Positions 1 to 58,265 of a stretch of DNA of 58,265 bases are shown here, piece by piece. The number at the start of each line of letters is the position of its first letter. The first letter of the stretch is position 1. The stretch is from Marmoricola sp. (lineage in GTDB: Bacteria > Actinomycetota > Actinomycetes > Propionibacteriales > Nocardioidaceae), in contig NZ_JAOPXI010000077.1 of the NCBI RefSeq assembly GCF_025965215.1, positions 1-58,265 on the forward strand, read 5' to 3'. A program made the position numbers and the translations under genes. The notes under the pieces were generated by a model that had not been told where the DNA came from, did not search any database, and saw nothing but the letters and a program-made list of their open reading frames with translations.

Positions 1-1
1 C

Positions 2-685
2 TGCGACCTGGTGCTGCGGATGATCGAGGAGGGCGTCGTGATGCGCGACCTCACGATGGAGAACCCGATCCGGGCCATCCGGGAGATCTCGCACGACATG
101 ACCGGGCGCAAGAAGGTGCTGCTGGCCAACGGCCGCGAGGCCAGTGTCCTGGACATCCAGATGGAGTACCTGTCCCGGGCCCGCGACTTCGTCGACCGCC
201 GCGAGCTGCACACTCCGGTGATCGAGCGGTCCCTGGACCTGTGGGAACGCGGCCTCAAGGCGGTGGAGTCAGGCGACCTGTCCCTGGTCGAGCGTGAGAT
301 CGACTGGGTGATCAAGTGGAAGCTGATCGACCGCTACCGCTCCCAGAACGACCTCTCGCTCGGGCACCCGCGGGTCGCCCAGCTCGACCTGGCCTACCAC
401 GACATCCACCGCGACCGGGGTTTGTACTACCTGCTGGAGAAGCGCGGTGCGGTCACCCGGGTCACCGACGACCTCGCCGTCTTCGCTGCCAAGTCGGTCC
501 CGCCCCAGACGACCCGCGCGCGGCTGCGCGGCAACTTCATCAAACGCGCCCAGGAACGGCGTCGCGACTTCACGGTGGACTGGGTCCATCTCAAGCTCAA
601 CGACCAGGCTCAGCGCACCGTGCTGTGCAAGGACCCGTTCCGGTCGCACGACGAGCGCGTGGAACGGCTCATCGAAGGCATGTGA
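2..685 (+). CDS. pafA: Pup--protein ligase PafA, C-terminal part (5' end outside the window)
   Basis: The reading frame is open from the first base, so the N-terminus is missing. The 227 visible residues match the C-terminal half of PafA, the carboxylate-amine ligase that joins deamidated Pup to target lysines for proteasomal degradation. They include the family's DRRELHTP stretch, a Leu/Trp-rich helical part and a C-terminal tail containing [11 protein letters not shown]. The next genes, pafB and pafC, are its usual neighbours in actinobacteria. The ATP-binding N-terminus cannot be checked here. The identification rests on family resemblance and on synteny. Confidence 0.92.
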
Positions 686-800
686 GCATGCACCCCCGGC
701 ACGTCGCCGTGCTGGTGGCTGCCGGACGTCCGTTCGCCACCGGGGCATGGGACGATCGCGTACGCCATCGAGGTACTGATTCTGAGCAGAGAGGGGCACC

Positions 801-1781
801 GTGACCGCATCGAAGTCCGAACGCTTGTTGAACCTCGTGATCATGCTGCTCGTGGCGCGCAACTACGTGACCAAGGAACGGATCCGGGAGGTCATCGAGG
901 GTTACCACGGCTCCGAGGACGAGGCCTTCGAGAAGATGTTCGAGCGTGACAAGGCCGAGCTCCGTGCGCTCGGCATCCCTCTTGAGCTGGGGTACGTCGA
1001 CAAGTTCTTCGAGGACGAGCAGGGCTACCGGATCGCGCGCGACGCCTTCGAGCTTCCAGACCTCGACCTCGAACCCGATGAGGTCGCGGTCCTCGGCCTC
1101 GCCGCGCGCGTCTGGCAGCACGCCGGGCTGGCCTCCGCGACCTCGCATGCGCTGGTCAAGCTCCGCGCGGCCGGGCACGACGTCGACCGGGACGCCCTGG
1201 ACGTGCTGCAGCCCCGGGTCGAGGCCGACGAGCCCGCGTTCGACGCGATGTGGGCCATGACGATCAGTCGGACCCCGGTGCGCTTCGACTACCGACGGCC
1301 CTCTGACCCCGAACCGACGCTGCGGCACCTCGAGCCGTGGGGGGTGGTGACCTCGCGCGAGCGCTGGTACGTCGTCGGCTTGGACAAGGATCGTGGTGAA
1401 CCGCGCATGTTCCGGCTGAGCCGCATCGAGGGCACCGTTGCCGCTGACGGCCGCGCGGGGTCCTTCGAGGTTCCGCCGGGAACCGACGTGCGTGCCCTGA
1501 CCTCGGCGCTGGCCCCGGCCCGGCCGAGTACCGAGGCGACCGTCCTGGCCCGCCACGGCAGCGCCGTGCTGATGCGTCGTCGGGCGATCGAGGTGACGCC
1601 GGGGGTCGAGGGCCCTGATCGCGACACCGCGTGGGACCGGCTCCGGGTCACGATGTACTCCCGCGACGAGCTTGCCGGCGACGTTCTCTCGCACCTCGGC
1701 GATGTCGTGGCGGTGGAGCCTGCCGAGCTCGCGGCGCTTGTTGCCGACCGGCTGGCCTCCCTGAGCGGGGCCGGGCGATGA
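801..1781 (+). CDS. pafB: WYL-domain transcription activator PafB
   Basis: The GTG start at 801 gives 326 residues. An N-terminal winged-helix part (about 1-80) is followed by a WYL domain (about 140-230, with the W-Y-V-V-G-L-D core) and a C-terminal WCX-like extension. PafB pairs with PafC. In mycobacteria the PafBC heterodimer activates a LexA/RecA-independent DNA-damage regulon; it is not needed for pupylation despite the pafA linkage. The stop overlaps the pafC start in an ATGA, so the two are translationally coupled. The 115 bases before it, after pafA, hold no gene. Confidence 0.93.
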   Translation: MTASKSERLLNLVIMLLVARNYVTKERIREVIEGYHGSEDEAFEKMFERDKAELRALGIPLELGYVDKFFEDEQGYRIARDAFELPDLDLEPDEVAVLGLAARVWQHAGLASATSHALVKLRAAGHDVDRDALDVLQPRVEADEPAFDAMWAMTISRTPVRFDYRRPSDPEPTLRHLEPWGVVTSRERWYVVGLDKDRGEPRMFRLSRIEGTVAADGRAGSFEVPPGTDVRALTSALAPARPSTEATVLARHGSAVLMRRRAIEVTPGVEGPDRDTAWDRLRVTMYSRDELAGDVLSHLGDVVAVEPAELAALVADRLASLSGAGR

Positions 1782-2764
1782 GCGGGGCGTCCACCCGCGA
1801 CCAGCTGGCCAGGTTGCTCGCCCTCGCGCCGTACCTGCAGAGACGGGGTGAGGTTCCGCTGAAGGAGGTCGCCGCGGACTTCGGGGTGACCTCCGACCAG
1901 ATGCTCAAGGACCTCCGGGTGCTCTACATGTGCGGGCTGCCCGGGTTCGGGCCGGCCGAGCTGATCGACATCAACGTCGAGGCGCTCGAGGACGACCCGG
2001 ACGGCCTGGTCAGGATCGACAACGCAGACTTCCTCGCCCGGCCACTGCGGCTGGGCAGCAACGAGGCCTCGGCCCTGATCGTGGCGCTGCGCGCGCTGCT
2101 GGATTCCAGCCCAGTGGCGTCGCGAGACGTCGTCGAACGCACCCTGGCCAAGCTGGAGGCTGCCACCGAGGCCGGAGGCGCCACTCCGCTGGTCGACGTC
2201 CGGATCCCCGAGCAGGGTCTCGCCGAGCAGGCGACCCGGGGGATGATCGAGCGCGGGATCAGCGCCAACCGCCAGCTCCGGATCTCCTACCTGGTGCCCA
2301 GTCGGGACGAGACGACCGACCGCGTCGTGGACCCGATCGCGCTGCTGACCCGAGACGGCAAGAGCTACCTGGATGCGTGGTGCCACCTGGCAGAGGACCG
2401 TCGGCTGTTCCGCCTGGACCGGATCGTGGGCAGCGAGGTGCTCGAGAGCGCGCGTGCCGTGCCGGACCTCGAACCCCGCGATCTCGCCGAGGGACTCTTC
2501 GAGGCCGGGCCTGACGATCTGGTGGCGCGCCTGCGGTTGAGCCGCGAGATGCGCTGGTTCGCGGAGTACTACCCGGTGCTGACGACGTGCGAGACCGACG
2601 ACGGCGGGCTCGAGGTCACCCTCTCGGTGGGTGACGAGCAGTGGCTGGTCCGCCTGGCGATGCGTTTCGGGCACGGACTCACCGTCCTCGAACCGGCGGC
2701 GCTGGGGGAGCAGGTGCGAGCCGTCGCGCGGTCCGCGCTGCGGTTGCAGCAGGCCACGTCGTAG
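1778..2764 (+). CDS. pafC: WYL-domain transcription activator PafC
   Basis: The start is the ATG at 1778 inside the pafB stop (ATGA). A longer frame runs back to 1631 but lies wholly inside pafB and is rejected. The 328-residue product has an N-terminal HTH (about 5-65, LKEVAADFGVTSDQ), a WYL domain (about 165-235) and a C-terminal WCX-like domain. It is the partner of PafB in the DNA-damage-responsive activator of actinobacteria. About 70 bases separate it from tatA, so the pafBC-tat linkage is loose but matches the mycobacterial order. Confidence 0.92.
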   Translation: MSGASTRDQLARLLALAPYLQRRGEVPLKEVAADFGVTSDQMLKDLRVLYMCGLPGFGPAELIDINVEALEDDPDGLVRIDNADFLARPLRLGSNEASALIVALRALLDSSPVASRDVVERTLAKLEAATEAGGATPLVDVRIPEQGLAEQATRGMIERGISANRQLRISYLVPSRDETTDRVVDPIALLTRDGKSYLDAWCHLAEDRRLFRLDRIVGSEVLESARAVPDLEPRDLAEGLFEAGPDDLVARLRLSREMRWFAEYYPVLTTCETDDGGLEVTLSVGDEQWLVRLAMRFGHGLTVLEPAALGEQVRAVARSALRLQQATS

Positions 2765-2832
2765 GATGGTGTGGCCGCCCTCGAACGGCGTCTCACCGGA
2801 TTCCCCGTGCACGTGAAGCGAAAGGCAACGAC

Positions 2833-3132
2833 ATGCTCAGGAACGGCCTGGAGCCCTGGCACATCATCGTTCTGCTTGCTGTCGTCCTGCTCGTCTTCGG
2901 CGGAAAGAAGCTCCCTGAGCTCGCTCGCGGCAGCGGACGCGCCCTGCGCATCTTCAAGGCCGAGACCAAGGGCGTCTTCACCGATGACGAGGACGCGCCG
3001 GCGAAGACCGCCGGTCAGCTCGACGCCGGAGCCACGGCACACCCGACCGACGCCGCTGCGCCTGCTGCTCCCGCCCAGGCATCGCCGCCGGTCGAGCCTG
3101 ATGCAGTCCGGCGCGACGCCGGCACCGACTGA
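2833..3132 (+). CDS. tatA: Sec-independent protein translocase subunit TatA
   Basis: The 99-residue protein has the TatA plan: a short N-terminus, one membrane helix (about 10-27, IIVLLAVVLLVFGGKKLPEL), the Phe-Gly hinge followed by KKLPELAR, an amphipathic helix, and an acidic Ala/Pro-rich cytoplasmic tail. TatA oligomers form the path through which TatC-bound twin-arginine substrates cross the membrane. tatC follows after 11 bases. A longer frame from 2641 overlaps pafC and was rejected; ATG 2833 puts the membrane helix at the N-terminus as the family requires. TatB is not adjacent. Confidence 0.94.
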   Translation: MLRNGLEPWHIIVLLAVVLLVFGGKKLPELARGSGRALRIFKAETKGVFTDDEDAPAKTAGQLDAGATAHPTDAAAPAAPAQASPPVEPDAVRRDAGTD

Positions 3133-3143
3133 CCCGCCGCACG

Positions 3144-3986
3144 ATGACGGTGCGCCGCATCGTCAGCATCTTCTCGACCAAACCCAGCTCCGCCGTCGGC
3201 GCGGGCGGTCAGATGGCGCTGGCCGACCACTTCCGTGAGCTTCGGGCCCGGCTGTTCCGGTCGCTGCTGGTCTTCCTGGTCCTCGTGATCGTGGCGTTCT
3301 TCTTCTACAACCAGCTCTTCGACCTGCTGCTCAAGCCGTACAACCATGCCCGTGAGCTGCTCGGGGCCGGGCGGGTGAGCCTGCCGGTGATCTCCGGGGT
3401 GGGCGGCCCGTTCCTCCTACAGATCAAGCTCTGCGCTGCCGCGGCGCTGGTGTGCAGCAGCCCGTACTGGCTCTACCAGATCTGGTCCTTCATCCTGCCG
3501 GGCCTGCACCCCAACGAACGCAAGTGGACCCGGATCTTCGCCGCGGTCGCCGGCCCGCTCTTCCTCGCCGGCGTCGCGACCGGGTACTGGATCCTGCCCA
3601 AGGGCCTGCACGTCCTGCTCGGTCTGACGCCCAAGAGCGTCGAGAACCTGGTCGAGTTCAACGAGTACTTCTCCTTCGTCGTGCGCCTGCTCCTGCTCTT
3701 CGGGGTCGCCTTCGAGATCCCGCTGTTCGTGATCATGCTCAACCTTGCCGGCGTGATCAGCGGCAAGAAGCTGGGCCAGTACCGCCCGTGGATCATCGTC
3801 GGCGTCTTCACCTTCGCCGCCGTGGCGACGCCGAGCACCGACCCGTTCACGATGTGCATGCTGGCCGTCCCGATGACCGTGCTGTTCATGGTCTCCGAGG
3901 TGGTGGCCCGCCTGGTCGACCGACGGCGTGCCGCCGCGATCCCGGACTGGGACGACGACCAGGCCTCACCGCTCGAGTCGCCGTGA
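3144..3986 (+). CDS. tatC: Sec-independent protein translocase subunit TatC
   Basis: The 280-residue polytopic membrane protein starts, after a short leader, with the TatC signature ADHFRELRARLF, whose Glu binds twin-arginine signals. It then shows about six membrane helices, with conserved F-x-L-P-G and P-x-E/F-E-I-P segments. It recognises Tat signal peptides and recruits TatA. It lies directly downstream of tatA. ATG 3144 is used, but the second Met at 3213 (MALADHF) is a reasonable alternative because some actinobacterial TatC proteins begin there; no strong ribosome site decides it. Confidence 0.94.
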   Translation: MTVRRIVSIFSTKPSSAVGAGGQMALADHFRELRARLFRSLLVFLVLVIVAFFFYNQLFDLLLKPYNHARELLGAGRVSLPVISGVGGPFLLQIKLCAAAALVCSSPYWLYQIWSFILPGLHPNERKWTRIFAAVAGPLFLAGVATGYWILPKGLHVLLGLTPKSVENLVEFNEYFSFVVRLLLLFGVAFEIPLFVIMLNLAGVISGKKLGQYRPWIIVGVFTFAAVATPSTDPFTMCMLAVPMTVLFMVSEVVARLVDRRRAAAIPDWDDDQASPLESP

Positions 3987-4018
3987 GCGTCGCTGCTCCG
4001 CGTGCTCGTGCGCCCCGC

Positions 4019-4024
4019 TAGGGT
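4019..4024 (+). promoter_or_regulatory. -10 box of a probable leaderless promoter (dagK)
   Basis: TAGGGT ends six bases before the GTG start at 4031. Actinobacterial leaderless genes commonly show TANNNT at this distance. Confidence 0.55.
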
Positions 4025-4030
4025 CGGGTC

Positions 4031-4906
4031 GTGCGCAAGGAGATCGCCGTCCTGACGAATCCGACGTCGGGCAAGGGCAAGGGCAGACAGGTCGGCGACG
4101 TGGTGATGCCACGCCTGACCGATGCCGGGTACGACGTACGGGCGCTGACAGGCCGTGATGCCGACGAGGCGCTCGACCTGGCCCGCGAGTGCGTGGTTGA
4201 CGGGGTGGAGACCCTGGTCGTGATCGGCGGCGACGGCATGGTCCACCTGGCCGCCCAGGCGCTTGCCGGCAGCCAGACCCGGCTCGGACTGGTGCCGGCC
4301 GGCACCGGCAACGACGTGGCCCGCAACCTGGACCTGCCGCGCAAGGATCCGGCCGCAGCCGCCGATGTCGTCATCGCCGGCAAGGAACGAACGATCGACC
4401 TCGCCCGCATCGGTGCCCGGTACTACGTCACCGTGCTGGCAGCAGGCTTCGACGCGATCGTCAACGAACGGGCGAACGAGATGACCTGGCCCAAGGGCCA
4501 GATGCGCTACAACATCGCCACGCTCGCCGAGCTCCGCACCTTCAACCCGATCCCGTACGTCCTGGAGGTAGACGGCGTCCAGCACCGCTTCGACGCGATG
4601 ATGGTCGCCGTCGGCAACGGTCCCTCGTTCGGCGGCGGGATGCGGATCACCGAGGGAGCCCTGATGGACGACGGACTGCTCGACGTGGTGGCGATCGACC
4701 CGATGGGCAAGCTCGAGCTGGTCCGGACGTTCCCCAAGCTGCGCACCGGCAGCCACGTGAACCACCCCAAGGTGCACCACTTCACCGGTCGCTCGATCAC
4801 CGTGGCGGCCCCGGGGATCGTGGCGTACGCCGACGGCGAGCGGATCGCCCCGCTGCCCCTGACCGTCGACGTGGTGCCCGGGGCTCTTCGCGTCCTGGTG
4901 CCATGA
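4031..4906 (+). CDS. Diacylglycerol kinase family lipid kinase (DagK/YegS type)
   Basis: The 291-residue product has the DAGK catalytic fold: N-terminal NPTSGKGKG, the nucleotide-binding GGDG motif (about 66-70) and PAGTGND (about 91-97), then a C-terminal beta-sandwich with a GGGMRI-type loop. It should phosphorylate diacylglycerol or a related lipid at the membrane. The GTG start sits six bases after a TAGGGT -10 box, so the mRNA is probably leaderless. The stop overlaps the helY-like start (ATGA). In M. tuberculosis tatC is followed directly by helY, so the kinase is an insertion into that block relative to mycobacteria. Confidence 0.9.
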   Translation: MRKEIAVLTNPTSGKGKGRQVGDVVMPRLTDAGYDVRALTGRDADEALDLARECVVDGVETLVVIGGDGMVHLAAQALAGSQTRLGLVPAGTGNDVARNLDLPRKDPAAAADVVIAGKERTIDLARIGARYYVTVLAAGFDAIVNERANEMTWPKGQMRYNIATLAELRTFNPIPYVLEVDGVQHRFDAMMVAVGNGPSFGGGMRITEGALMDDGLLDVVAIDPMGKLELVRTFPKLRTGSHVNHPKVHHFTGRSITVAAPGIVAYADGERIAPLPLTVDVVPGALRVLVP

Positions 4907-7626
4907 GCGGTCACCCGGGCCTCGCCGACTTCGCGGCGCACTACTCCTTCGCCCTCGACGACTTCCAGCTGCGTGCCTGCCGGGTCCTCGAAGACGGCCA
5001 CTCGGTGCTGGTCGCTGCTCCGACGGGCTCGGGCAAGACGATCGTCGGCGAGTTCGCCGTCCACCTGGCCCTGGCGAGCGGTCGCAAGTGTTTCTACACC
5101 GCGCCGATCAAGGCATTGTCGAACCAGAAGTTCAACGACCTCGTCGAGCGGTACGGCGCGGAGAACGTCGGACTGCTCACGGGGGACAACAGCATCAACG
5201 GCGACGCCCCGGTCGTGGTGATGACCACCGAGGTCCTGCGCAACATGCTGTACGCCGGCTCGCGCGCCCTGACCGGTCTCGCCTACGTGGTGATGGACGA
5301 GGTGCACTACCTGGCCGACCGCTCCCGCGGAGCCGTCTGGGAAGAGGTGATCATCCATCTGCCCGAGTCCGTGGCGCTGGTCTCCCTCTCGGCCACGGTC
5401 AGCAACGCCGAGGAGTTCGGCGAGTGGCTCGGAACGGTTCGCGGCGAGACCGTGACGATCGTCGAGGAGCGACGGCCGGTTCCGCTCTACCAGCACGTCC
5501 TGGTCGGGCGGAAGATGTTCGACCTGTTCTCGGACGGCCCCGCCGAACCGGGGCACGAAGAGGTCAATCCCGAGCTGCTGCGGGTCGCGCGCGATGACCT
5601 GATGAGCGGACGGATGCGCGATCGCCGGTCACCGCGGGGCCAGCGCCAGCCGGCTCGCGCGCGTCAGTCGGGCAACGGCCGACGGGTCTGGGTGCCGAGC
5701 CGGGCCGACGTGGTCGAGCAGCTGGACCGGGCCGGGCTGCTGCCGGCGATCGTGTTCATCTTCAGCCGGGTCGGCTGCGACGCCGCTGTGCAGCAGTGCC
5801 TGAACGCGAACCTGAAGCTCACCACACCGGCCGAACGTGACGAGATCTTCGCCTTCGTCGAGGAGCACTGCTCGAACCTCCCCGAGGAGGACCTCCAGGT
5901 CCTCGGCTACCACGAGTTCCTCGACGGGCTCACCCGTGGCGTTGCGGCGCACCACGCCGGCATGCTGCCGACCTTCAAGGAGTGCGTCGAGGAGCTGTTC
6001 CTCCGCGGGCTGTGCCGGGTGGTCTTCGCGACCGAGACCCTGGCCCTCGGGATCAACATGCCGGCACGCTCGGTGGTCATCGAGAAGCTGTCGAAATGGA
6101 ACGGCGAGACCCACGCGGACATCACTCCGGGGGAGTACACCCAGCTGACGGGTCGAGCGGGACGACGGGGCATCGACGTGGAGGGCCACGGCGTCGTGCT
6201 CTGGCAACCCGGGCTGGAGCCCAAGTCGGTGGCGGGACTGGCATCCACGCGCACCTATCCGCTCAGGTCCTCGTTCGCGCCGTCGTACAACATGGCGGTG
6301 AACCTGGTCCACCAGTTCGGGCGCGAGCGTGCGCGCGAGCTGCTGGAGACCTCGTTCGCACAGTTCCAGGCCGACAAGGCCGTGGTCGGCCTGGCGCGCC
6401 AGCTGCGCAAGAGCGACGACGCCCTCGACGGCTACGCCGAGTCCGCTCGCTGCCACCTCGGCGACTTCGGTGAGTACGCGCGGCTGCGCCGGGAGCTCTC
6501 CGAGACCGAGGCCGGGCTGGCCAAGTCGCGTCGTCACGACCGTCGCGCGGAGGTGGTCGCGTCGCTGGAGGCACTCCGCCCGGGCGACGTCATCGAGGTC
6601 CCGGCCGGTCGGTTCTCCGGCGTGGCGGTCGTGCTCGATCCGGGCACGAGCTCTGCGACCGACGGCCCGCGTCCCTACGTCCTGACCCATGACCGGCACG
6701 CACGGCGGCTGAGCATCGTGGACTTCCCGACCCCGGTGGTGGTCCAGACCCGGATGAAGGTGCCGAAGAACTTCAACGGGCGCAATGCTCAGGCGCGGCG
6801 CGACCTGGCCTCGACCCTGAAGATCCGGACGCACGGTTTCACCCCGCCTCCACCGGGCACGACCCGCGACGACGTGACCGGACGACCAGACGGCTCGGCG
6901 AAGATCGAGGAGCTGCGCCGCAGACTGCGCGAGCACCCGTGTCACGACTGCCCCGATCGCGAGGATCATGCCCGCTGGATGGAGCGCTGGTACAAGCTCG
7001 ATCGCGATTCGCGGACCTTGCGTCGGCGCATCGAGCAGCGCACCAACACGATCGCCCGGCAGTTCGACCGGGTCTGCGACGTCCTGACAGCCCTGGAGTA
7101 CCTCGAGGACGACGTCGTGACCGAGCGCGGGCGGACGCTGATGCGGATCTACAACGAGATGGACCTGGTCACAGCCGAGTCGTTGCGGCTGGGGCTCTGG
7201 AAGGACCTCGACGCCAGCCAGCTGGCATCGGTGCTCTCGGCCCTGGTGTTCGAGTCGCGCAAGGCCGACGACGCCCAGTCGCCCCGATTGCCCGGGGGCC
7301 CGGTCAAGGAGGTCCTGCGCGAGATGACGGCGCTCTGGGCGGACCTGGATGCGCTCGAGCGGGAGAACAAGCTCGACCAGCTGCGTGAGCCGGACTTCGG
7401 GTTCGCACTGGCTGCCTACCGCTGGGCCGAGGGCGACGATCTCGACGAGGTCCTGGACGCAACCGGCCTTGCCGCGGGTGACTTCGTGCGCTGGGTCAAG
7501 CAGCTCCTCGACCTGGCCGGTCAGGTCGGCGACGCCGCCGCAGACCCGGTGCTGCGGGAACGGGCCCGTGAGGCTGTGACCCGGCTGCGCCGCGGGGTGG
7601 TCTCGTACTCGTCGGTGGCTGACTGA
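4903..7626 (+). CDS. helY: Ski2/Mtr4-like DEAD/DEAH-box RNA helicase (HelY type)
   Basis: The 907-residue helicase has Walker A APTGSGKT (about 39-46), the Walker B box DEVH, SAT motif III, motif V (TLALGINMPA) and motif VI QLTGRAGRRG. A long C-terminal region resembles the arch and helical domains of Ski2/Mtr4 enzymes. A charged Arg-rich linker (about 235-265) separates the two RecA domains. The family unwinds RNA with 3' overhangs in RNA turnover or processing; the mycobacterial homologue is HelY. It begins inside the dagK stop and sits in the tat-helY-5'-3' exonuclease order known from mycobacteria. Confidence 0.92.
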   Translation: MSGHPGLADFAAHYSFALDDFQLRACRVLEDGHSVLVAAPTGSGKTIVGEFAVHLALASGRKCFYTAPIKALSNQKFNDLVERYGAENVGLLTGDNSINGDAPVVVMTTEVLRNMLYAGSRALTGLAYVVMDEVHYLADRSRGAVWEEVIIHLPESVALVSLSATVSNAEEFGEWLGTVRGETVTIVEERRPVPLYQHVLVGRKMFDLFSDGPAEPGHEEVNPELLRVARDDLMSGRMRDRRSPRGQRQPARARQSGNGRRVWVPSRADVVEQLDRAGLLPAIVFIFSRVGCDAAVQQCLNANLKLTTPAERDEIFAFVEEHCSNLPEEDLQVLGYHEFLDGLTRGVAAHHAGMLPTFKECVEELFLRGLCRVVFATETLALGINMPARSVVIEKLSKWNGETHADITPGEYTQLTGRAGRRGIDVEGHGVVLWQPGLEPKSVAGLASTRTYPLRSSFAPSYNMAVNLVHQFGRERARELLETSFAQFQADKAVVGLARQLRKSDDALDGYAESARCHLGDFGEYARLRRELSETEAGLAKSRRHDRRAEVVASLEALRPGDVIEVPAGRFSGVAVVLDPGTSSATDGPRPYVLTHDRHARRLSIVDFPTPVVVQTRMKVPKNFNGRNAQARRDLASTLKIRTHGFTPPPPGTTRDDVTGRPDGSAKIEELRRRLREHPCHDCPDREDHARWMERWYKLDRDSRTLRRRIEQRTNTIARQFDRVCDVLTALEYLEDDVVTERGRTLMRIYNEMDLVTAESLRLGLWKDLDASQLASVLSALVFESRKADDAQSPRLPGGPVKEVLREMTALWADLDALERENKLDQLREPDFGFALAAYRWAEGDDLDEVLDATGLAAGDFVRWVKQLLDLAGQVGDAAADPVLRERAREAVTRLRRGVVSYSSVAD

Positions 7627-7630
7627 GAGG

Positions 7631-8068
7631 TCAGCCGATCGGACGACCTTCGTACGACGTGGAGAGCACGATCGTGGTCCTGGTCGAGACCTTCGCGCGC
7701 GTCCTGATTCGGCTTAGCGTCTCCTCCAGATCCGCCGGCGTAGCGACCCGCACCTTGAGGATGTAGGACTCCTCACCGGCCACCGACCAACAGCTCTCGA
7801 TCTCCTCCATGTCGGCCAGCTGGTCGGGGTAGTCGTCGGCAGCCGACGCGTCGAACGGCGTGATCGAGACGAACGCGGTGAGTGGGCGACCAGCCTGGGC
7901 GTAGTCGATCGAGGCGCCGTAACCCGTGATCAGGCCACGCTCCTCGAGGCGCTTGACCCGTTGGTGCACCGCACTGGTGGACAGGCCGGTGGCCTTGCCC
8001 AGGTCCGTGTAGGACATCCGGCCATCCGCGGCCAGGAGCCGCAGGATCTGTCGGTCGATCTTCTCCAC
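7631..8068 (-). CDS. Lrp/AsnC-family transcription regulator
   Basis: The 145-residue protein has an N-terminal HTH (about 4-55; DRQILRLLAADGRMSYTDLG and an LSTSAVHQRVKRLEERG recognition helix) and a C-terminal RAM/ligand-binding domain (about 65-140). Such proteins form octamers and usually sense amino acids. It is transcribed toward the helicase gene and divergently from the 5'-3' exonuclease gene. The lysine cluster starts about 2 kb away, so a link to amino-acid control is possible, but nothing in the sequence shows it. The start is GTG at 8068. Confidence 0.9.
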   Translation of the reverse strand: MEKIDRQILRLLAADGRMSYTDLGKATGLSTSAVHQRVKRLEERGLITGYGASIDYAQAGRPLTAFVSITPFDASAADDYPDQLADMEEIESCWSVAGEESYILKVRVATPADLEETLSRIRTRAKVSTRTTIVLSTSYEGRPIG

Positions 8069-8123
8069 GCAGGTGAGCCTAGTGCTAGGGCCCGGCTGGG
8101 CGCCTTCTTTTACGTCGAGGCCC

Positions 8124-8129
8124 TAGCCT
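8124..8129 (+). promoter_or_regulatory. -10 box of a probable leaderless promoter (5'-3' exonuclease)
   Basis: TAGCCT lies six bases before the GTG start at 8136. Confidence 0.55.
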
Positions 8130-8135
8130 TGCGCT

Positions 8136-9077
8136 GTGACCTCGCTCATGCTGCTGGACACCGCGTCCCTGTACTTCCGGGCCTTCTACGGCGTGCCGGA
8201 CACCATGCGTGCCCCGGACGGAACCCCGGTCAACGCCGTCCGCGGGCTGCTGGACTTCATCTCCCGGCTGGTCGAGGAGTACGAACCCACGCACCTGGCC
8301 TGCTGCTGGGACAACGACTGGCGCCCGCAGTGGCGCGTCGACCTGATCCCCAGCTACAAGGCGCACCGGGTCGAGGCCGAGGTCCCCGGCGGTTCGGACA
8401 TCGAAGTGGTGCCTGATCCGCTCCAGGTCCAGATCCCGATCATCGTCGAGGTCCTGAACGCGTTCGGTATCGCGATCGTCGGAGCCGACGGGTACGAAGC
8501 CGATGACGTGATCGGCACCCTGGCCACCGACGCCGGGATGCCGGTCGAGATCGTGACGGGGGACCGGGACCTCTTCCAGCTCGTCGACGACGCGCCCGAC
8601 ACAGGACTCAGCGTCCGGGTGCTCTACACCGCGCGCGGCGTTGGACGCCACGAGCGGGTCACCGAGGCAGTCGTCCGGGAGAAGTACGACGTCAACGCCA
8701 GCCAGTACGCCGACTTCGCCACCCTGCGTGGCGACAATTCCGACGGGCTTCCGGGTGTCGCCGGCGTGGGGGAGAAGACCGCGGCCACGTTGCTCAACCG
8801 GTTCGGCACGATCGCCGGAATCCGGGCCGCGGCGCTCGATCCAGAGGCTGACCTGGCGCCCGGGCCGCGACGCAAGATCCTCGATGCTGCGCCGTACCTG
8901 GAGGTCGCCCCTGAGGTCGTCGCGGTCGCCCGGTCGATCGATCTGGGTGCGCCCGACCTGGCGATGCCGGCGACGCCGCTCGATCCTGCCGCGCTGACCG
9001 AGCTCGCGGGGCGGTGGGCGCTGGAGAGTCCGATCGCGCGACTGGTCAACATCCTGACGGACGTCGCGGACACCTAG
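8136..9077 (+). CDS. 5'-3' exonuclease (PolA N-terminal/FEN type)
   Basis: The 313-residue stand-alone homologue of the 5' nuclease domain of DNA polymerase I has N-terminal LLDTASLYFRAFYG, the GYEADDVIGTLA motif, EIVTGDRDLFQLV, and the HhH-type GDNSDGLPGVAGVGEKTA segment. These provide the acidic metal ligands and the helix-hairpin-helix of FEN enzymes. It probably removes flaps or RNA primers, or acts in repair. A homologue lies near helY in M. tuberculosis. The GTG start follows a -10 box by six bases. The stop shares the bases CTAG with the stop of the convergent lipoprotein gene. Confidence 0.92.
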   Translation: MTSLMLLDTASLYFRAFYGVPDTMRAPDGTPVNAVRGLLDFISRLVEEYEPTHLACCWDNDWRPQWRVDLIPSYKAHRVEAEVPGGSDIEVVPDPLQVQIPIIVEVLNAFGIAIVGADGYEADDVIGTLATDAGMPVEIVTGDRDLFQLVDDAPDTGLSVRVLYTARGVGRHERVTEAVVREKYDVNASQYADFATLRGDNSDGLPGVAGVGEKTAATLLNRFGTIAGIRAAALDPEADLAPGPRRKILDAAPYLEVAPEVVAVARSIDLGAPDLAMPATPLDPAALTELAGRWALESPIARLVNILTDVADT

Positions 9078-9934
9078 GTCAGGAAGCCCGCGTGCACGTG
9101 GTCGTGGTGGGTGCGGTCGCTGAACCACTGCGGGGCTGATCCGAGCAGGTAGGGCCCGCCGACGTTGTAGGAGCCGGCGCTCGCTGCGGCGTGCATGTAC
9201 TCGGTGACCAGATGCCTGGAGGTGCGCGGGTCCACGACCGACTTCCCATTGATCTGCCAGGTGTCGAAGGCGCGACCGCGAGGGTGGTCGCTGAGCCTGT
9301 TCGTGCCGAAAACGTACAACGGGTGGCCAGAGCGGATGACGCTCACTGCGATCCTGAAGTCGCGGGCCAGGGTCAGCAGCGCTACCAGGGTCGTGTGGTG
9401 AACCAGGCCGGAGCGCACGTCTCGGCGAGCCGCGGGCGGTAGGACGATCCGGTCATCGCTCAGCACCTGTCTGGCAACGGAGCTGAGCGGTGCGGGCGGT
9501 CCGGGCCGCGAGGGGTGCACGGCGTCGACGTGCCACCCTGAGCTCCGGCGCGAGAGCCGGACGTCGTAGGTCCGCCCAGACGGGGTGACGACGCCGTTGG
9601 CCAAGGACCAGGACCGGGTCACCACCAGGACGCTCGCCGAGCTGGTCAGCAGTCCGCCGTACTGGGCGTCGATCACGGCGAGGCGACGGTTCGGACCGGT
9701 CCCGACGCGCTCGATCCAACGGATGGCGGCCAGCTTGCATCGCGGGTCGAAATCTCCGCTGGACGGCTGCCAGAGCGCGGGGGAGGGCAGGACCGCCGGT
9801 GTCGTCGCGAGCGCGGCACTCGGCGTCCCGGCCCGGTAGCCCGACGGCGAGCCAGCAGCGGTCCGGCTCGTCGCGCAACCGCTGAGCAGCACGCCGAGGC
9901 CGGCCGCCATCAGGGTTCGTCGGTCCAGTTCCAC
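9074..9934 (-). CDS. Lipoprotein with an M15/hedgehog-type peptidase motif
   Basis: The 286-residue protein has a lipoprotein signal (lipobox LLSGC, Cys 20). The C-terminal third carries S-D-H-x-x-G-R-A-x-D and, near the end, H-H-D-H-V-H, matching the zinc-ligand pattern SxHxxGxAxD...HxH of VanY/hedgehog-like peptidases. The middle (about 50-170) is less clear and may be a substrate-binding part. It would act outside the membrane, possibly on peptidoglycan; the substrate is not shown. The gene runs convergently into the 5'-3' exonuclease gene, and the two stops overlap in the palindrome CTAG. Confidence 0.65.
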   Translation of the reverse strand: MELDRRTLMAAGLGVLLSGCATSRTAAGSPSGYRAGTPSAALATTPAVLPSPALWQPSSGDFDPRCKLAAIRWIERVGTGPNRRLAVIDAQYGGLLTSSASVLVVTRSWSLANGVVTPSGRTYDVRLSRRSSGWHVDAVHPSRPGPPAPLSSVARQVLSDDRIVLPPAARRDVRSGLVHHTTLVALLTLARDFRIAVSVIRSGHPLYVFGTNRLSDHPRGRAFDTWQINGKSVVDPRTSRHLVTEYMHAAASAGSYNVGGPYLLGSAPQWFSDRTHHDHVHAGFLT

Positions 9935-9974
9935 GCCTCGACGCTAACCCGACTTCCTAGGAGCGCCCCGTCGA

Positions 9975-11354
9975 TCACGCGTGCTGGCGCCACCAGTCCT
10001 GCCCAGAACGCGGCAGGGAGTGGATCGGGTCGTAGTACTCGTAGAGGCGGGTCAGCGCCTCGTTGTCGGCGGCCTCGATGGACGTGCGGTAGTTCTTCGT
10101 CCAGTACGAGATGCCGTGCTCGGTGTCGTACTGGGCCAACTGGTGGACCCACCGCTTGCCGACGAACGGTACGTCGCACACGATCCGCGGGGTGGCGAAC
10201 CCAGGGAGGTACCCCATGATCTCGTGCTGGAGCTGCTGGGCACGGGCCACCGAGACCCGCCAGTGCTCCGCGTTCGGGATCATGTCGCACATGTAGAGGT
10301 AGTACGGCATGATCTGGGCCCCGTCGAGCAGCGCAAAGCTCAGGTCGAGGAGCGCGTGCGGATCCGCGTTCACCCCGTCCAGCAGGACGCCCTGGTTGCG
10401 GACATCACGCACGCCGGCGTCCATCATCGCCCTGGCTGCGTCCGCCACCAGCGGCGTGACCGAGTTCGCGTGGTTGACGTGGGTGTGGATCGCGAGCGAC
10501 ACACCGCGAGACCGTGCCGTCGTGGCGACTCGTTCGATGCCGGCACGGACGTCGTCCTGGAGCCAGTGCTGCGGCATGCCCATCAGCGCCTTGGTCGCCA
10601 ACCGGATGTCACGGATGTTCTCGATCTCGAGCAGCCGGGTCAGGAAGTCTTCGAGCCGGGCGATCGGCATGTTCGCCACGTCACCGCCCGAGACGACGAC
10701 GTCGCGGACCTGAGACGTCGCGCGGAGGTAGGTCAGCATGGCCTCGAGCCGGTCGGTCGGCTTCACGGTGAACTTCAGCTTGTCGACCTGCGGCGTGGAG
10801 TTGCCGACGAGGTCCATCCGGGTGCAGTGCCCGCAGTACTGGGGGCAGGTCGGAAGCAGCTCGGCCAGGACCTTGGTCGGGTAGCGATGGGTCAACCCCT
10901 CGGCTGCCCACATGTCGTGCTCGTGCAGCGAGTCGCGCGACGAGTGCGGGTGCGAGGGCCAGTCCGTACGCCGGTCGGAGAACACCGGGACCATGTAGCG
11001 GCGTACCGGGTCGGCCAGGAACGCCTCAGTCAACGATCCGGGGCCACCCGCCCGGGCCCCGGAGGCCATCGTGTTGAGCATCTGCGGGGGCAGCAGCATT
11101 GACATCGTGGCGCGCTCGGCGTGGTCGCGCTCGAGGTCGACGTAGAACGACTCCGCGACCAGGTCACCGAGGACCTCCCGCAGCTGGTACGGATTCTTGA
11201 CGCAGTGCGCGCGCTGCCACTGGGCGCTCGCCCAGTCGGCCGCCGTGACGTCCCGCCAGCCGGGGAACCGCGTCCAGTCGGGCTCGACCAGCTCGACGCG
11301 CGTGTAGCGGTACGGCTGACCCGCGACGTCCGGTGCGATCGTTTCGACGCTCAT
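9975..11354 (-). CDS. kamA: Lysine 2,3-aminomutase, radical SAM
   Basis: The 459-residue enzyme of the KamA family converts L-lysine to L-beta-lysine using a 4Fe-4S cluster, S-adenosylmethionine and PLP. The cluster motif CxxxCxxC is seen as CPQYCGHC (about 168-175). The PLP-lysine segment, PGGGGK in the clostridial enzyme, reads PFVGK here. ATG 11354 has a strong AGGAGGA ribosome site a few bases upstream; an ATG 30 bases further up lacks one. The gene is divergent from kdd-kamD-kamE-kal, which supports a catabolic rather than antibiotic role. The 154-base divergent gap (11355-11508) holds both promoters but no RNA element I can name. Confidence 0.92.
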   Translation of the reverse strand: MSVETIAPDVAGQPYRYTRVELVEPDWTRFPGWRDVTAADWASAQWQRAHCVKNPYQLREVLGDLVAESFYVDLERDHAERATMSMLLPPQMLNTMASGARAGGPGSLTEAFLADPVRRYMVPVFSDRRTDWPSHPHSSRDSLHEHDMWAAEGLTHRYPTKVLAELLPTCPQYCGHCTRMDLVGNSTPQVDKLKFTVKPTDRLEAMLTYLRATSQVRDVVVSGGDVANMPIARLEDFLTRLLEIENIRDIRLATKALMGMPQHWLQDDVRAGIERVATTARSRGVSLAIHTHVNHANSVTPLVADAARAMMDAGVRDVRNQGVLLDGVNADPHALLDLSFALLDGAQIMPYYLYMCDMIPNAEHWRVSVARAQQLQHEIMGYLPGFATPRIVCDVPFVGKRWVHQLAQYDTEHGISYWTKNYRTSIEAADNEALTRLYEYYDPIHSLPRSGQDWWRQHA

Positions 11355-11508
11355 TGCTCCTCCTGGCCGCGGATGGCGCGACATGGGTCCTACCAGCGCG
11401 TCGGTTGTGTGACGCCGGTCTCAGGTGTCAGAGTAGGAGAGAAGATCCGGCAATGCCACCTCGACACGGGAAATTATCTCGTGAATGAGTCGAATGGAAG
11501 GACGATAC

Positions 11509-12561
11509 GTGACGAACGACCTGTTGGCCGAAGGAGATCCGGTGGGCAGCCACCGCGTCCTGGAACCGGCGGGTGCGCTGCCCCAGTCTGCATCGAGGCT
11601 CGATGCCCGTCCCGAGCTCTGGGCCGACGAGGTCCGGATCGGGATCGAACGGCTCAACCTCGACGCGGCGTCGTTCCGTCAGCTGTTCGAGAAGCACGCC
11701 GGCAACGGGCAGTCCGTGCGCTCCGAGGTCCTCGACATCGTCGCTGAGCGCGGCAAGATGCAGAACCCGGTCACCGGCTCGGGCGGCATGCTGATCGGAA
11801 CGGTCGAGGAGGTGGGTCCTGCCTCGCCGCTCGGACTGCGAGTCGGCGACCGGGTGGCCACCCTGGTCTCGCTGACGCTCACGCCCCTGGCGATCTCCGA
11901 CGGCCTCGAACGCTGGGACGGGATGTCCGAGCAGGTTCCCGCATCAGGTCACGCGATCCTGTTCGGTCGTTCGATCGCGGCGGTCCTGCCCCCCGATCTC
12001 GACGACGCCGAAGCTCTTGCCGTGATGGACGTGTGCGGGGCGCCGGCGCTGACAGCCCGGGTGGTCGCTGAGTATGCCGCCGCGGCTGACGACGTGGGGG
12101 TGGCCGTCATCGGAGCAGCCGGGAAATCCGGCTCACTGAGTCTGACCGCGGCACGGCGCGCCGGAGCGACCCACCTGATCGGCGTCGTGCCGAACGAGCG
12201 CGAAGCCCGGTCCCTGCGTGACTCCGGGCTCGCCGACGAGGTGGTGCTCGCCGACGCCCGTGATCCGAGGGGGCTGCGGGACGCTGTCGCGAAGGCCGGT
12301 GGCCCGGCTGATGTCACCGTGGTCTGTGTCGACGTGCCCGGCTGTGAGGGTGGGGCGATCCTGGCGACGGGCACCGGCGGCACGATCATCTTCTTCTCGA
12401 TGGCGACCTCGTTCCCCGCGGCAGCCCTGGGAGCCGAGGGCCTGGCGGCAGACGTCACGATGCTCGTCGGCAACGGCTACGTCCCCGGACACGCAGACCT
12501 CGCGCTCGACCTGTACCGGGTAACACCCGGCGTACGCGACCTCTTCGGACAGCGGCGATGA
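11509..12561 (+). CDS. kdd: L-erythro-3,5-diaminohexanoate dehydrogenase
   Basis: The 350-residue enzyme of the medium-chain dehydrogenase-like Kdd family should deaminate 3,5-diaminohexanoate to 5-amino-3-oxohexanoate with NAD(P). The cofactor fold appears as VAVIGAAGKSGSLSL (about 200-215), and the N-terminus has the VGSHRVLEP segment typical of Kdd. The GTG at 11509 is preferred because GGAAGGA lies six bases before it; an in-frame ATG at 11485 is possible. The stop overlaps the kamD start (ATGA), so it heads a tightly coupled operon. Confidence 0.9.
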   Translation: MTNDLLAEGDPVGSHRVLEPAGALPQSASRLDARPELWADEVRIGIERLNLDAASFRQLFEKHAGNGQSVRSEVLDIVAERGKMQNPVTGSGGMLIGTVEEVGPASPLGLRVGDRVATLVSLTLTPLAISDGLERWDGMSEQVPASGHAILFGRSIAAVLPPDLDDAEALAVMDVCGAPALTARVVAEYAAAADDVGVAVIGAAGKSGSLSLTAARRAGATHLIGVVPNEREARSLRDSGLADEVVLADARDPRGLRDAVAKAGGPADVTVVCVDVPGCEGGAILATGTGGTIIFFSMATSFPAAALGAEGLAADVTMLVGNGYVPGHADLALDLYRVTPGVRDLFGQRR

Positions 12562-14123
12562 CGGGCAAGCTGGATCTCGACCCGGTCCTCGTACGACGCG
12601 CCCGGGTGCTGGCGCGCCAGGTCGGCCGACCCATCGTCAAGCTGGCCCGCCAGCACACCACCGTCTCGGTCGAGCGGGCGACGCTGCGCTTGGCGGGACT
12701 GTCCGGAGCCGACCCCGACGGCACCCCCTGGGTCAACCGGCTTGCCGATGCGGTGCGGGCCGATGTCGGGCTCGAGCACGGGCTGGCGCTCCCCGTCTGG
12801 GATGCGCTGGTTCGCGGGGAGGGCGAGGACCTGCTGGTGCTGGCGCAGAAGGCCGCCGCCGGGTCCGTCCGGTTCCGGTTGCCCGACGGGCGTGACGCGA
12901 CCCGCGCCCAGGCCGCGGCGCGCCGCCAGGTGGGCGCGGGGATCCGCCGGATCGATGCGCAGCGCAAGGCCCGGGAGCGGTTGATCCGCACGATGGGAGA
13001 CGCCCCGAGCCAGCCGTGGATCTACCTGATCGTGGCCACTGGGGACATCTACGAGGACATCCCGCAGGCCCAGGCAGCGGCGCGCGCCGGTGCCGACGTG
13101 ATCGCCGTGATCCGTTCGACCGGCCAGTCGTTGCTCGACTACGTGCCCGAGGGCGCCACTCGGGAGGGCTTCGCCGGCACCTATGCGACCCAGGAGAACT
13201 TCCGGCTCATGCGGGCCGCGCTGGACGAGACGAGCCGCGAGCTGGGCCGCTACGTCCGGCTGACCAACTACGCCTCCGGCCTCTGCATGCCCGAGATCGC
13301 CGCGCTCGCCGGCCTGGAACGACTCGACATGATGCTGAACGACTCGATGTACGGGATCCTCTTCCGCGACATCAACCCGATCCGCACCTTCGTCGACCAG
13401 CGGTTCAGCCGCCAGGTCCACGCCCGCGCCGGGATCGTGATCAACACCGGCGAGGACAACTACCTCACGACCGCGGACGCGGTCGAGGCAGCGCACACCG
13501 TGACCACCAGTCAGCTCCTCAACGAGTTCTTCGCCAAGGAGGCTGGGCTGGCGGACTGGCAGCTCGGCCTGGGCCATGCGTTCGAGATCGACCCGGACGT
13601 GCCGTCCTCGCTACGGCTCGAGCTCGCGCACGCACTGCTGGCGCGCGAGCTGTTCCCGAAAGCGCCGCTCAAATGGATGCCGCCGACCAAGCACATGACC
13701 GGTGACGTCTTCCGGGGCTACCTGCTGGACGGGTTCTTCAACCTTGTCGGCGCACTGACCGGCCAGGGCATCTTGCTCGTCGGGATGATGACCGAGGCAG
13801 TGGTCACACCGTGGCTCTCGGACCGCGACCTGGCACTGCAGAACGTCCGTTACGTGCTCCACGCGGCCGGCGACCTGCAGGCCGATTTCCGGCCGCTCCC
13901 CGGCAGCTTCATCCCGGCCCGGGCACAGCAGGTCCTGGGCGAGTCGATCGACCTGCTCGAACGGATCTTGGAGCACGATCGTGGGCTCCTGGATGCGATC
14001 GCCGACGGCACGTTCGGCTTGATGCGGCGGCCGCCAGACGGGGGCCGTGGCCTGGACGGGGTGTTCCGGAAGGCACCCGCGTACGTGAACCCCGCCACCG
14101 ACCTCCTGGAGGGGACCGCATGA
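12558..14123 (+). CDS. kamD: Lysine 5,6-aminomutase alpha subunit
   Basis: The 521-residue protein matches the alpha subunit of coenzyme-B12- and PLP-dependent lysine 5,6-aminomutase, which moves the terminal amino group of D-lysine or L-beta-lysine to C5. It has the conserved TIM-barrel segments RSTGQSLLDYVPEG, YATQENFRLMR and LNDSMYGILFRDIN, and the C-terminal KWMPPTKHMTGD loop. Overlaps with kdd upstream and kamE downstream are both ATGA. Length is close to the clostridial protein (about 516 residues). No mutation suggesting inactivity is visible. Confidence 0.93.
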   Translation: MTGKLDLDPVLVRRARVLARQVGRPIVKLARQHTTVSVERATLRLAGLSGADPDGTPWVNRLADAVRADVGLEHGLALPVWDALVRGEGEDLLVLAQKAAAGSVRFRLPDGRDATRAQAAARRQVGAGIRRIDAQRKARERLIRTMGDAPSQPWIYLIVATGDIYEDIPQAQAAARAGADVIAVIRSTGQSLLDYVPEGATREGFAGTYATQENFRLMRAALDETSRELGRYVRLTNYASGLCMPEIAALAGLERLDMMLNDSMYGILFRDINPIRTFVDQRFSRQVHARAGIVINTGEDNYLTTADAVEAAHTVTTSQLLNEFFAKEAGLADWQLGLGHAFEIDPDVPSSLRLELAHALLARELFPKAPLKWMPPTKHMTGDVFRGYLLDGFFNLVGALTGQGILLVGMMTEAVVTPWLSDRDLALQNVRYVLHAAGDLQADFRPLPGSFIPARAQQVLGESIDLLERILEHDRGLLDAIADGTFGLMRRPPDGGRGLDGVFRKAPAYVNPATDLLEGTA

Positions 14124-14854
14124 GTCTGCTCCGACCGTACGGCGACACCACCGGTGACGGCATGGTCCAGGTGTCCTTCACCCTGCCGATGGCCCACTCC
14201 AAGGTCGCAGAGGGCGCCGCAGCCCAGCTGGCCGAGAAGATGGGGATCCAGCCGGCGCTGGTGGTTCATGCGAAGCCCATGGGGCCGGACTTCACGTTCT
14301 TCGTGGTCTACGGTCCGGTCCGCCACCTGGTCGATCCCAGCCTGGTCGAGGTGGTCGAGCGGGACTACCCGCTCCTCACGGCCAAGGAGGTCAACGCCCG
14401 GGTGAAGTCGACCTTGCGGCGCCGCCTGGTCGTGGTCGGCGCGTGCATCGGCACCGACGCCCACACGGTCGGGATCGACGCGATCCTGAACATCAAGGGC
14501 TTCGCGGGGGAGAAGGGGCTGGAGTACTACCGAGAGCTGAAGGTCGTGAACCTCGGCGCCCAGGTCTCCGTTCCCGACCTGGTCGGCCACGCCATCGAGG
14601 AGAAGGCCGACGCGGTCCTCGTCAGTCAGGTGGTCACCCAGCGAGACGCGCACCTGCTGAACACCCGGGAGATGTCGGCCGCGTTCCGCGAGGCGTTTCC
14701 GCCGGCACGGCGGCCGGTGCTGATCGTCGGCGGGCCGCGCTTCGACGAGTCGATGGCCGCCGAACTCGGGGTCGACCGGGTCTTCGCCCGCGGAACGACC
14801 CCGGTCGACGTCGCCAGCTTCCTGGTCCACCGTCTCGAGAAGAGGGCGTCATGA
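14120..14854 (+). CDS. kamE: Lysine 5,6-aminomutase beta subunit, B12-binding
   Basis: The 244-residue beta subunit carries the Rossmann-like cobalamin domain. The DxHxxG motif appears as DAHTVG (about 113-118), with the histidine as lower cobalt ligand. The lysine that forms the PLP Schiff base is conserved in NIKGFAG, and the later GG loop (IVGGPRF) is present. A longer frame starting at 13811 lies inside kamD and is rejected; ATG 14120 overlaps the kamD stop. The subunit is complete, so the aminomutase should be functional if the cell makes or imports adenosylcobalamin. Confidence 0.93.
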   Translation: MSLLRPYGDTTGDGMVQVSFTLPMAHSKVAEGAAAQLAEKMGIQPALVVHAKPMGPDFTFFVVYGPVRHLVDPSLVEVVERDYPLLTAKEVNARVKSTLRRRLVVVGACIGTDAHTVGIDAILNIKGFAGEKGLEYYRELKVVNLGAQVSVPDLVGHAIEEKADAVLVSQVVTQRDAHLLNTREMSAAFREAFPPARRPVLIVGGPRFDESMAAELGVDRVFARGTTPVDVASFLVHRLEKRAS

Positions 14855-15246
14855 GTCGAACACCTGCCTGCGTGCCGGGTCTGCGGGTCACGCACCGGCG
14901 CTACGTCCCGTACGCGCACGCGCACTACGCCGGCAACCTGGTCGACGGTGCCTACACGCTCGCCCTGTTCGGTGACGTCGCCACCGAGCTGTGCATCACC
15001 ACCGACGAGGACGAAGGACTGTTCGCGTCGTACGCCGAGGTGCAGTTCCGTGCGCCGGTGAGGGCCGGCGACGTGCTCGAGGTCGTGGGCGAGCTGACCC
15101 GCGTCGGGACACGCTCGCGGGTCATCACCTTCACGGCCACGGTCGTCGGTCGCGGGACTGCCGGGGCCGGTGGCTCGGCCGCGTTGATGCTGCCCGAACC
15201 GATCCTGGCGACGACAGCGATCGGCACCTGTGTCGTACCGGAGTGA
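14851..15246 (+). CDS. kal: 3-aminobutyryl-CoA ammonia-lyase
   Basis: The 131-residue hot-dog-fold protein is of Kal size and has the family-like segments AHAHYAGNLVDGAY and EVQFRAPVRAGDVLEV. Kal releases ammonia from L-3-aminobutyryl-CoA to give crotonyl-CoA, the last specific step of the lysine aminomutase pathway. It starts inside the kamE stop (ATGA). Upstream in-frame sequence from 14443 belongs to kamE. Kce, which would make its substrate, is not found between kdd and kal as it is in clostridial clusters. Hot-dog proteins are easily confused with thioesterases; context decides the call. Confidence 0.87.
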   Translation: MSRTPACVPGLRVTHRRYVPYAHAHYAGNLVDGAYTLALFGDVATELCITTDEDEGLFASYAEVQFRAPVRAGDVLEVVGELTRVGTRSRVITFTATVVGRGTAGAGGSAALMLPEPILATTAIGTCVVPE

Positions 15247-15334
15247 ACCTTCAACGTGCACTTCAGCGAGTCCGTCAAGACACGCCGCCGGACGAATTTT
15301 CTTTCATGAATTGTTGGCTCTGGAGTCACTCGCC

Positions 15335-15367
15335 TGACCTGCGTATTTACCGCATCTGCGCAGGTCA
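15335..15367 (+). terminator. Hairpin after the kam operon, possible terminator
   Basis: TGACCTGCG (15335-15343) and CGCAGGTCA (15359-15367) form a perfect 9-bp stem with a 15-base loop, about 90 bases after kal. No T-tract follows, so intrinsic termination is uncertain. Confidence 0.35.
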
Positions 15368-15375
15368 GTCGACGG

Positions 15376-15404
15376 TTGACAGGAGCGCCGGAGATCGGTT
15401 GGGT
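15376..15404 (+). promoter_or_regulatory. Candidate promoter in the gap after kal
   Basis: A consensus -35 box TTGACA (15376-15381) is followed after 17 bases by TTGGGT (15399-15404) as a weak -10. It points into the gap that holds the cloverleaf-like element, not directly into a gene. Confidence 0.35.
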
Positions 15405-15440
15405 AGCGCTGTTCCTCCAGGCAGATCGTCTTGCTTGCGA

Positions 15441-15509
15441 ACCTCGACATGAGGGCAAAGCCTCACCGGCCGCCGCGGTGTGGGTGGACCCCTACGGTTG
15501 CGTCGAGGT
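15441..15509 (+). ncRNA. Cloverleaf-like structured RNA candidate
   Basis: The 437-base gap 15247-15683 has no convincing protein gene. Within it ACCTCGAC (15441-15448) and GTCGAGGT (15502-15509) form a perfect closing stem. Inside are TGAGG-GCAAAG-CCTCA (15450-15465), a CCG/CGG hairpin (15466-15478) and GGGT-GG-ACCC (15482-15491). The whole lies about 35 bases after a possible promoter. The family is not recognised. The GGGCAAAGCC string recalls part of the c-di-GMP-I core, but the rest does not fit. Confidence 0.3.
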
Positions 15510-15634
15510 CTCTCGAGCCGGATGGGAGAACACGGGGGGAGTGCGGCACCAGTAGACAACGGTCGTCCGGTGACATCCAGTCATCGTGCGGGCGGTCCGA
15601 AGGTCCCGTTCCTCCCCCCGCCGCCTCATCCGTC

Positions 15635-15646
15635 GTCACCGGTGAC
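15635..15646. promoter_or_regulatory. 12-bp palindrome upstream of the dinB promoter
   Basis: GTCACCGGTGAC is a perfect palindrome 24 bases upstream of the TAGCGT box at 15671. It could be a regulator site; no regulator is known. Confidence 0.3.
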
Positions 15647-15670
15647 CGTCCCCGGGTTGAAACGAGCAGT

Positions 15671-15676
15671 TAGCGT
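15671..15676 (+). promoter_or_regulatory. -10 box of a probable leaderless promoter (DinB protein)
   Basis: TAGCGT lies seven bases before ATG 15684, which argues for this start over upstream in-frame codons. Confidence 0.55.
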
Positions 15677-15683
15677 GGGAGCC

Positions 15684-16211
15684 ATGTCCCCCCGTGTCGA
15701 TCCGCCACTGCGAGCAGGCGAGTCCGAAACCCTGCTCGCCTTCCTCGACTACCATCGCGCGACCTTCCGGTCGAAGGTCGATGGGGTCGATGCCGCAGGA
15801 CTCGCACTCCGCATCGAGCCGTCGACGATGACCCTCGGCGGCATGATGAAGCACCTGACCCTGGTCGAGGAGAGCTGGTTCTCGCGGGTCCTGCTCGGGC
15901 GTGAGTTCGGGGCTCCGTGGGACGGGATCGACTGGGAGTCCGACCCCGACTGGGAATGGCGGACCGGCGCCCTCGATCCGGCTGTGGACCTGTTCGCCGC
16001 CTACGACTCGACCGTCGCGCACGCTCGGGCCGATGTGGCCGACGTCCTGGTGGAGGGCGGTCTGGACGCACTCTCCCGCCGCGAGTCGCGTCACGGCTCC
16101 GGGTATTTCAGCCTGCGCTGGATCCTGCTGCACATGATCGAGGAGTACGCGCGTCACAACGGGCATGCAGACCTGTTGCGCGAGGCCGTGGACGGCCAGG
16201 TGGGTGAATGA
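15684..16211 (+). CDS. DinB/DUF664-family protein (possible mycothiol-dependent enzyme)
   Basis: The 175-residue four-helix-bundle protein has a first histidine in MMKHLTLVEESWF (about 50-65) and further histidines in LLHMIEEYARHNGHADLLRE near the end. These match the metal-binding triad of the DinB/YfiT superfamily. In actinobacteria DUF664 proteins are often thiol-S-transferases that may use mycothiol. The start is set by a -10 box seven bases before the ATG; a frame running back to 15480 is not supported. The stop overlaps the fxsA start (ATGA). The substrate is unknown. Confidence 0.8.
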   Translation: MSPRVDPPLRAGESETLLAFLDYHRATFRSKVDGVDAAGLALRIEPSTMTLGGMMKHLTLVEESWFSRVLLGREFGAPWDGIDWESDPDWEWRTGALDPAVDLFAAYDSTVAHARADVADVLVEGGLDALSRRESRHGSGYFSLRWILLHMIEEYARHNGHADLLREAVDGQVGE

Positions 16212-16678
16212 GGCGGTCCTTCCCCTGGTGGCTGCTGCTCGTCGCCTTCATCCTGGTCCCGATCGCGGAGATCTACGTCCTGATCAAGGTCGGCCAGGTG
16301 ATCGGGGTGTGGTGGACCGTCCTGCTCCTCATCGCGGACAGTGCGTTCGGGTCCTGGTTGATCCGTCACCAGGGCAGCAGGGCCTGGCGTGCGCTGCGGG
16401 TCGCCCTGGCCGAGGGCCGCATGCCCGCCCGGGAACTGGCCGACGGCATCCTGATCGTGATCGGGGGAACCCTGATGATCAGTCCCGGGTTCGTCACCGA
16501 TGTGTTCGGCATGGTGCTGATCCTGCCGTTCACGCGTCCGCTCGGCCGACGTTTCCTGGCCCGTGCCCTGGCCCGGCGACTAGGACCGTTGGGCGTCCAG
16601 TCCTGGAACGTACGTCGCCCTGAACCACCAAGTGACGTGGTCCAGGGCGATGTGGTCGAGCCGGGTGACCCGGGGTGA
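16208..16678 (+). CDS. fxsA: FxsA-family membrane protein
   Basis: The 156-residue inner-membrane protein has two N-terminal membrane helices (about 6-28 and 33-52; core IAEIYVLIKVGQ.IG.WWT), the conserved GTLMISPGFVTD segment and a third hydrophobic stretch. It ends in a charged tail rich in Arg then acidic residues. E. coli FxsA overproduction relieves exclusion of phage T7 from F-carrying cells; the normal role is unclear. It overlaps the DinB gene and converges on rbpA with 17 bases between. fxsA near rbpA also occurs in M. tuberculosis. Confidence 0.9.
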   Translation: MRRSFPWWLLLVAFILVPIAEIYVLIKVGQVIGVWWTVLLLIADSAFGSWLIRHQGSRAWRALRVALAEGRMPARELADGILIVIGGTLMISPGFVTDVFGMVLILPFTRPLGRRFLARALARRLGPLGVQSWNVRRPEPPSDVVQGDVVEPGDPG

Positions 16679-16695
16679 CGGATCGGCGCTTCAGG

Positions 16696-17091
16696 TCAGG
16701 CGTTGGCCTTCTTCTTGGCCTTGGCGCGTGATGCCGGGCGGTGCAGGTGCGCCGGGCCGATCTCACCGCCGCGGAGCAGCTCCAGCCGCTCGGTCAGGAT
16801 GTCCTCGAGCTCGCTGATGGACCGGCGCTCCAGGAGCATGTCCCAGTGCGTGCGGGCCGGCTTCTCGACCTTCTGCTCGGGCAGGATCCCGTCGACGCTC
16901 AGGGCCTCGGCGCCGCAGCGCGGGCACTCCCAGTTCGCCGGGACGTCAGCCTCGACCGACATCGTGATCTCGAAGACGTGGCCGCGGGTGCACTGGTAAC
17001 CGACCTGCTGCCGCGCAGCGAACTCGATGCCACGCTCATCCTCGAAGCTCTGGCCACCGAGGCGCGCGCCTCGCAAAGTCCGGTCTCCCAT
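16696..17091 (-). CDS. rbpA: RNA polymerase-binding protein RbpA
   Basis: The 131-residue protein starts MGDRTLRGARLGG and contains the RbpA core: YQC..GH.F...., then WECPRCG (the Cys/Cys pairs of the zinc or beta-barrel core domain, about 33-62), the basic linker and the C-terminal sigma-interaction part (KPARTHWDMLLERRS.SELE). RbpA stabilises open complexes formed by the primary sigma factor in actinobacteria. ATG 17091 has an excellent ribosome site, TTTGGAGGAA; a longer frame to 17238 is not supported. The tail is a Lys/Ala-rich extension. The 196 bases up to the MFS stop hold its promoter only. Confidence 0.95.
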   Translation of the reverse strand: MGDRTLRGARLGGQSFEDERGIEFAARQQVGYQCTRGHVFEITMSVEADVPANWECPRCGAEALSVDGILPEQKVEKPARTHWDMLLERRSISELEDILTERLELLRGGEIGPAHLHRPASRAKAKKKANA

Positions 17092-17287
17092 GCGATTCCT
17101 CCAAATAGTCCGTGCGAGCCAGATCGTGGCCGCACCCTCATGCGTACAACCTCTGGGACGCTCAGGCAAGTCGAACGTGACGCCAGCCGTTCGCGTGCGG
17201 GACGCGCCACCGACTGGTTTCCCTCGGTAGATCGTCAACGAACGCGCACCCCTGAGGATTCCCGCGGGTTCGGCTGCGAGACACGAC

Positions 17288-18682
17288 TCACACGTGATCG
17301 GGCATCCTGCGGGTCGGAAGGTGGTTCCCTGCGTCTCGGATGCCCCGTTCGGGGTCGAGGCGGAGCAGGAATACCGCCCCGAGGACGAAGAAGACCACGA
17401 GAGCGAAGATGGCGGGCCGGTACGAGCCGGTGATCTGGAACACGAGCCCGAACGTCAGCGTCCCGAACCATGAGGTCCCGCGCTCGGCGGCCTGGTACAG
17501 GCTGAAGTACTCGCCCTCGCGTCCCCGCGGGATCAGCAGGCTGAAGAACGAGCGCGACAGCGCCTGCGTGCCACCCATGACGACCCCGATCGCGATCGCG
17601 ACCAGGATGAACAGCACCAGGTTCTTGCGGGGCAGGAAGAGGGCCGCGGTCACGATCCCCATCCAGGCGAACGTGCCCCACAGGATGGACCGGTAGGCGC
17701 CGTAGAGTGCTGCGAGCCGTCCGAAGAACAGGGCACCGCCGAAGGCCACGAACTGGATCAGCAGGATCGTGCCGATCAGGACCGACGTCCCGAAGCCGAG
17801 TTGCTTCTCGCCGTACGTCGACGCTGCGTAGATCACCGTCTGGATGCCATCGTTGAAGAACAGGTAGGCGATCAGGAAGGTCAGGGTCATCGGGTAGTTC
17901 GGCAGGTCCCGAAGGGTGGTGAAGAGCTGTCCGAAGCTGCGCGAGAACCAGCCACCGGACTCGGCGACGACGTTGCTGGGCGCGTAGTTGCGCAGTCGCA
18001 CGTAGGGGATCACGGTGAAGGCCGCCCACCACACCGACGCCGAGAGCAGCGAGACCCGGACCGACATCGCCTTGGACAGTCCGAAGCTGTCGTGGCCGAG
18101 GAACAGCACCAGGTTCAGGGCGAGCAGGGCGCCGCCGCCGAGGTAGCCCCAGGCCCAGCCACGCGAGGAGGCCCGGTCGCGCTCCTCCTCAGTCGAGATG
18201 TCCACCAGGATCGCGTAGTAGCTGACCAGGGAGCAGCCGGCCAGGACGCTGCTCATCACGACGGCGACGGCACCGAGCTGCCAGTGGTCGCCCTGAAGGA
18301 AGAACAGCAGGCAGCCGAAGGCCGCGCCAGCCCATCCGTAGGCCGCCATGTGCAGCTTCTTGCGCGGTGACCGGTCCACGACGGCGCCGACCACCGGCAG
18401 CAGGAACGCGCCGGCGATCGTCGCGAAGCTGGTCAGGTAGCTCGGAAGCGCACCCGCAGCGAGGTGCAGGCCCAGGACGTCGACGGTCTTCTTGCAGTTC
18501 TCGTCGGCGTTGACGCATCCGGCGGCCTTGCCCGCCACCGTGATCATGTACGGCGCGAACATCACCGACAGCACCGTCGTGTAGTACGCCGAGTTGGCCC
18601 AGTCGTACCAGTTCCAGGCCTTCTGCTGGCGGAGCCGGTCAGCGGCATCCGGAGGCGACGTCGCCTCGATCGAGGTGCTCAT
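17288..18682 (-). CDS. MFS transporter, UMF1/Atg22-like
   Basis: The 464-residue protein has about 12 membrane helices. The N-terminal WNWYDWANSAYYTTVLSVMF segment is diagnostic of the UMF1 (Atg22-like) branch of the major facilitator superfamily, as are FLLPVVGAVVDRSPRKK and SRGWAWGYLGGG. Substrates are mostly unknown; yeast Atg22 exports vacuolar amino acids. It lies downstream of, and overlaps by four bases, the glycerophosphodiesterase gene, so both come from one minus-strand message and the permease might carry a related product. That link is inference. Confidence 0.88.
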   Translation of the reverse strand: MSTSIEATSPPDAADRLRQQKAWNWYDWANSAYYTTVLSVMFAPYMITVAGKAAGCVNADENCKKTVDVLGLHLAAGALPSYLTSFATIAGAFLLPVVGAVVDRSPRKKLHMAAYGWAGAAFGCLLFFLQGDHWQLGAVAVVMSSVLAGCSLVSYYAILVDISTEEERDRASSRGWAWGYLGGGALLALNLVLFLGHDSFGLSKAMSVRVSLLSASVWWAAFTVIPYVRLRNYAPSNVVAESGGWFSRSFGQLFTTLRDLPNYPMTLTFLIAYLFFNDGIQTVIYAASTYGEKQLGFGTSVLIGTILLIQFVAFGGALFFGRLAALYGAYRSILWGTFAWMGIVTAALFLPRKNLVLFILVAIAIGVVMGGTQALSRSFFSLLIPRGREGEYFSLYQAAERGTSWFGTLTFGLVFQITGSYRPAIFALVVFFVLGAVFLLRLDPERGIRDAGNHLPTRRMPDHV

Positions 18683-19491
18683 GCCGGTTCCCTCCAGAGT
18701 CCGCGAGCGGTGAGGACGTCCTTGAGGACGTCGGTGCGGTCGGTGATGATCCCGTCGACTCCGAGGTCGATGAGCTCGTTCATCTCGACGGGGTCGTCGA
18801 CGGTCCAGACGTGCACGTGTGCGCCGGCCGCGTGGGCTCGTCGTACGAGGGAACCGGAGACGACGGGGACCGCCCCGCGCCGGTACGGGACCTGCAGTGC
18901 TGCGACGCCCGCGCTGGTCAGAGCGCGGGCCAGTCTGCCGGTCGGGGCGAGCAGGAAGGCCATCACCTCGGCCGGCGCGGCCGAGGTAGCGACCCGGCCG
19001 GACGTACGGCGCCGGAACTCGCGGATCCGAGCCAGGGAGAATGCTCCGACCGCGACCCGGTCGTGCGCGCGGGTGGCGTCGAGGAGCTCCGCGAGGGCCT
19101 CGCCGGCCCCGGGTGACTTCAGGTCGATGTTGAACCGGCAGTCGGCGAACTCCTCGAGCAGGTCGGCAAGCAGCGGGATCGGCTCTGTCCCGCCGATCCT
19201 CGCGCCGCCGATCACGTCAGGACCGGCGTCCGCGATCGAGCCGGTCGCATCGGTGATGCGGTCCAGGACGTTGTCGTGGAACGCCACTAGGGTGCCGTCG
19301 GCGGTCAGGTGGACATCGGTCTCCAGGTAGCGGTACCCGAGGTCGTGGGCATGCCGGAACGCGTGCGCGGTGTTCTCCAGCCCACCCAGCGACGGGTGCT
19401 TCGCACCGCCCCGGTGAGCCATCGCGAGCAGGCTTCCGGGCGGCTCGAAGACCGCGTCCAGGTAGACGTGTCCTGTGACTGGTCGTTCCAA
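18679..19491 (-). CDS. Glycerophosphodiester phosphodiesterase
   Basis: The 270-residue GDPD-family enzyme has the catalytic AHRGG (about 24-28), the glutamate in GLENT, the ETDVHLTADGTLVAFHD motif and the C-terminal VHVWTVDDP strand. It hydrolyses glycerophosphodiesters to glycerol-3-phosphate and an alcohol. No signal peptide is seen, so it is probably cytoplasmic. The gene precedes and overlaps the MFS gene. Divergent from it, a small zinc-ribbon gene starts 86 bases away. Confidence 0.91.
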   Translation of the reverse strand: MERPVTGHVYLDAVFEPPGSLLAMAHRGGAKHPSLGGLENTAHAFRHAHDLGYRYLETDVHLTADGTLVAFHDNVLDRITDATGSIADAGPDVIGGARIGGTEPIPLLADLLEEFADCRFNIDLKSPGAGEALAELLDATRAHDRVAVGAFSLARIREFRRRTSGRVATSAAPAEVMAFLLAPTGRLARALTSAGVAALQVPYRRGAVPVVSGSLVRRAHAAGAHVHVWTVDDPVEMNELIDLGVDGIITDRTDVLKDVLTARGLWREPA

Positions 19492-19564
19492 GGTCCCTCA
19501 ACCCTCCGCTCCCGGCACCAGTATTCACTGCGCGAGCCGTCCGGAGATACGACACGGCGCGGAG

Positions 19565-19570
19565 TACCGT
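19565..19570 (+). promoter_or_regulatory. -10 box of a probable leaderless promoter (zinc-ribbon protein)
   Basis: TACCGT lies six bases before the GTG start at 19577. Confidence 0.5.
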
Positions 19571-19576
19571 CAGCAC

Positions 19577-19840
19577 GTGGAGACGATGACCTGTCCCCAG
19601 TGCCAGGGGACGATGGAGACGCGGTCCTACGGCCATGCGTCGGTCGCCCGCTGCGCGGACTGTTCGGGGATCTTCCTGACCCGCTCCGACCTGGGCGCCC
19701 TGGTCGAGGCCGAGACCGACTGGCACGCCCACCAGCTCGCGAACACCGCGGCCCTGCCCCGCATCACGACCGACATGGCGTCACCACCGCCGGTCGCCCA
19801 GCGTAGCCGGGCCTTCGTGGAGACGTTGTTCAAGGCCTAG
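19577..19840 (+). CDS. Small TFIIB-type zinc-ribbon protein
   Basis: The 87-residue protein has an N-terminal zinc ribbon of the zf-TFIIB (PF13453) type: CPQC (about 6-9) and CADC (about 26-29), followed by the typical SGIFLTRSDLGALVEAE. The rest is charged and probably helical. The family's function is unknown. GTG 19577 is chosen because a TACCGT box stands six bases before it; ATG 19586 is an alternative. It is convergent with the HTH-MurA gene, 31 bases away. Confidence 0.75.
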   Translation: METMTCPQCQGTMETRSYGHASVARCADCSGIFLTRSDLGALVEAETDWHAHQLANTAALPRITTDMASPPPVAQRSRAFVETLFKA

Positions 19841-19871
19841 CCTCGGTGGTAGAGACGGCGCGCAGCGCCTG

Positions 19872-21401
19872 TCAGCGCAGATCGTGGAAGGTCTCGATGC
19901 GCGCGCCGAGCTGGTTCAGCCTCTCGGCGAGGTCTTCGTAACCGCGGTTGATCACGTAGACCGAACGCAGCACCGAGGTGCCCTTCGACGCCATCATTGC
20001 GAGCAGGATGACCACCGCCGGGCGAAGCGCCGGCGGGCACACGATCTCCGCTCCCGACCAGTGTGTGGGGCCGTCGATCATCACCCGGTGCGGATCGAGA
20101 AGGGTGACCTTGCCGCCGAGCTTGCCGAGCTCGGTGAGGTAGATCGCCCGGTTCTCGTAGACCCAGTCGTGCAGCATCGTCTGCCCCTGGGCGACCGCTG
20201 CGATCACCGCGAAGAACGGCAGGTTGTCGATGTTGAGGCCCGGGAACGGCATCGGGTGGATCTTGTCGATGGGGGAGTGCAGCGGCGAGACCGCGGTGGT
20301 CAGGTCGAGCAGCCTGGTGTGCCCGTTGGCAGCCCGGTACTCCTCGGAACGCTCGTACCGGAAGCCCATCTCCTCGAGCAGCGCGAGCTCGATCTCCAGG
20401 AACTCGATCGGCACCCGGCGGATGGTGATCTCCGAGCCGGTGACGATCGCAGCCGCCAGCAACGACATCGCCTCGATCGGGTCCTCGCTGGGGGAGTACT
20501 CGACGTCCACGTCGATCACCGGGCATCCGGTGACCACGAGCGTGGTGGTGCCGATACCCTCGACCACGACGCCGAGCTTCTGGAGGAAGAAGCACAGGTC
20601 CTGGACCATGTAGTTCGGGCTGGCATTGCGGATGACCGTCGTGCCGTCGTACAGGGCCGCGGCCATGAGCGCGTTCTCGGTGACCGTGTCGCCGCGCTCG
20701 GTGAGCACGATCGGGCGCTCCGGCGCTGCGCCCTCGGCGACGATCGCGTGGTAGCTGCCCTCGGTGGCCTTGACCTCCAGGCCGAAGTGGCGCAGCGCGG
20801 TGAGGTGCGGCTCGACGGTGCGGGTGCCGAGGTCGCAGCCGCCGGCGTACGGGAGCTGGAAATCGGAGGAGCGGTGCAACAGCGGGCCCAGGAACATGAT
20901 GATCGACCGGGTACGACGTGCGGCCTCGCCGTCGATCGCACCGATGTCCAGGAGCGCGGGCGGAACGATCTCGAGGTCGTTGTCGGCGTTGAGCCAGCGG
21001 GTGCGCACCCCCATGCTGGTCAGCACCTCGAGCAACCGGTTGACCTCCTCGATCCGGGCAACCTTGCGCAGCGTGGTCCGGCCGTTGTTGAGCAGGGCCG
21101 CACACAGGAGCGCGACGCCCGCATTCTTCGAGGTCTTGACGTCGATGCTGCCGGACAGGGTCGTCGGGCCGGTCACCCGGAGGTGGACCGGGCCAGCCCC
21201 GATGCTCACGAGCTGTTCGTCCAGCGCCTCACCGATACGCGCCAGCATCTCCAGCGAGACGTTCTGGTGGCCGCGCTCGATCCTGTTCACCGCGCTCTGA
21301 CTGGTGCTCAGCGCGTCGGCGAGCTGCTGCTGGGTCCAGCCGCGGTGGTTGCGGGCACTCCGGATCAAGGTGCCGATCTGGGAGAGGTAGTCGACGGTCA
21401 C
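19872..21401 (-). CDS. MurA-like UDP-GlcNAc 1-carboxyvinyltransferase fused to an XRE HTH domain
   Basis: The first 65 or so residues are an XRE/Cro-type HTH (LIRSARNHRGWTQQQLADAL, then the recognition helix TSQSAVNRIE). Residues about 70-509 are an EPSP/MurA-fold enzyme. Active-site features are kept: KNAG for the KN pair (about 90), the loop cysteine in AGGCDLGTRTVEPH (about 187), the Asp in NIDNLPF and an Arg in ALRPAVV. It could make UDP-GlcNAc-enolpyruvate for peptidoglycan, or act as a sensor that binds that substrate. An inverted repeat 12 bases upstream suggests self-control. It is not adjacent to cell-wall genes. Confidence 0.85.
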   Translation of the reverse strand: MTVDYLSQIGTLIRSARNHRGWTQQQLADALSTSQSAVNRIERGHQNVSLEMLARIGEALDEQLVSIGAGPVHLRVTGPTTLSGSIDVKTSKNAGVALLCAALLNNGRTTLRKVARIEEVNRLLEVLTSMGVRTRWLNADNDLEIVPPALLDIGAIDGEAARRTRSIIMFLGPLLHRSSDFQLPYAGGCDLGTRTVEPHLTALRHFGLEVKATEGSYHAIVAEGAAPERPIVLTERGDTVTENALMAAALYDGTTVIRNASPNYMVQDLCFFLQKLGVVVEGIGTTTLVVTGCPVIDVDVEYSPSEDPIEAMSLLAAAIVTGSEITIRRVPIEFLEIELALLEEMGFRYERSEEYRAANGHTRLLDLTTAVSPLHSPIDKIHPMPFPGLNIDNLPFFAVIAAVAQGQTMLHDWVYENRAIYLTELGKLGGKVTLLDPHRVMIDGPTHWSGAEIVCPPALRPAVVILLAMMASKGTSVLRSVYVINRGYEDLAERLNQLGARIETFHDLR

Positions 21402-21412
21402 TCCCGGACGCT

Positions 21413-21428
21413 ATCTCACATATGAGAT
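21413..21428. promoter_or_regulatory. Inverted repeat at the HTH-MurA promoter
   Basis: ATCTCA and TGAGAT arms flank CATA, between the divergent HTH-MurA (start 21401) and dehydrogenase (start 21479) genes. It is a likely operator for the HTH domain of the fusion protein. Confidence 0.5.
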
Positions 21429-21478
21429 GAAGCCAACGCCATGTTGCCCGGGTTGTGGGTACTGGCAGGATCGGGGCC

Positions 21479-22495
21479 ATGCGAGTCACCACCATCCACG
21501 CTGCCAGGGACATCCGTCTCGAGGATCGTCCGGACCCCGTCATCAGCGTCCCGACCGACGCCGTCATCAAGATCACCGCGGGCTGTATCTGCGGTTCCGA
21601 CCTGTGGCCGTACCGCGGGAAGAACCCGATCACGGCTGGCTCGACGATCGGCCACGAGATGGTCGGTGTGATCGAGGAGGTCGGCTCCGACGTGAGCTCG
21701 TTCAAGGCCGGCGACTTCGTCGTGGTCCCGTTCTGCACCTGCGACAACACCTGCCCGCACTGCGCGAACGGCGCCCAGTCGGCCTGCGAGAACAGCGGGT
21801 TCACGACCGGCGGACAGGGCGAGTACGGACTGGTCCAGCAGGCCGAGGGCAGCCTCATCAAGACCGACGGGCAGCCGGACGCCGCGCTGGTCCCGTCCCT
21901 GCTCACCCTCGCTGACGTCTTCCCGACGGGCTGGCACTGCGCGGTCTCGGCGCGGGTCAAGCCGGGGGACACGGTGGTGGTCGTGGGCGACGGGGCCGTC
22001 GGCCTGTGTGGCGTCCTCGCCGCGGTCCAGATGGGCGCCGAGAAGGTGGTCGCGATGTCGCGTCACGAGCCTCGCCAGCAGATCGCGACCGCGTTCGGCG
22101 CCACCCACATCGTCGCCGAGCGCGGGGCCGAGGGGGTCAAGCGGATCAAGGAGATCACCGGCGGCGTCGGCGCGGACGCCGTTCTGGAGTGCGTGGGCAC
22201 CGACGACTCGATGCGGATGGCGTTCTCGGCGGCACGACCGGGCGCGATGGTCGGGTTCGTCGGGGTTCCGCACGGTGTGAAGCTGCCGGTCGACCGGATG
22301 TTCGCCAAGAACGTCGGCCTGGCGGGCGGCGTTGCGCCCGTCCGCCGTTACCTTCCCGAACTGCTCGAGATGGTCACCTCCGGAACAGTGAACCCCGGGT
22401 TGGTGTTCGACTCGGTACTGCCGTTGTCCGAGGTCGCCGAGGGTTACCGGGCGATGGACGAACGCCGTTCGATCAAGGTCCTGCTGCAACCCTGA
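21479..22495 (+). CDS. Zinc-dependent alcohol dehydrogenase-like protein (MDR)
   Basis: The 338-residue medium-chain dehydrogenase has catalytic-zinc ligands in CICGSD and GHEMVG, the structural-zinc cysteines in CDNTCPHCANGAQSAC, and a Rossmann fold (VVVVGDGAVGLCGV). It probably oxidises or reduces a small alcohol or aldehyde with NAD(P). ATG 21479 lies seven bases after CAGGAT, a possible -10. The next gene starts nine bases after the stop, suggesting one unit with the PEP-mutase-family protein. The substrate is unknown. Confidence 0.88.
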   Translation: MRVTTIHAARDIRLEDRPDPVISVPTDAVIKITAGCICGSDLWPYRGKNPITAGSTIGHEMVGVIEEVGSDVSSFKAGDFVVVPFCTCDNTCPHCANGAQSACENSGFTTGGQGEYGLVQQAEGSLIKTDGQPDAALVPSLLTLADVFPTGWHCAVSARVKPGDTVVVVGDGAVGLCGVLAAVQMGAEKVVAMSRHEPRQQIATAFGATHIVAERGAEGVKRIKEITGGVGADAVLECVGTDDSMRMAFSAARPGAMVGFVGVPHGVKLPVDRMFAKNVGLAGGVAPVRRYLPELLEMVTSGTVNPGLVFDSVLPLSEVAEGYRAMDERRSIKVLLQP

Positions 22496-22504
22496 GGAGC
22501 TGAC

Positions 22505-23275
22505 ATGAGTGACATCACGGAACTCGAGACCAAGGCACAGGCGCTGTTGGCGCTGCACGTTCCCGGTACCCCCGGGGTGCTGCCAACCGTGTGGGACGCC
22601 TGGTCGGCGCGGGCTGCCGTCGCAGCCGGTTTCGGTGGCCTGACGGTCGGCAGCCACCCCCTGGCCGACTCCATCGGACGCCCCGACGGGGAGGGGATGA
22701 GCTTCACCGAGGTCACCACCCGCGTCGCGCAGATCACCGCATCGGTCTCGGTGCCGGTCTCCGTCGACATCGAGTCGGGCTACGGACAGTCCGCTCGCAC
22801 GCTCATCGACGGGCTGCTGGGCGCCGGCGCGGTCGGGCTCAACATCGAGGACACCGTGCACGGTGAAGGTGGCCGGATGCGCAGCTCCGAGGAGCACGCG
22901 GCGTTGATCGGCGAACTGCGCGCAGCGGCCGACGCTGCCGGTGTCCATGTGGTGCTGAACGCCCGCACGGACACGTTCAAGAACAAGCTGGGTGCCGACG
23001 ACGAGCGGGTCGACCTGGCGATCGCGCGCATGATCGCCTGCGCCGAGGCCGGCGCCGACTCGCTGTATCCGGTCGGTTTCCACGACGAGGCGACCTTGGC
23101 ACGTATCTGCGCCGCACTGCCCCTGCCGGTCAACGCGATCGCGAATCCTGTCGATGGTGACCTCGGGATGTATGCACGTGCCGGAGCCGGCCGGATCAGC
23201 TTCGGACCGTTATGGCAGATGGCGCTGGCCAAGGTCTCGGCCGAGTGGCTGACGCGCTGGCACTCAGGGTCATGA
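22505..23275 (+). CDS. Isocitrate lyase/PEP mutase superfamily protein
   Basis: The 256-residue TIM-barrel protein has the family's SVDIESGYG (metal-binding Asp/Glu) and GLNIEDTVHGEG motifs. The KKCGH loop of true isocitrate lyases is absent, so it belongs to the broad PEP phosphonomutase/methylisocitrate-lyase-like group whose members cleave or rearrange oxo-acids. AGGAG stands directly upstream of ATG 22505. It follows the zinc dehydrogenase by nine bases. The exact reaction cannot be told from sequence. Confidence 0.85.
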   Translation: MSDITELETKAQALLALHVPGTPGVLPTVWDAWSARAAVAAGFGGLTVGSHPLADSIGRPDGEGMSFTEVTTRVAQITASVSVPVSVDIESGYGQSARTLIDGLLGAGAVGLNIEDTVHGEGGRMRSSEEHAALIGELRAAADAAGVHVVLNARTDTFKNKLGADDERVDLAIARMIACAEAGADSLYPVGFHDEATLARICAALPLPVNAIANPVDGDLGMYARAGAGRISFGPLWQMALAKVSAEWLTRWHSGS

Positions 23276-23365
23276 TGCCCGATTTGTCACCGGTCTAGGG
23301 AAGCTGCCTCGCAACCTCGCACATCGGCCTACGATGAGGAAAGGTTCGGGGAGGAGCCACAGGAC

Positions 23366-25156
23366 ATGAGTGACATCCGGGGGAATGGATCGCTGATCGA
23401 GTTGGTGCGTGCGTGCGCGCTCGCGACCGACCCCGAGTCGTTCTTCGAGCTGGCGCTGCCCAAGGTGCGCCGGCTTGTCGGTGCAACGACGGTCGTCGTC
23501 GAGACCACCACCCCTGACGGGGCAGCCACGGCCTTCCTCGATGGCCTTGAGGTGCCGGGCTCGGGCGTCGGGCCGAGCGCGGACGGCGGACCGAGTGTCG
23601 TCCTTGCTCCGACCGCGTGGCGCACACTGGGCATCGACCACGTCGTGGCTCGTCGGCTTCCCGGTCAACTGGGGGTTCTGGCACTCGGCTGGCCGTCCGT
23701 CGCCGATGCTGAAGCCGCGACCAGCCATTTCCCCGTGGTGTTCGACATCATCACCATGACGGCCGCGCGAATCGTCGCCGAGTCCGAGCTCGACGACCTG
23801 ACCATGCGCGTGAACAGCGCCCAGCACCTGGCCAGCATGGGTGACTACGACTGGCACATCGCGACCGACACGAACCAGTGGTCCGACGAGCTCTACCGGA
23901 TCTACGGCTACGAACCGCAGTCGTTCAACGCCTCCTACGAGCGGTTCCTCGGCAACATCCACCCCGACGACCGGGAACGGATCCAGGCCGTTCACCAGCA
24001 GGCCTACGCCACCGGCGAGCCCTACCGGATGATCGAGCGGATCGTCCGGCCCAACGGTGACCTCCGCTACCTCTCGTCCAACGGCGAGGTGATCATGGAT
24101 GCCTCCGGAACGCCGGTGCGGATGCGCGGCACCTGCATCGACGTCACCGAACGGGTCCTGGCCGAACAGGAGCGCGAGCGGGTCGTCGAGCGGTTCCGCG
24201 GCCTCATCGACGCCGCGCCCGAAGCGATCCTCGTCGTCGACGCCGACCAGCGCATCGTCCAGGCCAACCCACGGACCACCGAGATCCTGGGCGCGGATCC
24301 GAGTGGCCGCGGGCTACGTGAGGTCCTGCCCGGAGGCAGTCGAGACGGGCGCGCGATCCCTGCCAACCGCCTCGATGGCGGCGACCTGCTGCTCGACGTG
24401 ACCAAGGTGAGCTTCAACGAATCAGACCACCAGCCGGTGACCGCGTTCTTCCTCGCCGACGCCCACCCGCGGCTCGAGCGCGAGGCGATGGCGACCCGGC
24501 TCGGCGAGTCGCAACAGCGCCGGCGGCAAGCACTCGAGATCAATGACAACGTCGTGCAAGGTCTCACCTCGGCGGTGTACGCACTCGACCAGGACGACCG
24601 TGAATCGGCTCAGTCCTACCTGGAACGCACCCTGGAGTCCGCGCGCTTGATGATGGACGACCTGCTCGAACCTCGGGGGCAGGACCTCCGTGCCGGTGAC
24701 CTGATCCGGGTCCGGGCCGCGAGTCTGGAGCCACCCGTGAGCATTCGTGTCGCCGAGGTGCGCGATACCGAGGTCGCGGGGCTCCGGATTCCCCGGGTGC
24801 TGATCGTCGACGATTCCGAGGACATCCGGATGCTGCTGCGGCTCAAGCTCGCCAAGCAGGGCCGCTACGAGGTCGTCGGTGAGGCGACGGACGGGCTCGA
24901 TGCCGTCGAGCAGGCGCGCCTGCTGCAGCCTGACCTGGTCCTCCTGGACATGGCCATGCCTCGGATGGACGGGTTGCAGGCGCTTCCGCTGATCCGCGAT
25001 GCCGTGCCCGCCGTACGGGTGATCGTCCTGTCGGGATTCAACCAGGCGACTCTGGAGACCGCGGCCCTGGCTGCGGGCGCCGACCGGTACGTCGTCAAGG
25101 GCGGCAGCATGCGCGACCTGATGGACGTGATCGCGACCCTCATGCATGCCGCATGA
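23366..25156 (+). CDS. PAS/response-regulator protein with a degenerate histidine-kinase core
   Basis: The 596-residue product has a GAF-like N-terminal part (about 10-140), a PAS_3 domain (about 150-270; GDYDWHIATDTNQWSDELYRI), a second PAS (about 280-375) and a dimerisation-like helix pair (about 390-445). There the usual phospho-acceptor His is replaced: the segment reads EINDNVVQGL. No HATPase domain follows. The C-terminus (about 475-595) is a complete receiver: VDDSED, the phospho-Asp in LVLLDMAMP, and the Lys in RYVVKGGS. It likely senses a ligand, dimerises and is phosphorylated by another kinase. GGGGAGGAG precedes the ATG. It overlaps the thioesterase gene. Confidence 0.85.
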   Translation: MSDIRGNGSLIELVRACALATDPESFFELALPKVRRLVGATTVVVETTTPDGAATAFLDGLEVPGSGVGPSADGGPSVVLAPTAWRTLGIDHVVARRLPGQLGVLALGWPSVADAEAATSHFPVVFDIITMTAARIVAESELDDLTMRVNSAQHLASMGDYDWHIATDTNQWSDELYRIYGYEPQSFNASYERFLGNIHPDDRERIQAVHQQAYATGEPYRMIERIVRPNGDLRYLSSNGEVIMDASGTPVRMRGTCIDVTERVLAEQERERVVERFRGLIDAAPEAILVVDADQRIVQANPRTTEILGADPSGRGLREVLPGGSRDGRAIPANRLDGGDLLLDVTKVSFNESDHQPVTAFFLADAHPRLEREAMATRLGESQQRRRQALEINDNVVQGLTSAVYALDQDDRESAQSYLERTLESARLMMDDLLEPRGQDLRAGDLIRVRAASLEPPVSIRVAEVRDTEVAGLRIPRVLIVDDSEDIRMLLRLKLAKQGRYEVVGEATDGLDAVEQARLLQPDLVLLDMAMPRMDGLQALPLIRDAVPAVRVIVLSGFNQATLETAALAAGADRYVVKGGSMRDLMDVIATLMHAA

Positions 25157-25614
25157 GTCGTCAGCCGAGCCTGCAGGACCGATACTTCCCGGACATGCCG
25201 TGCTTCGGCTGCGGCCCCGCCAACGAACGTGGCCTGCGTCTGAAGAGCTACGACCGCGAGGACGGCACCGCGGTTGCGCTGTTCACGCCATGGCCCGAGC
25301 ACGACAACGGGATGGGCTTCCTCAACGGAGGCATCATCGCCACGATCCTGGACTGCCACAGCGCAGCGGTCGTCACCCACGAGGCGTACAGCCGGGGCTG
25401 GCCGGCGTTGCCCGGGGCGGCGTTGCCCTACGTCACAGCCGGTCTGGACGTCAGCTACCTGCGGCCGGCTCCGCTGCACGAGACCGTCACGCTGACGGCG
25501 CGGGTCACCGAGGCCTCCGAGTCCGAGATGGTCGCGGAGGCCTGGCTCGAGTGGGACGACAAGGAGCGGGCCCGGGGGAGTGCGGTCTGGAAGCGCTGGC
25601 GCCCGCGTAGTTGA
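25153..25614 (+). CDS. PaaI-family hot-dog thioesterase
   Basis: The 153-residue hot-dog-fold protein begins with a short [14 protein letters not shown] segment common in actinobacterial acyl-CoA thioesterases. The core [17 protein letters not shown] corresponds to the catalytic HGG-xx-aD helix region. It probably hydrolyses an acyl-CoA. The start overlaps the stop of the PAS/receiver gene by four bases, so it may share that message. The N-terminal two-cysteine motif is a family feature, not an oddity of this copy. Confidence 0.86.
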
Positions 25615-25619
25615 GCCGC

Positions 25620-25647
25620 TACACCTGTTTGGTGTATGTCTGGTGTA
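25620..25647 (+). promoter_or_regulatory. VapB/VapBC operator half-sites
   Basis: TACACC (25620-25625) and GGTGTA (25631-25636) form an inverted repeat, and GGTGTA recurs at 25642-25647, running into the vapB start codon. This arrangement is typical of toxin-antitoxin autoregulation. Confidence 0.6.
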
Positions 25648-25862
25648 TGGCTCGAACCAACATTGACCTCGACGAAGACCTCGTTGCCGAGGTCATGCGA
25701 CGTTACGGCGTGAAGACGAAGAAGGACGCCGTGGATCTCGCGCTGCGGCGACTTGTCGGTACGCCGCTGACCGCCGACTTCTTCCACAGTCTTGAAGGCA
25801 TCGGCTGGGACGGGGACCTTGATCTTCTTCGGGGCGGCGATCGCGTCGGGTCGATCGGGTGA
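25647..25862 (+). CDS. vapB: VapB-type antitoxin
   Basis: The 71-residue protein has the ribbon-helix-helix N-terminus [20 protein letters not shown], followed by [15 protein letters not shown], as in PF09957 VapB antitoxins. The C-terminal part ([19 protein letters not shown]) fits the toxin-binding tail. It should neutralise the PIN toxin encoded next and repress the operon at the GGTGTA repeats directly upstream. The frame is open back to 25611, but ATG 25647 gives the standard antitoxin N-terminus. The stop overlaps the toxin start. Confidence 0.9.
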
Positions 25863-26263
25863 TTGTGATCGACACCTCCGTCTGGGTGGACTACCTCCGC
25901 CGCACGCCGGGGAGTGCGCGCGACGCGATGCGCGCGCTGTTCGCCGGCCCACATGACCAGCTGGTCATGTGTGAACCAGTGGCGTGCGAGCTACTCGCCG
26001 GCCCGGCTGATGTATCCGTCGTTGCCAGCATCGAACGACTGGTGAACGGTCTTCCCACTCTGGGCGTCGAACCTGGTCTGGATTTCCGTAGCTCGGCCAG
26101 CATCTATCGGAACGTGAGAAGGTCGGGCAGGACCGTTCGCAGCCTGAACGACTGTCTGATAGCGGCCGTAGCACTGAGGCATGACGCAACCGTCCTGCAC
26201 AAAGACGCCGACTTCGACGTCATCGCCGAGATCACCGGCCTGAAGGTCCGCTCATTGCTCTGA
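25859..26263 (+). CDS. vapC: VapC-type PIN-domain ribonuclease toxin
   Basis: The 134-residue PIN domain shows the acidic active-site residues in [11 protein letters not shown] (Asp 5), [10 protein letters not shown] (Glu), [11 protein letters not shown] (Asp) and a late Asp in [10 protein letters not shown]. VapC toxins cut tRNA or rRNA when not held by VapB. The GTG start overlaps the vapB stop in GTGA, so the toxin is translated after its antitoxin. No sign of decay is seen. The pair is the only toxin-antitoxin system in the window. Confidence 0.92.
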
Positions 26264-26282
26264 CCTCGGGTGCCCTCGCTGC

Positions 26283-26288
26283 TAGGTT
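26283..26288 (+). promoter_or_regulatory. -10 box of a probable leaderless promoter (SRPBCC protein)
   Basis: TAGGTT lies seven bases before ATG 26296. Confidence 0.5.
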
Positions 26289-26295
26289 CCGGGGC

Positions 26296-26763
26296 ATGCG
26301 TGGATCCGTGAGCGTGCACATGGCCGCCAGTCCTCAGGCCGTCTGGGAACTGGTCAGCGACGTCACCCGGATCGGGGAGTTCTCGCCCGAGACCTTCGAG
26401 GCGGTCTGGCTCGGGGATGCCACCGGCCCAGCGATCGGAGCTCGCTTCAAGGGACACGTGAAGCGCAACGGTGTCGGGCCGACGTACTGGACCGTCTGCG
26501 AAGTGACCGCCTGCGTGCCCGGGGAGCACTTCGAGTTCGCCGTCGTGATGAACGGCCAGACGCTGAACCGCTGGAGCTATCGCCTCAAGCCGGTCGGTGG
26601 CGGCATGGAGGTCACCGAATCGTTCTCACTGCGTCCGAACGCGTTGTCCAAGGTCTATTGGGCACTGGCCGGGTGGCACCGGTCGCGGGCGAACGAGCGT
26701 GGGATGCGGCAGACCCTGGAACGGATCAAGGCGATCGCCGAGAAGAGCGGAGAAGCAGCATGA
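26296..26763 (+). CDS. SRPBCC-superfamily protein
   Basis: The 155-residue START/polyketide-cyclase-like protein begins with the usual V-x-M-A-A-S-P-Q-A-V-W-E-L-V-S-D-V pattern and ends in a long amphipathic helix. Such proteins bind hydrophobic ligands in a helix-grip cavity, and some are cyclases or lipid carriers. It overlaps the following zinc dehydrogenase by four bases (ATGA), so the two are probably co-expressed. The ligand is not predictable. A -10 box seven bases upstream of the ATG supports the start. Confidence 0.8.
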   Translation: MRGSVSVHMAASPQAVWELVSDVTRIGEFSPETFEAVWLGDATGPAIGARFKGHVKRNGVGPTYWTVCEVTACVPGEHFEFAVVMNGQTLNRWSYRLKPVGGGMEVTESFSLRPNALSKVYWALAGWHRSRANERGMRQTLERIKAIAEKSGEAA

Positions 26764-27923
26764 AGGCCGTGACCCTCACCGGGACCAGGCTCGGCGTCGG
26801 AGAGGTTCCGACGCCGACTCCCGATCGCGGGCAGCTCGTCCTCGACGTCGTGCGCTGCGGGATCTGCGGCTCTGATCTGCACGCTCGTCACCACGCCGAC
26901 GCGCTGGCCGACATCGGCGCCGAGATCGGGTACGACGGACTGATGCGGTCGAGCCAGATGATCGTGCTGGGCCACGAGTTCTCCGGGATCGTCACCGGAC
27001 GGGGCAAGGGCACCCGCCTGGCCGAGGGCACTCCGGTGGTCTCCTTCCCGCTGCTGCGTCAGGACGGCGCGATCCACACCACCGGGCTATCGGTGCACGC
27101 ACCCGGCGGGTACGCCGAACAGGTGCTGGTCCAGGACGCCCTCACGCTGGCGATCCCCAACGGTCTGGGCAGTGATGTCGCGGCGTTGACCGAGCCGCTG
27201 GCGGTCGGCCTGCACGCCGTACGCCGTGGCGAGGTGGGCAAGGGACAGGTCGCCGTGGTCATCGGCTGCGGGCCGGTCGGACTGGCCGTGATCATGATGC
27301 TCAAGGCCCAGGGCGTCCGCACGGTGATCGCCAGCGACTTCTCCGCCGGTAGGCGCGCACTGGCTTCGACCTGCGGGGCAGACGTCGTGGTCGACCCGGC
27401 TACCGAGTCGCCGTTCTCCTCGGCCTCGAGCCACGGGCACCTGGTCACCGCCCCCGAGGTCTTCGAGCTGGGTGTGTCCACCGTCGAGAAGCTGGCCAAG
27501 CTGCCGGTCCCGTGGCCGCTGGTGTGGCGAACGGCCGAGAAGCTGGGGGCTGCCGATCCGAAGCACCCGGTGATCTTCGAGTGTGTCGGCGTGCCCGGCG
27601 TCATCGAGGAGATCATCAGCACGGCGCCCGTCTTCTCGCGGGTGGTCGTCGTCGGCGTCTGCATGCAGCCCGACACCATCCGTCCCTCGATGGCGATCAA
27701 CAAGGAGATCGATCTCCGGTTCGTCCTGGGCTACACCCCACTGGAGTTCCACGATGCGCTGCACCTGCTCGCCGAGGGCAAGGCCAACGCCGAACCGATC
27801 ATCACCGGCGTCGTCGGGCTGGACGGGGTCGCCGGCGCGTTCGAAGCTCTCGGCGACCCCGAGACCCACGCCAAGATCCTGATCGACCCGACCAGTGCTG
27901 CCAGCACGCCCGTCCCTCGCTGA
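26760..27923 (+). CDS. Zinc-binding alcohol dehydrogenase-like protein
   Basis: The 387-residue MDR enzyme has catalytic-zinc ligands CGICGSD (about 33-39) and GHEFSG, and a Rossmann motif VIGCGPVGLAV. Unlike the dehydrogenase at 21479, the structural-zinc loop is absent. About 50 residues between the Rossmann core and the C-terminal part (from SPFSSASSHGHLV through VWRTAEKLGAAD) form an insertion relative to typical ADHs; this longer form is common in actinobacterial relatives. It starts in the stop of the SRPBCC gene. The substrate is unknown. Confidence 0.85.
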   Translation: MKAVTLTGTRLGVGEVPTPTPDRGQLVLDVVRCGICGSDLHARHHADALADIGAEIGYDGLMRSSQMIVLGHEFSGIVTGRGKGTRLAEGTPVVSFPLLRQDGAIHTTGLSVHAPGGYAEQVLVQDALTLAIPNGLGSDVAALTEPLAVGLHAVRRGEVGKGQVAVVIGCGPVGLAVIMMLKAQGVRTVIASDFSAGRRALASTCGADVVVDPATESPFSSASSHGHLVTAPEVFELGVSTVEKLAKLPVPWPLVWRTAEKLGAADPKHPVIFECVGVPGVIEEIISTAPVFSRVVVVGVCMQPDTIRPSMAINKEIDLRFVLGYTPLEFHDALHLLAEGKANAEPIITGVVGLDGVAGAFEALGDPETHAKILIDPTSAASTPVPR

Positions 27924-28006
27924 GGCGATGTATCAATGGTGCCGCTCGCGGCTCCTGACAAGGTGACGCCCGGCATCGGGTCGGGCCGAACCGAGGGAGC
28001 ACCACC

Positions 28007-28429
28007 ATGTATGGACCGGACGACAACATCGACTTCAGCTCGATCCCGTGGCAGCTGCTGATCAGGGCCCGCTACGCCTACGAGGTCGACGCCGTGATCG
28101 CCTCGATCGTGGCGCGACAGGTCACCGCCTTCGCACCGACCAACGTCGCCCACGCCGTGACGGCCGCCGCGCGCGAGTCGGTCTCGGGTGCCAACCGCGA
28201 GCACGCCACCCCCGAGGCCAAGGTCACGGCGCTCTCGGCTGTGGCCGACTACGACGACAACTGGTGCGGGACGCCGTACCCGCACCACCCGCACTTCTCC
28301 GAGCTCGGCGACCCGCTGAGCGAGGTAGTCATCGCCCAGTCCCTCGAGCTCGTCCAGCGGGCGGGTTCCGAGGAGCTTCAGAAGACGCTCGGGTCGGCCC
28401 TGGCCGACCACGCCGCGGCGCTGGTCTGA
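28007..28429 (+). CDS. Conserved-looking protein of unknown function
   Basis: I do not recognise this 140-residue acidic protein. It has no signal peptide or membrane helix. The first 75 residues look helical (WQLLIRARYAYEVDAVIASI), followed by an unusual CGTPYPHHPHFSELGDP stretch with three histidines and a cysteine, and a helical end. The codon usage is typical of the window and a GGGAG ribosome site precedes the ATG, so it is probably real. It stands alone between the zinc dehydrogenase and the AraC gene. Confidence 0.65.
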   Translation: MYGPDDNIDFSSIPWQLLIRARYAYEVDAVIASIVARQVTAFAPTNVAHAVTAAARESVSGANREHATPEAKVTALSAVADYDDNWCGTPYPHHPHFSELGDPLSEVVIAQSLELVQRAGSEELQKTLGSALADHAAALV

Positions 28430-28484
28430 CATCACGGAACGGGGTTGCTGGGCTTGCCCGGCGCGACGTGACACGATCGCGACC

Positions 28485-28979
28485 GTGACCAGCAGCCCCG
28501 ATTCCGGGCAACGCGCCTTGGACCAGTACCTGCGCGATCTCGCGCTGCTGCGCCAGGTCCGGGACCGGATGGATCGCGAGTACGCCCAGCCGCTGGACGT
28601 CGAGTCGCTGGCACGTGGCGTGCACATGTCGGCCGGTCATCTCAGCCGTCAGTTCAAGCAGGCGTACGGCGAGTCGCCGTACAGCTATCTGATGACCCGC
28701 CGGATCGAGCGCGCGATGGCGCTGCTGCGGCGGGGGGACCTCAGCGTCACCGAGATCTGCTTCAAGGTCGGCTGCTCGTCGCTGGGGACCTTCAGCACCC
28801 GGTTCACCGAGCTCGTCGGGATGCCGCCCAGCACCTATCGCGAACGCGCCGCGGAAGCCGGCGCCGAGATGCCGTCGTGCGTGGTCAAACAGGTGACCAG
28901 ACCGATCCGTCGGACATCGGACAGGGCGCAATCGATCAGGAATGGAGAAGCACCGATCCCGGGGCCGCATCTAGCGTGA
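28485..28979 (+). CDS. Short AraC-family transcription regulator
   Basis: The 164-residue protein is mainly the double-HTH AraC DNA-binding domain (about 20-120): LDVESLARGVHMSAGHLSRQFK, then the signature region with GDLSVTEICFKVGCSSLGTFSTRF. No ligand-binding domain precedes it. The C-terminal 40 residues are basic and low in pattern. The gene ends five bases before a VOC-family gene, and a second VOC gene follows, so it probably controls or senses through them. GTG 28485 follows CACGAT by seven bases. Confidence 0.88.
   Translation: MTSSPDSGQRALDQYLRDLALLRQVRDRMDREYAQPLDVESLARGVHMSAGHLSRQFKQAYGESPYSYLMTRRIERAMALLRRGDLSVTEICFKVGCSSLGTFSTRFTELVGMPPSTYRERAAEAGAEMPSCVVKQVTRPIRRTSDRAQSIRNGEAPIPGPHLA
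28972..28977 (+). promoter_or_regulatory. -10 box of a probable leaderless promoter (first VOC gene)
   Basis: TAGCGT, inside the end of the AraC gene, lies seven bases before ATG 28985, so the VOC genes can be expressed apart from the regulator. Confidence 0.5.
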
Positions 28980-28984
28980 TCGTC

Positions 28985-29395
28985 ATGGACATCACCATTC
29001 ACACGACCTTCCTTGCGCACACCGATCCCGAGGCTTCCCTGGCGTTCTACCGCGACGCCTTGGGCTTCGAGGTCCGCAACGACGTCGGCTACAACGGAAT
29101 GCGCTGGATCACCGTGGGGCCCGTCGAGCAGCCCGACATGAGCATCGTTCTCGAGCCGCCGGCTGCCGACCCCGGCCTGTCCGAGGACGAGCGCACGACG
29201 ATCGCCGAGATGATGGCGAAGGGCACCTATGCCCGGATCATCCTGGCGACGCCTGATCTCGACGCGACCTTCGAGAGACTCGAGGCCACCGGGGCCGATG
29301 TGATCCAGGAGCCGACAGACCAGCCGTACGGCGTGCGCGACTGCGCGTTCCGCGACCCGGCCGGCAACCACATCCGCATCAACGAGGTGCGCTGA
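28985..29395 (+). CDS. VOC-family (glyoxalase-like) protein
   Basis: The 136-residue protein has one VOC module pair: HTDPEASLAFYRDALGFEV at the N-terminus and CAFRDPAGNHIRI at the end, the latter with the Glu/Asn region that often holds a metal ligand. Family members are glyoxalases, dioxygenases or resistance proteins, and many in actinobacteria sit beside AraC regulators. It follows the AraC gene by five bases and precedes a second VOC gene by one base. A frame reaching back to 28877 overlaps the AraC gene and is rejected. Confidence 0.87.
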   Translation: MDITIHTTFLAHTDPEASLAFYRDALGFEVRNDVGYNGMRWITVGPVEQPDMSIVLEPPAADPGLSEDERTTIAEMMAKGTYARIILATPDLDATFERLEATGADVIQEPTDQPYGVRDCAFRDPAGNHIRINEVR

Positions 29396-29396
29396 G

Positions 29397-30017
29397 ATGG
29401 CGACGATCAACGCAGTGACGCTGGAGGTCCCGGATACCACCGCCGCAGAAGCGTTCTACGAGGCTCTGGGAGTCAGCTCCCTGGTGAAGGTTCGCAGCGC
29501 AGACGGCCCGAGCACCGGCTTCCGTGGATACACCCTGTCGGTCGTCGTCGCCCAACCGAACATCGTGGACGCGTTCGTGGCCGCGGCCCTCACGGCCGGA
29601 GCCACGACCATCAAGCCCGTCACGAAGAGCTTCTGGGGCTACGGCGGCGTCGTCCAGGCACCCGACGGAGCCATCTGGAAGGTCGCGTCGTCCGCCAAGA
29701 AGGACACAGGGCCGGCCAGCCTCGAGTTCGAGGACCTGGTGCTCCTGCTCGGGGTGGCGGACGTCAAGGCGACCAAGCAGTTCTACGTCGACCGCGGACT
29801 GGCGGTGGAGAAGAGCTACGGAAGCAAGTACGTCCAGTTCGCCAGCTCGCCGGGCACAGTGACGCTTGGGCTCTACAAGCGGGCTGCCTTGGCCAAGGAT
29901 GCCGGCGTACTGGCAGAAGGCAGCGGGTCGCACAGGATCACGGTCTCGAGTGACGCCGGGTCGTTCACCGATGCCGACGGCTTCGTCTGGGACAGTTCCG
30001 GTCTGAACGGGGCCTGA
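29397..30017 (+). CDS. Two-module VOC-family protein
   Basis: The 206-residue protein has two glyoxalase-like modules: one near the N-terminus (LEVPDTTAAEAFYEALGV) and one from about 115 (LVLLLGVADVKATKQFYVDRGLAVEK). The first ends in QAPDGAIWKVASS, where metal ligands are not obvious. It is the third gene of an AraC-VOC-VOC set; the gap to the previous gene is one base. Function is unknown. Double-VOC proteins of this kind are often annotated as glyoxalases without proof. Confidence 0.82.
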   Translation: MATINAVTLEVPDTTAAEAFYEALGVSSLVKVRSADGPSTGFRGYTLSVVVAQPNIVDAFVAAALTAGATTIKPVTKSFWGYGGVVQAPDGAIWKVASSAKKDTGPASLEFEDLVLLLGVADVKATKQFYVDRGLAVEKSYGSKYVQFASSPGTVTLGLYKRAALAKDAGVLAEGSGSHRITVSSDAGSFTDADGFVWDSSGLNGA

Positions 30018-30087
30018 GGATGTGCTCCTGGTGGCTGATGGGCACGCTCGTGACCGACAACGACGCGACCGTGCCCGCGGTGCCGCT

Positions 30088-30100
30088 GGTCACCGTGACC
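30088..30100. promoter_or_regulatory. GGTCAC inverted repeat upstream of the UvrA-like gene
   Basis: GGTCAC and GTGACC are separated by one base, 25 bases before the GTG start at 30126. It is a candidate operator; the regulator is unknown. Confidence 0.35.
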
Positions 30101-30125
30101 CCGCGTACGACAACAGGGAGAGAAC

Positions 30126-32483
30126 GTGTCTCAGCATCCGGCTGACAGCCATGACCTGATCCGGGTGCACGGTGCCCGGGTGAACAACCTGAAGGACATC
30201 AGCGTCGAGATCCCCAAACGACGTCTGACGGTGTTCACCGGGGTGTCCGGCTCCGGCAAGAGCTCGCTCGTGTTCGATACGATCGCTGCGGAGTCGCAAC
30301 GCCTGATCAACGAGACCTACAGCAACTTCCTGCAGGGCTTCATGCCCTCGCTGGCGCGGCCCGAGGTCGACCTCCTCGACGGGTTGACGACTGCGATCCT
30401 GGTGGACCAGGAACGGATGGGCGCGAACCCGCGCTCGACCGTGGGGACCGCGACCGACGCGAACGCGATGCTCCGGATCCTGTTCAGCCGGATCGGCACC
30501 CCGCACATCGGCTCGCCGACGGCGTTCGCGTTCAACGTGCCGACCCGGGTGGCCAGCGGGATGATGAAGACCGACAAGGGCCAGGGGTCGACGTCGGTGG
30601 TGCGCAACGCGGTCTACCAGGGCGGGATGTGTCCCAGGTGCGAAGGCATGGGGTCGCTGAACGACTTCGATCTCACCGCCATCTACGACGCCGGCAAGTC
30701 GCTCGCCGACGGTGCGCTGCTCGTTCCGGGCTACAGCATGGACGGCTGGTACGGGCGGATCTTCAGCGGCGCCGGCTTCGACATGGACAAGCCGGTCGGC
30801 ACGTACTCCGCGAAGGACCTCAAGAAGCTGCTGTACGGCGAGCCGGAGAAGATCAAGGTCGACGGCGTCAACCTGACCTTCGAAGGCGTGCTCGTGAAAG
30901 TCCAGAAGTCGATGCTCTCCAAGGATGTCGAGTCGATGCAGCCGCACGTGCGCCGGTTCGTCGAGAGCGCGGTCACCTTCACCACCTGTCCCGACTGCGG
31001 TGGCACCAGGCTGTCGGAGCAGGCTCGATCCTCGAAGATCAACGGCAAGAACATCGCCGACGTGTGCTCGATGCAGATCAGCGACCTGGCCGAGTGGCTG
31101 CGGACGGTCAAGGACCCCGGCGTCGCACCGTTGGTGGCAGGACTGCAGCACCTGGTGGACTCCTTCGAGACGATCGGGCTCGGGTACCTGTCCCTGGACC
31201 GGCCGGCCGGCACGTTGTCGGGCGGTGAGGCTCAGCGCACCAAGATGATCCGGCACCTCGGCTCGTCGCTGACCGACGTCACCTACGTGTTCGACGAACC
31301 GACCATCGGCCTGCACCCCCACGACATCGACCGGATGAACGAGCTGCTGCTCCAGCTGCGTGACAAGGGCAACACCGTGCTGGTCGTCGAGCACAAGCCC
31401 GAGGCGATCGCGATCGCCGATCACGTCGTCGACCTCGGACCCGGCGCTGGCACCGGGGGAGGACAGGTCTGCTTCGAGGGGACCGTCGCGGGCCTGCGTT
31501 CCAGCGGAACCATCACCGGTCGGCATCTCGACGACCGGGCATCTCTCAAGGCCGACATACGGGGTGGCAACGGGGCGCTCGAGATCCGCAGGGCCTCGAC
31601 TCACAATCTGAAAGGCGTCGACGTGGACCTGCCTCTGGGGGTTCTCTGTGTCATCACGGGCGTCGCCGGCTCGGGGAAGAGCTCGTTGATCCACGGCTCG
31701 GTCGCCGGACGTGCCGGCGTCGTGGTGATCGACCAGAGCGCGATCAAGGGGTCCCGGCGGAGCAACCCCGCGACGTACACCGGACTGCTGGAGCCGATCC
31801 GCAAAGCCTTCGCCAAGGCGAACGACGTCAAGCCTGCGCTGTTCAGTGCGAACTCCGAGGGCGCCTGCCCCGCGTGCAACGGAGCCGGGGTCATCTTCAC
31901 CGAGCTCGGAGTGATGGCCACGGTGGAATCGGTCTGCGAGGAGTGCGACGGGAGGCGTTTCCAGGCCGCCGTGCTGGAGTACAGGTTCGGTGGGCTCAAC
32001 ATCGCCGAGGTGCTCGCGATGCCGGTGAGCGAAGCCCGGGACTTCTTCGCCGAGGGCGATTCCGCCCTGCCGGCCGCACACAAGATCCTGGAACGGCTCG
32101 CGGACGTGGGTCTTGGTTATGTCAGCCTGGGCCAGGCGTTGACGACCCTGTCCGGTGGGGAGCGGCAGCGCCTCAAGCTCGCGACCCAGATGGCTGAGAA
32201 GGGCGACATCTACGTCCTGGACGAACCCACGAGCGGCCTGCATCTCGCCGATGTCGAACAACTGCTCGGATTGCTGGACCGACTGGTCGACTCAGGGAAG
32301 TCGGTGATCGTCATCGAGCACCACCAAGCAGTGATGGCGCACGCCGACTGGATCGTCGATCTGGGTCCCGGAGCCGGCCACGACGGCGGCAAGGTCGTCT
32401 TCGAAGGAACGCCGGGTCAGTTGACGTCGGCGAAGAAGAAGACGTTGACCGGCGAGCACCTGGCGGCGTACGTCGGGGCGTGA
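30126..32483 (+). CDS. Short UvrA-like ABC ATPase
   Basis: The 785-residue double-ABC protein of the UvrA superfamily has Walker [10 protein letters not shown] (about 39) and GVAGSGKSS (about 515), signature motifs TLSGGEAQR and TLSGGERQR, and Cys pairs in [14 protein letters not shown] and [14 protein letters not shown]. It is about 170 residues shorter than typical UvrA, because the region holding the UvrB-binding domain is reduced. Such UvrA2/DrrC-like proteins are tied to DNA-binding-drug tolerance rather than core excision repair. No uvrB or uvrC is near. GGGAGAG precedes the GTG start. The dif-like site lies 55 bases after its stop. Confidence 0.88.
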
Positions 32484-32537
32484 GGTCTCGCCGTGGATCA
32501 GAACGTTCCAGCAAGCTTCACCCGCAGGCCCGAGTAA

Positions 32538-32565
32538 AGCGCCGATAAGGAACATTATGTCAACA
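32538..32565. other. dif: Candidate dif site (XerC/XerD chromosome-dimer resolution)
   Basis: The 28-bp stretch has the dif layout: an 11-bp left arm AGCGCCGATAA, a six-base centre, and an 11-bp right arm TTATGTCAACA. CGCCGATAA and ACATTATGTCAA agree with the actinobacterial dif consensus as I remember it, and ATAA-N6-TTATGT-AA agrees with E. coli dif. It lies in the 128-base gap between the UvrA-like and TetR genes. A chromosome normally has one such site, opposite the origin, where XerC/XerD resolve dimers under FtsK control. Confidence 0.75.
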
Positions 32566-32611
32566 CCCAAGGATCCGGGCAGATCTACCCGCTCCCCGCG
32601 CAGATCCTGCC

Positions 32612-33199
32612 TCACGGGGTAAAGAGATCCCCGAACAACGCAAGGAGCGTCGATTCGGCCTGCTGACGGGCCAGGGCTGGATCGTCAGCATGGGCGACCA
32701 GGAGAGCGGCTTCGATCAACGCACTGAGAACCAATTGGCCCAGCAGGCTCGCAGTCGTCGTACCCGACCGGACCGGAACACTGTTGGCTGCCAGCGCCAC
32801 CACCAGGCTCAACCCGTACTGCGCCTCGATCGAACGCCACTCCTGCCAGCCCAGGACGGCTGGCGCATCGGTCAGGGCGATCTGCTGGGTCTCGGGGCGT
32901 GCGCAGATGTCGAGGAACGCCTTGATAGCTACCGGCACCAGATCCTCAGGCGCCACGCCGTCGATCGCAGCGACCACATCGGTCATGAAGTCGGCCTCGA
33001 GCTCTTCGAAAACGGCCCGGAACAAGCCCTTCTTGTCGCCATAGTGGTGGTGCAGAGCTCCCCTGGTCACTCCGGCCGCGGCCACGATCTCCTCGGCCGG
33101 GACGTCAGCGAAGCTCCGGGCGCCGAACAGTGGTCGTGCAGCGCGCAGCAAGGCCGCTCGGGTCGCCGCGGTCCGTTCCTGCTGGCTACGTGCGGGCAT
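32612..33199 (-). CDS. TetR-family transcription regulator
   Basis: The 195-residue protein has an N-terminal HTH (about 10-55): TRAALLRAARPLFGARSFADVPAEEI then GVTRGALHHHYGDKKGLF. The C-terminal ligand-binding part resembles the TetR_C_33-like group. ATG 33199 (MPARSQQERT) is the standard start; a longer frame upstream overlaps the hydrolase gene. It overlaps the hydrolase stop by 14 bases and is in the same minus-strand unit, so it likely controls it through the AGATACAT repeat upstream. The ligand may be the hydrolase substrate. Confidence 0.9.
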   Translation of the reverse strand: MPARSQQERTAATRAALLRAARPLFGARSFADVPAEEIVAAAGVTRGALHHHYGDKKGLFRAVFEELEADFMTDVVAAIDGVAPEDLVPVAIKAFLDICARPETQQIALTDAPAVLGWQEWRSIEAQYGLSLVVALAANSVPVRSGTTTASLLGQLVLSALIEAALLVAHADDPALARQQAESTLLALFGDLFTP

Positions 33200-34064
33200 C
33201 GAGGCCGATGAACTCCGCGACAAGCCCGACGAGGACCTCGGGCTGGTCCACCGGGACCAGCGTGGCCGCGTCCGGCACCGCAACGATGCGCGCGTCGGGC
33301 AGGATTGCCGCGAGCCGCTCGGCCAGGGACATCGGGAAGAACCGGTCCTCGGCCCCCCAGGCCAGCAGCACGGGCCTCTCGAACTCCGGCAATACCTCCG
33401 CGGCTGCCAGCGTGTGCCGCCGGTGCACGCCGGACAGGAACCGCGCCAGGTCGCGGCGTACGGCGCGCGAGGTCAGCATCGGTTCCATGAAGGAGTCGAC
33501 GAGGTCGTTCGGCAACCGCTTCTTCGACAACCACCCGTACGCCATCGGAAGCTGCTGGGCGAACCGGAACCGCAGGCTCTGGCCGACCAACCATACGGCC
33601 CCCGGAATCCTGGCCAACCAGGTCAGCGGCCGGAACATCAGCGGGAAGAAGTACTCGAAGCTGTCCGACGGGGTCAGCACGACGCGGCCCACGCGCTCGG
33701 GCCGCCGGGTGAGCATGATCTGAGTGAGTGCTCCCCCGGTGTCGTTGGCAACGATGGTGACGTCGTCCAGGTCGAGGCGTTCGAGGAGCTCCGCGATCAG
33801 GTCGGCAACGCCGGTCGGCGTCAGGTCGGCCTCCGGCATTGCGATCGCGTGGGCGCCGAGCGGCCAGTCGACGGTGATACACCGGGCTCCCCCGGCGACG
33901 AGCCCCGGTACGACGTCACGCCACACGTCGGCATTCACGAGCAGCCCTTGGACGAACACGATCACGCGGCCGTCGGCCGGCCCGTTCTCGAAGAGCTGCA
34001 CCCGACCGGTGCCGAGGTCGAGCACTCGACCGCGACCGAGGGTTGCTGGACGGTGAGATGTCAT
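33186..34064 (-). CDS. Alpha/beta hydrolase with an Asp nucleophile motif and no catalytic His
   Basis: The 292-residue alpha/beta-hydrolase fold resembles haloalkane dehalogenases: the nucleophile elbow reads VANDTGG, with Asp 108 in place of Ser, and the acid site reads LAWGAEDRF (about 240). At the expected histidine the sequence is DAATLVPVDQP, with Thr (about 268) where GxGHxxxxxxP is normal. It may be a degenerate enzyme, a binding protein or a subfamily with another base. It is the first gene of a two-gene unit with the TetR regulator. Confidence 0.78.
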   Translation of the reverse strand: MTSHRPATLGRGRVLDLGTGRVQLFENGPADGRVIVFVQGLLVNADVWRDVVPGLVAGGARCITVDWPLGAHAIAMPEADLTPTGVADLIAELLERLDLDDVTIVANDTGGALTQIMLTRRPERVGRVVLTPSDSFEYFFPLMFRPLTWLARIPGAVWLVGQSLRFRFAQQLPMAYGWLSKKRLPNDLVDSFMEPMLTSRAVRRDLARFLSGVHRRHTLAAAEVLPEFERPVLLAWGAEDRFFPMSLAERLAAILPDARIVAVPDAATLVPVDQPEVLVGLVAEFIGLDART

Positions 34065-34072
34065 ACATATAA

Positions 34073-34093
34073 AGATACATGCTGTATGTATCT
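34073..34093. promoter_or_regulatory. TetR-type operator of the hydrolase-tetR unit
   Basis: AGATACAT and ATGTATCT are perfect 8-bp arms around five bases, nine bases upstream of the hydrolase start, in an AT-rich patch holding the promoter. It is a likely site for the TetR protein encoded downstream. Confidence 0.6.
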
Positions 34094-34118
34094 ATCGCAA
34101 CAACCCCCGGTCGTCGGA

Positions 34119-34562
34119 TCAGTGCCAGTCGGAGATCTGCAGGTCGTGTGGCTCGGGCGCACCCGTCCCCGTCTCGAGCAGCTGCTTGAGGCTGAGCAGG
34201 AAGGTCGCCCACTTCGTACTGCAGTGGTGCATGAACTCGACCGGCTCACGCCAGTCGGCGTGCTTGAACAGGACGATCGTGTAGTCGTCGACCTGGCTGA
34301 TCTTGAAGCCGACCCTGGTGCCGACCCACTCCTCGGGCCCGTCCACGACTTCCCAGGTCACCTGCTCGGGCGGAGTCAGCTCAAGCACCTTCATCGTGAA
34401 GTACCCCGGGGCGAACCGGAACGTGATCTCTCCGCCGACCTCGGACGTGCCCGAGGTGTCACTGGCCCACCAGCCGGCCAGCCCGTCGATCGTGCTGAGG
34501 GCGTCGTAGACCTTGTCGGGTGAGGAGTCCTTGACTCCGATCCTGTGCAGGATGTCCACCAT
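34119..34562 (-). CDS. SRPBCC/AHSA1-type protein, ArsR-linked
   Basis: The 147-residue helix-grip protein has the AHSA1 pattern: DILHRIGVKDSSPDKVYDAL at the N-terminus, LAGWWASDTSG, and a C-terminal helix with KWATFLLSLKQLLE. It is the last gene of a minus-strand set SRPBCC-ArsR-SRPBCC; six bases separate it from the ArsR stop. ArsR-SRPBCC pairs are common in actinobacteria, where the SRPBCC protein probably binds a hydrophobic ligand. The function is otherwise unknown. The upstream part of a longer frame belongs to the ArsR gene and is rejected. Confidence 0.83.
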   Translation of the reverse strand: MVDILHRIGVKDSSPDKVYDALSTIDGLAGWWASDTSGTSEVGGEITFRFAPGYFTMKVLELTPPEQVTWEVVDGPEEWVGTRVGFKISQVDDYTIVLFKHADWREPVEFMHHCSTKWATFLLSLKQLLETGTGAPEPHDLQISDWH

Positions 34563-34567
34563 TGCCG

Positions 34568-34930
34568 CTACTCCTTCTTGTCGTTGTTCGTTGATGTGTC
34601 TGAAGCGGCCTGTAGGGCCTCTGCGAGCTTCTTGATCCGCCGCAGCCGGGCATCCCACGAGGAGCCGACGTCTGCGAGCTGGGCTACGGCCCGTGCCAGC
34701 TGGGCCTCGTCCACGCCGTACCGCATCTCCCGGCCGGCGGGCGCGACATGGACCAGGCCGACCCGGTCGAGCACCGCGAGGTGCTTCGCGACCGCCTGCC
34801 GCGTGACCGGGAGCCGACCGCTCAGACCGCTCGCCGACGCGGGACCGTCGGAGAGGATCAGGTCCAGGAGCTTGCGGCGGGTCGGATCCCCGATCGCCGA
34901 CCACAGGTCGTCGTCGACGACCGTGGTCAT
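34568..34930 (-). CDS. ArsR-family transcription regulator
   Basis: The 120-residue winged-helix regulator begins DDLWSAIGDPTRRKLLDLIL, with recognition helix VTRQAVAKHLAVLDRVGLV. The metal-binding ELCV(C/G)D motif of true ArsR/SmtB sensors is missing, so it is a non-metal member. It is encoded between two SRPBCC genes, overlapping the first by four bases. Twin TGCAAC-N5-GTTGCA repeats cover the operon promoter, so it probably represses its own operon. Confidence 0.9.
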   Translation of the reverse strand: MTTVVDDDLWSAIGDPTRRKLLDLILSDGPASASGLSGRLPVTRQAVAKHLAVLDRVGLVHVAPAGREMRYGVDEAQLARAVAQLADVGSSWDARLRRIKKLAEALQAASDTSTNNDKKE

Positions 34931-35382
34931 GACGAGACCAACCCTCCGACGTAGGCCTCCAACAGCGGGACGAAGTGGTCCCAGCCCTGCGAATGATCCT
35001 GGTACTCGTGGTCCAGGACCGCTTCGTCCCAGCCGAGCTCGCTCCAGCCGGCATCGGACACCCGGACCGTCGTGCCGGTACCGGACGGGACCAGGTCGAA
35101 GGTCACCAGCAGCGAGTTGCCCTCGACCGCGGACTCCCCCGGGGGCGCGCACCACCGGAACGAAAACCGGCGGGGCGGGTCGACCTCCACCACGGTGAGC
35201 AGGGCGACGTGGCCGGTCGCCCGATCCCCGAAGAGCAACTCCCCCGCGCCGCCCGGGACGACGTCGATCAGCGCCTCGTCCGACCACCACTGGCTGATGT
35301 GCTCGGGTCGGCTCACGACCTCGAACACCGTTTCCGGCGAGGCGTCCACGTGAATCTCGCGAGCAATGGTTCCGTGTTCCAT
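34927..35382 (-). CDS. SRPBCC/AHSA1-type protein, first gene of the ArsR operon
   Basis: The 151-residue helix-grip protein has AREIHVDASPETVFEVVS at the N-terminus, ISQWWSDEA, and a C-terminal helix DHFVPLLEAYVGG. It differs from the second SRPBCC protein of the operon (34119-34562), so this is not a simple recent duplication. It overlaps the ArsR start by four bases. Its promoter has two inverted repeats, one over the -35 box and one over the transcript start. Ligand and reaction are unknown. Confidence 0.82.
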   Translation of the reverse strand: MEHGTIAREIHVDASPETVFEVVSRPEHISQWWSDEALIDVVPGGAGELLFGDRATGHVALLTVVEVDPPRRFSFRWCAPPGESAVEGNSLLVTFDLVPSGTGTTVRVSDAGWSELGWDEAVLDHEYQDHSQGWDHFVPLLEAYVGGLVSS

Positions 35383-35395
35383 GTCATCCCACTTT

Positions 35396-35414
35396 CTGCA
35401 ACGTTTGGTTGCAG
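35396..35414. promoter_or_regulatory. Operator copy 2 of the ArsR-SRPBCC operon
   Basis: CTGCAAC-N5-GTTGCAG is a perfect 7-bp inverted repeat. It lies just downstream of the -10 box, over the expected transcript start. Confidence 0.6.
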
Positions 35415-35417
35415 ATG

Positions 35418-35446
35418 ACTCTAGGGGATGACCGCCGGATGTGCAA
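35418..35446 (-). promoter_or_regulatory. Promoter of the ArsR-SRPBCC operon
   Basis: On the minus strand TTGCAC (35446-35441) and TAGAGT (35423-35418) are spaced by exactly 17 bases. The transcript would begin about 30 bases before the start codon. Confidence 0.6.
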
Positions 35447-35458
35447 CCTTTAGTTGCA
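35442..35458. promoter_or_regulatory. Operator copy 1 of the ArsR-SRPBCC operon
   Basis: TGCAAC-N5-GTTGCA overlaps the -35 box. Together with the copy at 35396 it brackets the promoter, as expected for repression. Confidence 0.6.
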
Positions 35459-35460
35459 AC

Positions 35461-36345
35461 TTATCGAAGGTGGTCGATCAGGCTGCCCTGCTCACCGAAC
35501 AGCTCGGTGCGCCAACGATCGATCAGCTCGGTCGCGTCCCAGTCGTCGGGGTGGAAGCCCGCCTTGTTGTACGTCCGAAGCCTGTGTGCGATCTGACGAC
35601 TCAGGAACGGTGAACGCCGCAGCGCCCAGAGGCTCCGCACGAGGGTGACCGGGTTGTAGGTGGCCCGATCGCGAAGCATCGACCAGGTGGTCTGGGCAAT
35701 CACCTCGAGCACGAAGATGGCCGAGACGATCCGCATGGTCCAGATCCTCAGCCACTCCGGCCCGCCGGCTGCGCGGTAGACGTCGAACGCGACCGCCTTG
35801 TGCTCGGATTCCTCCAACGCGTGCCACAGCAGCAGCGATCGCACCTCGGTCTCGCCCAGGAGCGCCTGTGCCTCTGGCTTCTCCAGGAGGCACTCGGCCA
35901 GGGTGGCGGTGTAGTGCTCCAGGGCAGCCGTGATCGCCAAGCGCTGGTTCTTCGACAGGAACCTGTCCCCCAGCCCCAGCAGCCGTTTCACGTGCCGGTC
36001 GACCTTGGCGCTGCGATACCCCATCTGCGTCAGACGGTCATTGAGGTCGCGGTGCTCGCGTCCGTGCGAGACCTCCTGCCCGATGAAGCCGGCCACCTGG
36101 CTGAGCAGCTCCGGATCGGTGACCCTCGGCCTGCCATCGCGCACCGACCGGACGAAGAAGTCCTCCCCCTCGGGAAACATCCCGGAGAGTACGGCGACCG
36201 CGTGGCTCATCACCAGATCGCCGTCGACGTAGTGCTGGTGCCTGCTCCCGGTCGGGTAGCTGAACGCGATGCGTCGCGTCCTGACGTCGCGATGCGGCAC
36301 AGGGGTCGGCAGGTCCGATCGTGCGGGTTCCGGGCGCATATTCAT
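35461..36345 (-). CDS. Predicted metal-dependent hydrolase, PF10118 type
   Basis: The 294-residue protein of the PF10118 family looks like a helical di-metal fold. It has repeated Glu/His motifs GQEVSHGREH (about 92-101), ALEHYTATLAE and ALEESEHKAVAFDVY (about 175-190). The last is the ExxEH pattern. A hydrophobic helix near 205-225 could touch the membrane. Members are often linked to lipid or hydrocarbon metabolism and to TetR regulators; none is adjacent here. An inverted repeat sits two bases before the start codon. The reaction is unproven. Confidence 0.82.
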   Translation of the reverse strand: MNMRPEPARSDLPTPVPHRDVRTRRIAFSYPTGSRHQHYVDGDLVMSHAVAVLSGMFPEGEDFFVRSVRDGRPRVTDPELLSQVAGFIGQEVSHGREHRDLNDRLTQMGYRSAKVDRHVKRLLGLGDRFLSKNQRLAITAALEHYTATLAECLLEKPEAQALLGETEVRSLLLWHALEESEHKAVAFDVYRAAGGPEWLRIWTMRIVSAIFVLEVIAQTTWSMLRDRATYNPVTLVRSLWALRRSPFLSRQIAHRLRTYNKAGFHPDDWDATELIDRWRTELFGEQGSLIDHLR

Positions 36346-36347
36346 GA

Positions 36348-36366
36348 CTGTAACTCTCGGTTACAG
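36348..36366. promoter_or_regulatory. Operator at the PF10118 gene start
   Basis: CTGTAAC and GTTACAG are perfect 7-bp arms around five bases, two bases upstream of the start codon. The design is the same as the CTGCAAC-N5-GTTGCAG site 950 bases away, with one base changed in each arm. Confidence 0.55.
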
Positions 36367-36455
36367 GCAATGCCCAGACCCGGAACATGCGCACTCACAG
36401 GTCTCTCACAGCGAGTTGCTTGGTGAGACCGGCGCACTACCGGCAGGCTGGTCCG

Positions 36456-37952
36456 ATGCAGCAGGACGTGGTGCCCACCCAGGGACGGCTCCTCGGTCGA
36501 CCGCGCACGCTGTCGACCAACCTCCTGCTCGTGATGGTGCTGCTCGCGATCACGGCTGCGGCGATCTCCGGGATCGCCACCACGGTCTTGTTGCGCCACT
36601 ACCAGGGCGGTCGTCTCAACGATGACGTGCGCGCGTCGGTCCAGCGCGCGCTGCAGCACCCCGGGTTCGCCACGGCTCCCGGCCCGGACAGCCTCGGCGG
36701 CGGCCCTAATCAGCCCCGGGGTCAGGCCACCCAGACCCTGACGGCGTTGTTCCTGCCGGCGAGCCTGGGTCCCAGTCAGGGTGACGTGATCGACGAGCGC
36801 GGGCGTGAGGTAGTCCTGTCGAGCGCCGATCTCACCGCGATCCGCGACCACGTCGTCAACCATCCCGGCATCATCACGATCACCCTCCCCGGCGCGGGCA
36901 AGTACCGCCTGGCGACCGGCAAGCTCAGCCTCACCGACGGGTCGACGATCGACGTCGTCGCCGGCCTGCCGACCGCCCAGCTCGACGAGATGACCCGCAA
37001 GCTCGTGCTCTGGGCGATCGCGATCGCGATCGCCGTCGCCGTGCTGTCGGCCGTCGCCGGACGGTTCATCATCGCGCGTCAACTGCGCGGCCTGAAGACC
37101 GTCGCCGCCGTTGCCCACGACGTCAGCGAGCTGCCGCTCGCTTCCGGTCAGATCGAGGGGATCACCGGCGTACCGGAATCCGTGGCGGACGGGATCACCG
37201 AGGTCGGTCAGGTGGGCTTCGCGTTCAACAAGATGCTCCACCACATGGAGGACGCCCTCCAGGTCCGTACCGCCAGCGAGCAGCGGGCCCGTCAGTTCAT
37301 CGCCGATGCGTCCCACGAGATCAGGACGCCGCTGGCGGTCATCCGCGGCTTCGCCGACTTGGCCGAACGGGTGCCCGAGGGCGAGGAGGAGGCGCTGCGA
37401 GGGTCCATCGGCCGGATCCAGGGCTCGGCCCGAGAGCTCTCCACCCTGGTCGAGGACATGATGTCGCTGACCCGTCTGGACTCCGGCGGAACGCCGTCGC
37501 TGGGCGAGGTCGACCTCTCCGAGATCGCAGCGAACGCCCAGGAGGCCGCCGCCCTGCTGTACCCGGACCATGGCTGGGCTGTCGAGCTTCCGCCGACGCC
37601 GGTCCTCGTCGTCGGCGACGAGCTCGGACTGCGGCGCGTCATCACGAACCTGCTCGCCAATGCGGGAACCCACACGCCGGCCGGGTCGGCCGTCGTCCTG
37701 GCCATCGAGCCCGTCGGCAGCCGCGTCCGCATCGCCGTGACCGATGACGGCCCGGGGATCCCCGTCGAGCTCCAGGGACGGATCTTCGATCGGTTCGTCA
37801 GGGCCGACCAGGCCCGTACGTCGGGCACCGGTTCGGGACTCGGCCTGGCCATCGTCAAGGCGATCGTCGACAACCACCACGGCACCGTCTCGGTGCACAG
37901 CGACGCCGCCGGGACCTCGATCGTGGCGGACATCCCGATAGCGAGTGCGTGA
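36456..37952 (+). CDS. Orphan HAMP sensor histidine kinase
   Basis: The 498-residue membrane kinase has a first helix at about 22-45, an extracytoplasmic sensor region (about 46-175), a second helix (about 180-203, rich in Ile/Ala), a HAMP domain (about 205-265), and HisKA with the phospho-acceptor in ASHEIRTPLAVIRGF (about 286). The HATPase has N box LLANAGTHTP, G1 DDGPGIP and G2 GSGLGLAIV. All catalytic motifs are intact. No response-regulator gene is next to it, so its partner is elsewhere. The nearest receiver is the one at 23366, and no link is shown. Confidence 0.9.
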   Translation: MQQDVVPTQGRLLGRPRTLSTNLLLVMVLLAITAAAISGIATTVLLRHYQGGRLNDDVRASVQRALQHPGFATAPGPDSLGGGPNQPRGQATQTLTALFLPASLGPSQGDVIDERGREVVLSSADLTAIRDHVVNHPGIITITLPGAGKYRLATGKLSLTDGSTIDVVAGLPTAQLDEMTRKLVLWAIAIAIAVAVLSAVAGRFIIARQLRGLKTVAAVAHDVSELPLASGQIEGITGVPESVADGITEVGQVGFAFNKMLHHMEDALQVRTASEQRARQFIADASHEIRTPLAVIRGFADLAERVPEGEEEALRGSIGRIQGSARELSTLVEDMMSLTRLDSGGTPSLGEVDLSEIAANAQEAAALLYPDHGWAVELPPTPVLVVGDELGLRRVITNLLANAGTHTPAGSAVVLAIEPVGSRVRIAVTDDGPGIPVELQGRIFDRFVRADQARTSGTGSGLGLAIVKAIVDNHHGTVSVHSDAAGTSIVADIPIASA

Positions 37953-38138
37953 GGGCAACGATCACTCCGCACTCACGGACAAAAACACCCATTCGGTCAA
38001 TTCCCTCGGCGAACCGCTGTTATCGCTGAGGATTCTCGCTAGGGTTTGGTTCAGAACGCGATCACCGGGGAGATGCTGCACCACGAGGTGACCGTGTGGT
38101 CCGCGATGAAGACCTGCGAGCAGAACGTGAGAGTTGCG

Positions 38139-38975
38139 ATGGAAATCCCGATTTACGACCTCAATGACGGTACCGAGCTGCCCGCTGTCGGCTTCGGCAC
38201 CACCGGCCTCCAGGGTGCCGGCGGTCTGGACGCGATCGTCAGCGCTATCGAGTCCGGGTACCGCCTGATCGACACCGCCGTGAACTACGGCAACGAGATG
38301 ACCGTCGGCGAAGCGATCCGCCGTTCGGGCGTCGCGCGCCCCGAGTTCCGGGTCGCGAGCAAGCTGCCCGGCCGCCACCACGCCTACGACGACGCGATCG
38401 TCTCCACTCACGAGTCCCTGGGCCGTCTCGGCCTGGACCACATCGACCTGCACCTGATCCACTGGCCGAACCCCAAGCGCGACGAGTACAGCGAGGCCTG
38501 GCGCGCACTGGTCGACCTGCAGCGCGACGGTCTGGTCACCACGATCGGCGTCTCGAACTTCACCGCCGAGCACCTCGACCGGATCATGGACACCAGCGGC
38601 GTCGTACCCGCGGTGAACCAGATCGAGATGCACCCGTACTTCCCGCAGGAAGAGCTCCGCGCCGTCCACGACTCACTCGGCATCCGCACCGTCGCCTGGA
38701 GCCCGCTGGCCAAGGCGAAGGCACTCTTCGAGGAGGACGCCGTCCGCAACGCAGCCGAGTCCCACGGGGTCTCCCCTGCGCAGGTCGTGCTCCGGTGGCA
38801 CTTCCAGCTCGGGTCGGTCCCGATCCCGAAGTCGACGGTCGTCGCGCACCAGCTGGCCAACGGCGACATCTTCGAGTTCGAGCTCAGCGACGACGAGGTC
38901 GCAGCCATCTCGGCCCTGGGACGCGAGGACGGACGGCTGTTCGACGGCGACCCCAACGAGCACTACGAGATGTGA
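38139..38975 (+). CDS. Aldo/keto reductase
   Basis: The 278-residue TIM-barrel reductase has the catalytic tetrad: Asp and Tyr in IDTAVNYGNE (about 46-53), Lys in ASKLPG (about 75) and His in LIHWP (about 110). NADPH-binding segments lie near VNQIEMHPY and PIPKSTVVAHQ. It reduces aldehydes or ketones. ATG 38139 gives the usual N-terminus (IPIYDLNDG); Met codons upstream (38106, 38046) extend it without homology. A strong hairpin follows the stop at 39007. The 186 bases before it hold its promoter region only. Confidence 0.9.
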   Translation: MEIPIYDLNDGTELPAVGFGTTGLQGAGGLDAIVSAIESGYRLIDTAVNYGNEMTVGEAIRRSGVARPEFRVASKLPGRHHAYDDAIVSTHESLGRLGLDHIDLHLIHWPNPKRDEYSEAWRALVDLQRDGLVTTIGVSNFTAEHLDRIMDTSGVVPAVNQIEMHPYFPQEELRAVHDSLGIRTVAWSPLAKAKALFEEDAVRNAAESHGVSPAQVVLRWHFQLGSVPIPKSTVVAHQLANGDIFEFELSDDEVAAISALGREDGRLFDGDPNEHYEM

Positions 38976-39006
38976 CGTCGGCGATTCGCCGAAAAGGCGC
39001 GTAAGG

Positions 39007-39035
39007 AAAGGCCACGGGCTTGCGTCGTGGCCTTT
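39007..39035 (+). terminator. Intrinsic terminator after the aldo/keto reductase gene
   Basis: AAAGGCCACG (39007-39016) and CGTGGCCTTT (39026-39035) are perfect 10-bp arms around nine bases, ending in TTTC, 32 bases after the stop. Confidence 0.75.
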
Positions 39036-39040
39036 CTGGC

Positions 39041-39046
39041 TACGAT
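39041..39046 (+). promoter_or_regulatory. -10 box of a probable leaderless promoter (cyclophilin)
   Basis: TACGAT lies seven bases before GTG 39054 and just after the upstream terminator. Confidence 0.55.
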
Positions 39047-39053
39047 CTGCGGC

Positions 39054-39746
39054 GTGATCCGACTTCGCGCCGTCGCCCTGGTCCTCGTCCCACTCGCGCT
39101 GGTCGCCGCGTGCGGCGGCTCCGGCTCCTCGGGCAAGACCATCACCGCGACTCTGCCGAAGTGCTCCTACCCGGTGAGTGGGCCGGCAGCGAAGACGGTG
39201 ACGCCCCCGCCGGGAAACCCTCCGTCGACGAACCCGAGCACGCTGGTCATCTCCACCAACGACGGTGACATCCCGATCACCCTGGAGCCCGCCACGGCCC
39301 CGTGCGCTGTGAACTCGTTCGTGTCCCTGGCCCAGCAGGGCTACTTCGACAACACCCGGTGTCACCGGCTGACCACCCAGGGCTACTACGTCCTGCAGTG
39401 CGGCGACCCGACCGGGACCGGCCGCGGCGGCCCGGGGTACAGCTTCGCGGACGAGCTCGTCAAGAACGACCCACGGCTCCAGCCCTGCGCCTCCGACGGA
39501 TCGGTGTGCACCTACAACAGCGGCACGATCGCCATGGCGAACGCCGGCCCGAACACCAACGGCTCGCAGTTCTTCCTGGTGTACGGCAACTCCCCGTTCC
39601 CGCCGGCCTATACCGTCCTGGGCCACATGGATGCGGCCGGCCTGGCAGTCGTCAAGGCCATCGCCGCCAAGGGCATCGGCACGGTCGGGACGGGCCCGGG
39701 CGACGGTGCCCCCAAGGACCCGGTGACGATCACCTCGGTGAAATGA
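39054..39746 (+). CDS. Peptidyl-prolyl isomerase, cyclophilin type, lipoprotein
   Basis: The 230-residue product has a lipoprotein signal (LALVAAC lipobox, Cys about 18). A Pro-rich linker follows, then a cyclophilin domain (about 65-225) with FDNTRCHRL, the GTGRGGPGYSF loop, IAMANAGPNTNGSQFF and YTVLGHM. It should help fold exported proteins at the membrane surface. GTG 39054 follows a TACGAT box by seven bases; an upstream ATG at 39027 would put the signal further inside. The last 17 bases overlap the convergent OsmC gene. Confidence 0.9.
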   Translation: MIRLRAVALVLVPLALVAACGGSGSSGKTITATLPKCSYPVSGPAAKTVTPPPGNPPSTNPSTLVISTNDGDIPITLEPATAPCAVNSFVSLAQQGYFDNTRCHRLTTQGYYVLQCGDPTGTGRGGPGYSFADELVKNDPRLQPCASDGSVCTYNSGTIAMANAGPNTNGSQFFLVYGNSPFPPAYTVLGHMDAAGLAVVKAIAAKGIGTVGTGPGDGAPKDPVTITSVK

Positions 39747-40176
39747 CGCCCTGCTCCATCTCGACAGGACTGGGCAGTGCCACCGTGCGACTCACCGTGC
39801 ACAGCCGGTCACGGGACTGCTCGATGGCACGCTGGATCACGGCTCTCGCGGCGTCACCGGCCTCCCCCTGATCGAAGACCACGTCGAAGACGAGCTTCAG
39901 GTTGACCAGGTGGTTGCCGTCGTCGTCGCGGATCTTGTCGCCCTCAGCACGGACGTCGAACGAGGTGGCGCTCGCCCGCTTGCCGGTGATCAGGTCGACG
40001 TCGATCGCACTGCAGCCGGCGATCGCGGCGAGCAGCAGCTCGACCGGGGTGAAGTCGGGGTCCTCGCCGCTTCCGATCGGCAGGACCCCACCTCGGCGGT
40101 TGGTTGCCTTGTACCGGCCGTCGCCGATGCGGGTGAGGTCGACGAAGCGCAAGGTGTCCTGGGGGGCGTCGTTCAT
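39730..40176 (-). CDS. OsmC-family protein
   Basis: The 148-residue OsmC/Ohr-fold protein has a redox cysteine in LLAAIAGCSAIDVD (about 58). The second cysteine, in DRLCTVSRTV near residue 127, completes the usual pair. OsmC proteins reduce organic hydroperoxides or act in thiol metabolism. It is encoded on the minus strand between the cyclophilin and pepN genes, divergent from pepN. ATG 40176 is chosen because the N-terminus (TLRFVDLTRIGDGRY) matches the family there; upstream sequence belongs to the pepN promoter and 5' region. Confidence 0.86.
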   Translation of the reverse strand: MNDAPQDTLRFVDLTRIGDGRYKATNRRGGVLPIGSGEDPDFTPVELLLAAIAGCSAIDVDLITGKRASATSFDVRAEGDKIRDDDGNHLVNLKLVFDVVFDQGEAGDAARAVIQRAIEQSRDRLCTVSRTVALPSPVEMEQGVISPR

Positions 40177-40206
40177 GCCACCAGCCTGCCATCCCGCGTC
40201 CAGCCT

Positions 40207-40212
40207 TAGTGT
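40207..40212 (+). promoter_or_regulatory. -10 box of a probable leaderless promoter (pepN)
   Basis: TAGTGT lies seven bases before the GTG start at 40220, which supports that start over the long upstream frame. Confidence 0.5.
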
Positions 40213-40219
40213 GGGACCT

Positions 40220-42691
40220 GTGCGCAGTCTGCAACGTGATGAGTCCCGGGCCCGGTTCGACCTCCTGCGCGTCACCTCGTACGACGTGACCCTGGACCTG
40301 CGCAAGGAGGAGAGATTCGAGAGCACGACCGTGATCGACCTGGTCTCGCAGGGCGGTTCGACGTTCCTCGACCTCAAACCGGTCACCCTCACCTCGATCG
40401 CGGTCGACGGCACAGACCTTCCAGTTGAGGCACTGGAAGAAGGTCGCTACCCGCTCGACCTGCCACCCGGAGAGCACCGGATCGTGGTCGAGGCACAGAT
40501 GGGTTTCCGCAACGACGGTGAGGGGTTGCATCGGGCGGTCGACCCGGCGGACGGCGCCGCGTACGTCTACCAGATGAGCTTCATGAGCGCCGCGCCCTCG
40601 GTGTTCGCCTGCTTCGACCAGCCGGACCTCAAGGCGCCATACACCCTGCACGTGCGAGCACCGGAATCGTGGATCGTGGTCGCGAACGCAGCCGGTGAGC
40701 AGGTCGATCCCGGACGGTGGGAGTTCGTGGCGAGCGAACCGCTCTCGACGTACTTCGTCTCGCTGGTCGCCGGCCCCTACCACCGCATCGCCGGCCACCA
40801 CGACGGGATCGACCTCGGGCTGCTGTGCCGGGCATCGATGGCGACGGCACTCGACAAGGACGCCGGCGAGCTCTTCGGGTTGACCCGACAGTGCTTCGAC
40901 GAGTTCCACCGGCTGTTCGGCATCCGCTACGCGTTCGGCAAGTACGACCAGGCGTTCGTCCCGGAGTTCAACGCCGGGGCGATGGAGAACCCGGGGTGCG
41001 TCACCTTCCGCGAGAGCCTGCTGTTCACCACCCGCGTCTCACGCAGCCTGCGCATCCAGCGAGCGACGACGCTGGCCCACGAGATGGCACACCAGTGGTT
41101 CGGCAATCTGGTCACGCCGACGTGGTGGGACGACCTGTGGCTCAACGAGGCGTTCGCCGAGTACATGGGCAACCGCGTCACCGCCGAGGTCACCGAGTTC
41201 TCCGAGGCGCTGGTCTGGGCGTCCCTGACGCGCAAGAACTGGGGCCTCACGGCAGACTCGCGTCCTTCGACGCATCCGGTCGCCGGCACGGGCGCCGTGG
41301 ATGCCGATGCCGCTCTCCAGGACTTCGACGGGATCTCCTACTCCAAGGGCCATGCCGTGCTGACCCAGCTCGCCCACCGGATCGGCGACGAGGTGTTCTT
41401 CAACGGCGTCCGCGACCACTTCGAGCGGCACCGGTTCGGCAACGCGACCATGGCGGACCTGTTCGGGTCCTGGGAGGCCGCCGGTGCAGGTGACCTCGGA
41501 GGGTGGACCTCTGCGTGGCTCCGCACCGCTGGGCTCGACCGCATCGACCTCGACCGCGTCACCGGCGAACTGGTGCGAACGGCGCCCGTCGGCACCGCCG
41601 TCGAGCGGACCCATGCGCTCAACCTGGCGACGTGGGACGCAGGCTCCTGGCAGTCCTCACATGTCAGCGTCGAGGTCGAGCGGACTCCGGTACAGGTCTC
41701 GGCTGAGGCACCGGTCGTGCTGGACTCCGACGACACCGCCTGGGCCGACCTGACGATCGATCCGGTCACCGCTTCGGCGCTTCCGGACCTGATGGCGCGC
41801 ACCACCGATCCACTGCTGCGCGCGACGATCTGGAACACCGCGCGCAACGGTGTCCACCACTCTCGCCTGGACCCTGCAGCGGTCGTCGCGCTGATCTGCG
41901 CCGGCGTGCCCCAGGAGGAGCAGGACGCCGCACTGACCGCGCTCGGCGTGTGGACCGGGGACGACGGCGACGGTACCCGCGGCGTGGTCCACGAGAAGCT
42001 GCTCGCGGTCGTCAGCGACCCCGACGAGGCACGCGCCCGGATCCACGACGCGTTCCTCGACCGCGCGTTCTCGGCACCGCTCAATTCCGATCTCCAGCTC
42101 GCGGCGATCCAGGGCGCACTGGCGACGGCGACCGACCTTGCCGAGCTCAGCTCGTTCCTCGACCGCGGGTTGTTCCCAGCTCTCGAGATCGACTCCGGGC
42201 TGCGGTGGCGGGCCCTCAAGCGACTCACCTCCCTCGGTGCCACCGACCGCGACGAGCTCGACCGGGCCCTTGCCAGCGAGAACGACGCCAAGACCCAGAT
42301 CGCCCACGCGTGGTGCCGGGCCAGGCTCGCTGATCCGGATGCCAAGGCGTGGGCGTGGCAGCGCTTCACCGGCGAGGCGAGCGCGTCGAACTACGAGATC
42401 GAGGCCATCGGAACCGGGATGTGGCAGACCGGTCGGGACGACCTGCTGGCGCCGTACGTCGAGCGGTACTTCGACGAGGTCGCCGGGACGACGGCTGTGC
42501 GGACCGGCTGGGTGCTGGCCGATGCTGCGCTGTTCTTCTACCCGATCACCTCGGTCACCGCGTCGACGCTGCGGCGTACCGATGACCTGATCGCCGATGA
42601 GACCCTCAACAAGAGCATCCGACGCGTGCTGATCGACGCCGGCGACGAACTGCGCAGTCGGCTGCGCACGCGTGAGCGGTACGCAGGATGA
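40220..42691 (+). CDS. pepN: Aminopeptidase N (M1 metallopeptidase)
   Basis: The 823-residue M1 peptidase has the exopeptidase motif GAMENPG (about 254), the zinc site HEMAHQW (about 290-296) with the third ligand Glu in WLNEAFAEY (about 313), and the C-terminal ERAP1-like helical domain. It removes N-terminal residues from peptides in the cytoplasm. GTG 40220 fits the domain edge and a -10 box seven bases upstream; the frame to 39902 runs over the OsmC gene and is rejected. The stop overlaps the fdhD start. Confidence 0.93.
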   Translation: MRSLQRDESRARFDLLRVTSYDVTLDLRKEERFESTTVIDLVSQGGSTFLDLKPVTLTSIAVDGTDLPVEALEEGRYPLDLPPGEHRIVVEAQMGFRNDGEGLHRAVDPADGAAYVYQMSFMSAAPSVFACFDQPDLKAPYTLHVRAPESWIVVANAAGEQVDPGRWEFVASEPLSTYFVSLVAGPYHRIAGHHDGIDLGLLCRASMATALDKDAGELFGLTRQCFDEFHRLFGIRYAFGKYDQAFVPEFNAGAMENPGCVTFRESLLFTTRVSRSLRIQRATTLAHEMAHQWFGNLVTPTWWDDLWLNEAFAEYMGNRVTAEVTEFSEALVWASLTRKNWGLTADSRPSTHPVAGTGAVDADAALQDFDGISYSKGHAVLTQLAHRIGDEVFFNGVRDHFERHRFGNATMADLFGSWEAAGAGDLGGWTSAWLRTAGLDRIDLDRVTGELVRTAPVGTAVERTHALNLATWDAGSWQSSHVSVEVERTPVQVSAEAPVVLDSDDTAWADLTIDPVTASALPDLMARTTDPLLRATIWNTARNGVHHSRLDPAAVVALICAGVPQEEQDAALTALGVWTGDDGDGTRGVVHEKLLAVVSDPDEARARIHDAFLDRAFSAPLNSDLQLAAIQGALATATDLAELSSFLDRGLFPALEIDSGLRWRALKRLTSLGATDRDELDRALASENDAKTQIAHAWCRARLADPDAKAWAWQRFTGEASASNYEIEAIGTGMWQTGRDDLLAPYVERYFDEVAGTTAVRTGWVLADAALFFYPITSVTASTLRRTDDLIADETLNKSIRRVLIDAGDELRSRLRTRERYAG

Positions 42692-43518
42692 CCCAGCGCG
42701 AGCGACGTCCCGGCCCCACGGTGCGGACCACCGTCGTCGAGGTACGCGGTGCCGAGCGCCTCGCCCACGAGGACCGGCTGGCAACCGAGGAACCGCTCGA
42801 GATCCGGTTGGCCTGGCCCGCAGCGCCCGCCCAGCGTCTGGCAGTGACGATGCGCACTCCCGGTCAGGACTTCGAGCTTGCCGCCGGCTGGCTGGTCCAT
42901 GAGCAGATCATCCCTGCCGACGCGATCCTCTCGGTGAAGTACTGCACCGACGCGGACCTGTCCGACCGCGAGGAGTTCAACGTCGTGACCGTGACCAGTG
43001 CCGTCGTACCGGCGCGGCTGCCGCAGGCGCGCGCCATCAGCTCTGCCTGTGGCGTCTGCGGGTCGGAGTCCATCGACGAGGCTATGCGAGGAGCCCTGGC
43101 CGAACCTGCTGACCTGGTGGTCGACATCGATCTGCTCCGCTCCCTTCCCGAGAAGCTCCGGGCTGCGCAGCCCGGTTTCGCCCGGACCGGCGGCCTGCAC
43201 GCGGCGGGCCTCTTCGACGTGTCGGGGGCAGCCGCGGTGGTCCGTGAGGACGTCGGTCGGCACAACGCCGTCGACAAGGCCGTCGGATCGATGATCCTGG
43301 GAGCCCGGACCGTCCCGCCGGTCCTGGTGCTGTCCGGTCGCGTCGGGTTCGAACTGGTGCAGAAGGCGGTCGTGTCCGGGATCGCCGTGATCGCGGCCGT
43401 GGGCGCCCCGACATCGCTCGCCGTCGATCTGGCGGAGCGTGCGGGGGTCGGACTTGTCGGCTTCACCCGGTCCGACCGCTGTGTCGTCTATGCCGGACCC
43501 GGTCGCTTCGGCGTGTGA
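42688..43518 (+). CDS. fdhD: Formate dehydrogenase accessory sulfurtransferase FdhD
   Basis: The 276-residue protein has the persulfide-carrying CxxC pair in SSACGVCGSES (about 114-117), the FELAAGWLVHEQII segment and the VREDVGRHNAVDKA motif. FdhD passes sulfur from a cysteine desulfurase to the molybdenum cofactor of formate dehydrogenases. No formate dehydrogenase or molybdenum-cofactor gene is near; it is coupled to pepN by an ATGA overlap, likely a chance operon. The RTT-VEVRGAE start is typical of actinobacterial FdhD. Confidence 0.93.
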   Translation: MTQRERRPGPTVRTTVVEVRGAERLAHEDRLATEEPLEIRLAWPAAPAQRLAVTMRTPGQDFELAAGWLVHEQIIPADAILSVKYCTDADLSDREEFNVVTVTSAVVPARLPQARAISSACGVCGSESIDEAMRGALAEPADLVVDIDLLRSLPEKLRAAQPGFARTGGLHAAGLFDVSGAAAVVREDVGRHNAVDKAVGSMILGARTVPPVLVLSGRVGFELVQKAVVSGIAVIAAVGAPTSLAVDLAERAGVGLVGFTRSDRCVVYAGPGRFGV

Positions 43519-43543
43519 TCTCGTTCTTGTGGGCGTCCGGTCC

Positions 43544-43549
43544 TAGCGT
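43544..43549 (+). promoter_or_regulatory. -10 box of a probable leaderless promoter (sbcD)
   Basis: TAGCGT lies six bases before the GTG start at 43556. Confidence 0.55.
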
Positions 43550-43555
43550 GAGGGC

Positions 43556-44713
43556 GTGCGCATCCTCCATACGTCCGACTGGCACCTGGGGCGGCAGTTC
43601 CACGGTCAGGAGATGCTCACCCACCAGGCGGCGTTCGTCGATCACCTGATCGCGACGGTCGACTCCGAGATGGTCGACCTGGTGGTCGTGGCAGGTGACG
43701 TCTACGACCGGGCGCTCCCCCCGGTCGACGCCGTCGCACTGGCCGATGAGGCCTTCGCCCGACTCGCGGCCAGTCGCGCTCGAGTCGTGGTGACCAGTGG
43801 CAACCACGACTCGGCCCGACGACTGGGCTTCAACGCCCGCCTGGCCGACGCCGCCGGGTTCCACCTGCGCACCGACGCCGCGCGCGTCGACGAACCGGTC
43901 CTGCTCACCGACGAGCACGGCACGGTCGCGGTCTACGGGATCCCCTATCTCGAGCCAGATGTGATGCGCCAGGCCTGGGACCTGCCGTCGCGATCGCACG
44001 AAGCCGCCCTGTCCGCCGCGATGACGCGGATCCGCACCGATCTCTCCGGGCGGGGCCAACCACGCTCCGTCGTCCTCGCCCACGCGTTCGTGATGGGAGG
44101 ACTGGCCAGCGACAGCGAGCGCGACATCGCGGTGGGAGGCGTATCCGTCGTCTCTGCGGAGGTGTTCGACGGCATCGACTACGTCGCTCTGGGTCACCTG
44201 CACGGCCGGCACACCCTCACGCCGGCGATCCGCTACTCCGGCTCCCCGCTCGCGTACTCGTTCTCCGAAGCCGACCACGTCAAGGGGAGTTGGCTGATCG
44301 ACCTCGATGCCCGCGGTCTGGCCGGATCGTCGTTCATCGAGGCTCCGGTGGCGCGACCGCTCGCCAGGATCACGGGCACTCTGGACGACCTGCTGACCGC
44401 CGAACGCTTCAGCTCGGCCGAAGGCTCCTGGGTGCAGGCGGTGCTGACCGATCCGGTCCGGCCGGCCCAGGCGATGGCCCGGCTGGAGGAGCGCTTCCCG
44501 TACGCCGTCGCTCTCCAGTTCGCTCCCCCACCGAGCGACCGCCAACGTCGTCGGATCGCCGTGGAGGGCCGCAGCGACCACCAGATCGCCCTGGATTTCG
44601 TCGCGGACGTACGCGGGGAACCTGCCAGCGACGCGGAGAGCGCGCTGCTGCGCGACGCCTGCGAGGCCTGCGCGAACGACCCCGAGGTCGATGTCGTGGT
44701 CGGTGCCCGATGA
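43556..44713 (+). CDS. sbcD: Exonuclease subunit SbcD (Mre11 type)
   Basis: The 385-residue metallophosphoesterase has the five phosphoesterase motifs: DWHLGRQFHG (about 8-17), GDVYDRALPP, SGNHDS (about 81-86), LAHAFVMGG and GHLHGRH (about 218). C-terminally it carries the SbcD cap domain. With SbcC it cuts hairpins and protein-blocked DNA ends with Mn2+. The stop overlaps the sbcC start (ATGA). The GTG start has a -10 box six bases upstream. Confidence 0.95.
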   Translation: MRILHTSDWHLGRQFHGQEMLTHQAAFVDHLIATVDSEMVDLVVVAGDVYDRALPPVDAVALADEAFARLAASRARVVVTSGNHDSARRLGFNARLADAAGFHLRTDAARVDEPVLLTDEHGTVAVYGIPYLEPDVMRQAWDLPSRSHEAALSAAMTRIRTDLSGRGQPRSVVLAHAFVMGGLASDSERDIAVGGVSVVSAEVFDGIDYVALGHLHGRHTLTPAIRYSGSPLAYSFSEADHVKGSWLIDLDARGLAGSSFIEAPVARPLARITGTLDDLLTAERFSSAEGSWVQAVLTDPVRPAQAMARLEERFPYAVALQFAPPPSDRQRRRIAVEGRSDHQIALDFVADVRGEPASDAESALLRDACEACANDPEVDVVVGAR

Positions 44714-47700
44714 GGCTGCACCATCTGGAGATCACCGCGTTCGGACCGTTCCCCGGCACGGTCGAGGTGGACTTCGACGAGCTCTCCGCCGCCGGCCTGT
44801 TCCTGCTCACCGGAGCGACCGGAGCCGGCAAGACGAGCGTGCTGGACGCGGTGTCGTTCGCGCTCTACGGACAGGTGCCCGGCGATCGTGCCGGCGCCAA
44901 GCACCTGCGCAGCGACCACGCGCCGGCCCAGGTCGCACCGTCGGTCAGCCTGCGGCTGAGCATCGGCGACCGGCAATTCCGCTTCACCCGCTCCCCCGCG
45001 TGGTTGCGGCCGAAGTTGCGGGGTGCCGGCGAGACCAAGGTCCAGGCCCATGTCCTCGTCGAGGAGCTCGCCGGCGGCCGCTGGGTCTCGCTCACCAACC
45101 GCCTCGACGATGCAGGCCTGCTCGTGATCTCGCTGCTCGGCATGACGAGCACCCAGTTCAACCAGGTCGCGCTGCTGCCGCAGGGGCGGTTCCAGGCGTT
45201 CCTGCGCGCCACCTCCGTCGAGCGGCACGCTGTCCTCCAGCAGCTCTTCCGGACCGACCGCTTCGAACGGGTCGAACACTGGCTGGTGGAGCGGCGGACG
45301 ACCGAACGCCGAGCCAGCGAAGCCGCTGCCGACACCGTCGCCGACATCCTCAACCGGTACGCCGAGGTCGTCGGCGTCCGCGAAGCTCCTGACTGGTTCG
45401 ACGAGCTGGCCGCGGCGGCCGACACCGGCTTGATCGCGGGATGGCTCGAGCAGCATGGTGGTGCCGTTCAGGACGCCGTGGCGTGCTCCGCCGACGCAGC
45501 ACAGGCACTGCACGCCGAGCTCGATGCAGCGACGACAGCGCTGGCCGAAGCAGAGCGCCTGCACGAGGCGAGGGCCCGCGGCGTTCGTGCCCAACGGGAC
45601 CTGCGTGACCTCGACGCACGCGAACCCGAGACCGAGGCCCGTCGCGCCCGCCTGGAGGCCCATAGGCGGGCAGCTCATCTCGTCGTCCTGCTGGGCCGCT
45701 CCGCCGATGCCGAGCGGCTGGCCTCCCGAGCCGTCTCAGTGTGGGAACACCGGCGTGGAGGCCTCGCTGAGCTTCTGGGGGACGGCGAGGCACGACCGGC
45801 CCTGGTCCGGCTGCAACGGGAAGCCCACGATGCCTTGGCGCTGGCGCGTGCGTTCGGGCCTCGCGAGACCTCACGTGCTCGCGCCCGCAAGCGCCGCGAG
45901 ACGATCAAGGGACAGCTCCAGACCATCGAGACATCGGTCGCCGAGTTGGACATCGCACTGGCCGAGCTTCCCTCCCTGATTGCCGACGCCACCCAGGCGA
46001 GCCGGGAGGCACGAGCCGCTGCGGCCCTGCTGCCAGGAGTCCTCGCCCGGGCCGAGCAGCTCGATGCGCACCTGGCGGCTGCCCGACGGGCCGAAGTGGT
46101 CAGCCTCGAGCTGGTCGCAGCCCGCACCGACGTCCTCGCCGCCACCCGGACGGCGCAGGAGACGCGCGAGCTCTACCTCGACGTACGCGAGGCGAGGATC
46201 AACGGGATGGCCGGCGAACTTGCCGGGCGACTCGCCGTCGGCTGCTCCTGTCCGGTCTGCGGGAGCGCCGAGCATCCCGCACCGGCACGACAGGACGCGG
46301 GAGCAGTGGGCCGCGCCGACGAGGATCGCGCTCGCAAGGTCCACGAGGACGCGGCCTTCGAGTTGCAGAGCCGGGAGGTCCGGGTGAACGCGCTCGAGGC
46401 CGAGCAGGCTTCTCTGGACGCTCGCCTCGGGGATCGCGACCGGGAGTCGCTCGCCCTGGACCACGCCAACGCGCTCGCCGAGGCCGAGCGGCTCGAACCC
46501 CTTGTCTCGGCGCTCGAGGTTCTGGTGGCCAGGGAGGAGACGTGCCGCGGCCGCCAGCAGGAGGCCGGACGTGCGCGGGCCGAGGCTCTGGTCGAACGAG
46601 CCAGACTGGCCGCCGAGGCAGACCAGTGCGCAGCCGAGATCGCGGCGGTCACGACCGCCTGGAACGAGTTGCTCAGCAGCCCCGGCGCAGCGCCCGACGA
46701 GGACGCGACCGGAGACCTGGCCTCCGTGCTCGCCGCTCGGGAGCGTCTCTGCACCCTGCTGGACACTGCGATGGCAGCGCTGGAAGCGGTCGAGGACACC
46801 ACCCGGAGCCATGCCGAGGCCAGCGCTGCCCTGGCGCAGGCCGCGACGACAGCGGGGTTCGAGAATGCTGCGGCCGCCGTCGCGTCGTGCCTCGACGAGG
46901 CCGAGGCCGCTGCGCTCGCCGAAGCCCTTGCCGACGTCGACCGCCAGCGCGTTCGCGCCCAGGAGGCCCTGGCCGACCCGGCTGTCATCGCTGCGCTGGC
47001 GGCGCCGGCCCCGGATCTGGCCGAGGTCCGCGCCGCGCACGCGACGACGCAGAAGGCAGCCCTGGCCGCTGCGTCGGCGCACGACGCCGCCGTTGCCCGT
47101 GCCGTCCGCGCAGCCGAGCTGGCCCTCGAGGTCGAACATCGCCTCGGGACCTGGGCTCCGGTCCGCGCCAGCCATACCCTCGTCGCGAGCCTGGCCAGTC
47201 TGGTCGAGGGCAAAAGCGTCGACAATCCGCTACGGATGAGGCTGGCGGCCTACGTCCTCGCAGAACGTCTGCGCGAGGTCGTCGACGCCGCCAACGAGCG
47301 CCTCGCCCGCATGACCGACCAGCGCTATGCACTGGAACACTCCGACGACCGCGGGTTCGGAGAGCAGCGGGGCGGCCTGAGCTTGCGCGTCCGTGACGAC
47401 TGGAGCGGCGTACGGCGTGATCCGGCGACACTGTCCGGCGGCGAGACCTTCGTGGTCTCCCTGGCGCTGGCCCTCGGCCTTGCCGACACGGTCGCCCACG
47501 AAGCCGGAGGGACCGACATCGACACCCTTTTCATCGACGAGGGGTTCGGATCACTGGACTCCGAGACGCTCGAAGACGTCATGGACACCCTGGACAGCCT
47601 GCGCGACGGGGGCCGGGTCGTCGGACTGGTGAGCCACGTCCCGGAGCTGCGAAGCCGCATCACCACCCAGCTCGAGGTGACCAAGGGCCGCAACGGGTCG

Positions 47701-47745
47701 ACGCTGCGACAGGTGCTCGCCGGTGCCCAGCCACGCTCTGGGTAA
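44710..47745 (+). CDS. sbcC: Exonuclease subunit SbcC (Rad50 type ATPase)
   Basis: The 1011-residue SMC-like ATPase has Walker A GATGAGKT (about 35-42), two long Ala/Glu/Arg-rich coiled-coil arms, the zinc hook CPVC at the apex (about 514-517), the ABC signature TLSGGETFV (about 910) and Walker B TLFIDEGFGSLD. It drives and tethers the SbcD nuclease. A longer frame from 44290 overlaps sbcD and is rejected. The stop TAA is part of the -10 box of the next gene. Much of the coiled coil is low-complexity Ala-rich, as is common at this GC content. Confidence 0.94.
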   Translation: MRLHHLEITAFGPFPGTVEVDFDELSAAGLFLLTGATGAGKTSVLDAVSFALYGQVPGDRAGAKHLRSDHAPAQVAPSVSLRLSIGDRQFRFTRSPAWLRPKLRGAGETKVQAHVLVEELAGGRWVSLTNRLDDAGLLVISLLGMTSTQFNQVALLPQGRFQAFLRATSVERHAVLQQLFRTDRFERVEHWLVERRTTERRASEAAADTVADILNRYAEVVGVREAPDWFDELAAAADTGLIAGWLEQHGGAVQDAVACSADAAQALHAELDAATTALAEAERLHEARARGVRAQRDLRDLDAREPETEARRARLEAHRRAAHLVVLLGRSADAERLASRAVSVWEHRRGGLAELLGDGEARPALVRLQREAHDALALARAFGPRETSRARARKRRETIKGQLQTIETSVAELDIALAELPSLIADATQASREARAAAALLPGVLARAEQLDAHLAAARRAEVVSLELVAARTDVLAATRTAQETRELYLDVREARINGMAGELAGRLAVGCSCPVCGSAEHPAPARQDAGAVGRADEDRARKVHEDAAFELQSREVRVNALEAEQASLDARLGDRDRESLALDHANALAEAERLEPLVSALEVLVAREETCRGRQQEAGRARAEALVERARLAAEADQCAAEIAAVTTAWNELLSSPGAAPDEDATGDLASVLAARERLCTLLDTAMAALEAVEDTTRSHAEASAALAQAATTAGFENAAAAVASCLDEAEAAALAEALADVDRQRVRAQEALADPAVIAALAAPAPDLAEVRAAHATTQKAALAAASAHDAAVARAVRAAELALEVEHRLGTWAPVRASHTLVASLASLVEGKSVDNPLRMRLAAYVLAERLREVVDAANERLARMTDQRYALEHSDDRGFGEQRGGLSLRVRDDWSGVRRDPATLSGGETFVVSLALALGLADTVAHEAGGTDIDTLFIDEGFGSLDSETLEDVMDTLDSLRDGGRVVGLVSHVPELRSRITTQLEVTKGRNGSTLRQVLAGAQPRSG

Positions 47746-47748
47746 GGT
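47743..47748 (+). promoter_or_regulatory. -10 box of a probable leaderless promoter (tldD)
   Basis: TAAGGT contains the sbcC stop codon and lies six bases before ATG 47755. Confidence 0.45.
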
Positions 47749-47754
47749 CGCGGG

Positions 47755-49278
47755 ATGGCAGCCGATGACCCGATCGATCCGACGTTCAGCGCGCTCCCGT
47801 ACCGCCGACTAGCCGCCGCGGCACTGGCCCGGACGCGCGACTTCGGGGTCACGCACGCTGACTTCCGGTTCGAACGGGTCCGCTACCAGCACTTCTCGGT
47901 TCGTGACGGGCACCTTCAGGGGGCCGAGGACGTCGAGGACCTCGGCTTCGCGGTCCGGGTGATCCACCGCGGAGCGTGGGGGTTCGCGGCCGGCGTGATC
48001 CTGAGCACCGACGAAGCGGTCAGGGTGGCCGAGCAAGCGGTGAACGTCGCCCAGGTTGCGGCCGGCATGACCCGCTCTCCGGTGGCGCTGGCCCCCGAGC
48101 CTGTGTACGCCGACGCGGTGTGGGCCTCGGCCTACGTACTCAACCCGTTCGAGGTTCCCCTCGGCGAGAAGACGGACCTGTTCGCGGGCTGGACGGCCGA
48201 CCTGGTCGCCGCCTCCTCGGTCGAGCACGCCAGCGCCAGCCTGCAACAGGTGCTCGAGAACAAGTACTACGAGGACCTGGCAGGCACCAGCACCACCCAG
48301 CAGCGGATCCGGGTGCACCCGACCGTCGAGATCTACGGCTCGTACGAGGACCGCTTCGACTCGATGGCCTCCCTCGCTCCCCCGGTTGGACGCGGCTGGG
48401 AGTACCTGGTCGACGGCGGCTACGACTTCGCCGGAGAGCTCGCGACGCTACCGGACCTGCTCGCCGAGAAGCTCCGCGCCCCGAGCGTGGTCCCGGGGAC
48501 CTACGACCTGGTCATCGACCCTTCCAACCTGTGGTTGACGATCCACGAGTCCGTCGGACACGCCACCGAGCTGGATCGGGCGCTGGGTTACGAAGCGAAC
48601 TACGCGGGTACCTCGTTCGCCACGCCCGACAAGCTCGGAACCCTGCAGTACGGCTCGAGCCTGATGCACGTGACGGCGGACCGGACCACCGAGCACGGGC
48701 TCGCGACGATCGGGTACGACGACGAAGGCGTCCAGGCCCAGTCGTGGGACATCGTCCGGGACGGCCGGCTCGTCGGCTACCAGCTGGACCGCCCGATGGC
48801 CCACAACTTCGGCGACGCGCTCAACGACGGCCGCTCCAACGGGTGCGCCTACGCCGACTCCCCCGGCCACATCCCGATCCAGCGGATGGCGAACGTCTCG
48901 CTCCAACCGGATCCCGCGGGCCCGAACACCGCAGGGCTGATCAGCCAGGTCGAGGACGGGATCCATGTGGTCGGCGACAAGTCCTGGTCGATCGACATGC
49001 AGCGCTTCAACTTCCAGTTCACCGGACAGCGCTTCTACGCGATCAGGAACGGCGAGCTGGCAGGGCAGGTCCGTGACGTCGCGTACCAGGCCACCACCAC
49101 GGAGTTCTGGAACTCCATGAGCGCCGTCGGCGGGCCTTCCACCTACGTCCTCGGGGGCGCCTTCAACTGTGGCAAGGCCCAACCCGGGCAGGTCGCCTCG
49201 GTCAGCCACGGCTGTCCCAGTGCACTGTTCCGCGGCGTACGGATCCTCAATGTCGCAGCCGTGGGAGAGGACAGCTGA
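47755..49278 (+). CDS. tldD: TldD-type metalloprotease subunit
   Basis: The 507-residue protein of the TldD/PmbA family has the catalytic HExxxH in IHESVGHATELD (about 264-269). A further zinc-ligand cysteine is probable in the CGKAQPGQ.ASVSHGCP segment near the end. TldD/TldE heterodimers unfold and degrade flexible peptides; in E. coli they mature microcin B17 and degrade CcdA. The stop shares one base with the tldE start. No peptide-precursor gene is visible nearby. Confidence 0.9.
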   Translation: MAADDPIDPTFSALPYRRLAAAALARTRDFGVTHADFRFERVRYQHFSVRDGHLQGAEDVEDLGFAVRVIHRGAWGFAAGVILSTDEAVRVAEQAVNVAQVAAGMTRSPVALAPEPVYADAVWASAYVLNPFEVPLGEKTDLFAGWTADLVAASSVEHASASLQQVLENKYYEDLAGTSTTQQRIRVHPTVEIYGSYEDRFDSMASLAPPVGRGWEYLVDGGYDFAGELATLPDLLAEKLRAPSVVPGTYDLVIDPSNLWLTIHESVGHATELDRALGYEANYAGTSFATPDKLGTLQYGSSLMHVTADRTTEHGLATIGYDDEGVQAQSWDIVRDGRLVGYQLDRPMAHNFGDALNDGRSNGCAYADSPGHIPIQRMANVSLQPDPAGPNTAGLISQVEDGIHVVGDKSWSIDMQRFNFQFTGQRFYAIRNGELAGQVRDVAYQATTTEFWNSMSAVGGPSTYVLGGAFNCGKAQPGQVASVSHGCPSALFRGVRILNVAAVGEDS

Positions 49279-50657
49279 TGGCCGCCGTCGGACCCCAGCA
49301 GCTCGTCGAGCACGCCCTGGCCGCGACCACCGCGGACGGCTGCGTCGTGATCGTCGCGGACACCGGAAGCGCGAACCTGCGCTGGGCGAACAACACGCTC
49401 ACCACCAACGGTGTCACCCACGACGTCAGCGTGACCGTCATCGCGTTCCGTGGCGACGCGAACGCCTCGGTCAGCGGCACCGCGGCATCGGTCGACCAGG
49501 TCAGCGCGCTGGTCGAGCAAGCCGATGCTGCCGCCGCACTCGCGGACCCGGCTGAGGACCGGGCGCCGTTGGCGGCCTCGCTCCTGAGTCCCGACTGGGA
49601 CGACGACCCGGCGAGGACCTCGATCGACGTCTACCGGACCTTCGCCGCCGACCTGGGTGAGGCGTTCGGCCAGGCCGAGGCCGAGGATCGGATCCTGTAC
49701 GGGTTCGTCAACCACGAGGTCACCACCACCTACCTCGGCTCCAGCACCGGGGCGCGCCTGCGGCACGTGCAGCCGACCGGCCACTACGGGTGTACCGCGA
49801 AGAACACCGACCTCACGAACAGTGCCTGGGTCGGCGGCGCCACCCGTGATTTCACCGACGTCTCGGCGTACGCCATGGCCGAGGCCCTGGCGATGCGCTT
49901 GAGCTGGGGCGAGCGGCGCATCGACCTGCCTGCAGGCCGGTACGACACCGTGCTTCCGCCGACCGCCACCGCCGACCTGATGATCGATGCCTACTGGGCC
50001 GCCGGCGCACGGGTCGCGCACGAGGGCCAGTCGGTCTACGCCCGACCGGGCGGGGGCACCAGGATTGGTGACCAGCTGGTCTCGGCGGGCGTCCACCTCT
50101 ACTCCGACCCTGCGTACGCCGGCCTGGAGTGCGCTCCGTTCGTGATCGCCAGCGGCTCCTCGAACAGCAGCAGTGTGTACGACAACGCGCTTGCGTTGTC
50201 GCGGACCAGCTGGATCGAGGACGGCAGGGTGGCCTCGCTGATGCAGACCCGGGAGACGGCGTGCCTCACGGGTCAGGACGTAACCCCTGCGATCGACAAC
50301 CTCGTGCTCGAGGTCGCCGGTGGCGCCGGGACCGACCTGGACCTGATCGCCGACGTCGATGACGGGCTGCTGCTGACCTGTCTGTGGTACATCCGCGAGG
50401 TCGACCCCCAGACCCTGCTGCTCACCGGCCTGACCCGCGACGGGGTCTACCGCATCCAGGGTGGTGAGATCACCGGCGCGGTCAACAACTTCCGGTTCAA
50501 CGAGAGCCCGATCGACCTGCTCCGGCGCTACACGGCCGCATCGGCGACGGCTCCCAGCTTCTCGCGCGAGTGGGGCGACGACTACTTCTCCCGGACCGCG
50601 ACCCCTGCACTGCGGATCCCCGACTTCAACATGAGCTCGGTGTCCCAGGCTCTCTGA
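49278..50657 (+). CDS. tldE: TldE/PmbA-type protease subunit
   Basis: The 459-residue partner of TldD has the same fold without the HExxxH zinc site, as usual for TldE/PmbA. The N-terminal (ADTGSANLRWANNTLTTNG) and C-terminal (FNMSSV) strands match the family. It forms the outer half of the proteolytic tunnel with TldD. ATG 49278 overlaps the tldD stop. No separate promoter is apparent, so it depends on the tldD message. Confidence 0.9.
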   Translation: MAAVGPQQLVEHALAATTADGCVVIVADTGSANLRWANNTLTTNGVTHDVSVTVIAFRGDANASVSGTAASVDQVSALVEQADAAAALADPAEDRAPLAASLLSPDWDDDPARTSIDVYRTFAADLGEAFGQAEAEDRILYGFVNHEVTTTYLGSSTGARLRHVQPTGHYGCTAKNTDLTNSAWVGGATRDFTDVSAYAMAEALAMRLSWGERRIDLPAGRYDTVLPPTATADLMIDAYWAAGARVAHEGQSVYARPGGGTRIGDQLVSAGVHLYSDPAYAGLECAPFVIASGSSNSSSVYDNALALSRTSWIEDGRVASLMQTRETACLTGQDVTPAIDNLVLEVAGGAGTDLDLIADVDDGLLLTCLWYIREVDPQTLLLTGLTRDGVYRIQGGEITGAVNNFRFNESPIDLLRRYTAASATAPSFSREWGDDYFSRTATPALRIPDFNMSSVSQAL

Positions 50658-50778
50658 CGCTCGCCTACCTAGCAGTAACGACGGTGCGAGAACAAGACTG
50701 CCATTGGTGTGACGCAGGCCACTAGGTTGCCCGAAGGGCTCAGCTCGGGCCCCTCTTGCTCCCACAGGAGGCTCACCG

Positions 50779-52020
50779 GTGTCATCCTCACCCGGCCGCA
50801 CCGCCGTCCGGCGGCGTCTCGCGGCATTGTTCGCCCTCACCCTGGTCCCGCTCTCCCTGAGTGCGCTGACCCTCACCAGTCCGGCGCGAGCCGACGGTCC
50901 GGGCGTCGGTTCGCCCTGGGTCGTCTCCGTCGGAGACTCCTACATCTCGGGTGAGGCGGGCCGCTGGGCCGGCAACTCCGACACCAGCTCCTCGGGCGTC
51001 GACGCGCTGGGGTCGACCGCGTACTACGACAACGCGACCAACACGGCCGAAGTGATCAACCGCTGTCACCGCAGCAAGGCCGCCGAGGGCAGCATCGGCG
51101 GCACCGTCAGCGCGATGAACCTCGCCTGTTCGGGCGCCCAGACGACGACGTACACGTCCTCGGACGGCTACTTCAAGCCGGGACTGGATTTCTACAGCTC
51201 CGGTGGCAACCAGGGCCAGGCCCTGATGCTCCAGAACTTCGCAGCCGCGCACAACGTCAAGATGGTCGCCGTCTCGATCGGTGGCAACGACTTCAACTTC
51301 GCCGGCATCGTCACCGACTGCGTCGCGGACTTCCTGGGCTCGCCGTCGTGGTGGCCGGACTACTGCAAGGACGACAGCACCGTCACCTCGGAGATGACGT
51401 CCTCCAACATCGCAGCCGTCAAGGCGCGGATCTCGACCGCGTTCCAGAACATCCGCACCGCGATGCGCAACGCCGGGTACGCCGACACCGCGTGGACCCT
51501 CGAGGTGCAGAGCTACCCGTCGCCGATCCCGGCGTCCTCGGCGTTCCGCTACAGCCAGAGCGGCTACACCCGGCAGAGCACCGGTGGCTGCGGCTTCTGG
51601 AACACCGACGCCGACTATGCCAACAACACGCTGCTGCCCACCATCAACAGCACCGTGACCGGCGCCGCGACCGCAAGCGGGTTGACCAACATCAAGCTGC
51701 TCAACATCTCCGGTGCCTTCAACGGTCGCCGGCTGTGCGAGAACACGGTCGGCCTCCTCGAGGAGAAGGGACTCAGCTCGTGGACACAATCCGGCGCGGT
51801 CGACAGCACCGAGTGGATCAACCAGATCCGGACAGTCTCGACGGCCGGGAGCAGTCCGTACTACATCCAGGAGTCCCTGCACCCGAACTACTGGGGAGAG
51901 CTCGCGCTGCGCGACTGCGTCAGGCAGGCCTACAACGCAGGCGCCCCGAAGGCCGGGACGTGCGTACGCGGGAGCAACGGCCTGAACTCGTACGGCGAGC
52001 CGCAGATGACCCTGCAGTAG
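50779..52020 (+). CDS. Secreted SGNH/GDSL-family esterase
   Basis: The 413-residue protein has a long signal peptide (Arg-rich n-region RTAVRRRL, hydrophobic core LALFALTLVPLSL, cut near SPARA-DG, about 39). The mature part is a SGNH hydrolase: nucleophile block SVGDSYISGEAGRW, oxyanion Gly/Asn in SIGGNDFNF, and the catalytic DxxH counterpart ESLHPNYWG near the end. Ten or so cysteines suggest disulfides. It is exported and probably cleaves lipid or sugar esters. GTG 50779 has CAGGAGG upstream. Confidence 0.87.
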   Translation: MSSSPGRTAVRRRLAALFALTLVPLSLSALTLTSPARADGPGVGSPWVVSVGDSYISGEAGRWAGNSDTSSSGVDALGSTAYYDNATNTAEVINRCHRSKAAEGSIGGTVSAMNLACSGAQTTTYTSSDGYFKPGLDFYSSGGNQGQALMLQNFAAAHNVKMVAVSIGGNDFNFAGIVTDCVADFLGSPSWWPDYCKDDSTVTSEMTSSNIAAVKARISTAFQNIRTAMRNAGYADTAWTLEVQSYPSPIPASSAFRYSQSGYTRQSTGGCGFWNTDADYANNTLLPTINSTVTGAATASGLTNIKLLNISGAFNGRRLCENTVGLLEEKGLSSWTQSGAVDSTEWINQIRTVSTAGSSPYYIQESLHPNYWGELALRDCVRQAYNAGAPKAGTCVRGSNGLNSYGEPQMTLQ

Positions 52021-52026
52021 ACCGGC

Positions 52027-53273
52027 TCAGGCGTACGGCGCTCGCGTGAACCGGAACGTCGCGCACTCCAGGTAGGCGACCGATCCGTCGGTGCCCCGGT
52101 GTACCTCGAGGGTCTCTCCCAAGAGGTATCCCTGGGCGCCGCGGATCCGGTCGTGCTCGACGACGAACCGGTCCGCGAGCTCGGCCGGCGAGAGCGTCCA
52201 CAGCTCGAGCTGCTGGTTGGTCCAGCGCAGCTCGTGGGCGGTGTTGCCCCAGAACCAGAGGCCGAGCAGCTCGCTGACCCGCTCGGGCACGCTGCCCGAG
52301 GGGCTCCAGCGCTCGCCGCTGTACGGGTCCTGCCCGGCTCGCAGCGCCAGGGCGAGGGCATCGGTGCTGACGCCCGTGGTCGCGTTGCACAGGGCGACCA
52401 CCCCTTCACGGGTGGTGGGGTCGACGAACGCGGTCGCCAGGAACCCGGGCATCGAACCGGTATGACCGACCAGCCGCCGTCCGTCCTGCGCCAGCAGGCG
52501 CAGCCCGAGGCCATAGTCCGGCGCCACCCCAGGCTGTGCCATCTCCGCGAGCGTGTCCCTGCCCAGGACCCCGCTCGCCCCGGTGACGAGGAAGTCCAGC
52601 CACCGGGCGAGGTCGGCCAGCGTGCTCCACAGCTGGCCCGCGGGAGCCATGGCTCCGGTGTCCTCGTGCGGCTCGGTCGTCAGGGTCCCGGTGAAATGAG
52701 CCACGCTGCGTCCGGTCGCATGACGCCCGGGCAGCGGGTGGTAGGTCGTCTCCTCCATGCCCAGCGGCGCCAGCAACCTGCTCGACACCGAGGTGAACCA
52801 GTCCTCGGCGCGGATCCGCGCGACGACCTCACCGAGCAGCGCGAAGCCGAGGTTGCTGTAGTGGAAGGCGGTCCCGGGTCGCAGGACCTGGCCGCTGCCG
52901 TCGTTGTCGGCGAGCAGGCGGGCGACGCCGACTCCCGGTGATCGCTCCCACCAGGTCCCGACCGGTTCGGCCTGCATCCCTGAGGAGTGCGTCAGGAGCG
53001 TCCGGATCGTGGCGTCGGCGTAGCCGGTCTCCGGGATGAAGCGACCGAGGGCGTCATCGAGGTCGAGCAGGTCGTCGTCGCGGCATTGCAGCACCAGCAC
53101 CGCTGTCAGGGTCTTGGTGATCGAGCCGATCCGGTACTGAGTCCCGGGACCCTCGGCGTCGCCGGCCTGTCCGCTCCAGGTCAGCCGGCCCTCACGGGTA
53201 GTGGCACCGACGATCGACGGCAGGCGTCCCTCGGCCTGGGCCACGTCGAGGACCGCCTGCCGCCGGAGGTCCG

Positions 53274-53277
<4 letters not shown>
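52027..53277 (-). CDS. Serine hydrolase of the class C beta-lactamase/DD-peptidase family
   Basis: The 416-residue penicillin-binding-like hydrolase has SITK as the SxxK motif (about 50), YSN as the YxN motif (about 145) and HTGS (about 282) for the KTG-like box. No signal peptide is seen, so it probably acts in the cytoplasm on esters, amides or peptides rather than on the cell wall. It overlaps gcvP by four bases, so it lies in the glycine-riboswitch message. ATG 53277 is the usual start; the long upstream frame is gcvP shadow. Confidence 0.85.
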
Positions 53278-56105
<2,828 letters not shown>

Positions 56106-56154
56106 GAGGCTCCCGGAGAAATAGGGTCGGTCGCCTCCCCCTCTGTCGGGCGGT

Positions 56155-56277
56155 GCCCTTCAGAGTTGCCTGATCCGCACGGTCCTTGCGCCTGAGAGGT
56201 TCCGGGGAGGAATTGCCCCTTCGGCGCCCCGGCACGGCGCCCACACTTCGTGGACTCCGCCGGAGGCTCTCCCATGC
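56155..56277 (-). promoter_or_regulatory. Glycine riboswitch, single aptamer, upstream of gcvP
   Basis: On the minus strand the leader carries the glycine-aptamer core: GGGAGAGCC, the GCCGAAGGGGCAA strand, CTCTCAGGC, CAAGGACCG and the closing ACTCTGAAGGG, ending about 50 bases before the GcvP start. A GGAGGC/GCCTC pair near the start could act as expression platform. I see one aptamer, not two. It should raise gcvP expression when glycine binds. Confidence 0.93.
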
Positions 56278-56321
56278 GGGATTGTCAGCATGCTGTTCAC
56301 ACAGCGCTGTAAAAATACCAG

Positions 56322-56352
56322 CCCCGTCACGGTCCAAGACCGTAACGGGGCC
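56322..56352 (-). terminator. Intrinsic terminator after the MerR gene
   Basis: On the minus strand GCCCCGTTACGGTC pairs with GACCGTGACGGGGC (one mismatch) around a short loop, followed by TGGTATTTTTA. It ends the MerR message before the gcvP leader starts. Confidence 0.75.
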
Positions 56353-56376
56353 GGATGAGACTGGAGTCGAGGAAAA

Positions 56377-57003
56377 TCAGCTGGAGAGTCGCGCCTGACG
56401 CCGCATCGCGAGCTCGTCGCTCGCCGTGCTGTCGGCACCCGGGACATCGGCGGTGCGCTCGGAGGGAAGCTCGGCCAGCGAGCCCTCGATCTCGCGCCAG
56501 ACCCCGCCGATCGCGATGCCGAAGACGCCCTGCCCGCCCTGGAGCAGGTCGATCACCTCGTCGTTGCTGGTGCACTCGTAGACCGTGGCGCCGTCGCTCA
56601 TCAGCGTGACCCGGGTCAGGTCGTCGGTACCGCGGGCGCGGAGGTGGGCGACCGCCGTACGGATCTGCTGGAGGGAGACGCCGGCGTCCAGGAGGCGCTT
56701 GATCACCTTCAGGAGCAGGATGTCGCGGAAGCCGTAGAGGCGCTGGGTACCCGAACCGGTGGCACTGCGCACGGTCGGCTCGACCAGACCGGTGCGCGCC
56801 CAGTAGTCGAGCTGGCGGTAGGTGATCCCGGCGGCGCTGCAAGCCGTGGGACCGCGGTAGCCGAGGTCGTCCGGAAGGGACGAGACGTCGTCGCTGAACA
56901 GCAGGCCCTGCTCGCCGGCTGCTTCAGCGGCCTGCTCGGCGGCAAGCAGTGCCTGCGCGTCGATCTCGGCCACGGACGTGCCGTCTCCGTTGTTGGTAAC
57001 CAC
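56377..57003 (-). CDS. MerR-family transcription regulator (Rv1830-like)
   Basis: The 208-residue protein has a MerR HTH (about 45-115): YRQLDYWARTGLVEP, the GTQRLYGFRDILLLKVIKRLL segment and LQQIRTAVAHLRARG. An acidic N-terminal arm precedes it, and a C-terminal part of unknown ligand follows. GTG 57003 has GGAGG five bases away; 57027 is an alternative. M. tuberculosis has MerR-DUF151-MerR-gcvB in the same order. A MerR-like inverted repeat lies in the promoter region upstream. Confidence 0.85.
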   Translation of the reverse strand: MVTNNGDGTSVAEIDAQALLAAEQAAEAAGEQGLLFSDDVSSLPDDLGYRGPTACSAAGITYRQLDYWARTGLVEPTVRSATGSGTQRLYGFRDILLLKVIKRLLDAGVSLQQIRTAVAHLRARGTDDLTRVTLMSDGATVYECTSNDEVIDLLQGGQGVFGIAIGGVWREIEGSLAELPSERTADVPGADSTASDELAMRRQARLSS

Positions 57004-57115
57004 TGCGACCTCCAAGTCTCGCTCCACTGAGCGTAACCCCTGAGGAAGGGCGGTGGAACGACTGCGGACGCAGAAGTTGCAACCGTGGAGTTACAGCGAA
57101 GACATATGAAAGGTA

Positions 57116-57133
57116 AACCTCAGGTTGAGGGTT
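57116..57133. promoter_or_regulatory. Candidate MerR operator in the promoter of the Rv1830-like gene
   Basis: AACCTCA and TGAGGGTT arms (one-base offset) lie on the minus strand between a TTGACC -35 and a TTACCT/TACCTT -10. A site in that spacer is the usual MerR position. Confidence 0.4.
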
Positions 57134-57159
57134 GGTCAAAGACGTCACCCGGCGTGTCG

Positions 57160-57190
57160 CGAAACCTTAAAGTCAACCTTCAAGGTTTCG
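57160..57190. promoter_or_regulatory. 9-bp inverted repeat just after the DUF151 nuclease gene
   Basis: CGAAACCTT (57160-57168) and AAGGTTTCG (57182-57190) are perfect arms around 13 bases, directly after the stop at 57193. It may be a terminator or a MerR-protein site; the TCAACC/CTTCAAGG content suits the latter. Confidence 0.45.
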
Positions 57191-57192
57191 GG

Positions 57193-57666
57193 TCAGCTCT
57201 CCGGCGACTCGAAGTCCTCGGGGGACACCTGGTCGAGAAACTCGCGGAACGCCTCGACCTCGTCCTCACGCTCGTCCGGGACCGCGATGCCGACCTCGTC
57301 GAGCAGGTCCTCGGCGCACACGATCTTGGAGCCGGTCCGCAGGGCGAGCGCGATCGAGTCCGACGGTCGGGCGCTGATCTCCACACCCGAGTCCAGGACC
57401 AGGGTGGCGTAGAAGACGTTGTCGGTCATCTCGGTGATCCGTACCTCGGCGAGCCCGTTCCCGGTGGAGTCGAGCAGGTTCTTGAGCAGGTCGTGGGTCA
57501 ACGGCCGCGGCGGTACGACACCCTGCTGCGCGAACGCGATCGCCGTGGCCTCGACGGCACCGATCCAGATCGGCAGGTACCGCTCCCCCTCGGCCTCGCG
57601 AAGGAGCACGATGGGCTGGTTGGACGGCATCTCGACCCGTACTCCGACGACCTCGACTTCGCGCAC
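57193..57666 (-). CDS. Bifunctional nuclease family protein (DUF151)
   Basis: The 157-residue protein matches the DUF151 (BFN) family: MREVEVVGVRVE, LPIWIGAVEATAIAFAQQG, RPLTHDLLKNLL and ARPSDSIALALRTG. Homologues cut DNA and RNA in plants, and their bacterial role is unclear. It lies between two MerR genes, as in M. tuberculosis and Corynebacterium. The GTG start at 57666 is chosen from family length. Upstream, 203 bases separate it from the FtsR-like gene and hold an unusual hairpin element. Confidence 0.88.
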   Translation of the reverse strand: MREVEVVGVRVEMPSNQPIVLLREAEGERYLPIWIGAVEATAIAFAQQGVVPPRPLTHDLLKNLLDSTGNGLAEVRITEMTDNVFYATLVLDSGVEISARPSDSIALALRTGSKIVCAEDLLDEVGIAVPDEREDEVEAFREFLDQVSPEDFESPES

Positions 57667-57738
57667 GCTGTGAGCCTACCGAGTGCCCGAGCTTGCTCGA
57701 GGCCGAGTCGGCGAAGCAGCGTTGAGGAACGAAGTGAC

Positions 57739-57750
57739 GATCACGTGATC
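57739..57750. repeat. 12-bp perfect palindrome
   Basis: GATCACGTGATC lies between the two MerR-linked genes. It could be a regulator site. It is next to the long inverted repeat. Confidence 0.45.
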
Positions 57751-57755
57751 AGCCT

Positions 57756-57853
57756 AGGGCACGACTCCGCATCCTCGGCCGTCGCGAGCGTCGTTGGGCC
57801 GAGGTGCCAGCCCGGCGGCGTGCAGCAGGCTATGGGATGTGGAGTCGTGCCCT
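57756..57853. repeat. 98-base hairpin element with 19-bp arms
   Basis: Arms at 57756-57774 and 57835-57853 pair over 19 bp with one mismatch (G.U in plus-strand RNA). Inside, CCTCGGCC (57773-57780) and GGCCGAGG (57797-57804) form a second stem. Next to the right arm, GTGCCC-TGT-GGGCAC (57847-57861) is a rival hairpin. No protein gene fits here. Confidence 0.6.
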
Positions 57854-57869
57854 GTGGGCACGGGTGCCT

Positions 57870-58265
57870 TCAGCGCATTGAACGCAGGCCCGAGCGGACC
57901 AGCGTTGCGTGCAGTCTCAGCGACAACGCTGCGATGTCGTCCATGGCCTGGGCCGCGCGGCCCTCGGCACCGTCCTCACGGCTGTGCCGGATCGGTGAGA
58001 CGATCTGTTCCACCAGGCCGACCTCGCGGTCCGCGGCGGTCTTGAAGGCACGCAGATGGCGCGGCTCGATCCCGAAGGCGGCAAGTTCGCCGGCGGCCTT
58101 GGCGATCACCACGGCGTCCGCGTCGTAGTGCTTGGAACCCGTCCGGGTCCGGACCAGGGCGAAGCCTTCGAGCTGGTCGAGGAGGTCCTCGGTGATCTCT
58201 GCGGTCTTGACGAGCTCACGCCGCGAGATCCGTACGTCGCCCCGGTCGCCACGCAACAGGTCGCC
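57870..58265 (-). CDS. MerR-family regulator, FtsR/Rv1828-like, C-terminal part
   Basis: The frame is open to the window edge, so the N-terminal HTH is missing; 131 residues are visible. They hold the helical part that follows the MerR HTH (ISRRELVKTAEITEDLLDQLEGFALV, KHYDADAVVIAKAAGEL) and a C-terminal helix. Position next to DUF151 and gcvP matches Rv1828 and Corynebacterium FtsR, which control cell-division or carbon genes. A start at 58256 (TTG) is internal, not the true start. Confidence 0.85.
   Translation of the reverse strand, partial: GDLLRGDRGDVRISRRELVKTAEITEDLLDQLEGFALVRTRTGSKHYDADAVVIAKAAGELAAFGIEPRHLRAFKTAADREVGLVEQIVSPIRHSREDGAEGRAAQAMDDIAALSLRLHATLVRSGLRSMR

Follow-up and report, generated by a model that had tools for sequence, protein, structure and literature searches.

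A probable chromosomal dif site in a Marmoricola contig and candidate lone XerD half-sites around dif in part of the Nocardioidaceae

Among actinobacteria, a dif site has been suggested for Frankia alni and dif sites have been predicted for 66 genomes, as set out in the passages of PMC3025954 drawn on here. In the corresponding passages of the reports on Corynebacterium aurimucosum (PMC2830990) and C. variabile (PMC3219685), dif was located with the architecture imparting sequences (T/C)GGGGGAG and G(A/T/C)GGGGGA, which both reports credit to Hendrickson and Lawrence 2006. A second role of a Xer recombinase at the terminus has been described in Bacillus subtilis, in which XerD unloads SMC (Karaboja et al. 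2021, as cited in the relevant passages of PMC12322038, PMC8357415, PMC10979009, PMC11898615, and PMC8242196). The locus analyzed here lies in the window, i.e. the whole stretch of 58,265 nucleotides of Marmoricola sp. contig NZ_JAOPXI010000077.1, and its features are collected in the table.

Table. Features of the window around the 28-bp element (positions are those of the window)
Feature	Position	Strand	Basis or remark
Probable pafA, 3' part, cut by the contig end	5..595	+	PF03136 match, positions 249-441; 32 kb from dif, same strand
Ten GGGGGAG copies, all left of dif	2704..31461	+	starts 2704, 6129, 8768, 9779, 14506, 15535, 20271, 20490, 25574, 31455
UvrA-like ABC ATPase, 785 aa	30126..32483	+	PF17755, PF00005; TIGR00630 675.8 bits, below the cut-off of 729.8
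Lone XerD half-site GTTATGTCA without XerC arm, inside the UvrA-like gene (codons GGT TAT GTC A)	32116..32124	+	sequence; one of two copies in the draft genome
Probable dif site, 28 bp	32538..32565	+	sequence; sole match in the draft genome; 22 of 28 bases as in Frankia alni dif
XerC-type arm AGCGCCGATAA	32538..32548	+	positions 5-11 identical in 101 aligned dif sites, partly by construction of the selection pattern
Central six bases GGAACA	32549..32554	+	101 aligned sites
XerD-type arm TTATGTCAACA	32555..32565	+	101 aligned sites
TetR-family regulator, converging on dif from the right	32612..33283	-	PF00440, PF21351
Fourteen GGGGGAG copies, right of dif	33731..57589	-	starts 33731 to 57583

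The 28-bp element reads AGCGCCGATAAGGAACATTATGTCAACA in the window, i.e. AGCGCCGATAA, GGAACA and TTATGTCAACA in succession, and it sits in a gap of 128 bp between the stop codons of the convergent UvrA-like and TetR genes; the original prediction, which had described two arms about a six-base centre in an intergenic gap, was exact in this respect. The element shares with the actinobacterial dif sites in the cited part of PMC3025954 the length of 28 bp, the 11+6+11 arrangement, and the cores CGCCGATAA and ACATTATGTCAA. When it was aligned to a suggested actinobacterial site, much as had been proposed, 22 of 28 bases were identical to the Frankia alni dif printed in that source, and the six differences were confined to the two outermost bases at each end and two bases in the first half of the centre. 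The 101 aligned dif sites vary at the outer ends of the arms and, from species to species, in the first three bases of the centre; positions 5-11 and 17-25 are invariant, largely because these bases were fixed by the search patterns, and the last three bases of the centre are nearly always ACA in a set originally collected with a pattern that contained ACA and allowed 3 mismatches. The right arm is presumably the XerD arm, an assignment that we take over from E. coli dif by analogy.

With the pattern CGCCGATAANNNACATTATGTCAA and up to 3 mismatches, the window gave one match and 100 shuffles of it gave none, and the best score in the window, that of dif, was 21 of 21 pattern bases, with the runner-up at 14 of 21. 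The draft genome to which the window belongs (3.6 Mb, 206 contigs, 94.8% complete) also gave a single match, with 0 mismatches, and none with the reversed control, so that the whole-genome scan agreed with the one copy anticipated for a chromosomal dif. A better dif match elsewhere, which would have told against the prediction, was not found in the draft genome; a looser core pattern added just two matches, both with 2 mismatches, compared with 1 for its reversed control. When up to 3 mismatches were allowed, the dif core was present in 52 of 58 relatives and, among genomes of the order, in 311 of 391, mostly as one copy, and the reversed control gave 0 among the genomes listed in these scans. 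At this threshold no dif core was found in 6 of the 58 relatives and in 80 of the 391 genomes. One of the six relatives lacking the 24-base pattern (G050) has a site without mismatches to the looser core pattern, which gave in the other five (G001, G022, G023, G025, and G032) 2-mismatch matches only, 15 in total versus 10 for the reversed control. The exact 24-mer occurs in seven stretches of the genome_contigs collection, from one Nocardioides, two Marmoricola MAGs, one Actinopolymorpha, one Frankia, and two Pseudofrankia.

The position of dif on the chromosome was taken from relatives. dnaA was located in 20 genomes, and after exclusion of G013, which is in 20 contigs, and of five genomes for which only rounded lengths were available, the shorter arc from dnaA to dif in the 14 single-contig relatives with exact lengths amounted to 0.417-0.499 of the chromosome (median 0.480), from which we infer that dif of the draft genome likewise lies at the terminus. 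The orientation of dif relative to dnaA was mixed in these 14 genomes. The reverse complement of the 28-mer contains TTGACATAATG, so that the element could be read as a promoter or another regulatory site for an adjacent gene, with a -35-like TTGACA on the reverse strand, but we give this reading almost no weight, because two convergent genes end on either side of the element, which is kept while its neighbours change between relatives and has a conserved position opposite dnaA.

The fragment at the left end of the window probably belongs to pafA and not to its paralogue dop, and all six single-contig family genomes (G003, G008, G019, G020, G030, and G035) have a pafA-type gene at a distance of 32-65 kb from dif and on its strand (distances subtracted by hand from the coordinates). 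In the genomes of other families compared, the shortest such distance was about 49 kb (G039) and the longest about 2 Mb (G046 and G056), and G053 yielded no pafA-type gene. The context genes on which the original prediction had leaned were recovered in part: the pafA fragment, a PafC/WYL pair, TatC, a HelY-type DEAD/DSHCT helicase, gcvP, and a MerR regulator are present, but fxsA, rbpA, and DUF151 were not confirmed, and the one DUF151 candidate that was tried, an ORF at 56327-56842 on the minus strand, had no Pfam match at 1e-8.

The convergence of polar motifs provided the best test of the terminus. Frequent 6-, 7-, and 8-mers were ranked by polarity in 40 samples of 20 kb (800 kb in total) from two complete relatives (G003 and G008), oriented from the origin to dif, and the top-ranked 7-mer found de novo was GGGGGAG, with 251 copies toward dif and 21 away. 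Outside the training samples, the ratio of toward to away was 24:1 in the window and 501:4 in 58 family dif regions from which those of the training genomes were excluded. A further 20 family loci gave 262:0, and 20 loci drawn from two other families of the order (18 + 2) gave 189:0, and the 98 loci besides the window totalled 952:4. In the window the motif switches strands between 31455 and 33731, with dif inside this interval, and 24 of 25 sites agree, the sole exception being a minus-strand copy at 15612. The density of copies pointing toward dif was 0.31 per kb in the 800 kb of training sequence and peaked at 0.91 per kb in the interval 1-2 kb away from dif, and the motif was sparse right beside dif (0.14-0.21 per kb in the first 500 bp). 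GGGGGAG therefore shows both the polarity toward dif and the enrichment near dif that are looked for in an FtsK-loading motif of the KOPS type.

By its sequence, GGGGGAG is the actinobacterial architecture imparting sequence that the cited passages on Corynebacterium already use for locating dif, as the two share the same core 7-mer and a bias to the leading strand; in the Nocardioidaceae it was found de novo, and it was counted around dif also in two other families of the order. Like the E. coli KOPS GGGNAGGG, it is G-rich, polar, and points at dif. However, GGGNAGGG itself was only weakly polar in the Nocardioidaceae (7:2 in the window and 103:56 in the training samples), so that the KOPS polarity which had been proposed as a check was found weakly with the E. 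coli motif and strongly with GGGGGAG. GGGNAGGG and GAGNAGGG were both rejected as polar markers, since they are weakly polar and GGGNAGGG ranked only 7th of 42 rearrangements of itself. GC skew was likewise not decisive as the main test: the skew between replichores was small in the two complete relatives that were sampled, with no sign change in one of them (G003), and the peak of the cumulative GC skew of the window at 32485 coincides with the convergent gene junction. The prediction had named the lack of any strand-skew change as a ground for giving it up; GGGGGAG flips at dif, and the cumulative skew does peak beside it.

Alternatively, the 28-mer could be a dif-like site of a plasmid, or it could serve a mobile element that uses Xer (IMEX) as its attachment site. 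Second dif-like sites do exist in some relatives, and seven of the eight stretches fetched are on contigs of 37-168 kb. Moreover, the closest relative, G016, aligns with the window at 93% from where the dif core starts and onward to the right, but just left of dif it has about 720 unrelated bp in place of the about 57 bp of the window. Even so, we regard a mobile origin as very improbable, because the draft genome has one copy, which lies in the pafA-tatC-helY and gcvP context and at which GGGGGAG reverses, and because the secondary sites differ in the centre, 5 of 11 ending in CG rather than CA.

The secondary sites form a group of their own (L117-L123 on the contigs of 37-168 kb and L124 on a contig of 7.6 Mb). 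In L118, two inverted dif-like sites at 4484 (-) and 10001 (+) enclose a block of genes that includes those for DUF305 and DUF4396 proteins, an arrangement that to us is reminiscent of the pdif modules of Acinetobacter. Twenty proteins around four of the secondary sites matched no replication, partition, or relaxase family in Pfam, and these are at most putative plasmid sites.

The surroundings of dif are variable. Thirteen of 20 same-genus relatives and 26 of 61 family loci matched the UvrA-like gene to the left of dif, on its XerC side, and the gene ended between 22 bp and more than 5 kb from the dif core, some contigs being cut there. Such a gene is also found near dif in G057 (L004), of another family, where a stretch of about 750 bp has about 80-87% of its nucleotides identical to the window and to five family members, which may suggest transfer. 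In the drafts G004, G012, G014, G017, G021, G029, and G036 (L099, L107, L109, L112, L116, and L125-L128), contigs end within about 0.02-2.7 kb of dif; G029 has two such contigs, identical in the first 18 bp rightward and diverged in their left flanks, possibly reflecting strain variation. The one close pair and the varying distance of the UvrA-like gene had suggested dif as a hotspot of insertion, but a comparison of all pairs showed both flanks to be variable with no clear contrast between left and right, and a hotspot is not claimed.

The protein genes for dimer resolution appear to be present as well. Of the two strongest Xer-like matches in the draft genome, the one at C46 scored 322 bits with the XerD model and 288 with the XerC model, and the one at C156, which runs to the contig end, scored 215 and 254 bits, respectively; which of them is XerC and which XerD is assigned provisionally from these relative scores. 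No Xer match in the draft genome exceeded the curated XerC or XerD cut-offs, which were exceeded in 4 of 14 control genomes with the XerD model and in 2 of 14 with the XerC model. One FtsK-gamma domain (85.7 bits) and one SMC (917 bits) were found above their cut-offs. Judged by these matches, the host probably encodes the XerC, XerD, and FtsK-gamma that a chromosomal dif calls for.

We conclude, with a probability of about 0.97, that the 28-mer is the chromosomal dif of this Nocardioidaceae genome, presumably used for the classic resolution of chromosome dimers by FtsK, XerC, and XerD. The original prediction that the element is the chromosome's dif and that the window spans the replication terminus is borne out by the single copy, the conservation, the mid-chromosome position in relatives, and the reversal of GGGGGAG, all of which were observed directly, as were the sequence of the element and the presence of the protein genes; binding, guidance, and recombination at this site would follow from established knowledge of dif, Xer, and FtsK. 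XerC would bind the left arm AGCGCCGATAA and XerD the right arm TTATGTCAACA, and FtsK would load on polar motifs, so that at division GGGGGAG on both replichores would direct it to dif. There, its gamma domain would activate XerD, and the two dif copies of a chromosome dimer would be recombined across the six-base centre to yield monomers.

The dif site itself is an element of an ordinary and known kind, and the part that deserves a test is the occurrence of lone XerD half-sites near it. The copy in the window has the octamer TTATGTCA, the core of the XerD arm, at 32117-32124. This octamer is rare far from dif (2 in the 800 kb of samples). In the 61 discovery loci, 20 lone TTATGTCA sites were found in 17 loci, 19 of them pointing toward dif, and the exact octamer numbered 19 versus 0.9 expected. 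The 20 held-out family loci had 4 lone sites toward dif and 0 away, versus 0.27 expected, and 20 loci of two other families had 0 toward and 1 away; the trait is thus replicated within the family, on small numbers, and is not general. Loci with lone half-sites include, besides the window, L106, L132, L133, L134, L136, L139, L140, L149, L153, L175, and L188, among others. The longer form GTTATGTCA occurs 44 times in 22 genomes, versus 8 for its reversed control, and a comparison of coordinates by hand put 12 of the 44 copies, spread over 9 of the 22 genomes, no more than 15 kb from dif. Eighteen of these 22 genomes belong to the discovery set, and the other four (G030, G035, G374, and G404) have no GTTATGTCA within 15 kb of dif, which counts against a general rule.

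In the pooled 81 family loci there were 24 lone TTATGTCA sites in 21 loci, and 60 of the 81 loci had no exact site. Half of the sites (12 of 24) are in the UvrA-like gene and, due to the fixed orientation of this gene, carry no independent information on polarity. The 12 sites elsewhere comprise 11 toward dif and 1 away. Within 550 bp of dif and outside the UvrA-like gene, a limit that was picked after seeing the data, 8 sites point toward dif and 1 away, and the rate far from dif predicts 0.11 toward. The site in the UvrA-like gene requires the codons GGT TAT GTC A. At the Tyr codon of the site, TAT was found in 9 of 24 genes, in all nine cases with GGT before and GTC after, and the other ten conserved Tyr codons taken together had TAT only 4 times. 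On the tree of the UvrA-like gene (19 rows), the trait took 6 changes, at least 4 of them forced by well-supported branches, and 226 of 500 label shuffles did as well, so that the trait is scattered and not clustered.

One tentative reading, which we hold to be unlikely as matters stand, is that some Nocardioidaceae keep, under selection, candidate XerD-only sites on the flanks of dif (GTTATGTCA), which would point at it from both sides, usually from about 0.2-5 kb away, and in some cases through rare codons of the UvrA-like gene (GGT TAT, then GTC). At such sites XerD would act alone near the terminus, for example in unloading SMC or as a polar barrier. The sites at which XerD unloads SMC in B. 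subtilis reportedly resemble lone XerD arms. A XerD-only site near dif would fit an SMC-unloading role by analogy: according to the passages cited above, XerD acts at the B. subtilis terminus apart from dimer resolution, and the Marmoricola draft genome has SMC and XerD-like genes, although the Nocardioidaceae sites are candidates known from sequence. Among the papers listed in a limited literature search, there was no sign of an actinobacterial report of SMC unloading by XerD or of such half-sites, which does not prove that none exists in print.

Our estimate for selected XerD-only sites is slightly reduced in view of the four genomes that are not part of the discovery set and of other octamers that score nearly as well. 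When octamers present in at least 8 loci were ranked by occurrence near versus far from dif, a procedure in which shared genes inflate all scores, GTTATGTC came first (20 toward and 2 away), and the less polar AAGAGCTC (45:12) and TTGCCGCA (19:12) followed closely. Such a result would also be expected if the lone TTATGTCA sites were non-functional, being either decayed dif copies left by insertions beside dif or else due to the local composition and to genes that the loci share, an explanation that we likewise consider possible but doubtful. It would accommodate the 12 of 24 sites at one codon of one homologous gene, and the lone site of G011 (L106), which directly follows the stop codon of the UvrA-like gene at the far end of the about 370 bp that separate this codon from dif. 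One-mismatch variants of TTATGTCA near dif in the discovery loci were also above the far rate, mildly, on both strands and without polarity (16 toward and 17 away versus 6.4 expected), with ratios of 11:22 for the held-out loci of the family and 15:7 for those of the other families. In contrast, the excess of the exact octamer is far larger, and six lone sites to the right of dif are inverted relative to it, whereas remnants of integration should keep the orientation of dif. Furthermore, the match to the XerC arm at the proper spacing in the 12 lone sites outside the UvrA-like gene averaged 1.83 of 9, which is the chance level, and TTATGTCA is preceded by G in 23 of 24 lone sites versus A in the 101 dif sites, where A was favoured by the dif search pattern. 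XerC-arm half-sites (GCCGATAA) formed no comparable pattern, with 4 toward and 2 away near dif and 3 in the 800 kb far from it.

The identification of dif places the terminus of a genome for which there is no assembled chromosome, and the reversal of GGGGGAG together with the 28-mer can serve as a locator of dif in high-GC actinobacteria whose GC skew does not suffice for this. Should the lone half-sites prove to be real binding sites, the second role of XerD at the terminus would extend beyond Bacillus, and the exact sequences given here are available for such a test.
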